DNA of 38,268 bases from a virus: IMG/VR virus record IMGVR_UViG_3300024520_004183, positions 1 through 38,268 of that record; one strand, 5' to 3'. Both the position numbers and the translations under genes were made by a program. This document shows, piece after piece, positions 1 to 38,268 of this stretch. The notes beneath the pieces were generated by a model. That model was given only the letters and a program-made list of their open reading frames with translations. It made no database searches and was not told the DNA's origin. Within the stretch, counting starts at the first letter, position 1; each line of letters opens with the position of its first letter.

Positions 1-101
1 CAGTGAGAGTGGTCCATGCATCTAAACTCCTCCCCCCCTCCTGTGATATCTTTGTGCACATCATCCTCTGACTGCACATTTTTGTCGTTGTTTTTGTTCA
101 T
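1..101 (-). CDS. Possible partial small acidic protein, open at left edge
   Basis: A leftward frame starts at an ATG (complement of 99-101) and is still open at base 1. The visible part is about 33 residues, polar and acidic, with a Gly-Gly-Gly-Glu-Glu stretch, one Cys and a cluster of His. It follows the Ala/Ser/Arg-repeat gene in the same direction, so it would belong to the leftward unit. I do not recognise it. If base 1 joins base 38268, the frame would run deep into the 37865-38221 gene, which argues against it; a purine-rich GGAGGAG at about 43-49 (minus) could instead serve another start. Confidence 0.3.
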   Translation of the reverse strand, partial: MNKNNDKNVQSEDDVHKDITGGGEEFRCMDHSH

Positions 102-123
102 GTTGCTTGTAGTGACGTTGTCA

Positions 124-819
124 TTACGTGTTCAATCCACTAATCTCCAATACCTTTTGGTGACATTTCTGGAATATAGCAGACCGCGCAGCAGACCGCG
201 CAGACCGCGCAGTATACTCCACAGACCGCATAGCATACCGCGCAGCAGACCACGCAGACTCCGAAGACTCCGCAGACCACGCAGACCACGCAGTAGACCG
301 CGCAGCATACTCCGCGGCAGACTCCGTAGACCGCGCAGCAGACCGCATAGCATACCGCGCAGCAGACCGCGCAGACCGCGCGGCAGACTCCGCAGACTCC
401 GCAGCGAACCGACTTGAGGCAGTATCTTTATCTTTCTTTAACACTTTTTTGGCAGCCTCGATCGCTTCTCGTGGACGGAAATCATTAGGGTACTTGTCTT
501 CGTAATTCTTCAATACGAGCTCTGCCGCATATATGGATAACCCCACAGAGTTTTTCTTTGTCCATTTCTTCCATTGTATAATGCGCATTTCAGACCAAAC
601 TTCTTTATCTGACTCCGCTATGGAATCCCCACGGACCTCTACCACGGCCACGTAGCCGGGAGTTACGTAACCCATCGCATCAATGATATTTTTACTACAA
701 TGGAAACCTTTTTCACAAATAGAAATAGCGTCCTCCTTGTACCACTTATTGAGCTGGTACTTATGTCCGTGAGGAGCTTTGTCTACGGGGAGCGTTTTGT
801 ATCGTATGTTTGTTTCCAT
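124..819 (-). CDS. Phage protein with Ala/Ser/Arg triplet-repeat tail
   Basis: This is a 231-residue protein. Residues 1 to about 130 form an ordinary globular domain (it begins METNIRYKTL and has a conserved-looking EKGFHCSKN segment). It resembles the uncharacterised phage N-terminal domain often followed by SA-rich repeats; I recall it as DUF7666-like, but that name is from memory. Residues 135-215 are low complexity: repeats of the type xSA/AxR with scattered Trp, Tyr, Glu and Met, and almost no Pro or Gly, so a long alpha-helix or stacked helical repeat is likely. The DNA is a degenerate array built on cgcagac-type words (180-410). No clear Shine-Dalgarno sequence precedes the ATG. Function unknown; confident as a gene. 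Confidence 0.8.
   Translation of the reverse strand: METNIRYKTLPVDKAPHGHKYQLNKWYKEDAISICEKGFHCSKNIIDAMGYVTPGYVAVVEVRGDSIAESDKEVWSEMRIIQWKKWTKKNSVGLSIYAAELVLKNYEDKYPNDFRPREAIEAAKKVLKKDKDTASSRFAAESAESAARSARSAARYAMRSAARSTESAAEYAARSTAWSAWSAESSESAWSAARYAMRSVEYTARSARSAARSAIFQKCHQKVLEISGLNT
180..410. repeat. Degenerate tandem repeat encoding the SA-rich tail
   Basis: Short words such as cgcagac, cgcgcag and tccgcag recur in a 9 to 15 base pattern throughout this interval. They are read on the minus strand as Ser-Ala-Arg/Glu/Trp triplets. The frame is kept while individual units vary, which suggests expansion by slippage or recombination under protein-level selection. The opposite strand also stays open as an Arg-Pro-rich frame, which I regard as a by-product. 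Confidence 0.8.
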
Positions 820-843
820 GTTAGATAAGATTCAATTAAAGTG

Positions 844-871
844 GGAGGTGATACGAAAGTGTATCACCTCC
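844..871 (-). terminator. Perfect 11-bp hairpin between two leftward genes
   Basis: Arms 844-854 (GGAGGTGATAC) and 861-871 (GTATCACCTCC) pair perfectly around a 6-base loop. It lies between the secreted-protein gene and the SA-repeat gene. In the leftward direction only a weak T-rich stretch follows, so it may be an inefficient terminator or an RNA-processing stem. One arm is SD-like and the other equals the anti-SD tail of 16S rRNA. Confidence 0.5.
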
Positions 872-879
872 AATGTGTA

Positions 880-1527
880 TTACCCGGCTCTACCGATGTT
901 TTTGCACATAACAGCATAGTAATCCCTACCGTAGTGGTTTACGACTGAACCAATAAGACACTGTTCTGCCCTTCCCTCAAAAGCGAAAAGAAACGTTTCA
1001 CCATGAGGGGCTGTCACAACGACGGGACCACTCAGTAACGTGCAAGCAAAGGGAACCTTCTGGCCCGGCATACCTGCCATCAATTTGAGCATGAGGTATG
1101 CAGGCTTGGGGCCGTCAGTCAGTAAGACATCAACAAATTCTGAGATTTGTTCAAGAGTCTCACACGCGGGGGCAGCTTTCAACATGACAAACTGTCCCCG
1201 ATCGTCCATGGCTTGCTTGAGGTTTTTATTCCAAACCATCATAATAAAGCCTTCGATCTCCTGTGTGACATCCACTATGGCCTCGACCCCTTGCTCACCA
1301 AAGAACAGGCGAAAGTCGCGGCCCTTATAGGTATGATTAGAACATTTGTTCCAATCCGGATACCAGACATAGTTGCAGTCATACACATCACCGACGCGAT
1401 TGTCGAGAGTGAACAGTGTGGGCGATATTTCCTCACCCTTTGCTTCGTCAGCATATACTGGCGTAATACACAATATTGCGATTAAAAGAACTACTAGGAG
1501 AAGTAGATAATATATATAGAGTTTCAT
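880..1527 (-). CDS. Secreted protein of unknown function, cysteine-containing
   Basis: This is a 215-residue protein with a clear signal peptide: MKLYIYY, then a hydrophobic core to about residue 22, then a signal-peptidase I site after VYA (residue 26 or so). The mature part has cysteines near residues 50, 62, 142, 161, 190 and 208, compatible with disulfides outside the cytoplasm. The start is supported by a strong ribosome-binding site (AGGAGAG, about 7 bases upstream on the minus strand). I do not recognise the family. A secreted product in a leftward early-type unit could act at the host envelope, for example in exclusion of other phages, but this is inference only. Confidence 0.75.
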   Translation of the reverse strand: MKLYIYYLLLLVVLLIAILCITPVYADEAKGEEISPTLFTLDNRVGDVYDCNYVWYPDWNKCSNHTYKGRDFRLFFGEQGVEAIVDVTQEIEGFIMMVWNKNLKQAMDDRGQFVMLKAAPACETLEQISEFVDVLLTDGPKPAYLMLKLMAGMPGQKVPFACTLLSGPVVVTAPHGETFLFAFEGRAEQCLIGSVVNHYGRDYYAVMCKNIGRAG

Positions 1528-1544
1528 TAGAACTCTCCTGTTGC

Positions 1545-1562
1545 TCAGGGATTATTCCCTGA
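1545..1562. terminator. Short hairpin in intergenic gap
   Basis: TCAGGGA (1545-1551) and TCCCTGA (1556-1562) form a 7-bp stem with a TTAT loop, directly upstream of the secreted-protein gene. Its right arm overlaps one copy of the 15-base inverted repeat (1560-1574). No strong T-run is seen on either side, so its role as a terminator is uncertain. Confidence 0.35.
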
Positions 1563-1646
1563 AAACTGGATAGGTGTGTTTTAATAATGTGGAACATACC
1601 AAGAGTCTCCTCATAATATGCTCCGCACTGAGACCCTTGTAATAGT

Positions 1647-1853
1647 TTAATATCCGTTTCCGTATCCGTATCCGTATCCGTATCCGTATCCGTATCCGTA
1701 TCCGTTTCCGTATCCGTTTCCGTATCCGTATCCGTATCCGTATCCGTTTCCGTCTCCGTATCCGTATCCGTATCCGTATCCGTATCCGTATCCGTTTCCG
1801 TATCCTATGTGTTGCGCTTCTTCAAAACAAGCTAATCGAGTTGTGCTTTCCAT
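1647..1853 (-). CDS. Gly-Tyr/Asn dipeptide-repeat frame
   Basis: This is a 68-residue frame whose first 16 residues overlap the end of the preceding gene in another phase. The rest is an almost pure Gly-Tyr repeat with Asn and one Asp at some Tyr positions. No good ribosome-binding site precedes the ATG at 1853; translation could come from coupling to, or frameshifting from, the 84-residue gene, whose stop lies 22 bases inside. Phage proteins with such GY/GD tails are familiar to me, but none with known function. It may also be a non-coding microsatellite that merely stays open. Confidence 0.4.
   Translation of the reverse strand: MESTTRLACFEEAQHIGYGNGYGYGYGYGYGYGDGNGYGYGYGYGNGYGNGYGYGYGYGYGYGYGNGY
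1651..1805. repeat. Hexamer microsatellite, 25 units of TATCCG
   Basis: Twenty-five contiguous units run from 1651 to 1800, plus a partial unit. Nineteen are TATCCG, five are TTTCCG and one is TCTCCG. All variation is at the second base, the only adenine of the unit. On the minus strand this changes Tyr codons to Asn or Asp while the GGA Gly codon never varies. Confidence 0.95.
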
Positions 1854-2086
1854 ACGTCTTCATTTACATCTAACAATGCAACCGAGGTAAGAATATGGAA
1901 GGTAACTTTCCCCACTTCGTCTAACTGTGTATTTTCTTTCTTGCCTTCGAGGGCAAGTTCGCCAAGGCCCCTTTCTGTTCCCCACCGACGAATGTTATAA
2001 GCATTCGTTAGAGTACACATATCTCCTTCTTGGCTGAATTTACCGATGTAAACCCAACCTCGCTGTAGAATTACAATCTTATTCAT
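1832..2086 (-). CDS. Conserved small phage protein (84 aa), function unknown
   Basis: The sequence has a central IRRWGT segment followed by GLGELA and a late EDVW motif. This matches a small family common in phages that I recall as DUF6948-like (WV-VG ... IR-WGT--GLGELA); the family name is from memory. It looks like a compact beta-rich protein with no membrane segment. The ATG is preceded by an A-run rather than a Shine-Dalgarno sequence. It sits between the 15-base inverted repeats with the Gly-Tyr frame. Confidence 0.75.
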   Translation of the reverse strand: MNKIVILQRGWVYIGKFSQEGDMCTLTNAYNIRRWGTERGLGELALEGKKENTQLDEVGKVTFHILTSVALLDVNEDVWKAQLD

Positions 2087-2127
2087 GTTTTTTTAATGAC
2101 CCTATCCAGTTTTCAATGTACAATCCT

Positions 2128-2165
2128 CCAGTCAAAACGGACTGGTGCAGGGGCGCTGTACGCCC
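2128..2165. other. Two adjacent hairpins between leftward genes
   Basis: CCAGTC/GACTGG (2128-2133 and 2140-2145, loop AAAACG) is followed by GGGCG/CGCCC (2151-2155 and 2161-2165). They lie in the roughly 90-base gap between the 49-residue membrane protein gene and the 84-residue gene, on the leader side of the latter. A processing or attenuation role is possible. There is no T-run typical of a strong terminator. Confidence 0.4.
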
Positions 2166-2174
2166 GAGCATCAA

Positions 2175-2324
2175 TCAGTTTATCTTAACTAAGCAATTTC
2201 CTTCTTCGAGAGCAAGGCAGCTCAATACATCCCAATGCATGTCGAGCTTCTTTTCTTGTTTGGCTTCGAGGTATAAGAAACCTGTAACTATAACGGCAAT
2301 AATGATGAGCGTTGAGAGTTTCAT
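2175..2324 (-). CDS. Small membrane-anchored protein (49 aa)
   Basis: It starts at an ATG (2324) preceded by AGAGAAG seven bases upstream; a longer frame exists upstream but would overlap the zinc-ribbon gene. Residues 1-17 (MKLSTLIIIAVIVTGFL) are a hydrophobic signal anchor, followed by a short charged tail with one Cys pair. The ATG overlaps the TGA of the preceding zinc-ribbon gene (ATGA), so the two are probably translationally coupled. Function not recognised. Confidence 0.65.
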   Translation of the reverse strand: MKLSTLIIIAVIVTGFLYLEAKQEKKLDMHWDVLSCLALEEGNCLVKIN

Positions 2325-2485
2325 ATTTCTTCTCTTTTTACCTGTGTTCGAGGCTGATCCCAATAGGCTGAGGTGCACTTGGGGCACACACGCGGTCGTG
2401 TGTTCGTGCGGGGATGCCATTTATGTTCACAGCGTTCACATGTGAAGTTTGGCAGATTATAAACAGTATCCATAAGCGTCTTCAT
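2321..2485 (-). CDS. Small zinc-ribbon protein (54 aa)
   Basis: This short protein has two CxxC knuckles: CERC (residues 16-19) and CPKC (34-37), the latter inside PRVCPKCTSAYWDQPR. The pattern CxxC-x4-W-x-P-R ... P-x-x-CPxC-x-S-x-YW-x-x-PR is a widespread small phage/archaeal zinc-ribbon type, likely binding nucleic acid or a partner protein. Alternative start: Met5 (2473). Its stop overlaps the next start by ATGA, and its beginning overlaps the upstream 55-residue gene by 29 bases, placing it in a tight leftward chain. Confidence 0.7.
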   Translation of the reverse strand: MKTLMDTVYNLPNFTCERCEHKWHPRTNTRPRVCPKCTSAYWDQPRTQVKREEI

Positions 2486-2624
2486 ATTTTTCAATTAGTA
2501 ATTTCCATTCACGCATATTCTTTTCATGTCCACACCACTCAAGCTGGCCATCGTCATCTACCCCCCACAAGGAAAGGTTGCACTGGATTGCTGTGGTTAT
2601 TTCAAAGGCGTTTACTGGCTTCAT
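2457..2624 (-). CDS. Small hypothetical protein (55 aa)
   Basis: This short acidic frame begins MKPVNAFEIT and contains LSLWGVDDDGQLEWCGHE, then a helical WKLLIEKYEDAYG end. The ATG overlaps the TGA of the upstream CxxC protein (ATGA at 2621-2624), typical of a coupled operon, and both neighbours are equally compact. No family recognised. The coherent overlap pattern and residue make-up are the main support. Confidence 0.55.
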   Translation of the reverse strand: MKPVNAFEITTAIQCNLSLWGVDDDGQLEWCGHEKNMREWKLLIEKYEDAYGYCL

Positions 2625-2791
2625 ACGATCTCATTAAGTTCTAGGGCTTCATCTACTTCTCTATCAATCACAACATCGTGATCATTCTCCATCTTCTCCT
2701 GGCCAGCCTCACAGACGCAGTAACCTACTGTGTAGTCGTCGGGACCGTTTGCGTGATGGGCCTTTCCTGTTCCTTCGCAATATTTACACAT
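2621..2791 (-). CDS. Small CxxC/CxC zinc-finger-like protein (56 aa)
   Basis: The protein begins MCKYCEGTGKAHH and has CVC at residues 25-27. The CxxCxGxG knuckle resembles the DnaJ-type zinc-binding repeat and many small phage proteins. Residues 31-56 are acidic and helical. The start lies 4 bases after the stop of the SSB-like gene and the stop overlaps the next gene by ATGA. A metal-binding adaptor is a reasonable guess; function unknown. Confidence 0.6.
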   Translation of the reverse strand: MCKYCEGTGKAHHANGPDDYTVGYCVCEAGQEKMENDHDVVIDREVDEALELNEIV

Positions 2792-2795
2792 GATA

Positions 2796-3464
2796 CTAAA
2801 ATGGCATGTCTTCTGCTGTTATCCCCTCACTTTCAGGGGTCGGATAATTGTCTCCATCTCTAATGTCTGCAGTTAGCTTGTTCTCAAACTTGGGACAGAT
2901 GTTGGTTTCGGTGTATCCAACCAGGAACTTCTTAACTCCCATGAAATACATCTTCCAGTCATCTTTGTCGTATGTACCTTTGTCTCCTTCTGGTTCCGGG
3001 AACCCGTTCACATTCTTTTCTCCGTCATAAAAGAAGTTAGTTAGCTTATCGTCGTCCTGTTTGATAGTCACACCACGGCGGTCTTTTCCGCTGTCGTCCT
3101 GGAAAGCATAAGGTCGTAACCACAACTCCTTACTCAGATCGACGTTGGGTAGAATCTTCATCAAACTTGAACCAAAGTTGCTGCTTGTGTTAGCTGCTAG
3201 TGTAAGTTCGTCGCCATCGGGACCACGGAATGTGGTATAGATTTGTTGTCCATACTCACCGTCGCGGAACTCTACTCCAACAATCTTTCCTACTAGAGAT
3301 GGATAGTGTGCTTCATACTTAGTCACCTTAGCTCCCTCTTTGTTTTCATAAATTCTCTCTTGTGCGTCTGGGTGGTTCCTATCTACCTTCTCTCGGATTG
3401 TCCCGTCTGAGAAGATTGATACATATCGTCCCTTACTTGCTGATTGTAATATTGAATCACTCAT
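2796..3464 (-). CDS. Putative single-stranded DNA-binding protein with SSB-like C-tip
   Basis: This is a 222-residue protein without a close named match that I can recall. Three things point to a phage SSB-like protein: a beta-rich N-terminal two-thirds (GKIVGVEFRDGEYGQQIYTT, OB-fold-like spacing); an acidic C-terminal third; and a final GITAEDMPF that mimics the DDIPF tip through which bacterial SSBs recruit repair proteins. It lies second in the leftward operon, facing recA across the divergent control region. It overlaps the upstream 93-residue gene by 8 bases. An alternative is a generic early structural regulator. Confidence 0.6.
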   Translation of the reverse strand: MSDSILQSASKGRYVSIFSDGTIREKVDRNHPDAQERIYENKEGAKVTKYEAHYPSLVGKIVGVEFRDGEYGQQIYTTFRGPDGDELTLAANTSSNFGSSLMKILPNVDLSKELWLRPYAFQDDSGKDRRGVTIKQDDDKLTNFFYDGEKNVNGFPEPEGDKGTYDKDDWKMYFMGVKKFLVGYTETNICPKFENKLTADIRDGDNYPTPESEGITAEDMPF

Positions 3465-3738
3465 TTTCTTTTCTAATTATGCTCTTAAATGTTTTTTTAA
3501 CTTCATTGATGACAAATTTCTGAGGCTTTGACATCGTCTCATAGACCTCCGGATCCAACTCGTTCTTAGTAATATATCGATCTCGAGCTTTAGCCCATTC
3601 TGCAAAGTTCAGCCCTTCCTTGTCCCCCACCGCCATGAAAAGTTCATCATGCATCTGTACTATTTCGTGGGTTTCTCCTTCGACCGTGGCCTCTATGAAC
3701 GCGTATTCTTTTGTGGGTATACGTATTTTTGCTTTCAT
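3457..3738 (-). CDS. First gene of leftward operon, hypothetical (93 aa)
   Basis: It begins MKAKIRIPTKEYAF at the ATG at 3738. A GTG six bases upstream (3744) is also in frame but lies inside the DnaA-box-like element. The first half looks beta-stranded (IEATVEGETHEIVQMHDEL), the second half helical and basic (KPQKFVINEVKKTFKSIIRK). Being the promoter-proximal gene next to an SSB-like gene suggests an early role in DNA metabolism. I do not recognise it. No Shine-Dalgarno sequence is visible, so it may be leaderless or weakly initiated. Confidence 0.65.
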   Translation of the reverse strand: MKAKIRIPTKEYAFIEATVEGETHEIVQMHDELFMAVGDKEGLNFAEWAKARDRYITKNELDPEVYETMSKPQKFVINEVKKTFKSIIRKENE

Positions 3739-3800
3739 ATCCACAGCTTACACCCATAGGTGGGGTTGTCAAGTATACTTGGTATGGTAAACTGTGGATA
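3738..3800. promoter_or_regulatory. Symmetric divergent control region with two DnaA-box-like sites
   Basis: TATCCACAGCTTA (3738-3750) and TAAACTGTGGATA (3788-3800) are inverted copies matching at 12 of 13 positions. The right site contains a perfect DnaA-box complement, TGTGGATAA (3793-3801); the left site has one mismatch to TTATCCACA. In between are the palindrome AAGTATACTT (3771-3780) and an extended -10-like TGGTATGGT (3780-3788). Each arm abuts the start of one divergent operon (3738 leftward, 3803 rightward). It could be an operator, a DnaA-responsive promoter pair or part of an origin. Confidence 0.6.
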
Positions 3801-3802
3801 AC

Positions 3803-4702
3803 ATGAGTAATGAACTTTTTACCGCAGACTCACAACCCGAAATCCCTATTGTGAAAACTGGTCTGCCAGCCATTGATGCGATCATTGGGGGCGGTTTACC
3901 AAAAGGAAAAATCGCCGAGGTATACGGTTTACAGGGTACTGGTAAGACGACTATGTGTATGCAGATCGCATCTAACGCTCAGTCTCAAGGACTACGCGTA
4001 GTCTGGATTGATCTTGAAAACGCATGGGACCGCCAGTATGCAGAGAACCTCAATGTTGACCTCAAGAAGTTGTTGATGATGAAACCCTCTTATGGCGAAG
4101 AAGCATTTGAAGGCATTGAAAGTATTCTGCGTGAGGAGACAGCCGACTTTATTATTGTAGACTCAGTACCAGCCCTTGCTCCACGGGCGGAACTCGAAGC
4201 AGAGATCGGCAAGCCAACTATGGGCTCTCAGGCAAGGTTGATGTCACAGGGATTACGTAAGCTCATCCCACTACTTGAGAATAGTGGTGTTGTCCTAATT
4301 TTCATCAACCAGCTACGTGTCAATATTATGGGGGGTCAATATGATCCCTACACACGCCCCGGGGGTATGTCTTTGAAGTTCTATGAACGCACCGCACTTG
4401 AATTGAAGAACCGTGGAGGTATAAAAAAGGGGGAAGCTATGATCGGTAAAACGGTGGGCGTTCGGTCGGTAAAGAGTTATTCCACGGCACCTATGAAGAA
4501 AGCAGAATTGCGACTGATCTTTGGTGAAGGTTTCTCCGACGAGGCAGATACACTGGCTGTTGCTATCGAGCTAGGAATTATTACCAAGAAAGGCATCACT
4601 TTCTTTTACGGGGAAACTAAACTCGGCGCTGGTTTGGAGAAGGCGCGACTACATCTAAAAACTTATCCACAAGTGCTTGAAGAAATCAAGAGCAAAATCT
4701 GA
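3803..4702 (+). CDS. recA: RecA-family recombinase
   Basis: This 299-residue strand-exchange ATPase has the RecA core in order: Walker A GLQGTGKTT (42-50), catalytic Glu72 in WIDLEN, Walker B IIVDS (about 117-121), the loop-L1 region APRAELEAEIG with the QARLMSQGLRKL helix, INQLR (168-172), and loop L2 leading to PGGMSLKFY. The carboxyl part keeps the VKSYSTAP...AELRLIFGEG and KARLHLKTYP segments, so only the acidic tail is missing compared with cellular RecA. The ATG at 3803 is preferred; a GTG at 3794 is in frame but lies in the DnaA-box-like element. It is first in the rightward early unit and probably works with the SSB-like and RusA proteins. Confidence 0.95.
   Translation: MSNELFTADSQPEIPIVKTGLPAIDAIIGGGLPKGKIAEVYGLQGTGKTTMCMQIASNAQSQGLRVVWIDLENAWDRQYAENLNVDLKKLLMMKPSYGEEAFEGIESILREETADFIIVDSVPALAPRAELEAEIGKPTMGSQARLMSQGLRKLIPLLENSGVVLIFINQLRVNIMGGQYDPYTRPGGMSLKFYERTALELKNRGGIKKGEAMIGKTVGVRSVKSYSTAPMKKAELRLIFGEGFSDEADTLAVAIELGIITKKGITFFYGETKLGAGLEKARLHLKTYPQVLEEIKSKI
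4663..4671 (+). promoter_or_regulatory. DnaA-box match inside recA end
   Basis: A perfect TTATCCACA lies in the last 40 bases of recA. It is one of three perfect DnaA-box sequences in the window (with 3793-3801 and 17351-17359). It lies about 420 bases upstream of the iterons. A coding-sequence coincidence is possible. Confidence 0.4.
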
Positions 4703-4752
4703 TACACTAACATGGATGTATAAAACGTTGCAAACAATTACATATTTAATTG

Positions 4753-4813
4753 GCAAAAGTCCAGTGAGTATACGGGGTCGCAACTCCCCTTACAGTACTC
4801 ACTGGACTTTTGC
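4753..4813. terminator. Perfect 18-bp inverted repeat after recA
   Basis: GCAAAAGTCCAGTGAGTA (4753-4770) pairs perfectly with 4796-4813; a second GGGG/CCCC stem (4774-4777 with 4786-4789) can form inside the 25-base loop. It sits in the 124-base gap between recA and the putative initiator gene. The 3' side is TTTTGCTTGTT, a broken T-run, so it may be a leaky terminator in either direction. A cruciform or single-strand origin is an alternative given its place just upstream of the replication gene. Confidence 0.65.
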
Positions 4814-4826
4814 TTGTTAGACGCCT

Positions 4827-5501
4827 ATGAAAAGTTTGAGATATAGCACAATACACCATGAGGTACGTTTGATGTTTGAATTAAACATGAATGAATATGC
4901 TGTCTGTGACTCCATATTCCAGATGTCCCGATTATCAAGAAGTGGCAAGTGCGACAAGAGTTCCACTGAACTGGCCTCTTTTTTGGGGATTGATAGAACC
5001 ACTGTATCCAGGGCAATAAATAAACTAGAGGAAAAGTGCCTAATAATGGACATGGAGACCACTTTCCTCTGGGCAGATGCGGTAACATACGTGCAAAATG
5101 CACACGAAATTACTGACACGCGTGCAAAATGCACGCCAAACGTGCAAAATGCACGCCACTCTATTACTAATAACAGTAAGAACAGTTACCCCCTTTCCCA
5201 AGAAAAAGAAATGAAACTAGATTCTGATGGTAATCCCCTGGAGTCTATGGTTTCACAGGGAAAGAAAAAAAGCTGGACAAAGCAATACGAGACTTTCCTT
5301 ACCTGGGCAGAGAAGAGACGCGGGTTCAAGTTTGTGAACCGCACCAGTCAGTACAAGGCGTTGCAGAAGGCACGATTAGCAGAAGTTTCCCCTGAAAAGT
5401 TATATGCCAAGTGGGAACATCTTGAAAGCGACTCCAGGTTCGAGGAGAAAGGCTTTGATTGGCACACCGTTCTATGGGAACTAGATAAAAAACAACCATG
5501 A
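4827..5501 (+). CDS. Putative replication initiator with winged-helix domain
   Basis: In this 224-residue protein, residues about 10-75 form a winged helix of the phage replisome-organiser type: CDKSSTELASFLGIDRTTVSRAINKLEEKCLI is a clear HTH with wing. Residues 85-150 are a polar linker whose DNA carries three 15-base iterons. Residues 155-224 form a basic, aromatic-rich helical domain (SWTKQYETFLTWAEKRRGF). The arrangement (initiator with DNA-binding N-terminus, iterons inside the gene, helicase gene immediately downstream with an overlapping start) parallels lambda O/P-type replication modules. Sequence homology to O itself is not claimed. Confidence 0.7.
   Translation: MKSLRYSTIHHEVRLMFELNMNEYAVCDSIFQMSRLSRSGKCDKSSTELASFLGIDRTTVSRAINKLEEKCLIMDMETTFLWADAVTYVQNAHEITDTRAKCTPNVQNARHSITNNSKNSYPLSQEKEMKLDSDGNPLESMVSQGKKKSWTKQYETFLTWAEKRRGFKFVNRTSQYKALQKARLAEVSPEKLYAKWEHLESDSRFEEKGFDWHTVLWELDKKQP
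5090..5155 (+). repeat. Three iterons, candidate replication origin
   Basis: CGTGCAAAATGCACG occurs at 5121-5135 and 5141-5155, and with one terminal change at 5090-5104. Each unit is itself palindromic (CGTGCA-AAA-TGCACG). The first and third copies share a reading phase; the second is in a different phase and encodes different residues, so it is the DNA, not the peptide, that is repeated. An AT-rich stretch (about 5158-5190) follows and could serve as the unwinding element. Confidence 0.8.
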
Positions 5502-6421
5502 TGACCGATAAGGAGTTTGGTGATTTGATGACCACACTGGAAAGACAAGCCCAGGATGGCACGCAAGACCAACCAAGACACTATGATAAAAGAGAGACTA
5601 TCGACCGTATTCATCAAATGGCGAAGGAATATAATGGTGATGATAAGGTGGTTTCCTCGCTAGAGATACTTGAGCGAGTAAGGAACGAACCAGAAGAGAC
5701 AAAGATGATGACAGGGGTGCCATCGCTAGATAAAATCCTCGGTGGTTTTAGGCCGCAGCAAGTTATAACCCTCACAGGAATCACCAAACACGGGAAGACC
5801 TCTTTTGCCCTTGACCTGGTCTCAAAGTTAAAAGAAAATAACCCGACCTGCCTACTTTTTGAAGAACCGCCAGAAGAGATTATTCGGAAGTTCCTTGAAC
5901 GCGGGGACGAAGTGCCCATTTTTTATACACCGCAAAGAACACCAACCCGCACTATTGATTGGATAGAGAAGAAGATCATTGAGTCAAAGGCTAAGTTTGA
6001 TACAAAGATCATCTTTATTGACCACTTGGGTTACATAGCGCGCAGTAAGGGGGAGAACGCAGCTTATGAGATTGAGCAGACCATGCAAGAACTCAAGACT
6101 CTAGCTAAACGGTGGGATGTTATTGTTTTTCTCCTGGTCCATCTGAAAAAAGTGAAGCTCGACAGGAACCCAGACCTCGAAGACCTCAAGGGTAGCTCTG
6201 CTATAGCGCAAGAATCAGATACAGTAATGATTCTGTGGCGAGAGACAGAGCGGATCAATGGAGAAGTTGTGATCACAAACGAAGCCACGCTATCTATCCA
6301 AGCCAACAGACGCACAGGGACAACCGGCAATGTCCACCTAATCTTCCGGGACGGTAAATTCTCTGAGAGCGACACCCAGCACGCAGAGGACGACGCAACA
6401 AATACATGGGACAGTGTTTAA
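5498..6421 (+). CDS. DnaB-like replicative helicase ATPase domain
   Basis: This is a 307-residue RecA-fold ATPase of the DnaB C-terminal type. Walker A is GITKHGKTS (94-102) and Walker B is IIFIDH (171-176). The DnaB-specific DLKGSSAIAQESD (about 229-241) is followed by QANRRTGTTGNVHL, where the arginine-rich beta-hairpin lies. An N-terminal 65-residue helical part is much shorter than the DnaB primase-interacting domain. The ATG overlaps the stop of the initiator gene; a second ATG follows at once. It is probably loaded at the iteron origin by the upstream protein, and no primase or polymerase is encoded, so host enzymes would finish the replisome. Confidence 0.85.
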   Translation: MMTDKEFGDLMTTLERQAQDGTQDQPRHYDKRETIDRIHQMAKEYNGDDKVVSSLEILERVRNEPEETKMMTGVPSLDKILGGFRPQQVITLTGITKHGKTSFALDLVSKLKENNPTCLLFEEPPEEIIRKFLERGDEVPIFYTPQRTPTRTIDWIEKKIIESKAKFDTKIIFIDHLGYIARSKGENAAYEIEQTMQELKTLAKRWDVIVFLLVHLKKVKLDRNPDLEDLKGSSAIAQESDTVMILWRETERINGEVVITNEATLSIQANRRTGTTGNVHLIFRDGKFSESDTQHAEDDATNTWDSV

Positions 6422-6443
6422 TTATTAGTCATCAATTATTATT

Positions 6444-6905
6444 ATGAGCAATGTAGTAAAGCAAAACGATCGCATAGAAGAGGTCAAGCAACTTCGTAGG
6501 GACATCGAGACCGCCTTCATCTTCTTGGGACAGCGACTCGAGGAGATTCACAAAGACCGGGAGTGGGAAGGTCGATACGACAGCTTCGAGGATTTCTTAC
6601 TAGATATTGACTTGTCTCCGGGGCAGGCTAGCAAGTTACGGAATATCTATACTAGGTTCGTCTTAGAACTAGGCTTCCAGGCGTCTGAAATCGCCCACAT
6701 AGGCCAGCGAAGGCTCTACGCGATACTTCCCACCTGTGTCGACAAAAACACCGCAGAACGCAATTTTGCGTCAATCAAGGGACTGACCACGAGTGACGTA
6801 GAAAAGAAAGTTAAGGCTGATGTGGCGGGGGAACATGACCATAATTGGATACAATACCGTATGTGTTCTGTTTGTAAGGAAACTCATCGCCTATATGAAG
6901 ATTAG
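6444..6905 (+). CDS. HTH-type phage protein with C-terminal zinc knuckle
   Basis: In this 153-residue protein, residues 9-75 are helical with the pattern LGQRLEEIHKDREW..YDSFEDFL..DIDLSPGQASKLRNIY. This resembles the helical HTH domains of plasmid and phage regulators in which a Y-x-S-F-E-E-x-L motif precedes the recognition helix. Residues 130-150 contain HDHNWIQYRMCSVCKE, a likely His-His-Cys-Cys metal site. A DNA-binding regulator or replication accessory is plausible. It starts 22 bases after the helicase gene; no clear ribosome-binding site is seen. Confidence 0.6.
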   Translation: MSNVVKQNDRIEEVKQLRRDIETAFIFLGQRLEEIHKDREWEGRYDSFEDFLLDIDLSPGQASKLRNIYTRFVLELGFQASEIAHIGQRRLYAILPTCVDKNTAERNFASIKGLTTSDVEKKVKADVAGEHDHNWIQYRMCSVCKETHRLYED

Positions 6906-7200
6906 TAGCGAAGCGCAGGGGCGCAAAGACACACCGATATTCTCAGGGGTGTTGAGATATTTTCCAGACGCACTACTTGATGTTGCGCGGTGTTCAAAGG
7001 CTGGGAACGACCAACATAACCCTAGCAAGCCATTGTTTTGGGACCGTACGAAGTCGCAAGACGAGCTTGACGCTCTTACGCGACATTTGATAGACGCGGG
7101 GACGTTGGATACGGATGGGGTGCGACATAGTACCAAGGTCGCGTGGCGAGCATTAGCAAATCTTCAAAAAGAAATCGAAAATGCCAAAGGAACTGATTGA
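6895..7200 (+). CDS. DUF5664-like (dATP/dGTP diphosphohydrolase N-terminal) protein
   Basis: This 101-residue protein is taken from the ATG at 6895, inside the end of the preceding gene. The sequence GRKDTPIFSGVLRYFPDALLDVAR ... LTRHLIDAGTLDTDGVRHSTKVAWRALANL matches the small phage family known as DUF5664, named for the N-terminal domain of dATP/dGTP diphosphohydrolases (G-K-x2 P ... AL-x-VA ... RHL ... D-x-D-x-G-x-xH). The His and Asp residues would form a metal site. It may tune nucleotide pools for replication. The residue pattern is clear, though catalytic activity of the stand-alone domain is unproven. Confidence 0.7.
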   Translation: MKISSEAQGRKDTPIFSGVLRYFPDALLDVARCSKAGNDQHNPSKPLFWDRTKSQDELDALTRHLIDAGTLDTDGVRHSTKVAWRALANLQKEIENAKGTD

Positions 7201-7519
7201 ACAACTCAAGGCTGATAACTTCTACGTTAAGTCTGCCCTTTCTGGACATCGACCTGTACAATGGCATCATGTATTTACTTTCGCGGGGAAATCCATCCAA
7301 GAACCATGGAACATTGTCCCTCTTACCAAAGACGAACACGATGCAGTTACGCCACACAAACCAAACTATGACAGGGAGGCTGATGAGCATGTCCGCTGGA
7401 TAGCGCTCAACAGAGCCTCTAATTTACAACTCAACAGTTACTCTAAGGTCGAAGATTTAATAGCAATAAAATGGAGACTAAACTTAAAATATGGCAAAGA
7501 GAAAATGCTTAGTGTGTGA
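7181..7519 (+). CDS. HNH-family endonuclease-like protein
   Basis: In this 112-residue protein, WHHVFTF (His29-His30) is followed 14 residues later by Asn44 in EPWNIVPL and by His53 in KDEHDAV. The H-H ... N ... H spacing and the W-N-x-V-P-L segment are those of a compact HNH beta-beta-alpha-metal nuclease core. It lacks the CxxC structural zinc pairs of many HNH proteins. It overlaps the previous gene by 20 bases and the next by 29. Placed between DUF5664 and RusA, it probably works in recombination or DNA processing, not as a homing endonuclease. Confidence 0.7.
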   Translation: MPKELIEQLKADNFYVKSALSGHRPVQWHHVFTFAGKSIQEPWNIVPLTKDEHDAVTPHKPNYDREADEHVRWIALNRASNLQLNSYSKVEDLIAIKWRLNLKYGKEKMLSV

Positions 7520-7658
7520 ACAACCACTACCACCAACAGCAAGTATGGTACACGAAGGCACACTGTGTCGTTCTTTTATGAACCAGGGAACCTTCGTCAA
7601 GGGCCGATTCCAGATCAACAAGGCCAACAAAGACCGCTTCCAACATCTATTCGTATGA
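7491..7658 (+). CDS. Small CxxC protein (55 aa) before rusA
   Basis: This short basic protein begins MAKRKCLVCEQPLPP with a second Cys later (TLCRSF) and a Lys/Arg/Asn-rich end. It overlaps the HNH gene by 29 bases, and its TGA overlaps the RusA ATG (ATGA at 7655-7658), so it is embedded in a coupled chain. The single CxxC plus one Cys suggests a partial zinc knuckle. Likely a nucleic-acid-binding accessory; function unknown. Confidence 0.6.
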   Translation: MAKRKCLVCEQPLPPTASMVHEGTLCRSFMNQGTFVKGRFQINKANKDRFQHLFV

Positions 7659-8008
7659 TCCACCTTATCCTCAAAGGCAAACCAATCTCAACCAATCTTG
7701 CATACAGATTCACATGCCGGGGACGATTTGCTTCCATGTACATGGAGGGTAAGGCGAAAGCTCTAAAAGAGGACTATGCGTACCAAGCAAAGCAACAGCA
7801 CAAAAAACCACCACTAGAGGAAGATCTTTCAATTGGCCTAAAGATATATCACAAAGACAAACGCAAACATGACATAGACAACTACTGCAAACTCGTATTC
7901 GACGCACTCAATGGAATTTTATGGAAAGACGACAACCAGATCATCGAACTAATAATACAAAAGTACATAGACAAGGAAAAACCTCGTTTAGAGATAATCG
8001 TCAACTAA
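7655..8008 (+). CDS. rusA: RusA-family Holliday junction resolvase
   Basis: This 117-residue endonuclease cleaves four-way junctions. The RusA signature is plain: KRKHDIDNYCKLVFDALNGILWKDDNQI contains the catalytic acidic residues (Asp73, Asp75, Asp83 and Asp92 or Asp93). The N-terminal strand LKGKPISTNLAYRF is also typical. Length equals that of E. coli RusA. The chosen start overlaps the stop of the upstream CxxC gene (ATGA); a longer frame from 7565 would overlap it and lacks family-like sequence. It probably resolves recombination intermediates made by the phage RecA before packaging. Confidence 0.92.
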   Translation: MIHLILKGKPISTNLAYRFTCRGRFASMYMEGKAKALKEDYAYQAKQQHKKPPLEEDLSIGLKIYHKDKRKHDIDNYCKLVFDALNGILWKDDNQIIELIIQKYIDKEKPRLEIIVN

Positions 8009-8009
8009 C

Positions 8010-8052
8010 TGTGGAAAACGTACCTTTACCTATCAAGCGAAGCTGGTATAAT
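8010..8052 (+). promoter_or_regulatory. Promoter for the sugar cluster
   Basis: TTTACC (8025-8030) and TATAAT (8047-8052) are separated by 16 bases, and the -10 is extended (TGGTATAAT). A DnaA-box-like TGTGGAAAA (8010-8018, one mismatch) lies just upstream of the -35, echoing the elements near 3793 and 17351. The first cluster gene begins 27 bases downstream of the -10. Confidence 0.65.
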
Positions 8053-8078
8053 CATTAAAAGTTAAGCCAACCTACATC

Positions 8079-8852
8079 ATGGGAGCATACCTAGGAAAAA
8101 TCGCAAATGACGCAAGATTAAAAGTTTTAGATTTAATCTTCAATGCACAAACCTCCCATATCGGGAGTAATTTTAGTTGTATAGACATAATGGCTTGTAT
8201 TTTTGAGAGGGTGGATCTCGACAGGGACAAGTTTATTTTGAGCAAAGGGTGGGCTGCGGCTTCACTCTATTATTTTTTACACCGCAAGGGACGTATTACA
8301 CAGAAGCAACTGGACTCCTATTGCCAGGAAGGCAGTGAGTTCATAGGTCTTGCAGAACCTATTCATCCAGACATCCCTTTTGCGGGGGGTTCTATGGGGC
8401 TCGCCTTGCCTGCCGCTGTTGGGTTTGCGCTCGCCAAGAAGATCAAGGGTGAGCCCGGGACGATTTATGTTCTCATGTCAGAGGGAGAGATACAGTCTGG
8501 CACCACGTGGGAGGCAGCCATGATTGCTTCTCATTTCAAGCTAGACAATCTTATGGTGATCTTGGACAACAATGGACATCAAGCAATGGGAGCCACGAAG
8601 GACATTATGGACTTCAACCCGGTGTGTAATAAGTTTGTAGACTTTGGGTGGGAGACAGCACAGGCAGACGGACATAATTATATTTTGTTTGCGCGTGAGC
8701 TCCGTAACAATAAAGGGTTGCCCAAGTTTATTGACGCCAAGACGGTCAAAGGTAAGGGGGTGCCGTTTATGGAGGACGACAACATCTGGCACTACCGCGC
8801 ACCGAATGAAAACGAGTATCTATCAGCTAAAACAATCTTATGTCAGAGATAA
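8079..8852 (+). CDS. Transketolase N-terminal (TPP-binding) subunit
   Basis: This 257-residue protein corresponds to the first subunit of two-subunit transketolases. It keeps HIG (SHIGS, about 27-30), GSMGLALPAAVGFALAK (104-120), the Mg/TPP motif MSEGEIQSGTTWEAAMIA (133-150) and LDNNGHQ (162-168). Ordinary enzymes have GDGE where this has SEGE, a Glu in place of the Mg-binding Asp, so activity may differ. It would supply the diphosphate-binding half that transfers a two-carbon ketol. It overlaps the next gene by 13 bases. A role in making or branching an unusual sugar fits the cluster better than central metabolism. Confidence 0.88.
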   Translation: MGAYLGKIANDARLKVLDLIFNAQTSHIGSNFSCIDIMACIFERVDLDRDKFILSKGWAAASLYYFLHRKGRITQKQLDSYCQEGSEFIGLAEPIHPDIPFAGGSMGLALPAAVGFALAKKIKGEPGTIYVLMSEGEIQSGTTWEAAMIASHFKLDNLMVILDNNGHQAMGATKDIMDFNPVCNKFVDFGWETAQADGHNYILFARELRNNKGLPKFIDAKTVKGKGVPFMEDDNIWHYRAPNENEYLSAKTILCQR

Positions 8853-9337
8853 CCCAAGAAACAGACACACGCCGTGTGTTTATTGATACCTTGTGTGAAC
8901 TGGCACAAAAGGATGAGCGCATCGTATTTATCGTCCCAGATGTCGGTTTTAACTATGCTGAAAAGTTTCAGAAGATGTTCCCAGACCGTTATTTCAATTT
9001 CGGAGTTACAGAGCAATCAACAATCCTGGCCGCTGCGGGGATGGCTCTCTCAGGACTGAAACCTTATGTGTATACCATGCTTAACTTTAGTGTGTTTCGA
9101 CCCTTTGAGATGGTTAGAAATGGTGTGGCACTGCATAATGCAGACGTTAAGATCCTTGGTGTCAAAGGTAGCGAGAAGTATAAGTTCTTAGGGTTCTCAC
9201 ACAACATGGTTTTTGAGGATGAGGACATATACCACCTAGAGCCTTATATGAAATGTTTCAAGCCGGAGGTGGGGGACGTGAAAGAAGTAATTGTCGATAC
9301 TTATAATAGTGATAAACCTGTATATATACGCTTATGA
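8840..9337 (+). CDS. Transketolase pyrimidine-binding subunit, short
   Basis: In this 165-residue protein the transketolase Pyr domain is present: the catalytic Glu58 is in NFGVTEQSTILAAAGMALSGLKPYVYT. The usual second subunit is about 310 residues; here the C-terminal transketolase domain is absent and the frame ends after KPVYIRL, with an ordinary stop and an ATG overlap (9334-9337) into the next gene. So it is a naturally minimal subunit, not a visible frameshift. It should pair with the upstream protein to form the thiamine site at the dimer interface. Confidence 0.85.
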   Translation: MSEITQETDTRRVFIDTLCELAQKDERIVFIVPDVGFNYAEKFQKMFPDRYFNFGVTEQSTILAAAGMALSGLKPYVYTMLNFSVFRPFEMVRNGVALHNADVKILGVKGSEKYKFLGFSHNMVFEDEDIYHLEPYMKCFKPEVGDVKEVIVDTYNSDKPVYIRL

Positions 9338-10380
9338 TGGTTAAATTCGTTGATTTCCCAAAGCAATATCATAAATATCAAGCTGAACTTGACAATGCAT
9401 GGCATGGTGTAGCTGAACGGGGTGATCTTATTCTTAGAGAAGATGTCGAGGAGTTTGAGGAGAAGCTGGCTGCCTTTGTGGGAACCGGGTATGCGGTTGG
9501 TGTAAACTCCGGCACTGACGCCTTGTTTCTCTCACTAAAGATGCTGGGAATTAAAGAAGGGGATGAGGTGATAACGGTAGGTCACACTTTCCACGCCACA
9601 GTTGAGGTGATTCATCATTGTGGAGCAACTCCCGTATTGGTAAATGTTGGCAAAGATAGCATGATGGATTTGGAAGAGGTCAAGTCAAAGATTACAGAGA
9701 ACACGCGGGCCATCATTCCGGTTCATCTAATGGGAGACATGGTAGACATGAAGGCTCTTGCCGAAATGACCGACCTCCCGATTATAGAGGACGCTTGCCA
9801 AGCGCTCGGGGCTGAGATTGATGGAAAGCGGGCGGGGGCATGGGGTTTAACTGGCTGCTTCTCTTTTTACCCGGCTAAGATACTGGGTTCTTTTGGTGAT
9901 GCGGGGGCAATAACCACAGACGATAAAGAAATGGCTGACGAGCTCAAAGACCTCCGGAATCACTATAAATATAATCCGGGCAAGTTTGGTTACAATTCAC
10001 GACTAGACAATCTGCAAGCTGCATTGCTTAATGTAAAGATAGACCACCTACCAGAGATGCTTACCCGTCGCAGAGAGATATCTCAGATTTACGATCATCT
10101 ACTACAGGACGTTGATATCACCCTCCCCACACTCCGACACGGCCGTGTATATCAAGATTACATAATTCGCACCGATAGGCGCGACGAGCTGGCCGACTTC
10201 CTAGAGGATAACGGGATTCAAACAATGAAAAATGACTATCACTTCCCGGATTCTCTACCCAAGCCACAAGATACCATCGAACTAGAAAGGCAAACTCTCA
10301 GGTTGCCGTGTAATGACGTGCTAGAAGATATTGAGATTATGTATGTCGTTAAGATGGTCCGTGAGTTCTATGAAAAATAA
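9334..10380 (+). CDS. DegT/DnrJ/EryC1/StrS-family sugar aminotransferase
   Basis: This 348-residue PLP enzyme has GVNSGTDALFLSLK (56-69), the hydrophobic PLP ring stack region HTFHATVEVI, IIEDACQALGA (150-160, PLP-binding Asp153) and the Schiff-base Lys182 in SFYPAKILGSFGDAGA. The length and motifs fit nucleotide-sugar 3- or 4-aminotransferases such as WbpE. With the WbpB-like oxidoreductase and WbpD-like acetyltransferase in this genome, a WbpE-type 3-amination of a UDP-hexuronic acid is a good hypothesis. A second ATG at 9337 is an equally good start. It overlaps both neighbours. Confidence 0.9.
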   Translation: MMVKFVDFPKQYHKYQAELDNAWHGVAERGDLILREDVEEFEEKLAAFVGTGYAVGVNSGTDALFLSLKMLGIKEGDEVITVGHTFHATVEVIHHCGATPVLVNVGKDSMMDLEEVKSKITENTRAIIPVHLMGDMVDMKALAEMTDLPIIEDACQALGAEIDGKRAGAWGLTGCFSFYPAKILGSFGDAGAITTDDKEMADELKDLRNHYKYNPGKFGYNSRLDNLQAALLNVKIDHLPEMLTRRREISQIYDHLLQDVDITLPTLRHGRVYQDYIIRTDRRDELADFLEDNGIQTMKNDYHFPDSLPKPQDTIELERQTLRLPCNDVLEDIEIMYVVKMVREFYEK

Positions 10381-11185
10381 ACGCATCCTCGTTGCTGGTG
10401 GAGCTGGCTCAATAGGGTCTGAACTTGTGAGGCAGTTATCAGAACACAATAAGGTTTATGTTTTGGACACCAACGAATCGGCGTTGTTTGATCTCACGGA
10501 TTCTCTCAAGGGCCGTGATGTGTGGGGCAGGGTTGGGGACATCAAAGACTATAAGACTGTATCAGATGTATTTGAAGACTTTAAGCCACAAATAGTATTC
10601 AATGCCGCGGCATACAAACATGTGCCGCTTATGGAGTACACGCCCTTAGAGGCCATAAATACCAACGTGATAGGGCATTACAACCTAGTACACGTAGCGA
10701 AGACGTGGGAGTGCGTAGAGCGATTTGTGTATGTGTCCACCGATAAGGCGGTTAGTGCTAACTCTGTCATGGGGGCCACCAAAAGGCTGGGAGAGATCAT
10801 TGCAATCAACAATGGATTCACTGTGGTGAGGTTTGGTAACGTGATGGGAAGCAGGGGAAGCCTACTACCTATATGGCAACGACAGGTTGATGCCGGTCAA
10901 TCAATCACTGTGACAGACAAAGGGATGGACCGCTACATGATGTCAATACCAGACGCTTGCGAGTTGGTGGTTGAGGCTACCAAACACAAAGAGGTGGGCA
11001 TCTTCGTTATGGACATGGGAGAGAAGATAAACATATACGACCTCGCTCACAAAGTTGTGAAAGGAACCAAGACGAAGGTTGAGCTGACACAAATGCGCCC
11101 AGGCGAGACATTAACAGAAGAGCTTATGACCAAAGAAGAAGAGTTAAGAGCTATTAAGAGTGGTAATTTTTGGATAATAAAATGA
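10370..11185 (+). CDS. CapD/PseB/WbpM-like nucleotide-sugar dehydratase
   Basis: This 271-residue extended short-chain dehydrogenase starts at the ATG at 10370. NAD motif GGAGSIGS is at 10-17. The family-typical AAAYKHVPLMEYTPLEAINTN comes next, then YVSTDKAV (121-128), then MGATKRLGE with Met134 and Lys138. Met in place of the usual catalytic Tyr is the hallmark of the WbpM/FlaA1/PseB group. VRFGNVMGSRGS and MRPGETLTEEL follow. It is shorter than PseB (about 330). It probably dehydrates UDP-GlcNAc or a related UDP-sugar. It overlaps the DegT gene by 11 bases and the next gene by 4. Confidence 0.9.
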   Translation: MKNKRILVAGGAGSIGSELVRQLSEHNKVYVLDTNESALFDLTDSLKGRDVWGRVGDIKDYKTVSDVFEDFKPQIVFNAAAYKHVPLMEYTPLEAINTNVIGHYNLVHVAKTWECVERFVYVSTDKAVSANSVMGATKRLGEIIAINNGFTVVRFGNVMGSRGSLLPIWQRQVDAGQSITVTDKGMDRYMMSIPDACELVVEATKHKEVGIFVMDMGEKINIYDLAHKVVKGTKTKVELTQMRPGETLTEELMTKEEELRAIKSGNFWIIK

Positions 11186-11994
11186 GGAATCTAAATATAG
11201 GCCATGGTAAGAGTGGGCGTTCACTTAAATTTGCAATCATAGGTAAGGGGTTTATCTTTGATCGACACGTTCAAGCTATTGAGGGTGTGGGTGGTCAGGT
11301 TTTGTTCACTTGCGACATAGACGAAACTAAAAACCCAAATTTCACCGACTGGCTTGAGATGTTCAATGACCCAAGGTTTGACGAGGTTGATGCAGTAGTA
11401 ATTGCAGCGCCCAATTATCTACACGCGCCAATTACCCGTGAGGCACTTTTACGGGGAAAGAAAGTCTTGTGCGAGAAACCCCTAAGCATAGGAGATACAA
11501 AGGGAATGGGGGGAGTCTTTACTGTTATGCAACTCCGGCACCATCCCGAGTTATTGAAACTAAACAAGCCTAAAGAGATAACAGTTACAGCTAAGATGTT
11601 CAGAGATGAAGTCTATTGGGACTCATGGAAGGGTAATGATGTTAAGTCGGGAGGGATACTTTACAATCTTGGTGTGCACTATGTTGACCTTGCTGTGTTC
11701 CTGTTGGGTGACTCATGGGAGATCGAGACTGTGGAAAAGTCTAAGAAAAAAATAACTGCACGTGTTAGATTTGGAGAGAGTGTCGCTGACTTCCACATTG
11801 AGGTCGTTGACAGCAGGGAGGAGCAAGGTCGATCCCTTCAGGCAGACGGTAGAGAAATCGTTCTCTCAAATCAAGACAATTTGTCGTATGAGGACTTACA
11901 CACAGCAGTATATAAGGAATTTGTAGCAGGTCGCGGAGTGAGCCTTGAAGAGGCGGGCAAGAGCCTGAAACTAATAAAAGCGATATTACAATGA
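11182..11994 (+). CDS. Gfo/Idh/MocA oxidoreductase, WbpB-like
   Basis: This 270-residue protein starts from the ATG overlapping the upstream stop; an ATG at 11170 would add four residues. The Rossmann start FAIIGKGFIFDRHV (17-30), the AAPNYLHAPITREAL segment, EKPL (98-101) and the SGGILYNLGVHYVDLAVFLLG block (156-176, catalytic-region His166) are characteristic. VMQLRHHPEL resembles the WbpB/WlbA subgroup, which oxidises C3 of UDP-GlcNAc-uronic acid. It would act just before the DegT aminotransferase in a 2,3-diamino-uronic acid pathway. Subgroup assignment is inference from motifs and context; the superfamily is certain. Confidence 0.88.
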   Translation: MRNLNIGHGKSGRSLKFAIIGKGFIFDRHVQAIEGVGGQVLFTCDIDETKNPNFTDWLEMFNDPRFDEVDAVVIAAPNYLHAPITREALLRGKKVLCEKPLSIGDTKGMGGVFTVMQLRHHPELLKLNKPKEITVTAKMFRDEVYWDSWKGNDVKSGGILYNLGVHYVDLAVFLLGDSWEIETVEKSKKKITARVRFGESVADFHIEVVDSREEQGRSLQADGREIVLSNQDNLSYEDLHTAVYKEFVAGRGVSLEEAGKSLKLIKAILQ

Positions 11995-13019
11995 GATTAC
12001 AGTGCATCAAATGCGTGATGGACAAGAGTGCACCGGAGATAACCTTCGACGAGACGGGCGTTTGTAATTACTGTCACATGGCGCAGCACGAGATATCTCT
12101 GAGTAAGGAGCTGAGAAAGAATGTCCTTGGAATGATCCAAGATATTAAGCAGAAGGGTGGTAAGTATGATTGTTTGATCGGGCTGTCGGGTGGGGTCGAT
12201 AGTTCTACCACCCTAGTAAAAGCAGTTGACGCGGGACTGAAACCCCTTTGCTTCTCAGTCGATAATGGATGGCAGGACCCCAAGGCAGATGAGAACATCA
12301 TGCGCCTTGTTGAGGGTCTGAAGGTTCCATACTACAAATACAATGTAGACAAATCACGGTTTATACGTTTGCAAAGTGCTTTTATTCAGGCTGGTCAAAA
12401 AAACTTAGAGATACCAACCGACCACATACTCATGGCCAAGACGTTGGAAGTAGCAGCAGCAAACGGTATAAAGTGTATCCTCAGTGGAGGTAACGTAAAC
12501 ACAGAATCCATTATGCCCGCCTCTTGGGGATACAACGCTCGAGACCTTGTTCACATGAAAGATGTGTATCACAAGATGAGGGGTAAGCCACTTAAAGGGC
12601 TCCCCGTATGTTCATTGTTAAAATGGAACTACTACAAGTGGGTTAAGGGGATATACACTGTATATCTACTAGATTACTTTGACTATAATAGGGCTGACTC
12701 AATCAAGATGCTTGAGGAGCGCTTTGGTTACAAGGATTATGGAGAGAAGCATTGCGAGTCATCATTTACAATGTGGTTTCAGAACTACTATCTATTCGAG
12801 AAGTTTGGCATCGACAAGCGGAAGGCTCATCTTTCCTCACTGATAAACTCGGGGCAGATCACACGAGAAGAAGCGCTACATGAACTAACTAAGTCGCCAG
12901 TGTATCCCGATCTGGAAATTGATTGTGTAAAATACAAGAAGCGCCCATACACTGACTTCAAAACAGATGAAAAGTTATACCTATTTATTAGTAAAATTAT
13001 AAAAATATGGAAATCATAA
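11991..13019 (+). CDS. N-acetyl sugar amidotransferase (WbpG/PseA type)
   Basis: This 342-residue PP-loop ATPase converts an N-acetyl group on a sugar into an acetamidino group using ammonia from a partner. Two zinc knuckles (Cys5, Cys8, Cys25, Cys28) frame CVMDKSAPEITFDETGVCNYC. The PP-loop LSGGVDSS is at 65-72, followed by FSVDNGWQDPKADENI. CILSGGNVNTESIMP and the aromatic carboxyl half are family-typical. In WbpG systems the ammonia comes from a HisH-like glutaminase; here the neighbour is instead a CTP-synthase-like glutaminase. It overlaps both neighbours (4 and 13 bases). Confidence 0.92.
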   Translation: MRLQCIKCVMDKSAPEITFDETGVCNYCHMAQHEISLSKELRKNVLGMIQDIKQKGGKYDCLIGLSGGVDSSTTLVKAVDAGLKPLCFSVDNGWQDPKADENIMRLVEGLKVPYYKYNVDKSRFIRLQSAFIQAGQKNLEIPTDHILMAKTLEVAAANGIKCILSGGNVNTESIMPASWGYNARDLVHMKDVYHKMRGKPLKGLPVCSLLKWNYYKWVKGIYTVYLLDYFDYNRADSIKMLEERFGYKDYGEKHCESSFTMWFQNYYLFEKFGIDKRKAHLSSLINSGQITREEALHELTKSPVYPDLEIDCVKYKKRPYTDFKTDEKLYLFISKIIKIWKS

Positions 13020-13546
13020 ACGATTTTGATACAAGCGTTCGCAAGGCGTTTGACGAGATCGACCCTCATTGGAAAGAATACAGTGGTATTGTGGTATGTG
13101 GGACACACGAACAGCAGGACATGGAAAAGATCATTGACCGTATCCGTACTGCACGTGAGAAGAGCCTCCCTTTCCTTGGTATATGTGGCGGCTTACAGTT
13201 AGCTGTCATTGAGTACGCCAGGAACGTGTTGAACATTGAAAAAGCGACGAGCCAAGAGTTTGAACCAGCATCACCTGATGCTGTGGTTATCAAAATGCCA
13301 GAGCTGCGAGTAGGAAGTAAGATGGTTGGGACCCGTTTTGAAAGCCACTGGCACAACTACCAAGTGACGCCTCAGATACACTCAGGGCTTAAAGCAGAGT
13401 TTTTGCTGACTGTTTCAGATGGTGTGCTTGAAGAACTGAAGCACTACAGTAAGCCATTCGTAGCTGTACAGTATCATCCAGAATATCAAAGTAGTGTCGA
13501 TGCCCCACATAAGTTATTAGTAGATTTTATCAGTGTATGCAAGTAA
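13007..13546 (+). CDS. Stand-alone class I glutaminase, CTP-synthase-domain-like
   Basis: This 179-residue glutamine amidotransferase has the nucleophile Cys60 in FLGICGGLQLAVIEYARNVL and the catalytic pair His157 and Glu159 in VAVQYHPEYQS. The stretches around Cys60 (AVIEYARNVL), SQEFEPASPDAVVIKMPE, GTRFESHWHNYQV and the HPEYQS end follow the order of the glutaminase domain of CTP synthase, not HisH. No synthetase domain is attached. It probably delivers ammonia to the adjacent WbpG-like enzyme. The N-terminus is shortened. It overlaps upstream by 13 and downstream by 10 bases, so equal expression with the partner is likely. Confidence 0.85.
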   Translation: MEIINDFDTSVRKAFDEIDPHWKEYSGIVVCGTHEQQDMEKIIDRIRTAREKSLPFLGICGGLQLAVIEYARNVLNIEKATSQEFEPASPDAVVIKMPELRVGSKMVGTRFESHWHNYQVTPQIHSGLKAEFLLTVSDGVLEELKHYSKPFVAVQYHPEYQSSVDAPHKLLVDFISVCK

Positions 13547-14382
13547 ATCAATGTCGAGTAGCCCCCTCACTTGGGGCCCTAGAGGGCAGCAACTTTGATG
13601 TGTGGGGCACAAGAGAATACTATAGCGAAGATCGCCCCGCTGTATTCTTTGGTCTATATGGTCTTCCTGACTTTTATGCATTGTGGAGACACGTGGGTAC
13701 CAAGTGGATACTGTGGTGTGGTAGTGACATAACCCACTTCCAGAATGGTTACTGGCTTGAAGAGGGCGGGGGTATTAGGGTTGACTCTCAGCCCCTAGCG
13801 GAGTGGATAAATAAGAATTGTGATAATTGGGTGGAAAATGAGGTCGAACGACAAGCTCTAGCGGATATGGGTATTGATTCCAAGGTGTGCCCTAGTTTCA
13901 TGGGTAATGTTGATGATTATGGTGTAGAGTTTAAGTATAACGATCGCCCCAATGTCTACCTCTCAGCAAATGAGGGCAGAGAGGTAGAATATGGTTGGAA
14001 CTTAGTAGAGGAGATAGCCGACAAGTGTGATGTAGACTTTCACCTATATGGATCAGACACATGGACTACTAAGCATCACAATGTGTTTATTCATGGTAGG
14101 GTGACAAAGCGTGAGATGAATAATGATGTTATGCACATGCAATGTGGGCTGCGCCTTAATGAGACAATGGACGGCTTTAGTGAAATCACAGCCAAGTCTA
14201 TATTGTGGGGTCAACACCCGCTGGTGTGGGCTGCGTACAAATATCCGCATTTGAAGTCATTCAAAGACGAGGCTGAACTGGTCAAGCGACTGAATGAGCT
14301 GACGAATGAGACCCTACCTCACCCGTACCGTGACCATTACAAGCAAGCAATAAACAAATATCCATGGAACACAAAACAGTAG
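13537..14382 (+). CDS. Glycosyltransferase, GT-B type (GT4-like)
   Basis: In this 281-residue protein the C-terminal half has the GT-B donor-binding layout: a strand FHLYGSDTW, then FIHGRVTKREMNNDVMHMQCGLRLN, then GFSEITAKSILWGQHPLVW with the conserved Glu of the E-x7-E-like region. The N-terminal half contains a WILWCGSDI segment and many Trp/Tyr residues, consistent with acceptor binding. It is small for a full GT4 enzyme (usually 350 or more). Probably transfers a sugar made by this cluster to a lipid- or glycan-linked acceptor. Overlaps the neighbouring genes by 10 and 19 bases. Confidence 0.75.
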   Translation: MQVNQCRVAPSLGALEGSNFDVWGTREYYSEDRPAVFFGLYGLPDFYALWRHVGTKWILWCGSDITHFQNGYWLEEGGGIRVDSQPLAEWINKNCDNWVENEVERQALADMGIDSKVCPSFMGNVDDYGVEFKYNDRPNVYLSANEGREVEYGWNLVEEIADKCDVDFHLYGSDTWTTKHHNVFIHGRVTKREMNNDVMHMQCGLRLNETMDGFSEITAKSILWGQHPLVWAAYKYPHLKSFKDEAELVKRLNELTNETLPHPYRDHYKQAINKYPWNTKQ

Positions 14383-15269
14383 CACACTTCATGTATGTAC
14401 CTTTCACTGGCTTAGGTCTGTATGGAGGACATAGAGGAAAGCGGTGGCTCAAAAACCGCATAAAGATATTTAAGCAGTTCACTGTACCATCCTTACAGCA
14501 GCAGACGAACCAGAATTTTGTTTTGTGGGTATCATGGCGCCATGAAGACAGGTTGGACCATGACGTTATGGACTTGTGGTTTGACTTACAAGAGATGTTT
14601 CCTAATCGTATTGTGTTTACTTATTCAGGTGTATGCTTTTGGGATGACAAATACCCTAAAGAGGAGGCTCACGCGCGTTTAGTAGAGGCATTACATGGTT
14701 CAATGGGTAATTTGATCAATTGTCTTGGGGAAGCGGACACAGTGCTTATGACTATACAGCCGAGCGATGATTGCTATTATGCAACAGCGGTAGACGAGAT
14801 ACAGGCCACCCTACAGGATAACAGTTTGGAAGTGTTCGGATATAAGCACGGGTTTGTCATGGATTATATATCGGGCCGTGTAGCTGAATGGAACCCCATT
14901 ACCACGCCCCCGTTCTATACTATAAAGTTTCCCCGTGAAATCTTTGTGGACCCTATTAAGCACGTCAAACATACCGGACCTTATGAATCACATGAGTACG
15001 TTAAAGACTTCCTCAATGCATATTATTGCGACTATCGCGGTTTCATTGTTGGCACGCACGGTGAGAACATCAGCACTGTGTTTGACCACCCATTTGCTAA
15101 AGAAACGGAGGAGAAGCCTGTCGGCTTTCCCGAGTTCGCACCGCTTAAACTAAAAAGTAGCGTGCGCAAGAGCTTGATGCGCATGTTACCACACGGCTGG
15201 CAGCGGAAGCTTAGGTATTGGCTTGGTGAGTGTTTTTATTCTAGGCTTTATAGGTGGCTGAGATCATGA
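14364..15269 (+). CDS. Glycosyltransferase, rhamnosyltransferase-like family
   Basis: In this 301-residue protein the N-terminus (VPFTGLGLYG...RIKIFKQFTVPSLQQQTNQNFVLWVSW) is the signature of a family annotated as putative rhamnosyltransferase (PF11316-type), in which RxxLFxxFTxPSLxxQT precedes a GT-A-like fold. A QPSDDCYY segment supplies a DxD-like acidic pair. The C-terminal 40 residues are basic and aromatic (LPHGWQRKLRYWLG), suitable for membrane association. It overlaps the next gene by ATGA. The real sugar donor is unknown. Confidence 0.75.
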   Translation: MEHKTVAHFMYVPFTGLGLYGGHRGKRWLKNRIKIFKQFTVPSLQQQTNQNFVLWVSWRHEDRLDHDVMDLWFDLQEMFPNRIVFTYSGVCFWDDKYPKEEAHARLVEALHGSMGNLINCLGEADTVLMTIQPSDDCYYATAVDEIQATLQDNSLEVFGYKHGFVMDYISGRVAEWNPITTPPFYTIKFPREIFVDPIKHVKHTGPYESHEYVKDFLNAYYCDYRGFIVGTHGENISTVFDHPFAKETEEKPVGFPEFAPLKLKSSVRKSLMRMLPHGWQRKLRYWLGECFYSRLYRWLRS

Positions 15270-15892
15270 AGTTATTCCGAGACACAAAAGAGCACACAAA
15301 GTACTGGACAGGCAGAGAAATGGACTGGAAAAAGGACTATCTCGATACGTGGGCACACCCACATCGGTACTATATCTCACACATATTGTCCGGTTTGAAA
15401 TGGGGCTCGCTGTTAGAGATTGGCTGTGGTTCTGGCCCAAACCTCGTCAATTTAGTTAAGCATTTCCCAGGAAAGCAGGTAGGTGGTATCGACATTGTGC
15501 CGGAAGCAATAGAGCTTGCGCAGAAGACGTTCAAGGGAGCTTTTCTAAAGGTCGGGTCGGCTGAGGACTTAATGATGTCAGATAAGAGCACTGATATTAT
15601 ACTCACTGATATGTGCCTCATATATGTAAACAAGCCGGACAAGGCAATGAGAGAGATAAGGAGGGTGGCGCGCAATTATGTGATGTTCTGTGAATTACAT
15701 ACAGAATCGTGGTGGATGCGCCTAAGATTAAAGTGGGGATCGGGTTATACGGCGCATAATTATGTTAAACTGCTTCAGAAGTATGGTTTCTATGATATAA
15801 CCAAGATCAAGATACCAGAGGAGATGTGGCCGGGCGGCAACCCACAAAAAGACTACGGATATATAATAATAGCTAAAACACCTAAACGATAA
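15266..15892 (+). CDS. Class I SAM-dependent methyltransferase
   Basis: This 208-residue protein starts from the ATG overlapping the upstream stop (15266); an ATG at 15254 is also possible. Motif I is LLEIGCGSGPN, followed by the acidic end of beta-2 (GGIDIVPEAIELAQK). GSAEDLMMSDKSTDIILTD is the motif II/III region. Near the end are aromatic residues and a GYIIIAKTP strand. Last gene of the sugar cluster, so it may cap or methylate the glycan. Small-molecule or sugar substrate is inferred only from context. The next gene starts one base after its stop (TAA-T-ATG). Confidence 0.85.
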   Translation: MKLFRDTKEHTKYWTGREMDWKKDYLDTWAHPHRYYISHILSGLKWGSLLEIGCGSGPNLVNLVKHFPGKQVGGIDIVPEAIELAQKTFKGAFLKVGSAEDLMMSDKSTDIILTDMCLIYVNKPDKAMREIRRVARNYVMFCELHTESWWMRLRLKWGSGYTAHNYVKLLQKYGFYDITKIKIPEEMWPGGNPQKDYGYIIIAKTPKR

Positions 15893-15893
15893 T

Positions 15894-16355
15894 ATGGACT
15901 TAATTACAATACTATTGGCCGTCATCGCAGTAACCGAGATGACTCGGCTTGTGATGACACACAAGAACATAAGCAAGAAGGCTCATTTCAAAGAGAAACT
16001 AAAGGGAACGGGGCGCATGATCTGGGACCTCGAGTTTAAGAAATTCAAGATCCGCGAGATGCGTGAGGATGTCCGCAAGGAATACGACTTCACAAAGGCG
16101 CGCATTTCCAGCCTAGAGAACGAAATGGAGGGATTTAAGGGAGACAAAGAAGAGAAGGCCCGCATGGATGATCAAATGGTGCTTGCAAAGCGTGACCTGG
16201 AGCGTTTTGAGAGCCAATTACAGTCATTGGATCTTGAAATCAACGGTAGCAAGCCGAATAGTCAATACCCGGACGGCGTTAGTGGCTTGAACGACCAGAT
16301 TGAATCATTAAGAGCTCTGTGTGAGATGCTACAAGCATGGGCTAAAGAGGCTTAA
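15894..16355 (+). CDS. Membrane-anchored coiled-coil protein
   Basis: In this 153-residue protein, residues 1-20 (MDLITILLAVIAVTEMTRLV) form a single hydrophobic anchor; residues 55-115 are charged heptad-like coiled coil (SSLENEMEGFKGDKEEKARMDDQ...). The C-terminus is another short helix. No family recognised. It shares the TAA-T-ATG junction with the cluster but its content suggests a structural or envelope role, not an enzyme. Expression is probably still driven from the 8047 promoter. Confidence 0.6.
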   Translation: MDLITILLAVIAVTEMTRLVMTHKNISKKAHFKEKLKGTGRMIWDLEFKKFKIREMREDVRKEYDFTKARISSLENEMEGFKGDKEEKARMDDQMVLAKRDLERFESQLQSLDLEINGSKPNSQYPDGVSGLNDQIESLRALCEMLQAWAKEA

Positions 16356-16356
16356 C

Positions 16357-16518
16357 ATGGCTAGGCAGTCAAGGACCTACAAGCCCTCTGATTCCTACCC
16401 ACACAGAGAACACCGTTCAAAGAAAGGCAGACGACCATATGCAAGGAAAAAGAGGGCGCTACGTGTTATGCTTGATGAAAGATTAAACAAGATAGAAAAG
16501 CATTATGGCTCACGTTAA
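16357..16518 (+). CDS. Small basic protein (53 aa)
   Basis: Begins MARQSRTYKPSDSYPH one base after the preceding stop (TAA-C-ATG). About one third of residues are Lys, Arg or His (RSKKGRRPYARKKRALR), followed by a helical end (MLDERLNKIEKHYG). Likely nucleic-acid-binding. A longer in-frame ATG at 16321 would overlap the coiled-coil gene and is less likely. Function unknown. Confidence 0.6.
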   Translation: MARQSRTYKPSDSYPHREHRSKKGRRPYARKKRALRVMLDERLNKIEKHYGSR

Positions 16519-16558
16519 ACCTAAGAAGAAAAAGAAGAAAGCAAAACGCCCCTATTAA
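16505..16558 (+). CDS. Possible 17-residue Lys-rich microprotein
   Basis: A 17-codon frame beginning ATG GCT, with a run of six lysines after a proline, overlaps the end of the small basic gene by 14 bases. It stops inside the stem of the following terminator. Composition continues the basic theme of its neighbour. It may be a translated leader or chance frame. Confidence 0.25.
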   Translation: MAHVKPKKKKKKAKRPY

Positions 16559-16573
16559 GGGGCTTTTGCTTTA
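16541..16573. terminator. Bidirectional terminator closing the sugar-cluster transcript
   Basis: GCCCCT (16548-16553) and AGGGGC (16558-16563) form a 6-bp stem with loop ATTA; TTTTGCTTT follows on the plus strand, and the A-run before the stem gives a T-run for the opposite strand. It separates the rightward cluster from the converging leftward microprotein genes, whose last stop codon (16571-16573) touches it. Confidence 0.8.
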
Positions 16574-16660
16574 GAGGTGGTATATAAATACCATGACCAC
16601 GGCAATCCAGCACAAATTTACGAGAGCCAGAAAGAAGTATATATCTATGTTCTTGTTCAT
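16571..16660 (-). CDS. Membrane microprotein (29 aa)
   Basis: The start ATG (16660) overlaps the stop of the upstream 25-residue frame (TAATG). It encodes MNKNIDIYF followed by one hydrophobic helix (FLALVNLCWIAVVMVFIY). The paired overlap with another single-pass microprotein supports both. No homologue recalled; a holin- or exclusion-type role is conceivable but unsupported. Confidence 0.45.
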   Translation of the reverse strand: MNKNIDIYFFLALVNLCWIAVVMVFIYHL

Positions 16661-16737
16661 TAGAATATAACGAGTACGATCAATACCACTATCACGAACA
16701 TTGCCATCTGCATGTAGTCACCCATTTCATTGTCCAT
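16660..16737 (-). CDS. Membrane microprotein (25 aa)
   Basis: A 25-codon frame, MDNEMGDYMQMAMFV then a hydrophobic helix to the stop. Its start overlaps the end of the 41-residue frame by 11 bases and its stop overlaps the next start. The acidic outside and hydrophobic C-terminus resemble tail-anchored micropeptides. Confidence rests on the tight overlap chain. Confidence 0.45.
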   Translation of the reverse strand: MDNEMGDYMQMAMFVIVVLIVLVIF

Positions 16738-16852
16738 AAGTCAATATATTTAACATCTTGAGTAATGCTTCATCTCTTGAGCTACCCCTTGTGAACCGCA
16801 TTGTGCGCCTGTACAGGCAGTAATACGTACCACAGAGCTTGTATATCATCAT
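16727..16852 (-). CDS. Possible small protein (41 aa)
   Basis: Starts at ATG ATG (16852); encodes a basic, Cys/Tyr-rich beginning (MMIYKLCGTYYCLYRR) and a helical RGSSRDEALLKMLNIL end. Overlaps the 25-residue frame by 11 bases. No ribosome-binding site is clear. A competing 25-residue frame in another phase starts seven bases earlier. Real coding status uncertain. Confidence 0.35.
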   Translation of the reverse strand: MMIYKLCGTYYCLYRRTMRFTRGSSRDEALLKMLNILTYGQ

Positions 16853-16882
16853 AATACATATTGGTTATATTTCCCAGGGAAA

Positions 16883-17206
16883 CTAGCGTGAACAGCTACT
16901 ATCACTGGATACATTACCTTCATAGGTATTGATTGCCTCGATGGCACAGTTACGATCATTGACAGCTTCATTGTATAACACCTCAGCACTCACAAGCGCA
17001 GCCTCAGCTCGCTCAAGTGTCTTATTGGAATCGGCAACTGACCTAATAGCCTCAGCTAGGTTATCTGTAAGTTTCTGTGGCATATCACGCGCGTCGGTTA
17101 CTTCAATCACAGGCGAAACATACTCCACACTAGGTGTTTGATAGTTTACATACCACACACCAGCAATGGCCAATACTACTATAGTTATAATGATTATCTT
17201 TTTCAT
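16883..17206 (-). CDS. Single-pass membrane protein with coiled-coil ectodomain
   Basis: In this 107-residue protein, residues 1-20 (MKKIIIITIVVLAIAGVWYV) are a signal anchor; residues 40-95 are an Ala-rich coiled coil; the Cys residues (about 86 and 105) lie in the distal part. The topology (N-in anchor, periplasmic helix) is like an i-spanin, but the lysis genes are elsewhere and transcribed in the opposite direction. First gene of a small leftward unit between the sugar cluster and terminase; superinfection exclusion or envelope modulation is a guess. Confidence 0.65.
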   Translation of the reverse strand: MKKIIIITIVVLAIAGVWYVNYQTPSVEYVSPVIEVTDARDMPQKLTDNLAEAIRSVADSNKTLERAEAALVSAEVLYNEAVNDRNCAIEAINTYEGNVSSDSSCSR

Positions 17207-17237
17207 ATTGTTCTTAGTTAAATTAAAAGGGACTTCG

Positions 17238-17285
17238 AGAGAGCTGGCGCATAACCGAGCCTAAGCAAAGCTACCGTCGCTCTCT
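17238..17285. other. Possible structured leader upstream of leftward membrane gene
   Basis: AGAGAGC (17238-17244) pairs with GCTCTCT (17279-17285), enclosing a 34-base segment with smaller possible stems. It would lie in the 5' leader of the leftward transcript. Only one 7-bp stem is certain, so this is weak. Confidence 0.25.
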
Positions 17286-17350
17286 ACTCATTCCCTAAAC
17301 TACATACTACACCTACCATTATACAAGTCAAGTATAACTGCACGCCATGT

Positions 17351-17399
17351 TGTGGATAACTCTATAACCTTTACATACATACTATAGTTAATGTATTAT
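17351..17399 (+). promoter_or_regulatory. Promoter with DnaA-box-like site before the DUF5681-like gene
   Basis: TTTACA (17370-17375) and TATTAT (17394-17399) are 18 bases apart, 8 bases before the ATG at 17407. A perfect DnaA-box complement TGTGGATAA (17351-17359) precedes it, as at the recA and sugar-cluster promoters. On the opposite strand TGTATAAT (complement near 17316-17323) could be the -10 for the leftward gene at 17206. Confidence 0.5.
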
Positions 17400-17406
17400 C
17401 TTAATT

Positions 17407-17745
17407 ATGTCTCAAAACTTTGAAAGAGCACCGAAAAAACAGAAATACACTGGTAAGTATAAGAACGCTCAAGAGGGAATTGCAGCTCGCGTTAAGGCTT
17501 TAGAGCCATATAACTGGCCAAAAGGCGTTTCAGGTAACCCTAAAGGGCGTCCTGAAGGTACTTTAAGTGCTGTAACACGTATAAAACAGATGTTTACAGC
17601 CAATCCAGACCAGTTTGATGAGTTCTTAACGGCCTATTTGAAGGATAAAAGTAATAGAAAACACGTTATAGAGATGATAGATGGCAAGCCAAAGCAGTCT
17701 ACAGACATAGCTTTGCACGTTCCTAAGCCTTTAGACGACGTATAG
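17407..17745 (+). CDS. DUF5681-like protein, putative small-terminase partner
   Basis: In this 112-residue protein the segment WPKGVSGNPKGRPEGTLSAVTRIKQMF is the W-x-x-G-x-SGNPxGRPxG signature of the DUF5681 family, which is repeatedly found next to large terminases. N-terminus is very basic (APKKQKYTGKYKN), C-terminus acidic. By position it is the best candidate for DNA recognition in packaging, but it lacks a recognisable HTH, so it could be an accessory and not the true small subunit. It is separated from the large subunit by a 280-base gap. Confidence 0.7.
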   Translation: MSQNFERAPKKQKYTGKYKNAQEGIAARVKALEPYNWPKGVSGNPKGRPEGTLSAVTRIKQMFTANPDQFDEFLTAYLKDKSNRKHVIEMIDGKPKQSTDIALHVPKPLDDV

Positions 17746-17761
17746 CCCTTGACACGCCATT

Positions 17762-17842
17762 GGCTAACCTTAGCCGTACATTACACATTTCATAGACAAG
17801 AGACGCTATGTGTTGCATAACTATGAATGGCTATGTATAGCC
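17762..17842. repeat. Two related 14-bp palindromes before the large terminase
   Basis: GGCTAACCTTAGCC (17762-17775) and GGCTATGTATAGCC (17829-17842) are both perfect palindromes of the form GGCTAW-NN-WTAGCC, 53 bases apart. A further half-site (TATAGCCC) lies at about 17742-17749. Their place in the non-coding gap upstream of terL suggests protein-binding sites, for example for packaging-site recognition or late-gene control. Confidence 0.55.
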
Positions 17843-17911
17843 CTAAAGCATCCATGTGCCCCTAGTGGGAGTTTGAGAAAAAGAGGTGTTTCAATAACAA
17901 GAAGTGATATG

Positions 17912-17953
17912 TGGTATAATATTGAAGAGACGGGGGGGGTAAGGTCATATAAT
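17912..17953 (+). promoter_or_regulatory. Extended -10 promoter and G-run before terL
   Basis: TGGTATAAT (17912-17920) is identical to the sugar-cluster extended -10; upstream -35 is weak. An 8-base G homopolymer follows at 17932-17939, and a second TATAAT lies at 17948-17953. The remaining gap bases (17746-18025) hold no convincing gene. Confidence 0.5.
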
Positions 17954-18025
17954 GCGCCGTAGATTGATTAAGGATACCTATAAAAGCAATTAAAATTTCA
18001 AAAATACGACTTTTCCCAGAGAAAT

Positions 18026-19228
18026 ATGTTTTCCAAAACAACGGCTTACAAAAAGATTAAACTCCTCAATAAGAGAATCAGAGCAGTACAGGGGGGGACC
18101 TCTGCCTCAAAGACTATTTCAATATTATTGTATTTGATTGCTAAGGCTCAGTGTGACAAGACGCCAACCCTCACATCTGTTGTTTCAGAGTCCTTTCCCC
18201 ACCTCAAAAGGGGTGCAATGCGCGACTTCCTGATGATTCTTGAACAACACGGCTACTACAACGATAAGAACTGGAACCGAAGTGACTTTACCTATACATT
18301 TGAAACAGGCTCGAAGATTGAATTCTTCTCGGCTGATCAGCCTTCAAAGGTACGCGGACCACGACGTGACCGTTTGTTCCTGAACGAGGCCAACAACGTC
18401 CCCTACGAAGCCTTTGACCAACTCGAAGTCCGTACGAAAGATGTTATTTTTATTGACTGGAACCCTACCAACGAATTTTGGTACTACGAAGAGGTGATGA
18501 TGCCTGATGGTACTTTCCTGAGAAATGATGCAGATCACCTCGTACTCACTTATTTAGATAATGAAGCCTTAGATGGTGAGATTGTTAAATCTATTGAACA
18601 AAGGAAAGATCGTAGAGGCTGGTGGACCGTCTATGGACTTGGCCAGCTTGGAGAGGTTGAAGGTAAAATATATAAAGACTGGAAGATTATTGACGAAATT
18701 GACCACCATGCCCGAATTGAACGATATGGTCTTGATTTTGGCTATTCCAACGATCCAAGCAGCATAGTTGCGATTTATTACTATGACGGGGGGTATATTT
18801 TAGATGAAGTGCTTTATGAGAAAGGGGTCCACAATAAACGTTTAGCCGAGACTATTGAGAATCAGGAGCGACCAGCCCTTATTATTGCGGATTCAGCAGA
18901 ACCCAAGTCTATTGATGAGATAATGGGGTATGGATTAAATATTGCCGGAGCGGAAAAGGGCCGGGATTCTGTAAATAATGGTATACAGCTCGTACAAGAC
19001 CTTAGAATAAGTGTTACAAAGCGATCAACCAACATTATCAGGGAATATAGGAACTATCTTTGGAAGACCGATAAAGATGGAAAGGTCCTTAATATTCCGG
19101 AACACCAGTTTTCCCACAGTATGGATGCTATAAGGTATGCACTTACTTCTATACAGAAGAATCAGTTCAAGGAACAACCCGAGCAATCATTACCAGCCAC
19201 CCTTTATTATGAAGAACTTGGCATATGA
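18026..19228 (+). CDS. terL: Terminase large subunit
   Basis: This 400-residue packaging motor belongs to the Terminase_3/PBSX-like family. ATPase: Walker A QGGTSASKT (22-30), Walker B LFLNE (117-121) after RGPRRDR, and coupling region IDWNPTNEFW. Nuclease (RNase H fold): Asp237 in GLDFGYSNDPSS, Asp289 in IIADSAEP and Asp366 in HSMDAIRY form the metal triad. The start is preceded by CAGAGAA. It overlaps the next gene by ATGA. It translocates DNA into the prohead through the portal encoded at 19932. Confidence 0.95.
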   Translation: MFSKTTAYKKIKLLNKRIRAVQGGTSASKTISILLYLIAKAQCDKTPTLTSVVSESFPHLKRGAMRDFLMILEQHGYYNDKNWNRSDFTYTFETGSKIEFFSADQPSKVRGPRRDRLFLNEANNVPYEAFDQLEVRTKDVIFIDWNPTNEFWYYEEVMMPDGTFLRNDADHLVLTYLDNEALDGEIVKSIEQRKDRRGWWTVYGLGQLGEVEGKIYKDWKIIDEIDHHARIERYGLDFGYSNDPSSIVAIYYYDGGYILDEVLYEKGVHNKRLAETIENQERPALIIADSAEPKSIDEIMGYGLNIAGAEKGRDSVNNGIQLVQDLRISVTKRSTNIIREYRNYLWKTDKDGKVLNIPEHQFSHSMDAIRYALTSIQKNQFKEQPEQSLPATLYYEELGI

Positions 19229-19452
19229 AGATTGAACTTAATATTGCGAACACTGAAAACGTGCAGAGTCTCTCAAATGAAGACATCGAACAGATAGATG
19301 AGATAATGAATGCACTCATTACAACAGGGGCATTAACTGGTGTCAAAAACGGTCAAACTGTGATACACTTTGATCATACGGGTACATTCCAACGAGTAGA
19401 ACTTCGCTATTTCCCCTGGCAACGTAGGAGAAAATCCAATGAAAGTAGGTAA
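19225..19452 (+). CDS. Small hypothetical protein after terL (75 aa)
   Basis: Acidic helical N-terminus (NVQSLSNEDIEQIDEIMNALI), then a beta hairpin (GQTVIHFDHTGTFQRVELRYF) and basic end. Coupled to terL by ATGA overlap and to the acetyltransferase by a 14-base overlap. Similar small proteins are found after terminases in phages, without known role. Confidence 0.7.
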   Translation: MKIELNIANTENVQSLSNEDIEQIDEIMNALITTGALTGVKNGQTVIHFDHTGTFQRVELRYFPWQRRRKSNESR

Positions 19453-19852
19453 ACGAGTAAAAATCTGGCACATTGGCCTCTCCAATATAGGGGAGTGTTT
19501 CATAGGAAACGATTGCGTCATCCATTCTCACGTTTGGATCGGTGATAAGGTCAAGATCGGCGACCGGTGTAAAATCCAGGCATTTTCGTTCCTCCCAACC
19601 GGGGTACGTCTGGGAAATGACGTATTCGTTGGCCCGCACGTCTCATTTACCAACGACCGACATCCCCCTTCCGGGGAGTGGTTGCCCACGATAGTTGGCG
19701 ATAATGTGTCGATTGGTGCAGGGGCTGTGATCCTTCCTGGTGTTTCCCTGGGAAACGGGGCCCGTGTAGGAGCTGGCGCAGTTGTAGCAAGAGACGTTGA
19801 GCCTGGCCAGCTTGTAGTTGGACCACGCGCAGAACCGCTTGACGTTACTTAA
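19439..19852 (+). CDS. WbpD-like left-handed beta-helix acetyltransferase
   Basis: This 137-residue protein is built of hexapeptide repeats ([LIV]-G-x4): IGNDCVIHSHVWIGDKVKIGDRCKIQ, LGNDVFVGPHVSFTNDRHPP, VSIGAGAVILPGVSLGNGARVGAGAVVA. The FVGPxVxFTND segment and IWH...KIQ are typical of WbpD, which N-acetylates the 3-amino group of UDP-GlcNAc(3N)A. It lacks about 50 residues compared with cellular WbpD. It lies between terL and portal, not in the sugar cluster, yet supplies the one missing step between WbpE-like and WbpG-like enzymes. The 3' end of the gene contains the -35 of the portal promoter. Confidence 0.88.
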   Translation: MKVGKRVKIWHIGLSNIGECFIGNDCVIHSHVWIGDKVKIGDRCKIQAFSFLPTGVRLGNDVFVGPHVSFTNDRHPPSGEWLPTIVGDNVSIGAGAVILPGVSLGNGARVGAGAVVARDVEPGQLVVGPRAEPLDVT

Positions 19853-19866
19853 TTCAATAGTACAAT
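19839..19866 (+). promoter_or_regulatory. Virion promoter P1 (before portal)
   Basis: TTGACG (19839-19844) and TACAAT (19861-19866), 16-base spacer. The spacer and downstream CTAACCTA word are shared with the promoter at 26036. The start codon of the portal gene lies 65 bases after the -10, with a hairpin between. Confidence 0.7.
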
Positions 19867-19894
19867 TTTAGGAAAGACTCTAACCTAACCCACA

Positions 19895-19927
19895 GGCGAG
19901 CATCATATTTGATGTTCGCCTTTTTTT
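19895..19927 (+). terminator. Leader hairpin with T-tract abutting the portal start codon
   Basis: GGCGAGCATCA (19895-19905) pairs with TGATGTTCGCC (19910-19920) with one G-T pair and loop TATT, then seven Ts (19921-19927). The portal ATG is at 19932, only four bases later. It has the full form of an intrinsic terminator but lies downstream of P1 and immediately before a gene. Confidence 0.8.
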
Positions 19928-19931
19928 ATAT

Positions 19932-21677
19932 ATGGCAGAAAACATAACAATGGACCCGCTTCTAACCAAGCTCATCACTGAAAAGGAGAGCGGAAATCGT
20001 TTGCAGGAACGCAAGCACTTGGATTGGGACGACAACTATGAGTTGTATCGCAATAAGGTCAAAACAAACCGCTTAACACAACGACAAGCGGTGATGATTC
20101 CTTTAATGAAGGAAACCATTAAGACTATCCTGGCTAGCGTAGACGACGCTCCGAATATTGACTGGATGGAGCAGGGTGGGAATGAGGATAAAGAGATCCT
20201 CTTCCAAGAGCTGTGGGACGCCTCAATGCGCGAAAATAAGGTTGAACTGATTGATATTATGGACAAGAAGAATGTCCTTCTTTATGGTATTTCAACTAAA
20301 ATGTTCAACATAACTGAACAGGGGGTGGATATTGATGTACTGGATACCTATGACGTAACTTATGACCCCCTCATGCAGGCTGGCAATATTGAATCTGCCC
20401 GCTTTATAGTACGACAGAACATATTCCGCACCGTTCGAGAGATCCTTGCAGATGATCGTTACACCCAAGAAGGTAAGGACTCTCTTAAAATATGGATTGA
20501 AGCGCCAGCCGGATTCCAACACAGCGAAGCAGCTCGTGAACAATGGGAGGCTAAGATGGAACGAGCACGTGACATGGGAGTAGAACATGGAGATTTCCCA
20601 CTATATGCAGGTGGAGACACACTCGTAAACCTAACAGAACACTACACGCGCATCTGGGACACCAAAACCTCGAAATGGGAGCGTCGCGTTGTTACATATG
20701 CAGATAACGAGGTTGTACTTAGTGACGACTCTCTGAAAAGTCTAATCGGAGTAGATTTCTGGCCTTTTGTGGTCTGGAATGAAGACCCCGAGACTAATGA
20801 CATCTATGCAGATAGTGTCGCCGACCTTGTGCGAACGCCTAATAAAGTAATAAATGTTTGGTTTAGTCAGTTAGTAGAGAACCGAACATTGAAAAACTTC
20901 CAGATGCACTGGTACTCAGCAAAGGATGGCTATACTGCTCAGACATACACCCCCGGAGCTGGTGTTATGCTTCCTGCTCCCCCCGGTGACGACATCAATA
21001 AGGTAATAAAACCTGTAGAGATCAATGGTCTCGACGACACAATGGACGCGATCAACCTTCTTACCAAGATCGTGGAGCGGGGTTCGGGTGCCACAGCTAT
21101 TGAGAAAGGCCAAGGTGAGACAGGAACACAAACTCTCGGCGAGATTAACGTGCTCGTCGGGAAGGCAATGGAGCGCTCTGTGTCAATGGCCAAGTTCTAC
21201 CGACTAGCATGGTACGAAACAGCTTGGAAGTGGGGTAAGCTTATGCACGCTAACGGACCCAAGATCATTAAGCTCTACAAGAAGGGGGCTAGTGGCCGCG
21301 TTTATACTAAAAAGATACTGCGTGGGGATTGGAGGTCTGACGAGGGTTATGAACCAAAGGTCACCTCAACCTCAGAACAAGAAAGCGATAGTATTAAAAC
21401 TATCCAGAAGTTCACTTTCTTGCGCACACAGTTCCCAGGCAATACAGCCCTTGATGTTATTGCTCAGAAACGAATGCTTGAGTCTGTCAACCTTACACCG
21501 GAAGAACTGAAACAAGTAACTGATGCTCAGGATGCGCTTCAAGATGCCCAAAACCAGCAGCAACAAGCACAACAACTACCCGGACAACCAGCAGGACAAG
21601 TTGCTCCCCCAACTGAAAACGCACGCGAATCAGCACTCCTCAACGAGATCGGGAGTCTAACTAACGAATTGCAATAA
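19932..21677 (+). CDS. Portal protein
   Basis: This 581-residue protein sits directly after terL and the acetyltransferase. Features: helical N-terminus with PLMKETIKTIL; DVTYDPLMQAGNIESARFIVRQ (wing region); FWPFVVWNEDPETNDIYADSVADLVRTPNKVINVWFSQLVENR (stem/clip region); SGATAIEKGQGETGTQTLGEINVL; and a Gln-rich C-terminal barrel-type end (QNQQQQAQQLPGQ). These are typical of podovirus and P22-like portals. The dodecamer forms the DNA entry vertex. Start codon follows a T-tract and has no ribosome-binding site. Confidence 0.88.
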   Translation: MAENITMDPLLTKLITEKESGNRLQERKHLDWDDNYELYRNKVKTNRLTQRQAVMIPLMKETIKTILASVDDAPNIDWMEQGGNEDKEILFQELWDASMRENKVELIDIMDKKNVLLYGISTKMFNITEQGVDIDVLDTYDVTYDPLMQAGNIESARFIVRQNIFRTVREILADDRYTQEGKDSLKIWIEAPAGFQHSEAAREQWEAKMERARDMGVEHGDFPLYAGGDTLVNLTEHYTRIWDTKTSKWERRVVTYADNEVVLSDDSLKSLIGVDFWPFVVWNEDPETNDIYADSVADLVRTPNKVINVWFSQLVENRTLKNFQMHWYSAKDGYTAQTYTPGAGVMLPAPPGDDINKVIKPVEINGLDDTMDAINLLTKIVERGSGATAIEKGQGETGTQTLGEINVLVGKAMERSVSMAKFYRLAWYETAWKWGKLMHANGPKIIKLYKKGASGRVYTKKILRGDWRSDEGYEPKVTSTSEQESDSIKTIQKFTFLRTQFPGNTALDVIAQKRMLESVNLTPEELKQVTDAQDALQDAQNQQQQAQQLPGQPAGQVAPPTENARESALLNEIGSLTNELQ

Positions 21678-22996
21678 TGCCAATTGAAGATTTAGAAAAC
21701 GTTCGAGACACCCTCCAAGCCCTCAAAGCTGAGAAAGATAAGATCACTCAGGACGAAGACAGTGAGGTAGAGGCTACCAAGCTCGCGCTTTTTGCGCAGG
21801 GCTTAGAGCAGTTGGAGAATCTTGGTGAAGAAATCCGAGATAGTAACAAAGAAGTTCTGTCAGCTATCGAAAACATGCAGATCAACGTCGCTGCGCCCCA
21901 AATGCCAGAGATTAACGTCCCAGAGGCCCGCGTGACAGTAGATATCCCCGAGATAAAGGCGCCGGAAGCTAGGGTCACTGTAGACGTTCCTGAGATCAAG
22001 CTTCCTGAGATTCGTGTCCCAAAAGCGCAGGTAGATGTTAAGATCCCAGACATAAAGGTCCCCACCCCACAGGTGACCGTACAAGAGCGAGAATTGGACT
22101 CTGTGGAACTGAGAGGGGTAGACGCGAACAATCCACTGCCTGTCATTTTAAGGGACACCAAGGGTAATCTTGTGGACCTGAGAGGGGGTGGCGGATCGGC
22201 GACTGGTGGGGGCAGCAATAAAGCACAGTTTGATAAGCTTATTAACAAAGATCCAGAAGATTTCTATTTTGAAGTTGCCGCTGAACGCATACCTAAACAC
22301 AGTTTTGTTCATAAATTCGGCCAAAATCCCGATATTGACCAGATTGATGGATTTGAAGCTATCTGGAATGGGGGGGGAGATTATACTGGATTTGACGCAA
22401 CAGTGGAGGATACAATTGACGTATCATCTAGTGACGCTAATGACACGTCGGCAGGGACAGGTGCACGCACAGTGGAATTACAGGGATTGGACGGTGAATA
22501 TCGAGAGGTTTCCGAAACAGTGGTCCTCGGTGGGACGTCAACAGTTACGACAACCCAAAAGTTCCTTCGGATGCACAGAGGCGTTGTGAGAACTGCCGGG
22601 ACAGGAGCAGGGAACGCTGGTGCGATAACCGCACAGGCCACAGGGACTTCGGATCATACGTTTATGGTGCTACCTATTGGTTATAATCAGACAATGATTG
22701 CTGCTTATACGGTTCCAGGGGGTAAAGACGCGTGTTTGACTTCGTGGTATTCATCATTGTCTGGTAAGACAAATGCTAATGCGAGTATCCGACTCTTGAT
22801 GCGCCCTCTCGGGCAGACCTTTCAAGTAAAGGAAGAATTTACCTTACGCGCAGCCGGATCGTCTTATGTCCAGCGTGAATACAGGGTTCCGAAAGACTCC
22901 ATACCAGAAAAGACTGACATAAAGGTTATGGCTGACACAGATGCTAATAATACAGCTATAGCAGCGGGATTTGATCTAATTTTAATAGAACGATAA
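21677..22996 (+). CDS. Fibre-like virion protein A with beta-repeat stem
   Basis: In this 439-residue protein, residues 1-65 are an acidic coiled coil; residues 70-140 are a stem of 14 to 16 residue beta repeats (PEINVPEARVTVDIPEIKAPEARVTV...). Next comes the hinge NPLPVILRDTKGNLVDLRGGGG, shared with the next gene. Residues 195-439 form a beta-sandwich head with SSSDANDTSAGTGARTVELQGLDGEYREVSETV, a domain widespread in environmental podoviruses. Likely a trimeric head or tail fibre. It overlaps the portal stop by one base. Its place between portal and scaffold is unusual for a fibre. Confidence 0.75.
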   Translation: MPIEDLENVRDTLQALKAEKDKITQDEDSEVEATKLALFAQGLEQLENLGEEIRDSNKEVLSAIENMQINVAAPQMPEINVPEARVTVDIPEIKAPEARVTVDVPEIKLPEIRVPKAQVDVKIPDIKVPTPQVTVQERELDSVELRGVDANNPLPVILRDTKGNLVDLRGGGGSATGGGSNKAQFDKLINKDPEDFYFEVAAERIPKHSFVHKFGQNPDIDQIDGFEAIWNGGGDYTGFDATVEDTIDVSSSDANDTSAGTGARTVELQGLDGEYREVSETVVLGGTSTVTTTQKFLRMHRGVVRTAGTGAGNAGAITAQATGTSDHTFMVLPIGYNQTMIAAYTVPGGKDACLTSWYSSLSGKTNANASIRLLMRPLGQTFQVKEEFTLRAAGSSYVQREYRVPKDSIPEKTDIKVMADTDANNTAIAAGFDLILIER

Positions 22997-23019
22997 ATAT
23001 ATTATAATAAATTATTAAC

Positions 23020-24720
23020 ATGGCAAAAAAAGACTCATTAAGCAAAGCAGCAGAGATTCTTGGTTCGATAGATCGACACAAGAAAGAAGCTGAGAAACAA
23101 ACACAGGAAGAGCGCCGAAACATGATATTTGGCATATCACAGGGCGTTGTTGATGCGTTGAAGCCTGCTTTGAATCAACTTGCCTCACAGGCACGCCTCA
23201 CACGAGGGGATGTGGAGGCAATGGTTTCAAAGATTAAGGTTGAAACACATACACCAGACGTTGTGATGCCTGAAATTAACATACCTAAAGCAGAAGTTAC
23301 GGTACGTAGTCCCAAAGTCAACATTCCAGACATAAAGATGCCCGACAAGATGAATATTGAAGGCTTTGTGTCTCTTATGGGAGTAGACCTTGGTAACCCA
23401 CTACCAGTACAACTACGAACACCAGGAGGGGCTCCTGTAGATTTTAGCGCCCTCGGCGGTGGAGGAGGCGGTGGAGGAGCCCGTATCGTTAAGGTTAGTG
23501 ATATATTGGATTCTTCCGGAGCTTCCATTATTGGCGAAGACGGCCTCTTAAAGACCTCGGCGACATCGACAGCAACCCTTGACGCAGACTTCGGAGAAGG
23601 TGAAGTAGCTTCAAAGACCCTTCGTATTGTACAGGCTACAGACGCCATTGCATCTGTTAATATTGTCTCAGGTTCAGCGTCCGGAACAGAATACAACGAC
23701 GCCGGAAACACCGAACTAGGAACGGGCGGACTTATCATGGCGCGTGACTCGGGTGGTTCAATTTATGGTGTTCGCATTGGAGCAGGGACCAGCGAAGTCT
23801 CACTCCGCACCAACCAGGCAACAGATTCGATTGCTTCTGTGGCAGTTAAGGAAATCTTTGGCTCTACTGTGACCAGTCTCCTTAATGGAGACAATCGAAT
23901 TCCAGTTTCAGTCGAAACTGGTGGCTCTGGACTTACTGATGCAGAATTGCGAGCGACCTCGGTTCCCGTGTCTCAAGTATCAGGCGCCAATTGGAGTGTA
24001 TCTGTAACAGATATTGCTAACACCGTAGCAGCAAGCCTTGTTGACTCTTCGGGAGTACAGTACTCTGGCAACAACCCAATGACCGCCAAAATGGCCGGCA
24101 CGAGTAATGCGGTTGTAGATGTTCTCACCTCGGGAGCAGACGGCGTAAGCAACACAGAGAATGAGCTTGTTTCCGCCGCCTTGAACTACGGCTATAATGG
24201 CACAAGTTGGGATCGTACCCACAACGGAATTGGAGACGAGGCCGGGGCAATACGTGTTGTTCATGCATCTGACGCAACGGCAAGTACTAACGTGGTCTCC
24301 ACGGTTGGTCTCACCGACACCGAGCTAAGAGCATCTAGCGTACCTGTGGAACAAGTTTCCGGCAGCCAATGGTCTACGCTTGCACGACCTATCCAGGTTC
24401 GAGATTCGCTCGGAACAGCTTACACGTCACTTTCCACGGGGACAGAAGCGACGTTCTTGGCGGCCGAAGCTGGCAAATTCCATGATCTAGTGTGGGTGTT
24501 GGGAGCCAATCAATCAGATGCAGCCGTTACTGTTGATTTAAGAATGGTTACCGCGGGCAACGTGGTAATGAGCCTTGAAATTCCAGCAAATAGTACAGCC
24601 GGTATCGCACCAGCCGTGCCATATCCACAATCAGATTCAGGCAACAATTGGACGGTTGATATGCCAGATATCACAGGCACAACTGTTGACATAACTGGTC
24701 TATTCAGTAAGGAAGACTAA
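23020..24720 (+). CDS. Fibre-like virion protein B, paralogous stem
   Basis: In this 566-residue protein, the helical start (1-70) is followed by a shorter beta-repeat stem (PEINIPKAEVTVRSPKVNIPDIKMP) and by NPLPVQLRTPGGAPVDFSALGGGGGG, clearly related to the hinge of the preceding gene. The rest is Ser/Thr/Ala-rich beta structure with an internal repeat LTDAELRATSVPVSQVSG / LTDTELRASSVPVEQVSG (about 308 and 426). The C-terminal 100 residues look like a small beta-sandwich. Probably a second trimeric fibre or decoration. Preceded by ATTAACATG without a ribosome-binding site. Confidence 0.75.
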   Translation: MAKKDSLSKAAEILGSIDRHKKEAEKQTQEERRNMIFGISQGVVDALKPALNQLASQARLTRGDVEAMVSKIKVETHTPDVVMPEINIPKAEVTVRSPKVNIPDIKMPDKMNIEGFVSLMGVDLGNPLPVQLRTPGGAPVDFSALGGGGGGGGARIVKVSDILDSSGASIIGEDGLLKTSATSTATLDADFGEGEVASKTLRIVQATDAIASVNIVSGSASGTEYNDAGNTELGTGGLIMARDSGGSIYGVRIGAGTSEVSLRTNQATDSIASVAVKEIFGSTVTSLLNGDNRIPVSVETGGSGLTDAELRATSVPVSQVSGANWSVSVTDIANTVAASLVDSSGVQYSGNNPMTAKMAGTSNAVVDVLTSGADGVSNTENELVSAALNYGYNGTSWDRTHNGIGDEAGAIRVVHASDATASTNVVSTVGLTDTELRASSVPVEQVSGSQWSTLARPIQVRDSLGTAYTSLSTGTEATFLAAEAGKFHDLVWVLGANQSDAAVTVDLRMVTAGNVVMSLEIPANSTAGIAPAVPYPQSDSGNNWTVDMPDITGTTVDITGLFSKED

Positions 24721-24725
24721 GTATT

Positions 24726-25073
24726 ATGGACATTCGCAGTAAACTTAAAGGAAAGACAATTGACGAGGAATTAAGATTCTTGTATCGCGTCAACGAGATA
24801 TTGCGCCTTGAACATAACGCTGAGGGTACCAAGTTCAGGGACGGTGTCATTACTGAGGCGCAGTGGGATGTATACAAACAGGGGTTTCGAGCGCGACAAA
24901 AGAGAATATTGGGCAGGGCTTCGGCGATTAGGAAAAGACTGGGCCTAGACAAAGTGGTGCATGGTACTGCCGCAGAAGAACTGGCTGCTCGCGATCGAAG
25001 TACCAAACACAAACGAGAGGGCTCGATTGCTAGCCGCTTCGATGGTGAGATAGATATTAAAACAATAGAGTAA
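24726..25073 (+). CDS. Small helical virion-module protein (115 aa)
   Basis: Basic and helical throughout (LRFLYRVNEILRLEHNAEG...RARQKRILGRASAIRKRLGL). Located five bases after the fibre B stop and one base before the next gene (TAA-T-ATG). No family recognised. It could be an assembly factor or fibre chaperone by position only. Confidence 0.65.
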   Translation: MDIRSKLKGKTIDEELRFLYRVNEILRLEHNAEGTKFRDGVITEAQWDVYKQGFRARQKRILGRASAIRKRLGLDKVVHGTAAEELAARDRSTKHKREGSIASRFDGEIDIKTIE

Positions 25074-25074
25074 T

Positions 25075-25734
25075 ATGGCACTAGAAGACTTCACTACATA
25101 TACGGAGAGTGATCCCACGGCAGACATTACCGTGACCTCAACGAAAGTTGATGTTGTGAGTATTGCAGAAGAGGCCGACGCACAGGTTTATTCAGACAAG
25201 GGCGCCTCACATTTTGATGGCGACTTTACGTGGCAGTTTGAAGTGTTTATGACCAAGGACACTGGTGGGGGCCATAACATTATCCTGGGAGGACTTAGTC
25301 TGACTAATGATGATGTGTCAACAGATACCAACAAGAAGCTGGGATTACGTTTGTTTGACAATACCTCCAATATTGATATGTGTGTGCACAAACGTGACTC
25401 AGGGGGAGAGGCACAAGATTGTCTAGCGTCAGCGTTATCACATTCCACCTTATATTACCCCGAATTGGAGCGTGATGAGGCTGCCAGTGCCAACGGAGAT
25501 TTGATCGCCAGGATATATACCGACTCAGCTCGAACATCACTTCACGACACCCTTACCGTCTCCCTCTCAGAGAATCTGGATTGGCAATACGCTTATGGTT
25601 TTATGAACTATGGGACCGCAACAGGAGCGGTGGGTATTACGGCTTTCATACAGAATCTCGACTTACAGGAAGGAGGAGGACCGACGCCAGCCACGGCTAA
25701 GTCTCCAACACTATTAACATTAGGAGCAGGATAA
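25075..25734 (+). CDS. Beta-sandwich virion protein (lectin-like fold)
   Basis: This 219-residue protein begins EDFTTYTESDPTADITVTSTKVDVVS and continues with HFDGDFTWQFEVFM. This matches a class of phage proteins with concanavalin/LamG-like jelly-roll folds starting (L)EDFTTYTEVDP. The C-terminus is a Pro/Thr tail (GGGPTPATAKSPTLL). Probably a surface decoration or fibre-tip protein that binds glycans. Fold name is inferred from pattern, not from a search. Confidence 0.7.
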   Translation: MALEDFTTYTESDPTADITVTSTKVDVVSIAEEADAQVYSDKGASHFDGDFTWQFEVFMTKDTGGGHNIILGGLSLTNDDVSTDTNKKLGLRLFDNTSNIDMCVHKRDSGGEAQDCLASALSHSTLYYPELERDEAASANGDLIARIYTDSARTSLHDTLTVSLSENLDWQYAYGFMNYGTATGAVGITAFIQNLDLQEGGGPTPATAKSPTLLTLGAG

Positions 25735-25735
25735 G

Positions 25736-26050
25736 ATGCACAATGTACTGTCACAACTCTTAGAACGACGGGGGATAAAAGATACGACAGAACTTACTGA
25801 GGAAGAACGCCAGGATTTTGCCAACTGGCAGCAGATTCTCGGTGAAGAGGACGTCAGTATTAAGGGCCTCTTAGGCTTCATAGAGAGCGAAATTGCCCAC
25901 ACACAGAGCGAATTCAAAGACTTAGACCGAACCACAGAGAAGACTGAGCGCATTGGTATGAAGTTAGGAATCTTCATAACCATCCGAGATTTAATAAATA
26001 GCAAGGAAAAAGAGAGAGAAGGACTGATTGAACGCTTGACCAACTTGTAA
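25736..26050 (+). CDS. Helical phage protein upstream of scaffold (104 aa)
   Basis: MHNVLSQLLERRGIKDTTELTEEERQDFANWQQIL resembles a small conserved phage family with L-x-x-LLxxRGIKDxxELxxEExxxFxxW, often near capsid genes. The rest is helical and charged. It starts one base after the previous stop. Its last codons contain the -35 element of promoter P2. Confidence 0.7.
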   Translation: MHNVLSQLLERRGIKDTTELTEEERQDFANWQQILGEEDVSIKGLLGFIESEIAHTQSEFKDLDRTTEKTERIGMKLGIFITIRDLINSKEKEREGLIERLTNL

Positions 26051-26063
26051 TCAATCGTATAAT
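26036..26063 (+). promoter_or_regulatory. Virion promoter P2 (before scaffold/coat)
   Basis: TTGACC (26036-26041) and TATAAT (26058-26063) with a 16-base spacer; spacer bases TAATCAATCG resemble TAATTCAATAG in P1. CCTAACCTA follows at about 26077-26085, as in P1. ATG lies 67 bases after the -10, compared with 65 for P1. Confidence 0.8.
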
Positions 26064-26094
26064 TAAACTTAATAACCCTAACCTATCAAAAAGG

Positions 26095-26130
26095 CGGGAC
26101 ACCTGAGAAGGGGTCTCGTTTTTATTTTTT
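26095..26130 (+). terminator. Leader hairpin with T-tract abutting the next start codon
   Basis: CGGGACACC (26095-26103) pairs with GGGGTCTCG (26110-26118), with one G-T pair and one mismatch; then TTTTTATTTTTT (26119-26130) runs straight into the ATG at 26131. Same arrangement as the element before the portal gene, although the stem sequence differs. Confidence 0.75.
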
Positions 26131-26313
26131 ATGGCTTTTACAGTAAACCAAAAAAAGGACTTCACTGTTGCGCAGGCAGGTTTCGCAGGGAATTTGAAGC
26201 CCAACAAAGTTAAGGCTCGCAAGGTTCACGCAACCGTGAGCGGCATTACGCCCGCAGGAACACCAGCGCTAAAGGCTATGCAGGGCAAAGTGCCTATTGA
26301 TAACAGTAAATAG
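26131..26313 (+). CDS. Small basic protein (60 aa) at head of coat operon
   Basis: Sequence MAFTVNQKKDFTVAQAGFAGNLKPNKVKARKVHATVSG. Its ATG abuts the T-tract of the leader hairpin, so there is no ribosome-binding site. It has a beta-rich, basic character and is first in the scaffold-coat transcript. Possibly a minor head or decoration protein; alternatively a translated leader that helps expression of the coat gene. Confidence 0.65.
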   Translation: MAFTVNQKKDFTVAQAGFAGNLKPNKVKARKVHATVSGITPAGTPALKAMQGKVPIDNSK

Positions 26314-26370
26314 CCTGTTCGACCTGCTATGTCGTTAAACTGCCATTATTAGAGTAATCCATCTCATAAA

Positions 26371-26946
26371 ATGGAAGAAAAAACAGAGGAAAAGGAACCT
26401 CAAACAAATCCTGAAACCGAGGTTGAAAAGACCGAAGAAGCTCCCAAGGCGGAGATTACTTCTGAGGAAATTGACGACCTCAAACACCGAGCTGAGGTTA
26501 GCTCTCAGAATTTCGAGAGAGCTAAGAAAGCCGAAGCTAGGATAAAAGAACTCGAAAAAGAAACATTGTCAGATAACGACAAACTTTCTGAAATCGATGA
26601 TGAGGAGATTAGCAAGTTAAAAGATGATCTTTCTACAGTGAAAGACGAGCTTGCTAAGGGCAAGGTGTTAGAACGTTACCCCGATCTCAAAGAAGTCTGG
26701 TCTGAATTCGATGAATTCCGAACAGATGATGAGAATAAGGGAATGAACCTCAACACCGCAGCAAAGGCTTTTGCCATCGAAAAAGGACTTCTCGAACCGA
26801 ATCGTAAAGGTCTCGAGAAATCTACTGGAGGTGACAAGGCTCCCGCCCCATCAGGAATGACAGCCGAAGAGGTAAAAAATCTTCGTGAGAATGACTATAA
26901 TAAGTATAGAGATATGCTTAAAAAAGGTCAGATCAAGATGTCATAG
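26371..26946 (+). CDS. Scaffolding protein
   Basis: This 191-residue, strongly acidic protein is mostly helical and coiled coil. The N-terminus is Glu/Thr/Pro-rich (EEKTEEKEPQTNPETEVEK), the middle has charged heptads, and the C-terminus is a basic helix (NDYNKYRDMLKKGQIKMS) typical of the coat-binding end of scaffolds. Position immediately before the coat gene is decisive. Length is in the usual range for scaffolds with no protease domain. Confidence 0.85.
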   Translation: MEEKTEEKEPQTNPETEVEKTEEAPKAEITSEEIDDLKHRAEVSSQNFERAKKAEARIKELEKETLSDNDKLSEIDDEEISKLKDDLSTVKDELAKGKVLERYPDLKEVWSEFDEFRTDDENKGMNLNTAAKAFAIEKGLLEPNRKGLEKSTGGDKAPAPSGMTAEEVKNLRENDYNKYRDMLKKGQIKMS

Positions 26947-26975
26947 GTCGCAGGAGTTAGTCAGAAAACTATATA

Positions 26976-28298
26976 ATGGCTACATTAAGTAATTTTGGAG
27001 AACAATTTGCAAGTAAGGTCCTTGAAAAGACCTACCAGAACGCAGTTGTTGACGCTATCGCTAACCGTGATTACGAAGGTGAGATCAAAAAGCCAGGAGA
27101 TCGTGTAAACATTCTCTCTTTCCTCAATAGCATCCTTCTTAGTGACTACTCAGTTGGTTCAGACATGAGTTCTGAAACAATTGTAGACGCTGAGGATCAG
27201 CTTATTGTTGAAAAACGAAAATACTACAACTTCTCGCTTGATCGCCTCGAGGATCTATTCACCTACGGTGGAGACATCCCTGAGAACCTTCTTACGGACG
27301 CATCGAAAGTTCTCGAAAAAGAAATCGACACCTACGTTCTCGACAAATTCGGATCAGAAGCTAAGGCAGGTAACTGGATTGGTATCGACCTCGTGGTTGA
27401 TGGTTCAGGTCAGACAATGGCCTCAATCACCACAACCGCAACAGGTGGTACAGTCAACCTTTCAACCAACGTGGTAAACGGTGGTGGAATGGCAACAGTT
27501 GAAAACCCTCGCGATGGCGCAAGCTACTCAAGTGGATTCGACAGCTCGGACCTCTTCAAGGGATTCCGACTTCGATCAACCGCAGCATTTGTTTCACCTT
27601 GGTATCGTATCTCGGGTGTCACAGACACAAACACTGCAACTCTTACCGAATGGGATGAGGCAGTAGGCGGTTCAGACTTTGAAGAAGGTATGACACTCCG
27701 TGGTTTGTTTGGTGGAGATGGCATTAGCTTCCCCAAGGGAGGTGACGGCAACGCTTCACTTCTTACCATGTCAAGTCTTGGTTGGGAGATTCAGGCAGCA
27801 GCAGCAACTTCGGTTACCGCAGCGTCTATCTACGACCAGACAACCCTCCTCGCTGAGGCACTTGACGAAGATGAAGTATCAGCAGAAGACCGTAAAGTTA
27901 CGGTTCCTCCAGCAGGTATCACTATGCTTCGTCAGGCATCAGAGCTTCAACCAACCGGCATCGCTGAAATCTTCGGCGGCACCGTACTCAATGGACGAGT
28001 CATGCGATTTGGTGGATTCGATGTCCATAGCGCAGCAGGTTCACGTGTTTCAACACGATCAGGTCACCCTACATCTTCAGGTGTTGGTTCAGACCTTACT
28101 ACAACCACAGGTGCGACAGGTTACATCATTCCAGCAAACCACATGGGATGCATCACTTATGCAGATAAGTGGAGCGAGTCTCGAGTAGTTGATGCTGAGA
28201 ACCAGTTTGCAAAGAAGTACCAAGGTCTCTTCCTCTTCGGAGCGAAGGTACCTCGTTACCGACGTAAATTTGCAGCAGTTCTCTTCGGAAGTTTCTAA
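26976..28298 (+). CDS. Major capsid protein
   Basis: This 440-residue coat protein begins MATLSNFGEQFASKVLEKTYQNAVVDAIANRDYEGEIKKPGDRVNIL, as in many podovirus coats of the P22 gp5-like class. It has an extended E-loop/insertion region (about 140-240, Thr/Gly-rich) and a conserved-looking C-terminus KKYQGLFLFGAKVPRYRRKFAAVLFGSF. Codon choice is narrower (many CTT, TCA, GCA) than in neighbours, which fits high expression. A 10-bp inverted repeat follows the stop. Confidence 0.9.
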   Translation: MATLSNFGEQFASKVLEKTYQNAVVDAIANRDYEGEIKKPGDRVNILSFLNSILLSDYSVGSDMSSETIVDAEDQLIVEKRKYYNFSLDRLEDLFTYGGDIPENLLTDASKVLEKEIDTYVLDKFGSEAKAGNWIGIDLVVDGSGQTMASITTTATGGTVNLSTNVVNGGGMATVENPRDGASYSSGFDSSDLFKGFRLRSTAAFVSPWYRISGVTDTNTATLTEWDEAVGGSDFEEGMTLRGLFGGDGISFPKGGDGNASLLTMSSLGWEIQAAAATSVTAASIYDQTTLLAEALDEDEVSAEDRKVTVPPAGITMLRQASELQPTGIAEIFGGTVLNGRVMRFGGFDVHSAAGSRVSTRSGHPTSSGVGSDLTTTTGATGYIIPANHMGCITYADKWSESRVVDAENQFAKKYQGLFLFGAKVPRYRRKFAAVLFGSF

Positions 28299-28319
28299 TC
28301 GTTAAATAACGGTTCGTTC

Positions 28320-28352
28320 ATGGAGTGGCCTACTTGACGCAAGCCACTCCAT
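28320..28352 (+). terminator. Inverted repeat after coat gene, possible partial terminator
   Basis: ATGGAGTGGC (28320-28329) and GCCACTCCAT (28343-28352) form a perfect 10-bp stem with a 13-base loop. No T-run follows. It could lower transcript level downstream of the coat gene or protect the coat mRNA 3' end. It overlaps an in-frame GTG at 28325, which makes that GTG an unlikely start. Confidence 0.55.
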
Positions 28353-28378
28353 ACGTCAGGGAGCGAACCCCCCTGTAT

Positions 28379-29158
28379 ATGATCTACATAAAAAGATTGC
28401 TCTTTAAGTTGATGAAGAAATCTCCTGCTTCAATGGAGATGGTGCAGTACTGGAAACACAAAGAATCTGTGCAGGCTAAAGTCACAGAACTCGATGGAGT
28501 TACTGTTATGTATATGGAGGGCGAGAAATACGCCTTCCCCGGATTCCCACGTGGACATCTACTCTTCGGCTCGTTGTCCAAACTCAAACATGAGGTTAAA
28601 AACCAGATTTTCAATGAATCTTGGGCCTTATTAGAAGAGGGTGGCTCGTCAAAGGAAGTCATACAGCACATCAAATCTAAAGCACTACCAAATGTGTTTA
28701 AGATATTGGAAGCTAATAGATACGACCTAGTCCCCGAGAAGAAGATGGTTATTTCGGTGCGCGAACTACACCGGGCGTGGACAAAGGTTTCCCCAGGAAC
28801 GCATGAGTTACGTGACTTGATCTGTTATGTCCTACAAGAAGATGACGGCTACCGGTTTCGATTCCAGTGGCTTGCTGGATACATGCCAACTTGGTTGTTT
28901 CGCTTCGTAAGCCCCACCAAAGCTCTAGATAAGGCTTTTCAGTGGATAGAGGTTGCTGAGGTGATAAATGACATGAAGGAGAGGCAAGTACTTCTGCGGC
29001 GCATCATTATGACCATACTGGATGATCCTCACTATCGCAAACAGCTAGATCGACTCTTTAGAGAGATTGACTGGAAAAAGATACGGATGTCAAAAGCAGA
29101 TAAATACTTCTTTAGGGGCAAATATTTCAAAGTGGATCTTGACCTTTTTGAATACTAA
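28379..29158 (+). CDS. Conserved-type virion-module protein, function unknown
   Basis: This is a 259-residue protein if started at ATG 28379. A GTG at 28325 gives 277 residues but lies within the hairpin, and an ATG at 28412 is a third option. Content: MVQYWKHKESVQAKVTELDGVTVMYMEGEKYAFPGFPRGHLLFG, then helices, then LRDLICYVLQEDDGYRFRFQWL, a segment I associate with uncharacterised podovirus proteins. It has no membrane segment. It lies between coat and the long beta-rich tail protein. Confidence 0.7.
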   Translation: MIYIKRLLFKLMKKSPASMEMVQYWKHKESVQAKVTELDGVTVMYMEGEKYAFPGFPRGHLLFGSLSKLKHEVKNQIFNESWALLEEGGSSKEVIQHIKSKALPNVFKILEANRYDLVPEKKMVISVRELHRAWTKVSPGTHELRDLICYVLQEDDGYRFRFQWLAGYMPTWLFRFVSPTKALDKAFQWIEVAEVINDMKERQVLLRRIIMTILDDPHYRKQLDRLFREIDWKKIRMSKADKYFFRGKYFKVDLDLFEY

Positions 29159-29159
29159 T

Positions 29160-30581
29160 ATGGCACAATTTGAAATATCAGGAAAAAACTTAATACAGGG
29201 AGAGAGTCAGACGGAATATATCGCCGATCGAGGCTTCTCACCGTCCAGCGTCAATCTTAACCTCACCAAACAGCGAGGTGTTCTTCATTTTAGGGAGACA
29301 CAAACCGATCGTGGCGGGGCTACTCTAACAGGAAACATTGTTGCAGATGCGTATGATGTATCGTTCAACGGCCAGGACAACTACCTTGTTGATGAGAATG
29401 GAGCCTTCTACACACTCCTAGATTCCACATTTACCAAACGACAAACGGTGGTAGGTTCATCTGGAGATAATCTTAGCTTTAATTTAGGGACCACAGAATC
29501 GAAGCAGTTCAAAGGGAGTTTGTTTACCACAGCGGTATATGGCAACTCGGCAATGGAAATCATTAAGATGAACTCAACCGACATATCGACAGTTGACAGT
29601 ACATGGTGGTCTGTGACGAATGGTATGGACACAACAACCGTGGCGGCAGTTAACAACGCACGGCACCCCATTGAGGTGGTTGAAGACAGTATATATTTTG
29701 GAGATGGCAGCAACATCCACAAATATGACGGAACAACAGTCACTCAGAATTGGGCAGCATTACCAACAGACCAAAACATTACATCACTGCGCCGACATCC
29801 GGACGGTAAGACTCTTTTGGCCTTTACGGGGAAGACGGCTAACTTCGCACATGCACAACCTGACGGCGGACGAGTGTATTATGTTAATCCAAACATCGCC
29901 GACTGGATTCGTGAGGTAGAACTTACGGCTCAAGTAGAAGGAACTAGACAGCACGCTGGTGTTGTCTACGTCACATATGGGGGTCGTTTTGGTTGGTTCG
30001 ATGGTACTGGGCTGCGTTTTCTTAAACAGTTGGAAACCTCCACAACAGTTTATTCCCACAACTTCACTTCGATGGAAGACATACTCTTGTTCCGGGATGG
30101 CCGGAATGTAATTGCCTATGGAGACTTGGGTGTAGGGAATGTGTTTTGGAAGCCTTTCCGTAATACAGACAACTCGTTTGCGCTTAACAATATCTCATAT
30201 AAAGGAGGCCAGAAGCTTCTTGTGGCCTATAGTGATGGGTCTGGTGGTGGAACCTTGGGGGAGGTTGATTATGATAATGGGGGCACTGTGGGTGATTTCT
30301 TTACAAATCGTCTCTTTCTTGGTTCAGAGGTCGTGGTCAATCAGATAGATATACTACACGATATTACAAATGCCGCGGGAGTTAGCCGCTTCAAAGTATC
30401 CGAACGTGACATTGACGATAACACAAATGTAGTTGCAGACATCAACCATACAAACCAAAGCATTAGTCACTCGCGTGTCAATGTAGATATTAAATCCAAT
30501 CTATTACAGCTCAACATAATTCCATTTAATGATATTTTAGGAATCAAACTTCTAAGAGCAACTTATGAACCCGTTCGATAA
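29160..30581 (+). CDS. Beta-propeller-like tail protein (P22 gp10-type candidate)
   Basis: This 473-residue protein is almost all beta structure, with recurrent short blades (YFGDGSNIHKYDGTTVTQNW, GGRFGWFDGTGLRFLKQ, LLFRDGRNVIAYGDLGVGNVFW). P22 gp10, a tail accessory of nearly the same length, also forms a propeller-like hub; length, fold type and position agree, but sequence identity is not claimed. It starts one base after the previous stop (TAA-T-ATG). A role at the portal-needle junction or tail hub is the best guess. Confidence 0.65.
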   Translation: MAQFEISGKNLIQGESQTEYIADRGFSPSSVNLNLTKQRGVLHFRETQTDRGGATLTGNIVADAYDVSFNGQDNYLVDENGAFYTLLDSTFTKRQTVVGSSGDNLSFNLGTTESKQFKGSLFTTAVYGNSAMEIIKMNSTDISTVDSTWWSVTNGMDTTTVAAVNNARHPIEVVEDSIYFGDGSNIHKYDGTTVTQNWAALPTDQNITSLRRHPDGKTLLAFTGKTANFAHAQPDGGRVYYVNPNIADWIREVELTAQVEGTRQHAGVVYVTYGGRFGWFDGTGLRFLKQLETSTTVYSHNFTSMEDILLFRDGRNVIAYGDLGVGNVFWKPFRNTDNSFALNNISYKGGQKLLVAYSDGSGGGTLGEVDYDNGGTVGDFFTNRLFLGSEVVVNQIDILHDITNAAGVSRFKVSERDIDDNTNVVADINHTNQSISHSRVNVDIKSNLLQLNIIPFNDILGIKLLRATYEPVR

Positions 30582-31428
30582 TTCACCAAAACTTGATCCC
30601 ATAACTGGGATGCCTCAAGAGCAACACACTTCACAGGGTGATGCATTTCCTAATGAGAAGAACTGGCACGACATTACAGGTTTCTTAACACGTTTAGAAG
30701 TAGTACCGACTTACACCCCCAAAGGTCTTTTTGACCAATTGGTGACTGTTACGAATGGGGGCGCAACCATGTCCAGCACAGTAGTTTATGTATATGAAAC
30801 AATAAAAAAAACTTGGGTCAAAATTGCACCACAACAATTACGAACAGAGGTGTTTAATTCGGGCGGCACGTGGAATCGTCCCGATGGCGTGGGTAAGGTC
30901 TTTGTAAGAATGTTAGGTGCTGGTGGTGGTGGTGGTGAGGCTGCGGCGGGAGCAGGCTTAGGTGTCCAGGGTGGTGGTGGTGGCGCTGGTGGTTACGTAG
31001 AAGCTGAGATTGAAGTTGATGCAGATGTGGTCGTCTCTGTTGGAACGGGTGGCCCAGGTGGAACGGGTGACGGTCCTTCTAGTGGTGGTATCGGGGGAGA
31101 CACATCCTTTGTTGGAGTAACGACAGTCACAGCAGGTGGAGGAGGCGGTGGCATAAATGGTGGAGCTGGTGGAGCTGGTGGAGCTGGCGGCACAAACACT
31201 AACGGGGACCTTGATATAACGGGGAGGGCAGGAAAACCACGAACAACAGTGTTACCCTCATTGGGTGGAGATGGTGCAGATACGCCCTTTGGTAGTGGTG
31301 GCCCTGGCGGTTCGGGAGCTGGTTCAACTGGCTCGGGCAAAGGTTCAGGTGGGGGAGGCGGTGGAACAGCCAGCGCTGATGGTGGTAGCGGAGCCAACGG
31401 TATGGCTATTATCCAGTGGATAGAATAA
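30565..31428 (+). CDS. Glycine-rich receptor-binding-type tail protein
   Basis: This 287-residue protein is about 35 percent Gly in its C-terminal 180 residues (GAGGGGGEAAAGAGLG, GGAGGAGGAGG, SGGGGGGTASADGG). The layout FNSGGTWNRPDGVGKVFVRMLGAGGGGG is that of the phage glycine-rich domain whose polyglycine-II sandwich forms adhesin tips, as in S16 gp38-like adhesins. The N-terminal 70 residues probably attach to the tail. It overlaps the previous gene by 17 bases. A likely host-range determinant. Confidence 0.75.
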   Translation: MNPFDNSPKLDPITGMPQEQHTSQGDAFPNEKNWHDITGFLTRLEVVPTYTPKGLFDQLVTVTNGGATMSSTVVYVYETIKKTWVKIAPQQLRTEVFNSGGTWNRPDGVGKVFVRMLGAGGGGGEAAAGAGLGVQGGGGGAGGYVEAEIEVDADVVVSVGTGGPGGTGDGPSSGGIGGDTSFVGVTTVTAGGGGGGINGGAGGAGGAGGTNTNGDLDITGRAGKPRTTVLPSLGGDGADTPFGSGGPGGSGAGSTGSGKGSGGGGGGTASADGGSGANGMAIIQWIE

Positions 31429-31444
31429 CTTTTAATAAAGTAAT

Positions 31445-32152
31445 ATGATTACAACTTATAGTGACATAAGGACTGACGTGCTAGACAAAGCGGGACTCGC
31501 AACGACCGCAGGGTTTATCACACAGGACATGCTGAACAATTGGATTCAGCAAGCAGAGCGGTGGGCAACCTCGTTCAAAAACTTCCCTTGTACAGAGGGG
31601 CGTGTTTCGACCACCTGGACGGGAACAGAGGAGCTAACCTTTGAGGGGTACCGCTCGGACTCGTTTCGATACTTGAAGGTCGGGGAGAAGCGATTCAGAA
31701 AACTGAACTTTGAGGACTACGAAATTTTCAAAGAGGAAGAGCCTGACAGCGAAGAAAAGGTGTACACAGACTTTGGTAAGCTCGTTCTCATAAACCCACG
31801 GGCAGATGTTTCGGGAACGCTTACAGCGTTTGGGCAATTCGAGCCCGCACCGATTGATGTAACGGACGAAGAATCAACCACAGTGTTCTCAAATGGTAAC
31901 GAAGAAGGCAACGAGGCGATCGTTGAGAAGGTGCTCTCTTTCATTGAAAGCAGGAAGCAGGACGATAACGCCGCAGCTAAGCACTTAGAGAGTGCCGAAG
32001 GAATACTTGATAAGATGGATGAGGCTGTAGATGAACGGCAATTCCGATATCAAACACACAGGTCGAGAGGTGGTATGTTTAAGAGAATAAATGTTTTGGG
32101 GGGCGGGATAGACGACGAACTAATCCGACGCGATCAGTTCCCTTTTAGTTAA
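31445..32152 (+). CDS. Head-tail adaptor (gp4/tail accessory type)
   Basis: In this 235-residue protein the N-terminus TTYSDIRTDVLDKAGLATTAGFITQDMLNNWIQQAERWATS matches the helical entry of phage adaptor/connector proteins. LTFEGYRSDSFRYLKVGEKRFRKLNFEDYEIF is the beta-region familiar from podovirus adaptors. The C-terminus is flexible and basic (RSRGGMFKRINVLGGG). It probably binds under the portal ring. The order adaptor then ejection proteins fits P22-like phages. Confidence 0.75.
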   Translation: MITTYSDIRTDVLDKAGLATTAGFITQDMLNNWIQQAERWATSFKNFPCTEGRVSTTWTGTEELTFEGYRSDSFRYLKVGEKRFRKLNFEDYEIFKEEEPDSEEKVYTDFGKLVLINPRADVSGTLTAFGQFEPAPIDVTDEESTTVFSNGNEEGNEAIVEKVLSFIESRKQDDNAAAKHLESAEGILDKMDEAVDERQFRYQTHRSRGGMFKRINVLGGGIDDELIRRDQFPFS

Positions 32153-32153
32153 T

Positions 32154-33719
32154 ATGGCAATCACACATAAAGTACAAGCAGGAGACACTGTCTCCGCAAT
32201 AGCAAAGAGGTTTAATGTGCCAGTTTCGGCCGTCTCCGGATTTCGTTCCAATAACGCGAACGTAATCTTTCCCGGGGAAGTGCTTACTGTAGCAACTCCC
32301 GCGGAAGAAGCCGCGGGCGTAACCCCACAACCAGTCCAGACCCTTGACCCAACTCTTAATGGTCCAGAGCAGGTTCAAACACTAGATCCAGAACTAACAG
32401 GACCAGCAGATGGCCCTGTACAACCACAGGCACAGCCAACGCCCGAACCAGCACCAACCGCACTTCCAACGCGGACCCCGGCGCCAGTACAGACTCAACC
32501 AGCCCCACAACAGGCCCCTGCACCTGCCCCGCAAACATTCACCACACCATCAGGCGCGGTTGTGGATACCGAAGGGAGGACAATTAGTGGCCCAACGCAA
32601 GAACCAGAGGAGGAAGGTGGCACAGGAACACCCACGGAAGAACAGGAGCCAGACAATGTGCTTGACGATCTTGGTTTTGACCAGGGAGCTGTAGAACGTG
32701 GCTTTAATACCAACCCGGACGCTACTCTGTCAGAGATAATCTCACAAGTTATGGAAGCCACCGGCCTGCCCGACATACGCACAAACGTCACAGACCTGGC
32801 CAACGAGATTGAGTCGCTTGAAAATGAACGAGATACTCAGATCGAAGATATTGTAGACAATCCGTTTATTTCAGCCGGAACACAGAACGCCCGCGTAAAG
32901 AAACTACAAGAGAAGTTTGAAAAACGAATCAACGCCAGAGTCAATCGCTTAACTCTTCTGCAGGACGCTAACCGTGAAGCTCGTCAAGCAGCTCAATTCG
33001 CAGCAACCACAGCCATTAGTCTCTTTGATAAAGACCGACGGTTCCAGCAAGACCAGCTTGAATTCCTACTAGACCAACAGGAGAAGAGCCTTGAGGCGCG
33101 CAGAGACCTTGAATCAACAGAGTTCAAGCGCGGATTGGATTTAGCAAAACTAGACCAAGGACAGCAGCGGCTAGACCTCGAGAGGTTCAGGGCCGGACAA
33201 CCAAACCAGTCTGAGATCAAACGCGCAATTGAAACAAACGAGAAGCAGGCACAAGCTCGGACCTCACAAGTGAATACAATCTCAGTCATCAACGACCTGC
33301 TTGCGAGCCCCGATTTGGGAACAATCTCAGGCATCTCTCGATTTGGCATCTCAGCACGCACCGCCGCAACAGGCAAGGTTCGCAGCCAACTGAACCAGCT
33401 TAAAGCTCTTACCTCGTTAGACGGCCGGGACAAACTCAAGGGCTCAGGTTCCATCTCTGATTTTGAGGCTCAGATGTTAAGCAACTCAGCCTCTTCAATC
33501 AACTTCGCGATCGGCACAGACGGACGCGTATCCCTTCCGGATGATGAGTTCAAACAGGAACTACAGAATATCCGAGGTGTCTTAATCTCACGCACAGGAC
33601 AGCCCGTAGACGTTATCGCAACACACCCCTCCACAGGAGAGTCAAGGCTCTTCTCGGGGATCACAAGCGACGACCTACAAGAAGCAGCATTACAAGGATT
33701 CGTAATCGACTTTCAGTAA
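32154..33719 (+). CDS. LysM-containing ejection/internal virion protein
   Basis: In this 521-residue protein, residues 1-47 are one LysM domain (HKVQAGDTVSAIAKRFNV...FPGEVLTV) that binds peptidoglycan. Residues 55-170 are a disordered Pro/Gln/Thr linker, and residues 170-370 are a long charged coiled coil (ESLENERDTQIEDIV, FDKDRRFQQDQLEFLLDQQEKSLEARRDL). A compact C-terminal domain follows. The build suits a protein delivered with DNA through the cell wall. Start at TAA-T-ATG. Confidence 0.75.
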   Translation: MAITHKVQAGDTVSAIAKRFNVPVSAVSGFRSNNANVIFPGEVLTVATPAEEAAGVTPQPVQTLDPTLNGPEQVQTLDPELTGPADGPVQPQAQPTPEPAPTALPTRTPAPVQTQPAPQQAPAPAPQTFTTPSGAVVDTEGRTISGPTQEPEEEGGTGTPTEEQEPDNVLDDLGFDQGAVERGFNTNPDATLSEIISQVMEATGLPDIRTNVTDLANEIESLENERDTQIEDIVDNPFISAGTQNARVKKLQEKFEKRINARVNRLTLLQDANREARQAAQFAATTAISLFDKDRRFQQDQLEFLLDQQEKSLEARRDLESTEFKRGLDLAKLDQGQQRLDLERFRAGQPNQSEIKRAIETNEKQAQARTSQVNTISVINDLLASPDLGTISGISRFGISARTAATGKVRSQLNQLKALTSLDGRDKLKGSGSISDFEAQMLSNSASSINFAIGTDGRVSLPDDEFKQELQNIRGVLISRTGQPVDVIATHPSTGESRLFSGITSDDLQEAALQGFVIDFQ

Positions 33720-33720
33720 T

Positions 33721-35178
33721 ATGGCCTTCTCATTTGAACAGGGGACAGTAACTCAAACTCCATCAACACGACAAAAGACCAGCACGCTAGGTAAAATAGG
33801 TGATGTGTTGGCACCCTCTACCACGGAGGTTGTTCGTGATGTCCGTTCAGGAGAAGGTCCTTCGGGTAGAGACCTCGCGGGAGCAGGACTTGAGTTAGGC
33901 TCACTCCTCCTGCCGGCTGGCGCTATCGCTCGCGGAGCAGGACTGGTTGGAAAAGGGATTCAGGCGACTAGAGGATTGAGAGCTGCGAGTAGCGCTTCAA
34001 AAATCAAACAAGAACTACAAGTCACTGGTTCCCTTGCTAAACGAGGAGCTACCGTTGGTGGCGTTTCCGGCGGACTCTTCGGAACGGGGCAGGCTCTAAG
34101 TGATGAAGAAAAGGGGGTAACTCAAGTACTTGGAGAGGGTGTTGTAGGAGGCATTGTTGGAGGTGTAACAGGGGGTTTGTTGGCTCCTCTGGCCTCTGCT
34201 TTGAGCCGTTCGGCAAAGAACGCAACAGAACAGGTGTCTCGAGGCTTTGAAGGCCTCCGACGCACACTTAATCCAACTGATCGCATCCGCGCAGTTGATG
34301 ATCTGAGTCAATCTTACAGGATTTCTTTCTTTGAAGACCGTGCGGCCAACCTTAATAAGATTGAGCGTCTGTCCCGCGAAAAGGGTATCCCTGAAAACCA
34401 GCTCCTTCGAGCTGTTGCTGACGATGGATATGTACCAGCGATTGATGGTAAGCTCGCACGTTTTGGGGACGGCATTAAAGATGCCGAACGTAAGATAGGT
34501 TTAATTTCAAAAGAGCAACAGAAACTTCTAGAACCTATCACAGAAACAACCAACCTAAAGGAGCTAGAGAAGTTGGTACTACAAAACGTTCGAGGCCGCA
34601 CAGACGTAGACCTAGTAAGTACACAGCGTCAGATCAGGCAAATCTTCAAGTCTCTCACAGAGAAACACGGAGCCGACCCCTCAGCGTCTCAGATGGGCAA
34701 GATACTCACTGAGATGAACCGGCGCACGGGGGCTTTTGATAAACCTGTCTTTATTGAAGACGCTAAAAATGCAGTTGCGCGAGAGGCCCGTAATCGTTTA
34801 GACGAACTCAATCCAGATTCAACCGTACTTCGACGAGAACAACAAAGGCTATTCACCACACGGGACACAATGCAGATTATGAATAATCAAGCGGTAGACG
34901 TCGGGTTCCTAACCAGCGGACTAGGTCGCTTCATGGGGGTTGTGGGAGCGGGGGGTATCGGGCTTACAGTCGGAGGACCGGGGGGCTTGGTTGTTGCCGG
35001 TCTCATGGCCAACATGGGAGCCAAGGGTGTGGCAAACCTCATCCGAAAGATACGTTTCGACCCGAATAAGGTAGACCTTATTCGCACAGGACTTCGAGGG
35101 GACCAGGACCTGATAAGGAAATTGTTCGACGAAGCCAATCCTACTGACAAAGCTTTAATAGAACGATTAATTAAATAA
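33721..35178 (+). CDS. Ejection/internal virion protein with Gly-rich hydrophobic segment
   Basis: In this 485-residue protein, residues 55-160 hold Ala/Gly-rich hydrophobic helices (LELGSLLLPAGAIARGAGLVG; VVGGIVGGVTGGLLAPLASAL), and residues 400-435 hold another (GVVGAGGIGLTVGGPGGLVVAGLMANMGAKG). Between them is a charged helical region. Such amphiphilic glycine-zipper segments are typical of podovirus ejection proteins that form a trans-envelope channel. Starts by TAA-T-ATG and ends the same way before the basic protein. Confidence 0.7.
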   Translation: MAFSFEQGTVTQTPSTRQKTSTLGKIGDVLAPSTTEVVRDVRSGEGPSGRDLAGAGLELGSLLLPAGAIARGAGLVGKGIQATRGLRAASSASKIKQELQVTGSLAKRGATVGGVSGGLFGTGQALSDEEKGVTQVLGEGVVGGIVGGVTGGLLAPLASALSRSAKNATEQVSRGFEGLRRTLNPTDRIRAVDDLSQSYRISFFEDRAANLNKIERLSREKGIPENQLLRAVADDGYVPAIDGKLARFGDGIKDAERKIGLISKEQQKLLEPITETTNLKELEKLVLQNVRGRTDVDLVSTQRQIRQIFKSLTEKHGADPSASQMGKILTEMNRRTGAFDKPVFIEDAKNAVAREARNRLDELNPDSTVLRREQQRLFTTRDTMQIMNNQAVDVGFLTSGLGRFMGVVGAGGIGLTVGGPGGLVVAGLMANMGAKGVANLIRKIRFDPNKVDLIRTGLRGDQDLIRKLFDEANPTDKALIERLIK

Positions 35179-35179
35179 T

Positions 35180-35428
35180 ATGGTAGCACCAATAATAGGT
35201 CGCTTTGCTCTTGCGGGGCTTAAGAGAGCAGCGAAAAGTAAAACAGGAAGAAGGGTGACTAAGAAAGTAGCTAAGAAGGCTTCATTGAAGTCGAGAGAGC
35301 TTACCAAGACAGCTAAACGACTAGGTCGTACCATCAAGGCACGAACAGGCACCTCATCTAAGACAGCACTTAAGGGCTTTGCAAAGGCGCGAGACGCCGC
35401 AAAGCGTAAAGCACGAAAACTACGCTAA
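35180..35428 (+). CDS. Small histone-like basic protein
   Basis: This 82-residue protein is about one third Lys plus Arg (RRVTKKVAKKASLKSRELTKTAKRLGRTIKARTG) with Ala and Ser/Thr, resembling the C-terminal domain of histone H1. Its place next to the ejection proteins suggests a packaged or DNA-condensing protein. It has an N-terminal slightly hydrophobic stretch (APIIGRFALAGLK). Function unproven. Confidence 0.7.
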   Translation: MVAPIIGRFALAGLKRAAKSKTGRRVTKKVAKKASLKSRELTKTAKRLGRTIKARTGTSSKTALKGFAKARDAAKRKARKLR

Positions 35429-35429
35429 T

Positions 35430-35657
35430 ATGCACAGAGAAATTGTCCTCGAACTCGGAGAAATAAAAGGCCAACTACAAGGAATCAATCAACGACTTGA
35501 TAAGGTCAATGGGCGTGTTGCCGCTTGCGAGACTGATGTTCAGGGTATAAAGTTATCAATAGCCAAGTTCACAGGTTACATTGTCGCCATGTCTACTGTC
35601 ATGGCAATAACGTGGAACATTCTCTACGCGTGGGCGCGTACAAAGTTAGGTTTCTAA
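35430..35657 (+). CDS. Holin-like protein of XhlA type
   Basis: In this 75-residue protein, residues 1-45 are a coiled coil (ELGEIKGQLQGINQRLDKVNGRVAACETD) and residues 47-68 one transmembrane helix (FTGYIVAMSTVMAITWNILYAW). This is the build of XhlA/haemolysin-type holin partners next to lysins. The start at 35430 gives TAA-T-ATG; a longer frame would overlap the basic protein. Immediately followed by the M23 lysin gene. Confidence 0.75.
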   Translation: MHREIVLELGEIKGQLQGINQRLDKVNGRVAACETDVQGIKLSIAKFTGYIVAMSTVMAITWNILYAWARTKLGF

Positions 35658-35658
35658 C

Positions 35659-36291
35659 ATGCAATTCCTATACCAACCAATAAAGCCATTTAGAATAAGC
35701 CAGAAGTTCGGGGATAACCAGGTGTGTTATTTTAAGAGCCCCGATGGCTCACGTATATACAAAGGAAAGTTCACCCACGAGGACTGTGAGGTGAAGTATG
35801 GTGCTGGCTGGAAATCTATCTATCGACGGATGAGAGGGCACAACGGTTTAGACCTCTACGCGAAGCGTTGGCAACCATGTTATGCAATGCAGCACGGAAC
35901 TGTATTAAACGTCTCTACGGACGAAAATGAGGGCCTGGGAGTGGTTCTGAGACATGATATAGTCGGTAAGATATGGAAAACTCGATCTTGGCACTTCATT
36001 CAAGTGAATTCTGCCTTAAAGGAAGGAGATAAAGTAAAAACTGGACAACTGTTAGGCTACTGTGATAGCACGGGGAGGAGTACGGGAGACCATTTACACA
36101 TTGACCTTAAGGAACTAAATACCGACGGGACAATCAAAAACTATGACAATGGGTATTTTGGCGCAGTAGACCCAATGCTTTATATGTCAGACATCTTTGC
36201 GCCCGATGTCAACAAGATAAATAAGTCGATTGAGCTGGCTATTCAAGCGATTGAGAAGCTAACTCGAATTATAAGGAATCTAAAAAAATAA
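35659..36291 (+). CDS. M23-family peptidase, probable endolysin
   Basis: This 210-residue zinc endopeptidase has His61 and Asp65 in GHNGLDLYA and the HxH pair (His145, His147) in TGDHLHIDL, preceded by GDKVKTGQLLGYCDSTGRS. The usual Y-x-H-L is replaced by SWHFIQV, where His112 may still be the third functional His. No signal peptide, so a holin is required for release. A helical tail (150-210) may bind the wall or oligomerise. Cleaves peptide cross-links of peptidoglycan. Confidence 0.85.
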   Translation: MQFLYQPIKPFRISQKFGDNQVCYFKSPDGSRIYKGKFTHEDCEVKYGAGWKSIYRRMRGHNGLDLYAKRWQPCYAMQHGTVLNVSTDENEGLGVVLRHDIVGKIWKTRSWHFIQVNSALKEGDKVKTGQLLGYCDSTGRSTGDHLHIDLKELNTDGTIKNYDNGYFGAVDPMLYMSDIFAPDVNKINKSIELAIQAIEKLTRIIRNLKK

Positions 36292-36292
36292 T

Positions 36293-36472
36293 ATGAATCC
36301 AGTATTTGCAAAGCGTTTCAAGTCTTTTCTGTGGCGCGTAATGGGTATGGTGGCAGTCGCAGGTGTTGACTTCCTCGCAGTCAACCTTGAGCTGTTCAAC
36401 CTATCTCCTGAGGTAGTTGTTGTCGCAGGTTTGGTATTAGGTGAAGTCACCAAGTACTACAACAAAAAATAG
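36293..36472 (+). CDS. Small membrane protein, putative holin (59 aa)
   Basis: Two hydrophobic segments (WRVMGMVAVAGVDFLAVNL, residues 14-32; PEVVVVAGLVLGEVTKY, 39-55) around a short loop, with a basic N-terminus. It starts TAA-T-ATG after the M23 gene. Size, topology and place between two lysin-type genes suit a pinholin or holin. Not previously long enough to be noticed easily, but codon pattern and junction support it. Confidence 0.65.
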   Translation: MNPVFAKRFKSFLWRVMGMVAVAGVDFLAVNLELFNLSPEVVVVAGLVLGEVTKYYNKK

Positions 36473-36517
36473 CCTATTAGACCCCTACTAATAATTTTAT
36501 GGTTTGTTACGTTTCCA

Positions 36518-36880
36518 ATGATAGGTAACGCAGATATAATAGTGCCTGGGGTGATTACAAAGGACCGAGTTTCTCAATCTGAGGATTCGGTCCTTTGTTA
36601 TTGTGTAAAATATCTCAGGCACATACACGGCGTACCTATCTATGGAGACGCTGACAAACAGCGAGGAAATATAAGCATGAATGAAGCAGCCCCGGGGGAC
36701 GTGGTGCTACTGAAATATGGAGACATATCCCACGCAGCCTTGTTGAAAGAGAAGAGAGTAGACGGCCTTGTGGTCCAGGAAGCAAACTTTAAGGAATGCC
36801 AAGAAACGACCAGAATAATTCCTTATGACGATCACATTAAAGGATTCCAGCGCCCGCTAGGCAGTTTCGCGGGGAAATAA
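36518..36880 (+). CDS. CHAP-like cell-wall amidase/endopeptidase domain
   Basis: In this 120-residue protein the pattern LCYCVKYLRHIHGVPIYGDA, then PGDVVLLKYGDISHAALL (His72), then VVQEANF (Glu88/Asn90) follows the Cys-His-Glu/Asn order of CHAP domains (C-x-x-Y-x-R ... GNA ... PGD ... GHVA ... E-N). Cys29 or Cys27 would be the nucleophile. An inverted repeat (36557-36598) is embedded in its early codons. With the M23 gene it would give two different wall-cutting enzymes. Last gene of the rightward late unit. Confidence 0.65.
   Translation: MIGNADIIVPGVITKDRVSQSEDSVLCYCVKYLRHIHGVPIYGDADKQRGNISMNEAAPGDVVLLKYGDISHAALLKEKRVDGLVVQEANFKECQETTRIIPYDDHIKGFQRPLGSFAGK
36557..36598 (+). terminator. 12-bp terminator-like inverted repeat inside a gene
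   Basis: ACAAAGGACCGA (36557-36568) and TCGGTCCTTTGT (36587-36598) are perfect inverted copies with an 18-base loop, followed by TATTGTG. It falls within codons 14-27 of the CHAP-like gene, just before the putative catalytic Cys. It may attenuate transcription into the gene. Confidence 0.6.
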
Positions 36881-36885
36881 CAAAA

Positions 36886-36909
36886 AGCCCCCGGGTAAAA
36901 CCAGGGGCT
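36886..36909. terminator. Convergent terminator at end of late operon
   Basis: AGCCCC-C-GG (36886-36894) pairs with CC-A-GGGGCT (36901-36909), leaving a GTAAAA loop and one mismatch. On the plus strand ATGTTGTTTT follows; on the minus strand TTTTTG follows. It separates the rightward lysis genes from the leftward gene ending at 36927. Confidence 0.8.
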
Positions 36910-36926
36910 ATGTTGTTTTAAGCATC

Positions 36927-37229
36927 TTATTTCTCCCCAAAGCGACGGATATAATCAGTCACATAGAGAGGTGGGTCTCTGCCCTGTAGATAGCTCTTAA
37001 AGTCTTTATCAATCACCCGAGTCCAGTCGAATCCTTGTCGGCCATAGTATTGCTTGTATGCGATCTCAAAGATCTCATACGTCCCGCAATCAAGCTCATT
37101 TGCGACATCGTCAACTGTCTCGGGCGCGCTATGATCCCGTTTAGAATCCCACCAACTTCGTGCATTTAGATACATAAATATACATACCGACAGGAAGCCA
37201 ACCGAGAAGAACTGCACAAACCGTCTCAT
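36927..37229 (-). CDS. Membrane-anchored small protein, last of right-end leftward unit
   Basis: In this 100-residue protein, residues 1-22 (MRRFVQFFSVGFLSVCIFMYL) are a signal anchor and the rest an acidic/aromatic domain (YEIFEIAYKQYYGRQGFDWTRVIDKDFKSYLQG) ending YVTDYIRRFGEK. The neighbouring gene ends with a similar WVDEYIRHIN motif, hinting at shared ancestry of the two C-termini. It overlaps that gene by ATGA-type contact (37226-37229). Function unknown. Confidence 0.65.
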   Translation of the reverse strand: MRRFVQFFSVGFLSVCIFMYLNARSWWDSKRDHSAPETVDDVANELDCGTYEIFEIAYKQYYGRQGFDWTRVIDKDFKSYLQGRDPPLYVTDYIRRFGEK

Positions 37230-37432
37230 CTGTTATCTCCTCGCGCATTGATGTGCCGGATGTATTCGTCTACCCAGTATGGCACGAGTTGTTTGTTGGT
37301 GAAGTCTTCGAGGGTACGCCGTGTCAATTCTGGCATTGCAGTTTCGTACCAGTGCACACAAGCGGCATTAAACAGCGCGGTCACTGTTATGCGATGTTTC
37401 GTACAAAAGTCACTGACATATTGAATGTCCAT
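37226..37432 (-). CDS. Small hypothetical protein (68 aa)
   Basis: Starts at ATG 37432, chosen because AAGGAGAT lies five bases upstream; an ATG at 37489 would add 19 residues but overlaps the zinc-finger gene. MDIQYVSDFCTKHRITVTALFNAACVHWYE then LTRRTLEDFTNKQLVPYWVDEYIRHIN. All-helical. A strong Shine-Dalgarno site here contrasts with the virion genes. Confidence 0.7.
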   Translation of the reverse strand: MDIQYVSDFCTKHRITVTALFNAACVHWYETAMPELTRRTLEDFTNKQLVPYWVDEYIRHINARGDNR

Positions 37433-37434
37433 GC

Positions 37435-37620
37435 CTATCTCCTTTTGTGGTAGGTGGGATTCTCGTGAATCCACAGCTCGTAACAACACCGGTGTAGCGC
37501 CACAATTTTCTTGCGGCCATTGGCGTCTTTTTCCTCACCGGACTGCCAGCTGCCATCATGTATCTCATAATGACAGTACTCGCAATGTATCCGCTGGTCA
37601 TCGTTATTTGACTGGGCCAT
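37435..37620 (-). CDS. Small zinc-finger protein (61 aa)
   Basis: Starts at ATG 37620 with a strong ribosome-binding site (AAGGAGGAAG). HCEYCHYEIHDGSW and LHRCCYELWIHE give a likely C-x2-C ... H/C-C metal site, similar to small treble-clef or TRASH-like phage proteins. It overlaps the upstream DUF6899-like gene by 17 bases. Probably a regulatory or nucleic-acid-binding early protein. Confidence 0.7.
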   Translation of the reverse strand: MAQSNNDDQRIHCEYCHYEIHDGSWQSGEEKDANGRKKIVALHRCCYELWIHENPTYHKRR

Positions 37621-37855
37621 TTTCTTCCTCCTTCGCTTCTTCGTAGGGGACCGCGATCTTGCGGTAGAACTCCTGCTTTGCACACTCAAGAACTCCCACA
37701 ATCTCATTGAGATGGGTATAATCTTTACCCATCCGAGTGAGATATTCGTGACATATAGAAGTGATGACGAAATTCAGATCGCCAGGCTTCTGCGGGTTCA
37801 AAAACGTGAGGCCGTGATAAAACTTACGGCGCTCTTTCTGTGTGATATAGGGCAT
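37604..37855 (-). CDS. DUF6899-like small phage protein
   Basis: In this 83-residue protein the pattern MPYITQKERRKF ... PGDLNFVITSICHEYLTRMG ... HLNEIVGVLECAKQEFYRKIAVPYEEAKEEENGPV is that of a widespread phage family I recall as DUF6899 (GDLNY-IT ... GVLE-AK-EFYRR). Helical, of unknown function. Strong ribosome-binding site AGGAGG seven bases before the ATG. Neighbour genes are typical early accessory genes. Confidence 0.8.
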   Translation of the reverse strand: MPYITQKERRKFYHGLTFLNPQKPGDLNFVITSICHEYLTRMGKDYTHLNEIVGVLECAKQEFYRKIAVPYEEAKEEENGPVK

Positions 37856-37864
37856 GCGTACCTC

Positions 37865-38221
37865 CTAGATCGACATTTGAAATATCAAAGGTATCTTGCG
37901 GAGCTTACAGAACTGTACCTCCTGCTTTGATCCCTTTGACCACTCCCAGCCAGGGAGGAAAACTGCACCGTCACACTTATCGAGCATGACTAGGCAGCGC
38001 TGCATCATCTCCTCATAGCCCAACAAAAGGCCTGAGTTGCGTTCAATGGAACCCCAATTAGAATGGGGTATGAATACGGTGTAGCCCAGTTCGAGGTACA
38101 ACTTGCCGATCTTCTGCGCGTTTTGAATATTTTGACGTACAGAAGGGGCATGAATCGTCTTCGTAAAAGGTCCACCAATATACAACAACTTCGTTACCGA
38201 AGGATGTGGAAACGGTTTCAT
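37865..38221 (-). CDS. DUF4406/nucleoside deoxyribosyltransferase-like protein
   Basis: This 118-residue protein has a Rossmann-like start LLYIGGPF, VRQNIQNAQKIGKLYLELGYTVFIPHSNWG, then GYEEMMQRCLVMLDKCDGAVFLPGWEWSKGSKQEVQFCKLRKIPLI. The G-P-x ... N-x-x-A ... P-H ... CD-x-x-x-L-x-x-W-x-x-S-x-G-x-x-x-E order is that of DUF4406 and related nucleoside 2-deoxyribosyltransferases (Glu of the E-x-x-x-A position present). May alter or salvage nucleotides. AGGAGAAG ribosome-binding site precedes the ATG. Confidence 0.8.
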   Translation of the reverse strand: MKPFPHPSVTKLLYIGGPFTKTIHAPSVRQNIQNAQKIGKLYLELGYTVFIPHSNWGSIERNSGLLLGYEEMMQRCLVMLDKCDGAVFLPGWEWSKGSKQEVQFCKLRKIPLIFQMSI

Positions 38222-38268
38222 AACGCTTCTCCTGTAAAGAACTACTCTCTTTCCGACCTCGATGTGTC

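Follow-up and report, generated by a model that had tools for sequence, protein, structure and literature searches.

Sugar genes of phages are customarily read as stray auxiliary genes. In Pseudomonas aeruginosa, the Wbp pathway (WbpA-WbpB-WbpE-WbpD-WbpI, with WbpG/HisH/HisF and WbpM) provides the O-antigen sugars ManNAc3NAcA and ManNAc3NAmA. The Wbp/Vim pathway of Bacteroidota, which serves Porphyromonas A-LPS and the linking sugar of type IX cargo, is likewise a WbpB/E/D-based route to a di-N-acyl sugar (PMC7468200). Virus-borne glycan synthesis itself is already known, and the phage locus described here is a variant of it: the large cyanophages P-SSM2 and S-SSM7 also carry clusters of nucleotide-sugar and glycosyltransferase genes (PMC3037559), and the Megavirinae, amoebal giant viruses, encode clade-variable routes to rare amino sugars that employ a 4,6-dehydratase, an aminotransferase and an acetyltransferase (PMC10117803).

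The stretch of DNA analysed (the window; 38,268 nucleotides, IMGVR_UViG_3300024520_004183) is a linear, possibly incomplete IMG/VR contig from an uncultivated tailed-phage lineage with an SU10-like portal and adaptor, RecA, DnaB and RusA. It shares with P. aeruginosa the joint presence of WbpB, a 3-aminotransferase, a 3-N-acetyltransferase, an amidotransferase and a WbpM-family dehydratase, but it is devoid of WbpA, WbpI and HisH/HisF, has a CTP-synthase-type glutaminase instead and carries an additional split two-domain transketolase, while in about half of its relatives WbpB is replaced by an SDR. The Wbp/Vim pathway, from a phylum that may include the phage host, contains WbpA and an AsnB-type amidation at C6, whereas the amidotransferase of the phage is of the WbuX type and further genes accompany it. 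The cyanophage clusters are largest in T4-like phages of more than 230 kb and are not core; here the cluster is core and takes one fifth of a genome of about 38 kb. The Megavirinae make 4-amino sugars, with the virion as demonstrated target, in contrast to the phage system, which is of the 3-amino type and whose target may be the host envelope or the virion.

Enzymes encoded by the phage

The genes named in the original prediction, which envisaged a nearly complete route to an acetamidino/diacetamido uronic sugar, were all present at their positions (on the plus strand throughout), intact and overlapping one another as an operon. The proposed enzyme types (oxidoreductase, aminotransferase, acetyltransferase, amidotransferase, dehydratase, split transketolase and methyltransferase) gained Pfam/NCBIfam and profile support. 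All genes of the supposed single cluster are indeed in the genome; the acetyltransferase gene, however, is not part of the operon but sits between the terminase and portal genes.

The WbpB-type Gfo/Idh/MocA 3-dehydrogenase (11182..11994; Pfam match 2e-14) passed the group test that had been set for it: when a profile of nine phage oxidoreductases was compared with PDB structures, two WbpB proteins scored 170 and 167 bits, against 75 for the next best. In the phage WbpB alignment A8, K99, R141 and H166 correspond to K101, R160 and H185 in the Thermus protein (WbpB, 3o9z), and the catalytic Lys, Arg and His are kept in all nine phage proteins of this type. The DegT-family sugar aminotransferase (9334..10380; PF01041, 1.3e-85), in which the PLP lysine is present (FYPAK), belongs to the 3-aminotransferase group (WbpE/QdtB/DesV-like). 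The top group in the comparison of its profile with the PDB comprised 7b0d (of uncharacterised function), 7n63, QdtB, DesV and WbpE (335-247 bits), followed by perosamine synthase (173), ArnB (155), PseC (114) and PglE (104). QdtB, DesV and 7n63 match as well as WbpE or better; the earlier label thus holds for the group, but WbpE itself is not singled out. The hexapeptide acyltransferase (19439..19852; Hexapep) could be placed, as predicted, with WbpD/WlbB-like sugar 3-N-acetyltransferases, since its profile gave 153-130 bits with 7s43, a WxcM-like protein, WlbB and QdtC and at most 75 bits with all other structures; this group includes Fuc3N/Qui3N enzymes.

A split transketolase, a DegT protein and a Gfo oxidoreductase together also characterise the aminoshikimate/AHBA route. 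That route was rejected because AHBA synthase reached only 123 bits with the DegT profile, compared with 250-335 for the 3-aminotransferases, and because WbuX, the dehydratase and the glycosyltransferases do not fit it.

The N-acetyl sugar amidotransferase of the WbuX/WbpG/PseA family (11991..13019) scored 215.5 bits with TIGR03573, above the curated cut-off of 203.2, in agreement with the WbpG-like call. Its SGGVDSS PP-loop and CxxC motifs are invariant between the window and one relative (L002). The adjoining gene (13007..13546), unmentioned in the original prediction, encodes a stand-alone CTP-synthase-type glutaminase of class I (GATase 2e-21; in the PDB all top matches were CTP synthases, 71 bits), and its Cys-His-Glu triad is conserved in 14 phages. 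Judging by sequence, this glutaminase is likely to be the ammonia donor of the amidotransferase. The pairing occurs in most clade members (14 phages), although L049/L051, L060 and L065 have no such glutaminase, which thus is not obligatory everywhere. HisH and/or HisF adjoin the amidotransferase in 20 of 24 homologous loci of Bacteroidota, none of which has a CTP-synthase-type glutaminase within about 1.5 kb; for the phage amidotransferase no HisH/HisF partner genes were found, the glutaminase standing in their stead.

The short soluble SDR of the UDP-GlcNAc 4,6-dehydratase type (PglF/CapE/WbpM family; 10370..11185; Polysacc_synt_2 5.5e-82, WlaL/PglF 156 bits) starts at ATG 10370 and not at 10331. 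Met replaces the catalytic Tyr; the NAD motif and the (S/T)DK...M...K active site are present, and S-x-DK...M...K is conserved in 15 phages. Upstream lie the transketolase PP (N-terminal) subunit, TKN (8079..8852; Transketolase_N 5.9e-26), whose best PDB match (157 bits) is 6yak, a split-transketolase N-terminal component, and the Pyr subunit, TKC (8840..9337; Transket_pyr 9.4e-21), of 165 aa in the window and 163-172 aa in three phages. Both domains are thus recognised by Pfam, and the EQ motif with the catalytic Glu is retained in TKC where covered. The metal-site motif of TKN reads SEGE in the window, in which GDG was not found, and SDG(E/Q) in three other aligned phages; the third, C-terminal transketolase domain is absent from the phage pair. 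Adjacent N and C subunits are found also in the split transketolases proposed for miharamycin and amipurimycin (PMC12247030) and in those of central metabolism in Bacteroidota. Unlike these systems, the phage pair, a putative transketolase, is without the C-terminal domain and resides within a glycan operon.

Of the two glycosyltransferases predicted, at least one is firmly indicated: the ORF at 13537..14382 has no Pfam match, but its AlphaFold model (pLDDT 93) resembles GT-B enzymes, with SenB, BshA and TarM as best Foldseek matches (E 5e-8). The second (14364..15269; Rhamno_transf-like, PF11316 8e-6) is a probable GT-A enzyme, with a low-confidence model (pLDDT 60); it has an invariant PSDD motif, is conserved in 30 viral loci and ends, by sequence, in a basic amphipathic helix as in membrane-associated glycosyltransferases. 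They are followed by a SAM methyltransferase (15254..15892; Methyltransf_11, 4.5e-16), weakly similar to the pseudaminic-acid-associated methylase TIGR03587, and by a small protein with an apparent N-terminal membrane segment and a coiled coil (15894..16355). The gene of the latter stays in synteny with the operon throughout the clade and is directly 3' of the glycosyltransferase and methyltransferase genes in most contigs; profile searches assigned it to no family.

Phage glycosyltransferases able to modify DNA (cited in PMC12619734) raise the question of whether the operon supplies sugar hypermodification of the phage genome. We consider this very unlikely, as the family of the 14364 protein is unlike DNA glucosyltransferases by Pfam and no base-modifying gene of the thymidylate-synthase-like or hydroxymethylase kind could be recognised among those of the window. 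Moreover, we know of no precedent for amidotransferase or 3-acetamido chemistry in such modification.

Conservation and variation in the phage lineage

The same operon is located upstream of the terminase (large subunit, 18026..19228; PF04466/PF17288, a lineage marker with 32 related viral contigs) in about 20 IMG/VR contigs, so the gene set is not due to chance. An unbiased sample was obtained by choosing contigs of at least 34 kb solely by the capsid protein (major head protein, 26976..28298; phrog_267, 1.8e-17) at 53% identity or more, and the operon was present in all eight, which makes it core to the lineage. About 20 contigs, at about 40-70% protein identity, have largely the same gene order, indicating purifying selection rather than recently captured cargo. 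Accidental carriage of host DNA, or a functionless stuffer, was considered before for the LPS genes of large cyanophages (PMC3037559). Here it is hardly credible: the genes are strongly diverged yet intact, with active sites kept, they occupy a large share of a small genome, and operon and replication genes have the same GC content (0.451).

In named phages there was no DNA match to the operon, nor any match to the amidotransferase or the head protein; transketolase matches were distant (26-38% identity). Our literature search found no paper reporting this gene set in a phage.

Variation is concentrated at one step. About half of the clade has no WbpB but retains the aminotransferase and acetyltransferase. 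The WbpB gene and that of an unrelated GalE-like SDR strictly alternate and were never seen together; on the portal tree at least three switches are forced (well supported) and about five inferred, the true number probably being five or higher. In many contigs the acetyltransferase gene adjoins whichever oxidoreductase is present, and in other phages it abuts or overlaps the WbpB or SDR gene. Such a swap between relatives would result in a different sugar, the remaining pathway being unchanged. Scanning the viral contigs with a single WbpB sequence had given no match, owing to the limited sensitivity of that method; the alignment-based route found WbpB in eight other phages.

Uronic or 6-deoxy sugar

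The original prediction held that only WbpA was missing. This is inexact, because the WbpI 2-epimerase and HisH/HisF are absent too. A six-frame search of the window and 17 relatives with PF03721 gave no UDP-sugar 6-dehydrogenase (WbpA) match above the cut-off, while 13 of 14 control genomes matched; for WbpI (PF02350) the counts were 0 of 20 phage contigs and 11 of 14 control genomes. The missing 6-dehydrogenase could be supplied by the host. Nevertheless, the uronic nature of the sugar is unsupported, as neither WbpA nor WbpI is phage-encoded and WbpB is dispensed with by about half of the clade, while every sufficiently complete phage has the 4,6-dehydratase. The universality of the latter, found in every contig covering the region, points equally to 6-deoxy chemistry. 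A 3-acetamido, probably acetamidino, UDP-HexNAc derivative is the most fitting description of the product.

A single non-uronic, 6-deoxy route is thus quite conceivable, though we would put it below an even chance; it is compatible with either an envelope or a virion target. The dehydratase would form UDP-4-keto-6-deoxy-HexNAc, to be adjusted by the WbpB-like enzyme or the SDR; the DegT enzyme and the acetyltransferase would install the 3-acetamido group, and the transketolase pair would add a two-carbon branch to the keto sugar. Besides the ubiquity of the dehydratase, not shared by WbpB, and the lack of WbpA, this route may draw on the proposed, unproven transfer of hydroxyacetyl to keto sugars by split-gene transketolases (PMC12247030). 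Branching of a nucleotide sugar by a transketolase remains undemonstrated, however; the WbpB-group identity is strong, and characterised members of the group use UDP-GlcNAcA (PMC10622841), a uronate that many bacteria could supply, given a 6-dehydrogenase family protein in 13 of the 14 control genomes.

Host, acceptor and significance

In 35 of the 40 genes of the window no Shine-Dalgarno motif is present, and the terminase is nearest to Flavobacterium phages (47%); both are weak hints of a Bacteroidota host. Searches with the head protein, run without a positive control, found no homologue in 395 Bacteroidota and 398 Pseudomonadota genomes at 1e-15. PADLOC gave no defence-system match.

The sequence shows intact relatives of enzymes that oxidise and aminate C3, add the 3-N-acetyl group, amidinate an N-acetyl group and carry out 4,6-dehydration of UDP-GlcNAc. 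The best explanation, which we hold with somewhat less than even confidence, is that the core operon makes and transfers an unusual amino sugar, with a host envelope glycan as acceptor. Host UDP-GlcNAc, or UDP-GlcNAcA if the host has a 6-dehydrogenase, would be converted by the phage enzymes to a UDP-2-acetamido-3-acetamido sugar, one acetamido group of which WbuX and the glutaminase might change to acetamidino. A second sugar, derived from the 6-deoxy-4-keto intermediate, may also be made, and the glycosyltransferases and methyltransferase would attach and cap both. The least certain element is the acceptor, possibly a precursor of LPS or capsule facing the cytoplasm, modification of which would leave infected cells and debris unable to bind phage. 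Against this explanation stand the lack of a phage-encoded 6-dehydrogenase and 2-epimerase, a transketolase pair to which the Wbp route gives no role, members of the clade that do without WbpB and others that do without the glutaminase. Lysogenic conversion of the classical kind is unlikely, because no flippase or polymerase was recognised in the window and 17 of 18 contigs have no integrase (PF00589; no match in the window, one among the 18 contigs). GtrA/GtrB, which together with an integrase mark the Gtr-type serotype conversion of temperate phages, were not found among the scanned ORFs.

The same sugar might instead be attached, in the cytoplasm, to capsid or tail proteins of the phage itself, an alternative that we take seriously but regard as somewhat less likely. 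The operon is directly upstream of the terminase and structural genes, with the acetyltransferase between terminase and portal; lasting conversion of the host would bring little gain to non-integrating phages; an initiating transferase, like the flippase and polymerase, could not be recognised among the genes of the window; and the lineage carries the system as part of its core. Precedents are the virion glycans of Mycobacterium phages (cited in PMC12619734) and the virus-made rare amino sugars on fibrils (PMC10117803). On the other hand, the operon is a separate unit, with a terminator-like stem, readable on both strands, ahead of the terminase genes (16548..16563; 17 such sites were found in the window versus 9 in shuffles). 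A promoter-like site just 5' of the operon (8025..8052, plus strand; extended -10 match 10/12) is weak evidence, the overall count of such sites in the window being at chance level. The basic amphipathic C-terminus of the 14364 protein also speaks against a virion target, as does an extra polyprenyl-phosphate sugar transferase-like gene in one relative (L044), which fits lipid-linked synthesis of an envelope glycan.

A more far-reaching proposal, which we think unlikely, is a self-contained, lineage-defining viral glycosylation with an amidino, possibly two-carbon-branched sugar unknown from cells, made by means of the two-domain transketolase and the CTP-synthase-type glutaminase, the WbpB/SDR cassette swap then being a viral serotype switching.

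In this phage lineage a whole amino-sugar route belongs to the core genome, with variation at a single enzymatic step. Whether phages make glycans of their own, and which surface these serve, can thereby be tested. The route also offers compact enzymes for rare-sugar chemistry, namely an amidotransferase with a CTP-synthase-type glutaminase and a two-domain transketolase. If the sugar is placed on the virion, the giant-virus style of self-made glycans would be extended to small phages.

The amino-sugar operon and its conservation

The IMG/VR record is linear (38,268 bases, GC 0.46) and lacks tRNAs; RecA (3794), DnaB-type helicase (5498) and RusA (7565) genes, named like the others by start position, precede the amino-sugar operon, eleven genes on one strand with mostly overlapping ends and starts (8079-16355). 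Further downstream are found a probable small terminase (17407), large terminase (18026), portal (19932) and head protein (26976), followed by tail-region genes. The dehydratase gene truly begins at 10370 and that of the oxidoreductase at 11182. Every gene listed in the original prediction, which proposed a WbpB/E/D/G route to an acetamidino/diacetamido uronic sugar, is present, but that prediction mentioned neither the glutaminase (13007) nor the position of the acetyltransferase gene (19439) outside the operon, between large terminase and portal.

Searches of viral contigs with alignments of the amidotransferase and of glycosyltransferase 14364 together led to about 20 distinct contigs, in which gene order is largely kept: N-terminal (PP) and Pyr transketolase subunits, DegT aminotransferase/dehydratase, oxidoreductase, amidotransferase and glutaminase, then two glycosyltransferases, methyltransferase, the 15894-type protein, small and large terminase, often acetyltransferase, and portal. 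A second sample was picked by head protein, to keep the sugar genes out of the selection. Both genes used as queries occurred in all 8 contigs that reached 34 kb and whose head protein was at least 53% identical; sampled contigs devoid of both were short, none exceeding 28.5 kb, and probably stop before the operon region. The similarity of contig L002 extends beyond the operon (portal 50%, head protein 53%). Thus, the operon is a conserved and modular core of one phage lineage, a larger finding than the pathway originally claimed. Phage-carried LPS gene clusters are already known (PMC3037559), O-antigen genes were reported from phage metagenomes (PMC11295528), and our literature search found no report of this gene set in a phage.

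Several separate observations concern gene arrangement. In L065:106-5106, amidotransferase, DegT, dehydratase, both transketolase subunits and acetyltransferase are inverted relative to glycosyltransferase, terminase and portal. HNH-like or other small ORFs are inserted between sugar genes (L042:4777-5337, L044:5776-6336 and 8396-9022, L002:6973-7386, and L045:7034-8044, where the ORF forms an in-frame fusion with the transketolase Pyr subunit); it is possible that they are homing endonucleases helping module swaps. More distant contigs (L071, L072, L074, L076) carry relatives of both glycosyltransferases without the full sugar-synthesis set. In the window, the protein adjoining RusA (6820-7200) has an N-terminal domain of the dATP/dGTP diphosphohydrolase type (PF18909, 3e-9) and could bear on the nucleotide pool or unusual DNA bases. 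A DUF7666 domain at 124-819 (minus strand) precedes a region of Ala/Ser/Arg repeats that matches an Imm5-like immunity protein (PF21805), and two neighbouring putative virion proteins (21677-24720) share a PEIxxPxxxVxV-type repeated motif, also found in relatives. Small proteins at 15894-16355, syntenic with the operon, and 16883-17206 (minus strand) both show an apparent membrane segment at the N-terminus and a charged coiled coil; they could act in lysis, as spanin-like proteins, or be associated with glycosyltransferases.

Enzyme identities and the likely product

The enzyme names proposed earlier were upheld by profile scores, a curated cut-off and conserved active sites, for the aminotransferase at the level of the 3-aminotransferase group, in which QdtB, DesV and 7n63 score as high as WbpE or higher. 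Against all solved structures, oxidoreductase 11182 alone matched Thermus WbpB (98 bits) and Pseudomonas WbpB (77; next 43), and a nine-sequence phage profile raised both to 170 and 167 bits (next 75); all nine conserve the WbpB-type catalytic Lys and His as well as an Arg that presumably belongs to the substrate site. A five-sequence aminotransferase profile placed 3-aminotransferases on top (335-247 bits), far above the 4-aminotransferases perosamine synthase (173), ArnB (155), PseC (114) and PglE (104); we know of no defined natural substrate for its best match, 7b0d. The acetyltransferase profile matched sugar 3-N-acetyltransferases (130-153 bits; next 75), the amidotransferase exceeded the TIGR03573 cut-off, and the dehydratase belongs to the PglF/CapE/WbpM family, its active site being conserved in 15 phages. 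Glycosyltransferase 13537 had no Pfam match, and its confident structure model resembles GT-B enzymes; 14364 matched Rhamno_transf weakly, its model being too poor for a fold search.

The glutaminase matched CTP synthases best, then GMP synthase subunits, and not HisH. Its Cys-His-Glu triad is kept in all 14 phages having the gene, which is missing beside the amidotransferase in L049/L051, L060 and L065. Amidotransferase homologues occurred in 34 of 395 Bacteroidota genomes (E <= 1e-40; 32-43% identity); of the 24 loci read, 20 have HisH and/or HisF as a neighbour of this gene, and none has a CTP-synthase-type glutaminase within about 1.5 kb. The phage pairing is therefore a variant, and we infer from adjacency that its two members cooperate.

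The uronic nature of the product remains the unproven part of the original prediction. The Wbp route comprises WbpA, WbpB, WbpE, WbpD and WbpI (PMC10622841), whereas neither WbpA nor WbpI was found in the phages searched, and the transketolase pair, minimal in that its Pyr subunit lacks the C-terminal domain, has no place there. A host 6-dehydrogenase could stand in for WbpA; without WbpI the product would remain in the gluco series. The universal 4,6-dehydratase yields a 6-deoxy sugar, and no single molecule can be both this and a uronate; the phage thus makes two sugars, unless the uronate interpretation is mistaken. In P. aeruginosa, WbpM serves FucNAc, a parallel for the two-sugar case. 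Branching of keto sugars by split transketolases was proposed, though it is unproven (PMC12247030). For these reasons we prefer to describe the product as a 3-acetamido, probably acetamidino, UDP-HexNAc derivative; 'uronic' has at best a roughly even chance of being correct.

Exchange of the oxidoreductase

WbpB is present in the window, L043, L045, L049/L051, L053, L058, L067, L071 and L073. In about half of the lineage it is replaced by a GalE/RmlD-like oxidoreductase (SDR) of a single family (505-538 bits), found in L002 (8736-9677), L005, L042 (7781-8698), L048 (2589-3455), L055, L062, L063, L065, L069, L070 and L075. WbpB and SDR never occur in the same contig, and L060 has neither in the portion covered. 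The exclusion gives Fisher p 7e-5, or 0.005 on complete modules only, both rough values as related contigs are non-independent. On the portal tree the label changed about five times, at least three changes being forced by well-supported branches, and clustered no more than shuffled labels. The acetyltransferase gene abuts or overlaps that of SDR in L042, L002, L062, L063, L055 and L069, and that of WbpB in L058 and L071, which suggests that the oxidoreductase acts together with the aminotransferase/acetyltransferase step, and that its two versions either share one function or lead to two sugars; SDR is possibly a 4-reductase, epimerase or 3-dehydrogenase.

Host and destination of the glycan

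Missing Shine-Dalgarno motifs in 35 of 40 window genes and a terminase closest to those of Flavobacterium phages (47%) hint at a host in Bacteroidota, as a lead only; no head-protein homologue was found among the 395 Bacteroidota genomes searched. In Bacteroidota, a Wbp/Vim pathway leads to the type IX linking sugar (PMC7468200).

A separate problem is where the sugar is placed. That the virion itself carries it, a serious if less likely option, would agree with the operon being core to the lineage and adjoining the packaging genes, and with an integrase in only 1 of 18 contigs, which makes lasting host conversion unlikely. Precedents are the self-made glycans of Megavirinae fibrils (PMC10117803) and, as cited in PMC12619734, of mycobacteriophage virions. 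On the other hand, a terminator-like stem at 16548 sets the operon apart as its own unit, and directly upstream of the operon L044 carries a fragment-sized polyprenyl-phosphate sugar transferase-like gene (5281-5763; TIGR03025, 132 bits), a putative phage-borne initiating enzyme judging by its sequence. We tentatively favour the host envelope over the virion as the target of the glycan.

Follow-up and report, generated by a model that had tools for sequence, protein, structure and literature searches.

A CTP-synthase-type glutaminase paired with an N-acetyl sugar amidotransferase in a phage lineage

The phage sugar cassette and its amidotransferase

The window, by which is meant the whole 38,268-base stretch of a virus record analysed here, carries a sugar cassette (8079-16355; Table 1). 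RecA-like, DnaB-like and RusA-type genes precede the cassette, and genes for terminase, portal, head and tail-type proteins follow it. Bacterial contamination of the window was rejected, since phage genes follow the cassette here as well as in many other contigs. The transketolase-like enzyme is split over two overlapping genes (8079-9337), an arrangement that recurs in phage cassettes. For the PseB/CapD-like gene an inner ATG was chosen as start codon, the listed open reading frame beginning with TTG at 10331, and the 281-residue protein encoded after the glutaminase gave no meaningful sequence match in the PDB either. Terminator-like sites numbered 13 in the region, compared with 7.3 ± 2.3 in shuffled sequences. 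Far upstream of the cassette, a minus-strand gene (124-819) encodes a protein matching DUF7666 and an Imm5-like immunity domain. Read against established pathways, the enzyme set of the cassette suggests the synthesis of a 6-deoxy amino sugar carrying an acetamidino group.

Table 1. Genes and other features of the sugar cassette, in window coordinates
Feature	Position	Strand	Evidence
Transketolase-like N-terminal (TPP-binding) subunit	8079..8852	+	PF00456, 5.9e-26
Transketolase-like pyrimidine-binding subunit	8840..9337	+	PF02779, 9.4e-21
DegT/DnrJ/EryC1 sugar aminotransferase	9334..10380	+	PF01041, 1.3e-85
PseB/CapD-like nucleotide-sugar 4,6-dehydratase	10370..11185	+	PF02719, 5.5e-82
Gfo/Idh/MocA oxidoreductase	11170..11994	+	PF01408, 2e-14; start codon uncertain
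NASAT, WbpG/WbuX-type N-acetyl sugar amidotransferase, 342 aa	11991..13019	+	TIGR03573, fold, motifs
GAT, stand-alone CTP-synthase-type class I glutaminase, 179 aa	13007..13546	+	HMM, tree, fold, triad
281-aa protein, conserved beside GAT	13537..14382	+	No Pfam, NCBIfam or PHROG match
Rhamnosyltransferase-like protein	14364..15269	+	PF11316, 8e-06; weak, short match
SAM-dependent methyltransferase	15254..15892	+	PF08241, 4.5e-16
153-aa conserved protein, last cassette gene, no function assigned	15894..16355	+	ORF and phage comparison
Terminator-like hairpin with T-rich tail, 3' of cassette	16548..16563	+	Consensus match only

The N-acetyl sugar amidotransferase (NASAT) of the window scores 215.5 bits with TIGR03573 ('WbuX, N-acetyl sugar amidotransferase'), above the curated cut-off of 203.2, and carries the PP-loop SGGVDS together with a tetracysteine motif (C5/C8/C25/C28). 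Both elements, the PP-loop in the form SGGXDS, are kept in all 15 aligned phage NASATs, and both are among the defining features of the family named in excerpts of the report on the Legionella NASAT structure (PMC10607449), in which the authors describe ligation of ammonia to the sugar N-acetyl group and propose a chemistry converting ATP to AMP. The predicted fold (pLDDT 91.7) was aligned with that solved structure, LpNASAT (8wex), at Z 23.2 over 294 residues, the next match reaching Z 12.0. No NASAT match was obtained in 50,697 records of isolated or deposited phages, and among the titles and abstract starts listed in searches of the open-licence PMC literature there was neither a phage NASAT nor a PyrG-type partner. 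One related phage contig (L008) has its NASAT divided between two overlapping frames at 6229-7852, through a frameshift that is either real or a product of assembly, and three cellular NASAT open frames (L048, L082 and L098) exceed 600 codons, perhaps through fusion to an upstream gene.

Relationship of the glutaminase to CTP synthase

The glutaminase gene (GAT) opens with ATG and encodes 179 residues followed by a stop codon; its first 13 nt lie inside the 3' end of the NASAT gene, in agreement with the overlap with a WbpG-like gene reported in the first-pass annotation. The same annotation had described a CTP-synthase-like glutaminase devoid of a synthetase domain, and this description holds: the three motifs that it quoted are present in the translation, GATase is the top Pfam match (1.6e-21), and NCBIfam ranks TIGR00337 first (PyrG, 1.2e-28), with the best stretch at profile positions 342-429 of 526. 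At 179 residues the protein is too short for a synthetase domain, and its score of 100 bits lies far below the curated TIGR00337 cut-off for a full CTP synthase (462.75). No synthetase domain was matched among the 20 window ORFs, a subset of the total, that were scanned with Pfam. A split or truncated CTP synthase was also considered, and was rejected because the short form recurs in divergent phages (142-191 residues in 15 aligned copies) and the cassette gave no synthetase-domain match.

The HisH model TIGR01855 was absent among the 18 NCBIfam matches of GAT at E ≤ 1e-3; across the 15 phage GATs it matched nine weakly (best 7.3e-07), and CTP synthase models matched all 15. When the phage-GAT profile was run against 18 cellular genomes, the best non-phage match was PyrG-type in 16, assigned by the PyrG synthetase motif in 10 genomes and by frame length and glutaminase motifs in six; in the other two (G021 and G027) it was GuaA-type, with no PyrG-type protein among the matches listed. 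Sixteen of the 50,697 deposited phage records matched GAT, all at below 60% identity, four of them annotated, as CTP synthase (three) or hypothetical protein (one).

A glutaminase tree was computed from 61 rows, comprising 15 phage, 16 PyrG, 23 HisH, 2 GuaA, 3 CarA and 2 PuuD-like sequences. For HisH, 24 sequences were drawn from the first 48 of 60 and 23 of these 24 retained, and the GuaA, CarA and PuuD labels are ones we presume from motifs, frame length and general knowledge of the families instead of an HMM. Phage GATs and PyrG formed one group of 31 rows (support 100/99) and HisH a separate group (100/100). The program flagged long branches joining elsewhere in the tree and a bootstrap that had not converged. 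The phylogeny against PyrG, HisH and GuaA, which the first-pass annotation had named as a check with grouping with HisH as the outcome that would speak against it, thus placed GAT with PyrG and not with HisH; a HisH identity was rejected on the HMM and tree results. The phage GATs as a clade of their own beside PyrG received weak support (54/85), and consequently the tree does not show a single origin of GAT.

The AlphaFold2 model of GAT (pLDDT 95.6) returned CTP synthases as all of its first 49 Foldseek matches. Upon re-alignment, 36 CTP synthase rows gave Z 21.9-23.8 with an rmsd of 1.5-2.0 over 176-179 residues, and three more gave Z 16.6-18.6; the best fold class outside the CTP synthases was aminodeoxychorismate synthase component 2 (Z 16.6). 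HisH was not among the 50 re-aligned structure rows, an absence that is not evidence against HisH. By HMM, tree and predicted fold, GAT belongs with the glutaminase domain of CTP synthase, and descent from that domain, or from an ancestor shared with it, is the best explanation.

The catalytic triad of the window GAT is in place (Cys60, His157 and Glu159). Among the 15 phage copies, which are 40-52% identical to that of the window in the alignment, Cys and His are retained in every one and Glu in 14, the exception being L006, in which Glu is replaced by Ser. The residues around the nucleophile vary, and the oxyanion-loop sequence differs from that of PyrG; the latter counts, like the L006 substitution, against the reading preferred below. 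The L006 substitution and the variable surroundings of the nucleophile would be expected if GAT no longer hydrolysed glutamine and acted as a structural or regulatory subunit; retention of the triad across copies this divergent, however, makes such a loss of activity highly improbable. The signatures GFGxRG and MRLG are found in all 16 PyrG rows and in none of the 15 phage GATs. GTP sensing by CTP synthase is assigned, in excerpts of PMC9138612, to lid L11 (E. coli 354-362), the wing (431-439) and neighbouring residues. Judged by its sequence, GAT, without the lid and wing signatures, would be free of GTP control.

Gene pairing in phages and in cellular loci

Scans of viral contigs yielded relatives both of NASAT (L005-L020) and of GAT (L021-L044), the latter in many cases distant. 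The order of genes in the cassette was compared across 20 phage loci and L045, a contig from a metagenome-assembled genome (MAG). GAT is present in 16 of 18 virus records, counted over whole records that may themselves be fragments, with one match per record. In all 17 contigs in which both genes could be read (the window, L002-L008, L010, L011, L015, G012, L019, L020, L021, L023 and L045), GAT directly follows NASAT. The two frames overlap by 10 to 55 nt in 15 of these contigs, with start codons chosen by the analyst, and are separated by a gap in G012, in which the end of NASAT, again followed by GAT, is found at the opposite end of the record; L015 breaks off within GAT and includes just its start. 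Around the pair, the DegT and PseB genes swap order, the methyltransferase gene does so with that for the rhamnosyltransferase-like protein, and Gfo changes place or is not detected. Pairing of NASAT with GAT characterizes a phage lineage as opposed to a single pair of genes.

This order bears on a reading in which GAT is an active glutaminase providing ammonia for CTP synthesis by host or phage, and stands beside NASAT merely through a shared operon. Its sequence and fold, those of a CTP synthase glutaminase domain, are in line with such a role in nucleotide metabolism, which is nevertheless unlikely given the position of GAT in a sugar cassette, its constant place after NASAT while other neighbours reorder, the loss from 15 of 15 copies of the lid L11 and wing signatures that excerpts of PMC9138612 tie to GTP control, and the lack of a synthetase domain among the window ORFs scanned.

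Both GAT-less virus records (G010 and G013) are of one type (L014, L017), to which a third contig outside the 18-record count, L018, also belongs. This type keeps the sugar cassette, NASAT and the 281-residue gene, and in L018 the latter follows NASAT directly. Elsewhere that gene immediately follows GAT within the cassette in 15 of 16 readable contigs, a Gfo gene lying between the two in L019. Both the near-constant adjacency and the retention of NASAT in the GAT-less L014 could be taken to mean that GAT partners another cassette protein, for example this 281-residue neighbour, and that NASAT works on free ammonia. We regard this as improbable, because L014 retains the 281-residue gene as well, and we know of no cassette family other than NASAT that needs ammonia. 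In the L014 NASAT, four of eight phage-specific conserved positions are changed (E101, E108, P113 and R116 of the window protein), compared with 8 of 91 other positions (p 0.007, uncorrected, with 15 rows tested and three other rows at p 0.036-0.047). As docking residues, positions 101, 108, 113 and 116 are only a lead, drawn from aligned sequences.

The MAG contig L045 (29.5 kb; contig C8 of G018) is binned in an Elusimicrobiota genome, and its readable genes resemble those of this phage group. NASAT matches at 1e-40 were found in 6 of 198 Elusimicrobiota genomes, this MAG included, the other five matching far more weakly (best 2.6e-104 vs 3.7e-179). The contig is a possible hint at hosts among the Elusimicrobiota.

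For comparison, 80 of 206 NASAT matches were sampled from the cellular side, from which L045 was set apart as phage-like to leave 79 loci. These contain 60 glutaminase-like ORFs in 59 loci; 59 of the 60 are HisH, the exception lying in L092, so that HisH is found near 58 of the 79 cellular NASATs. A gene of the AglZ/HisF2 family accompanies HisH in every one of these 58 loci and occurs in two more (L059 and L114), and all 60 such ORFs match model NF038364. Likewise, a Sphingomonas polysaccharide cluster described in PMC11340318 includes genes for WbuX, AlgZ/HisF2 (as printed) and HisH. Twenty of the 79 loci have no glutaminase in the fetched stretch, in several cases on account of contig ends close by. 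No PyrG-type GAT was found in the fetched stretches of the 79 loci, the best profile match (2.7e-07) being a HisH. Conversely, PF00977, which covers HisA and HisF, had no match in the 18 virus records, which may be fragments, with matches in 14 of 14 control genomes and one partial match in the MAG; the HisF2-type profile found nothing in 21 phage loci or in L045. A HisF2-family protein is missing from the phages as well as HisH.

In a NASAT tree of 58 rows (15 phage and 43 of the 79 cellular sequences; L008, with its split frame, and L016 and L021, cut by contig ends, were left out), the phage NASATs formed one clade (100/100). This clade grouped with eight cellular rows (98/96), six of which have HisH nearby, and the GAT-less L014 was nested within it as sister to the GAT-bearing L045 (98/98). 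Read most simply, the tree points to GAT having been gained once, on the branch to the phage NASATs before the phages radiated, and later lost once. With HisH near 58 of 79 cellular NASATs and a PyrG-type glutaminase in the phage NASAT clade, the proposal of the first-pass annotation that the glutaminase stands in for HisH is supported at the level of gene content.

A proposed two-subunit sugar amidotransferase and its relation to known systems

Family, fold, motifs, gene pairing, the absence of a HisF-type gene and the tree positions are results of computation, from which we infer glutamine hydrolysis, docking, ammonia channelling and the nature of the sugar product. Most probably, NASAT and GAT constitute a HisF-free, two-subunit, glutamine-dependent sugar amidotransferase made by one partner swap. 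In such an enzyme GAT would hydrolyse glutamine via Cys60, His157 and Glu159, the ammonia would pass to the PP-loop subunit, and NASAT would use ATP to activate the N-acetyl group of a nucleotide-sugar for conversion to an acetamidino group, GAT thereby substituting for HisH as well as for the HisF-type adaptor. With the GTP-sensing signatures missing and both of those proteins replaced, GAT most likely docks directly on NASAT; a single GAT match per record together with the absence of a HisF-type gene likewise makes a direct two-subunit complex likely. With moderate confidence, we propose that a HisF-free sugar amidine synthase of two subunits arose in the phage lineage, in which NASAT is joined by a directly docking, miniature, GTP-independent glutaminase of CTP-synthase origin, perhaps via the NASAT patch at 101-116 that is altered in the GAT-less type. 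That type (G010 and G013), together with the 20 cellular loci in which no glutaminase was seen, suggests that NASAT may also use free or otherwise supplied ammonia.

As a rule, a glutaminase is bound to a single synthase by an interface and an ammonia path of their own. If the proposed complex exists, a glutaminase would have moved from the CTP synthase lineage onto an unrelated PP-loop synthase, the HisF-type adaptor and, apparently, GTP control being lost along the way, which would mean that such coupling can be rebuilt. The pair would also offer a compact two-protein system for in vitro work on the little-studied NASAT reaction. The findings further suggest that an amidino sugar is made by some phages themselves, perhaps for the host surface or for a virion glycan.

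Known NASAT systems operate with HisH and AglZ/HisF2, as in the WbpG/HisH2/HisF2 and PseA/HisH/HisF types. The phage system shares with them a TIGR03573 NASAT with PP-loop and tetracysteine motif, a nearby class I glutaminase gene and a sugar cassette, but differs in that the glutaminase is PyrG-type and encoded directly after NASAT, that no HisF-type gene is present and that it is phage-borne. GAT resembles the PyrG glutaminase domain in sequence family, fold (mostly Z 22-24), nucleophile region and H-P-E motif, whereas it lacks the synthetase domain, the GFGxRG lid and MRLG, and is 67 residues shorter than the E. coli stretch aligned with it (292-537). In its presumed way of working, the pair may be likened to the two-subunit archaeal GMP synthetase, in which a small class I glutaminase (GATase subunit A) serves a separate PP-loop enzyme (ATPPase subunit B). 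The GAT profile match to GMP synthetase subunit A is 6.9e-13; unlike that system, however, GAT is PyrG-type and not GuaA-type, and the substrate would be a sugar and not XMP. A stand-alone PyrG-like glutaminase domain is also the hallmark of NF004836 ('CTP synthase C-terminal region-related (seleno)protein'), which GAT matches at 1.9e-22, although far below the cut-off of that model (79.5 vs 260 bits).
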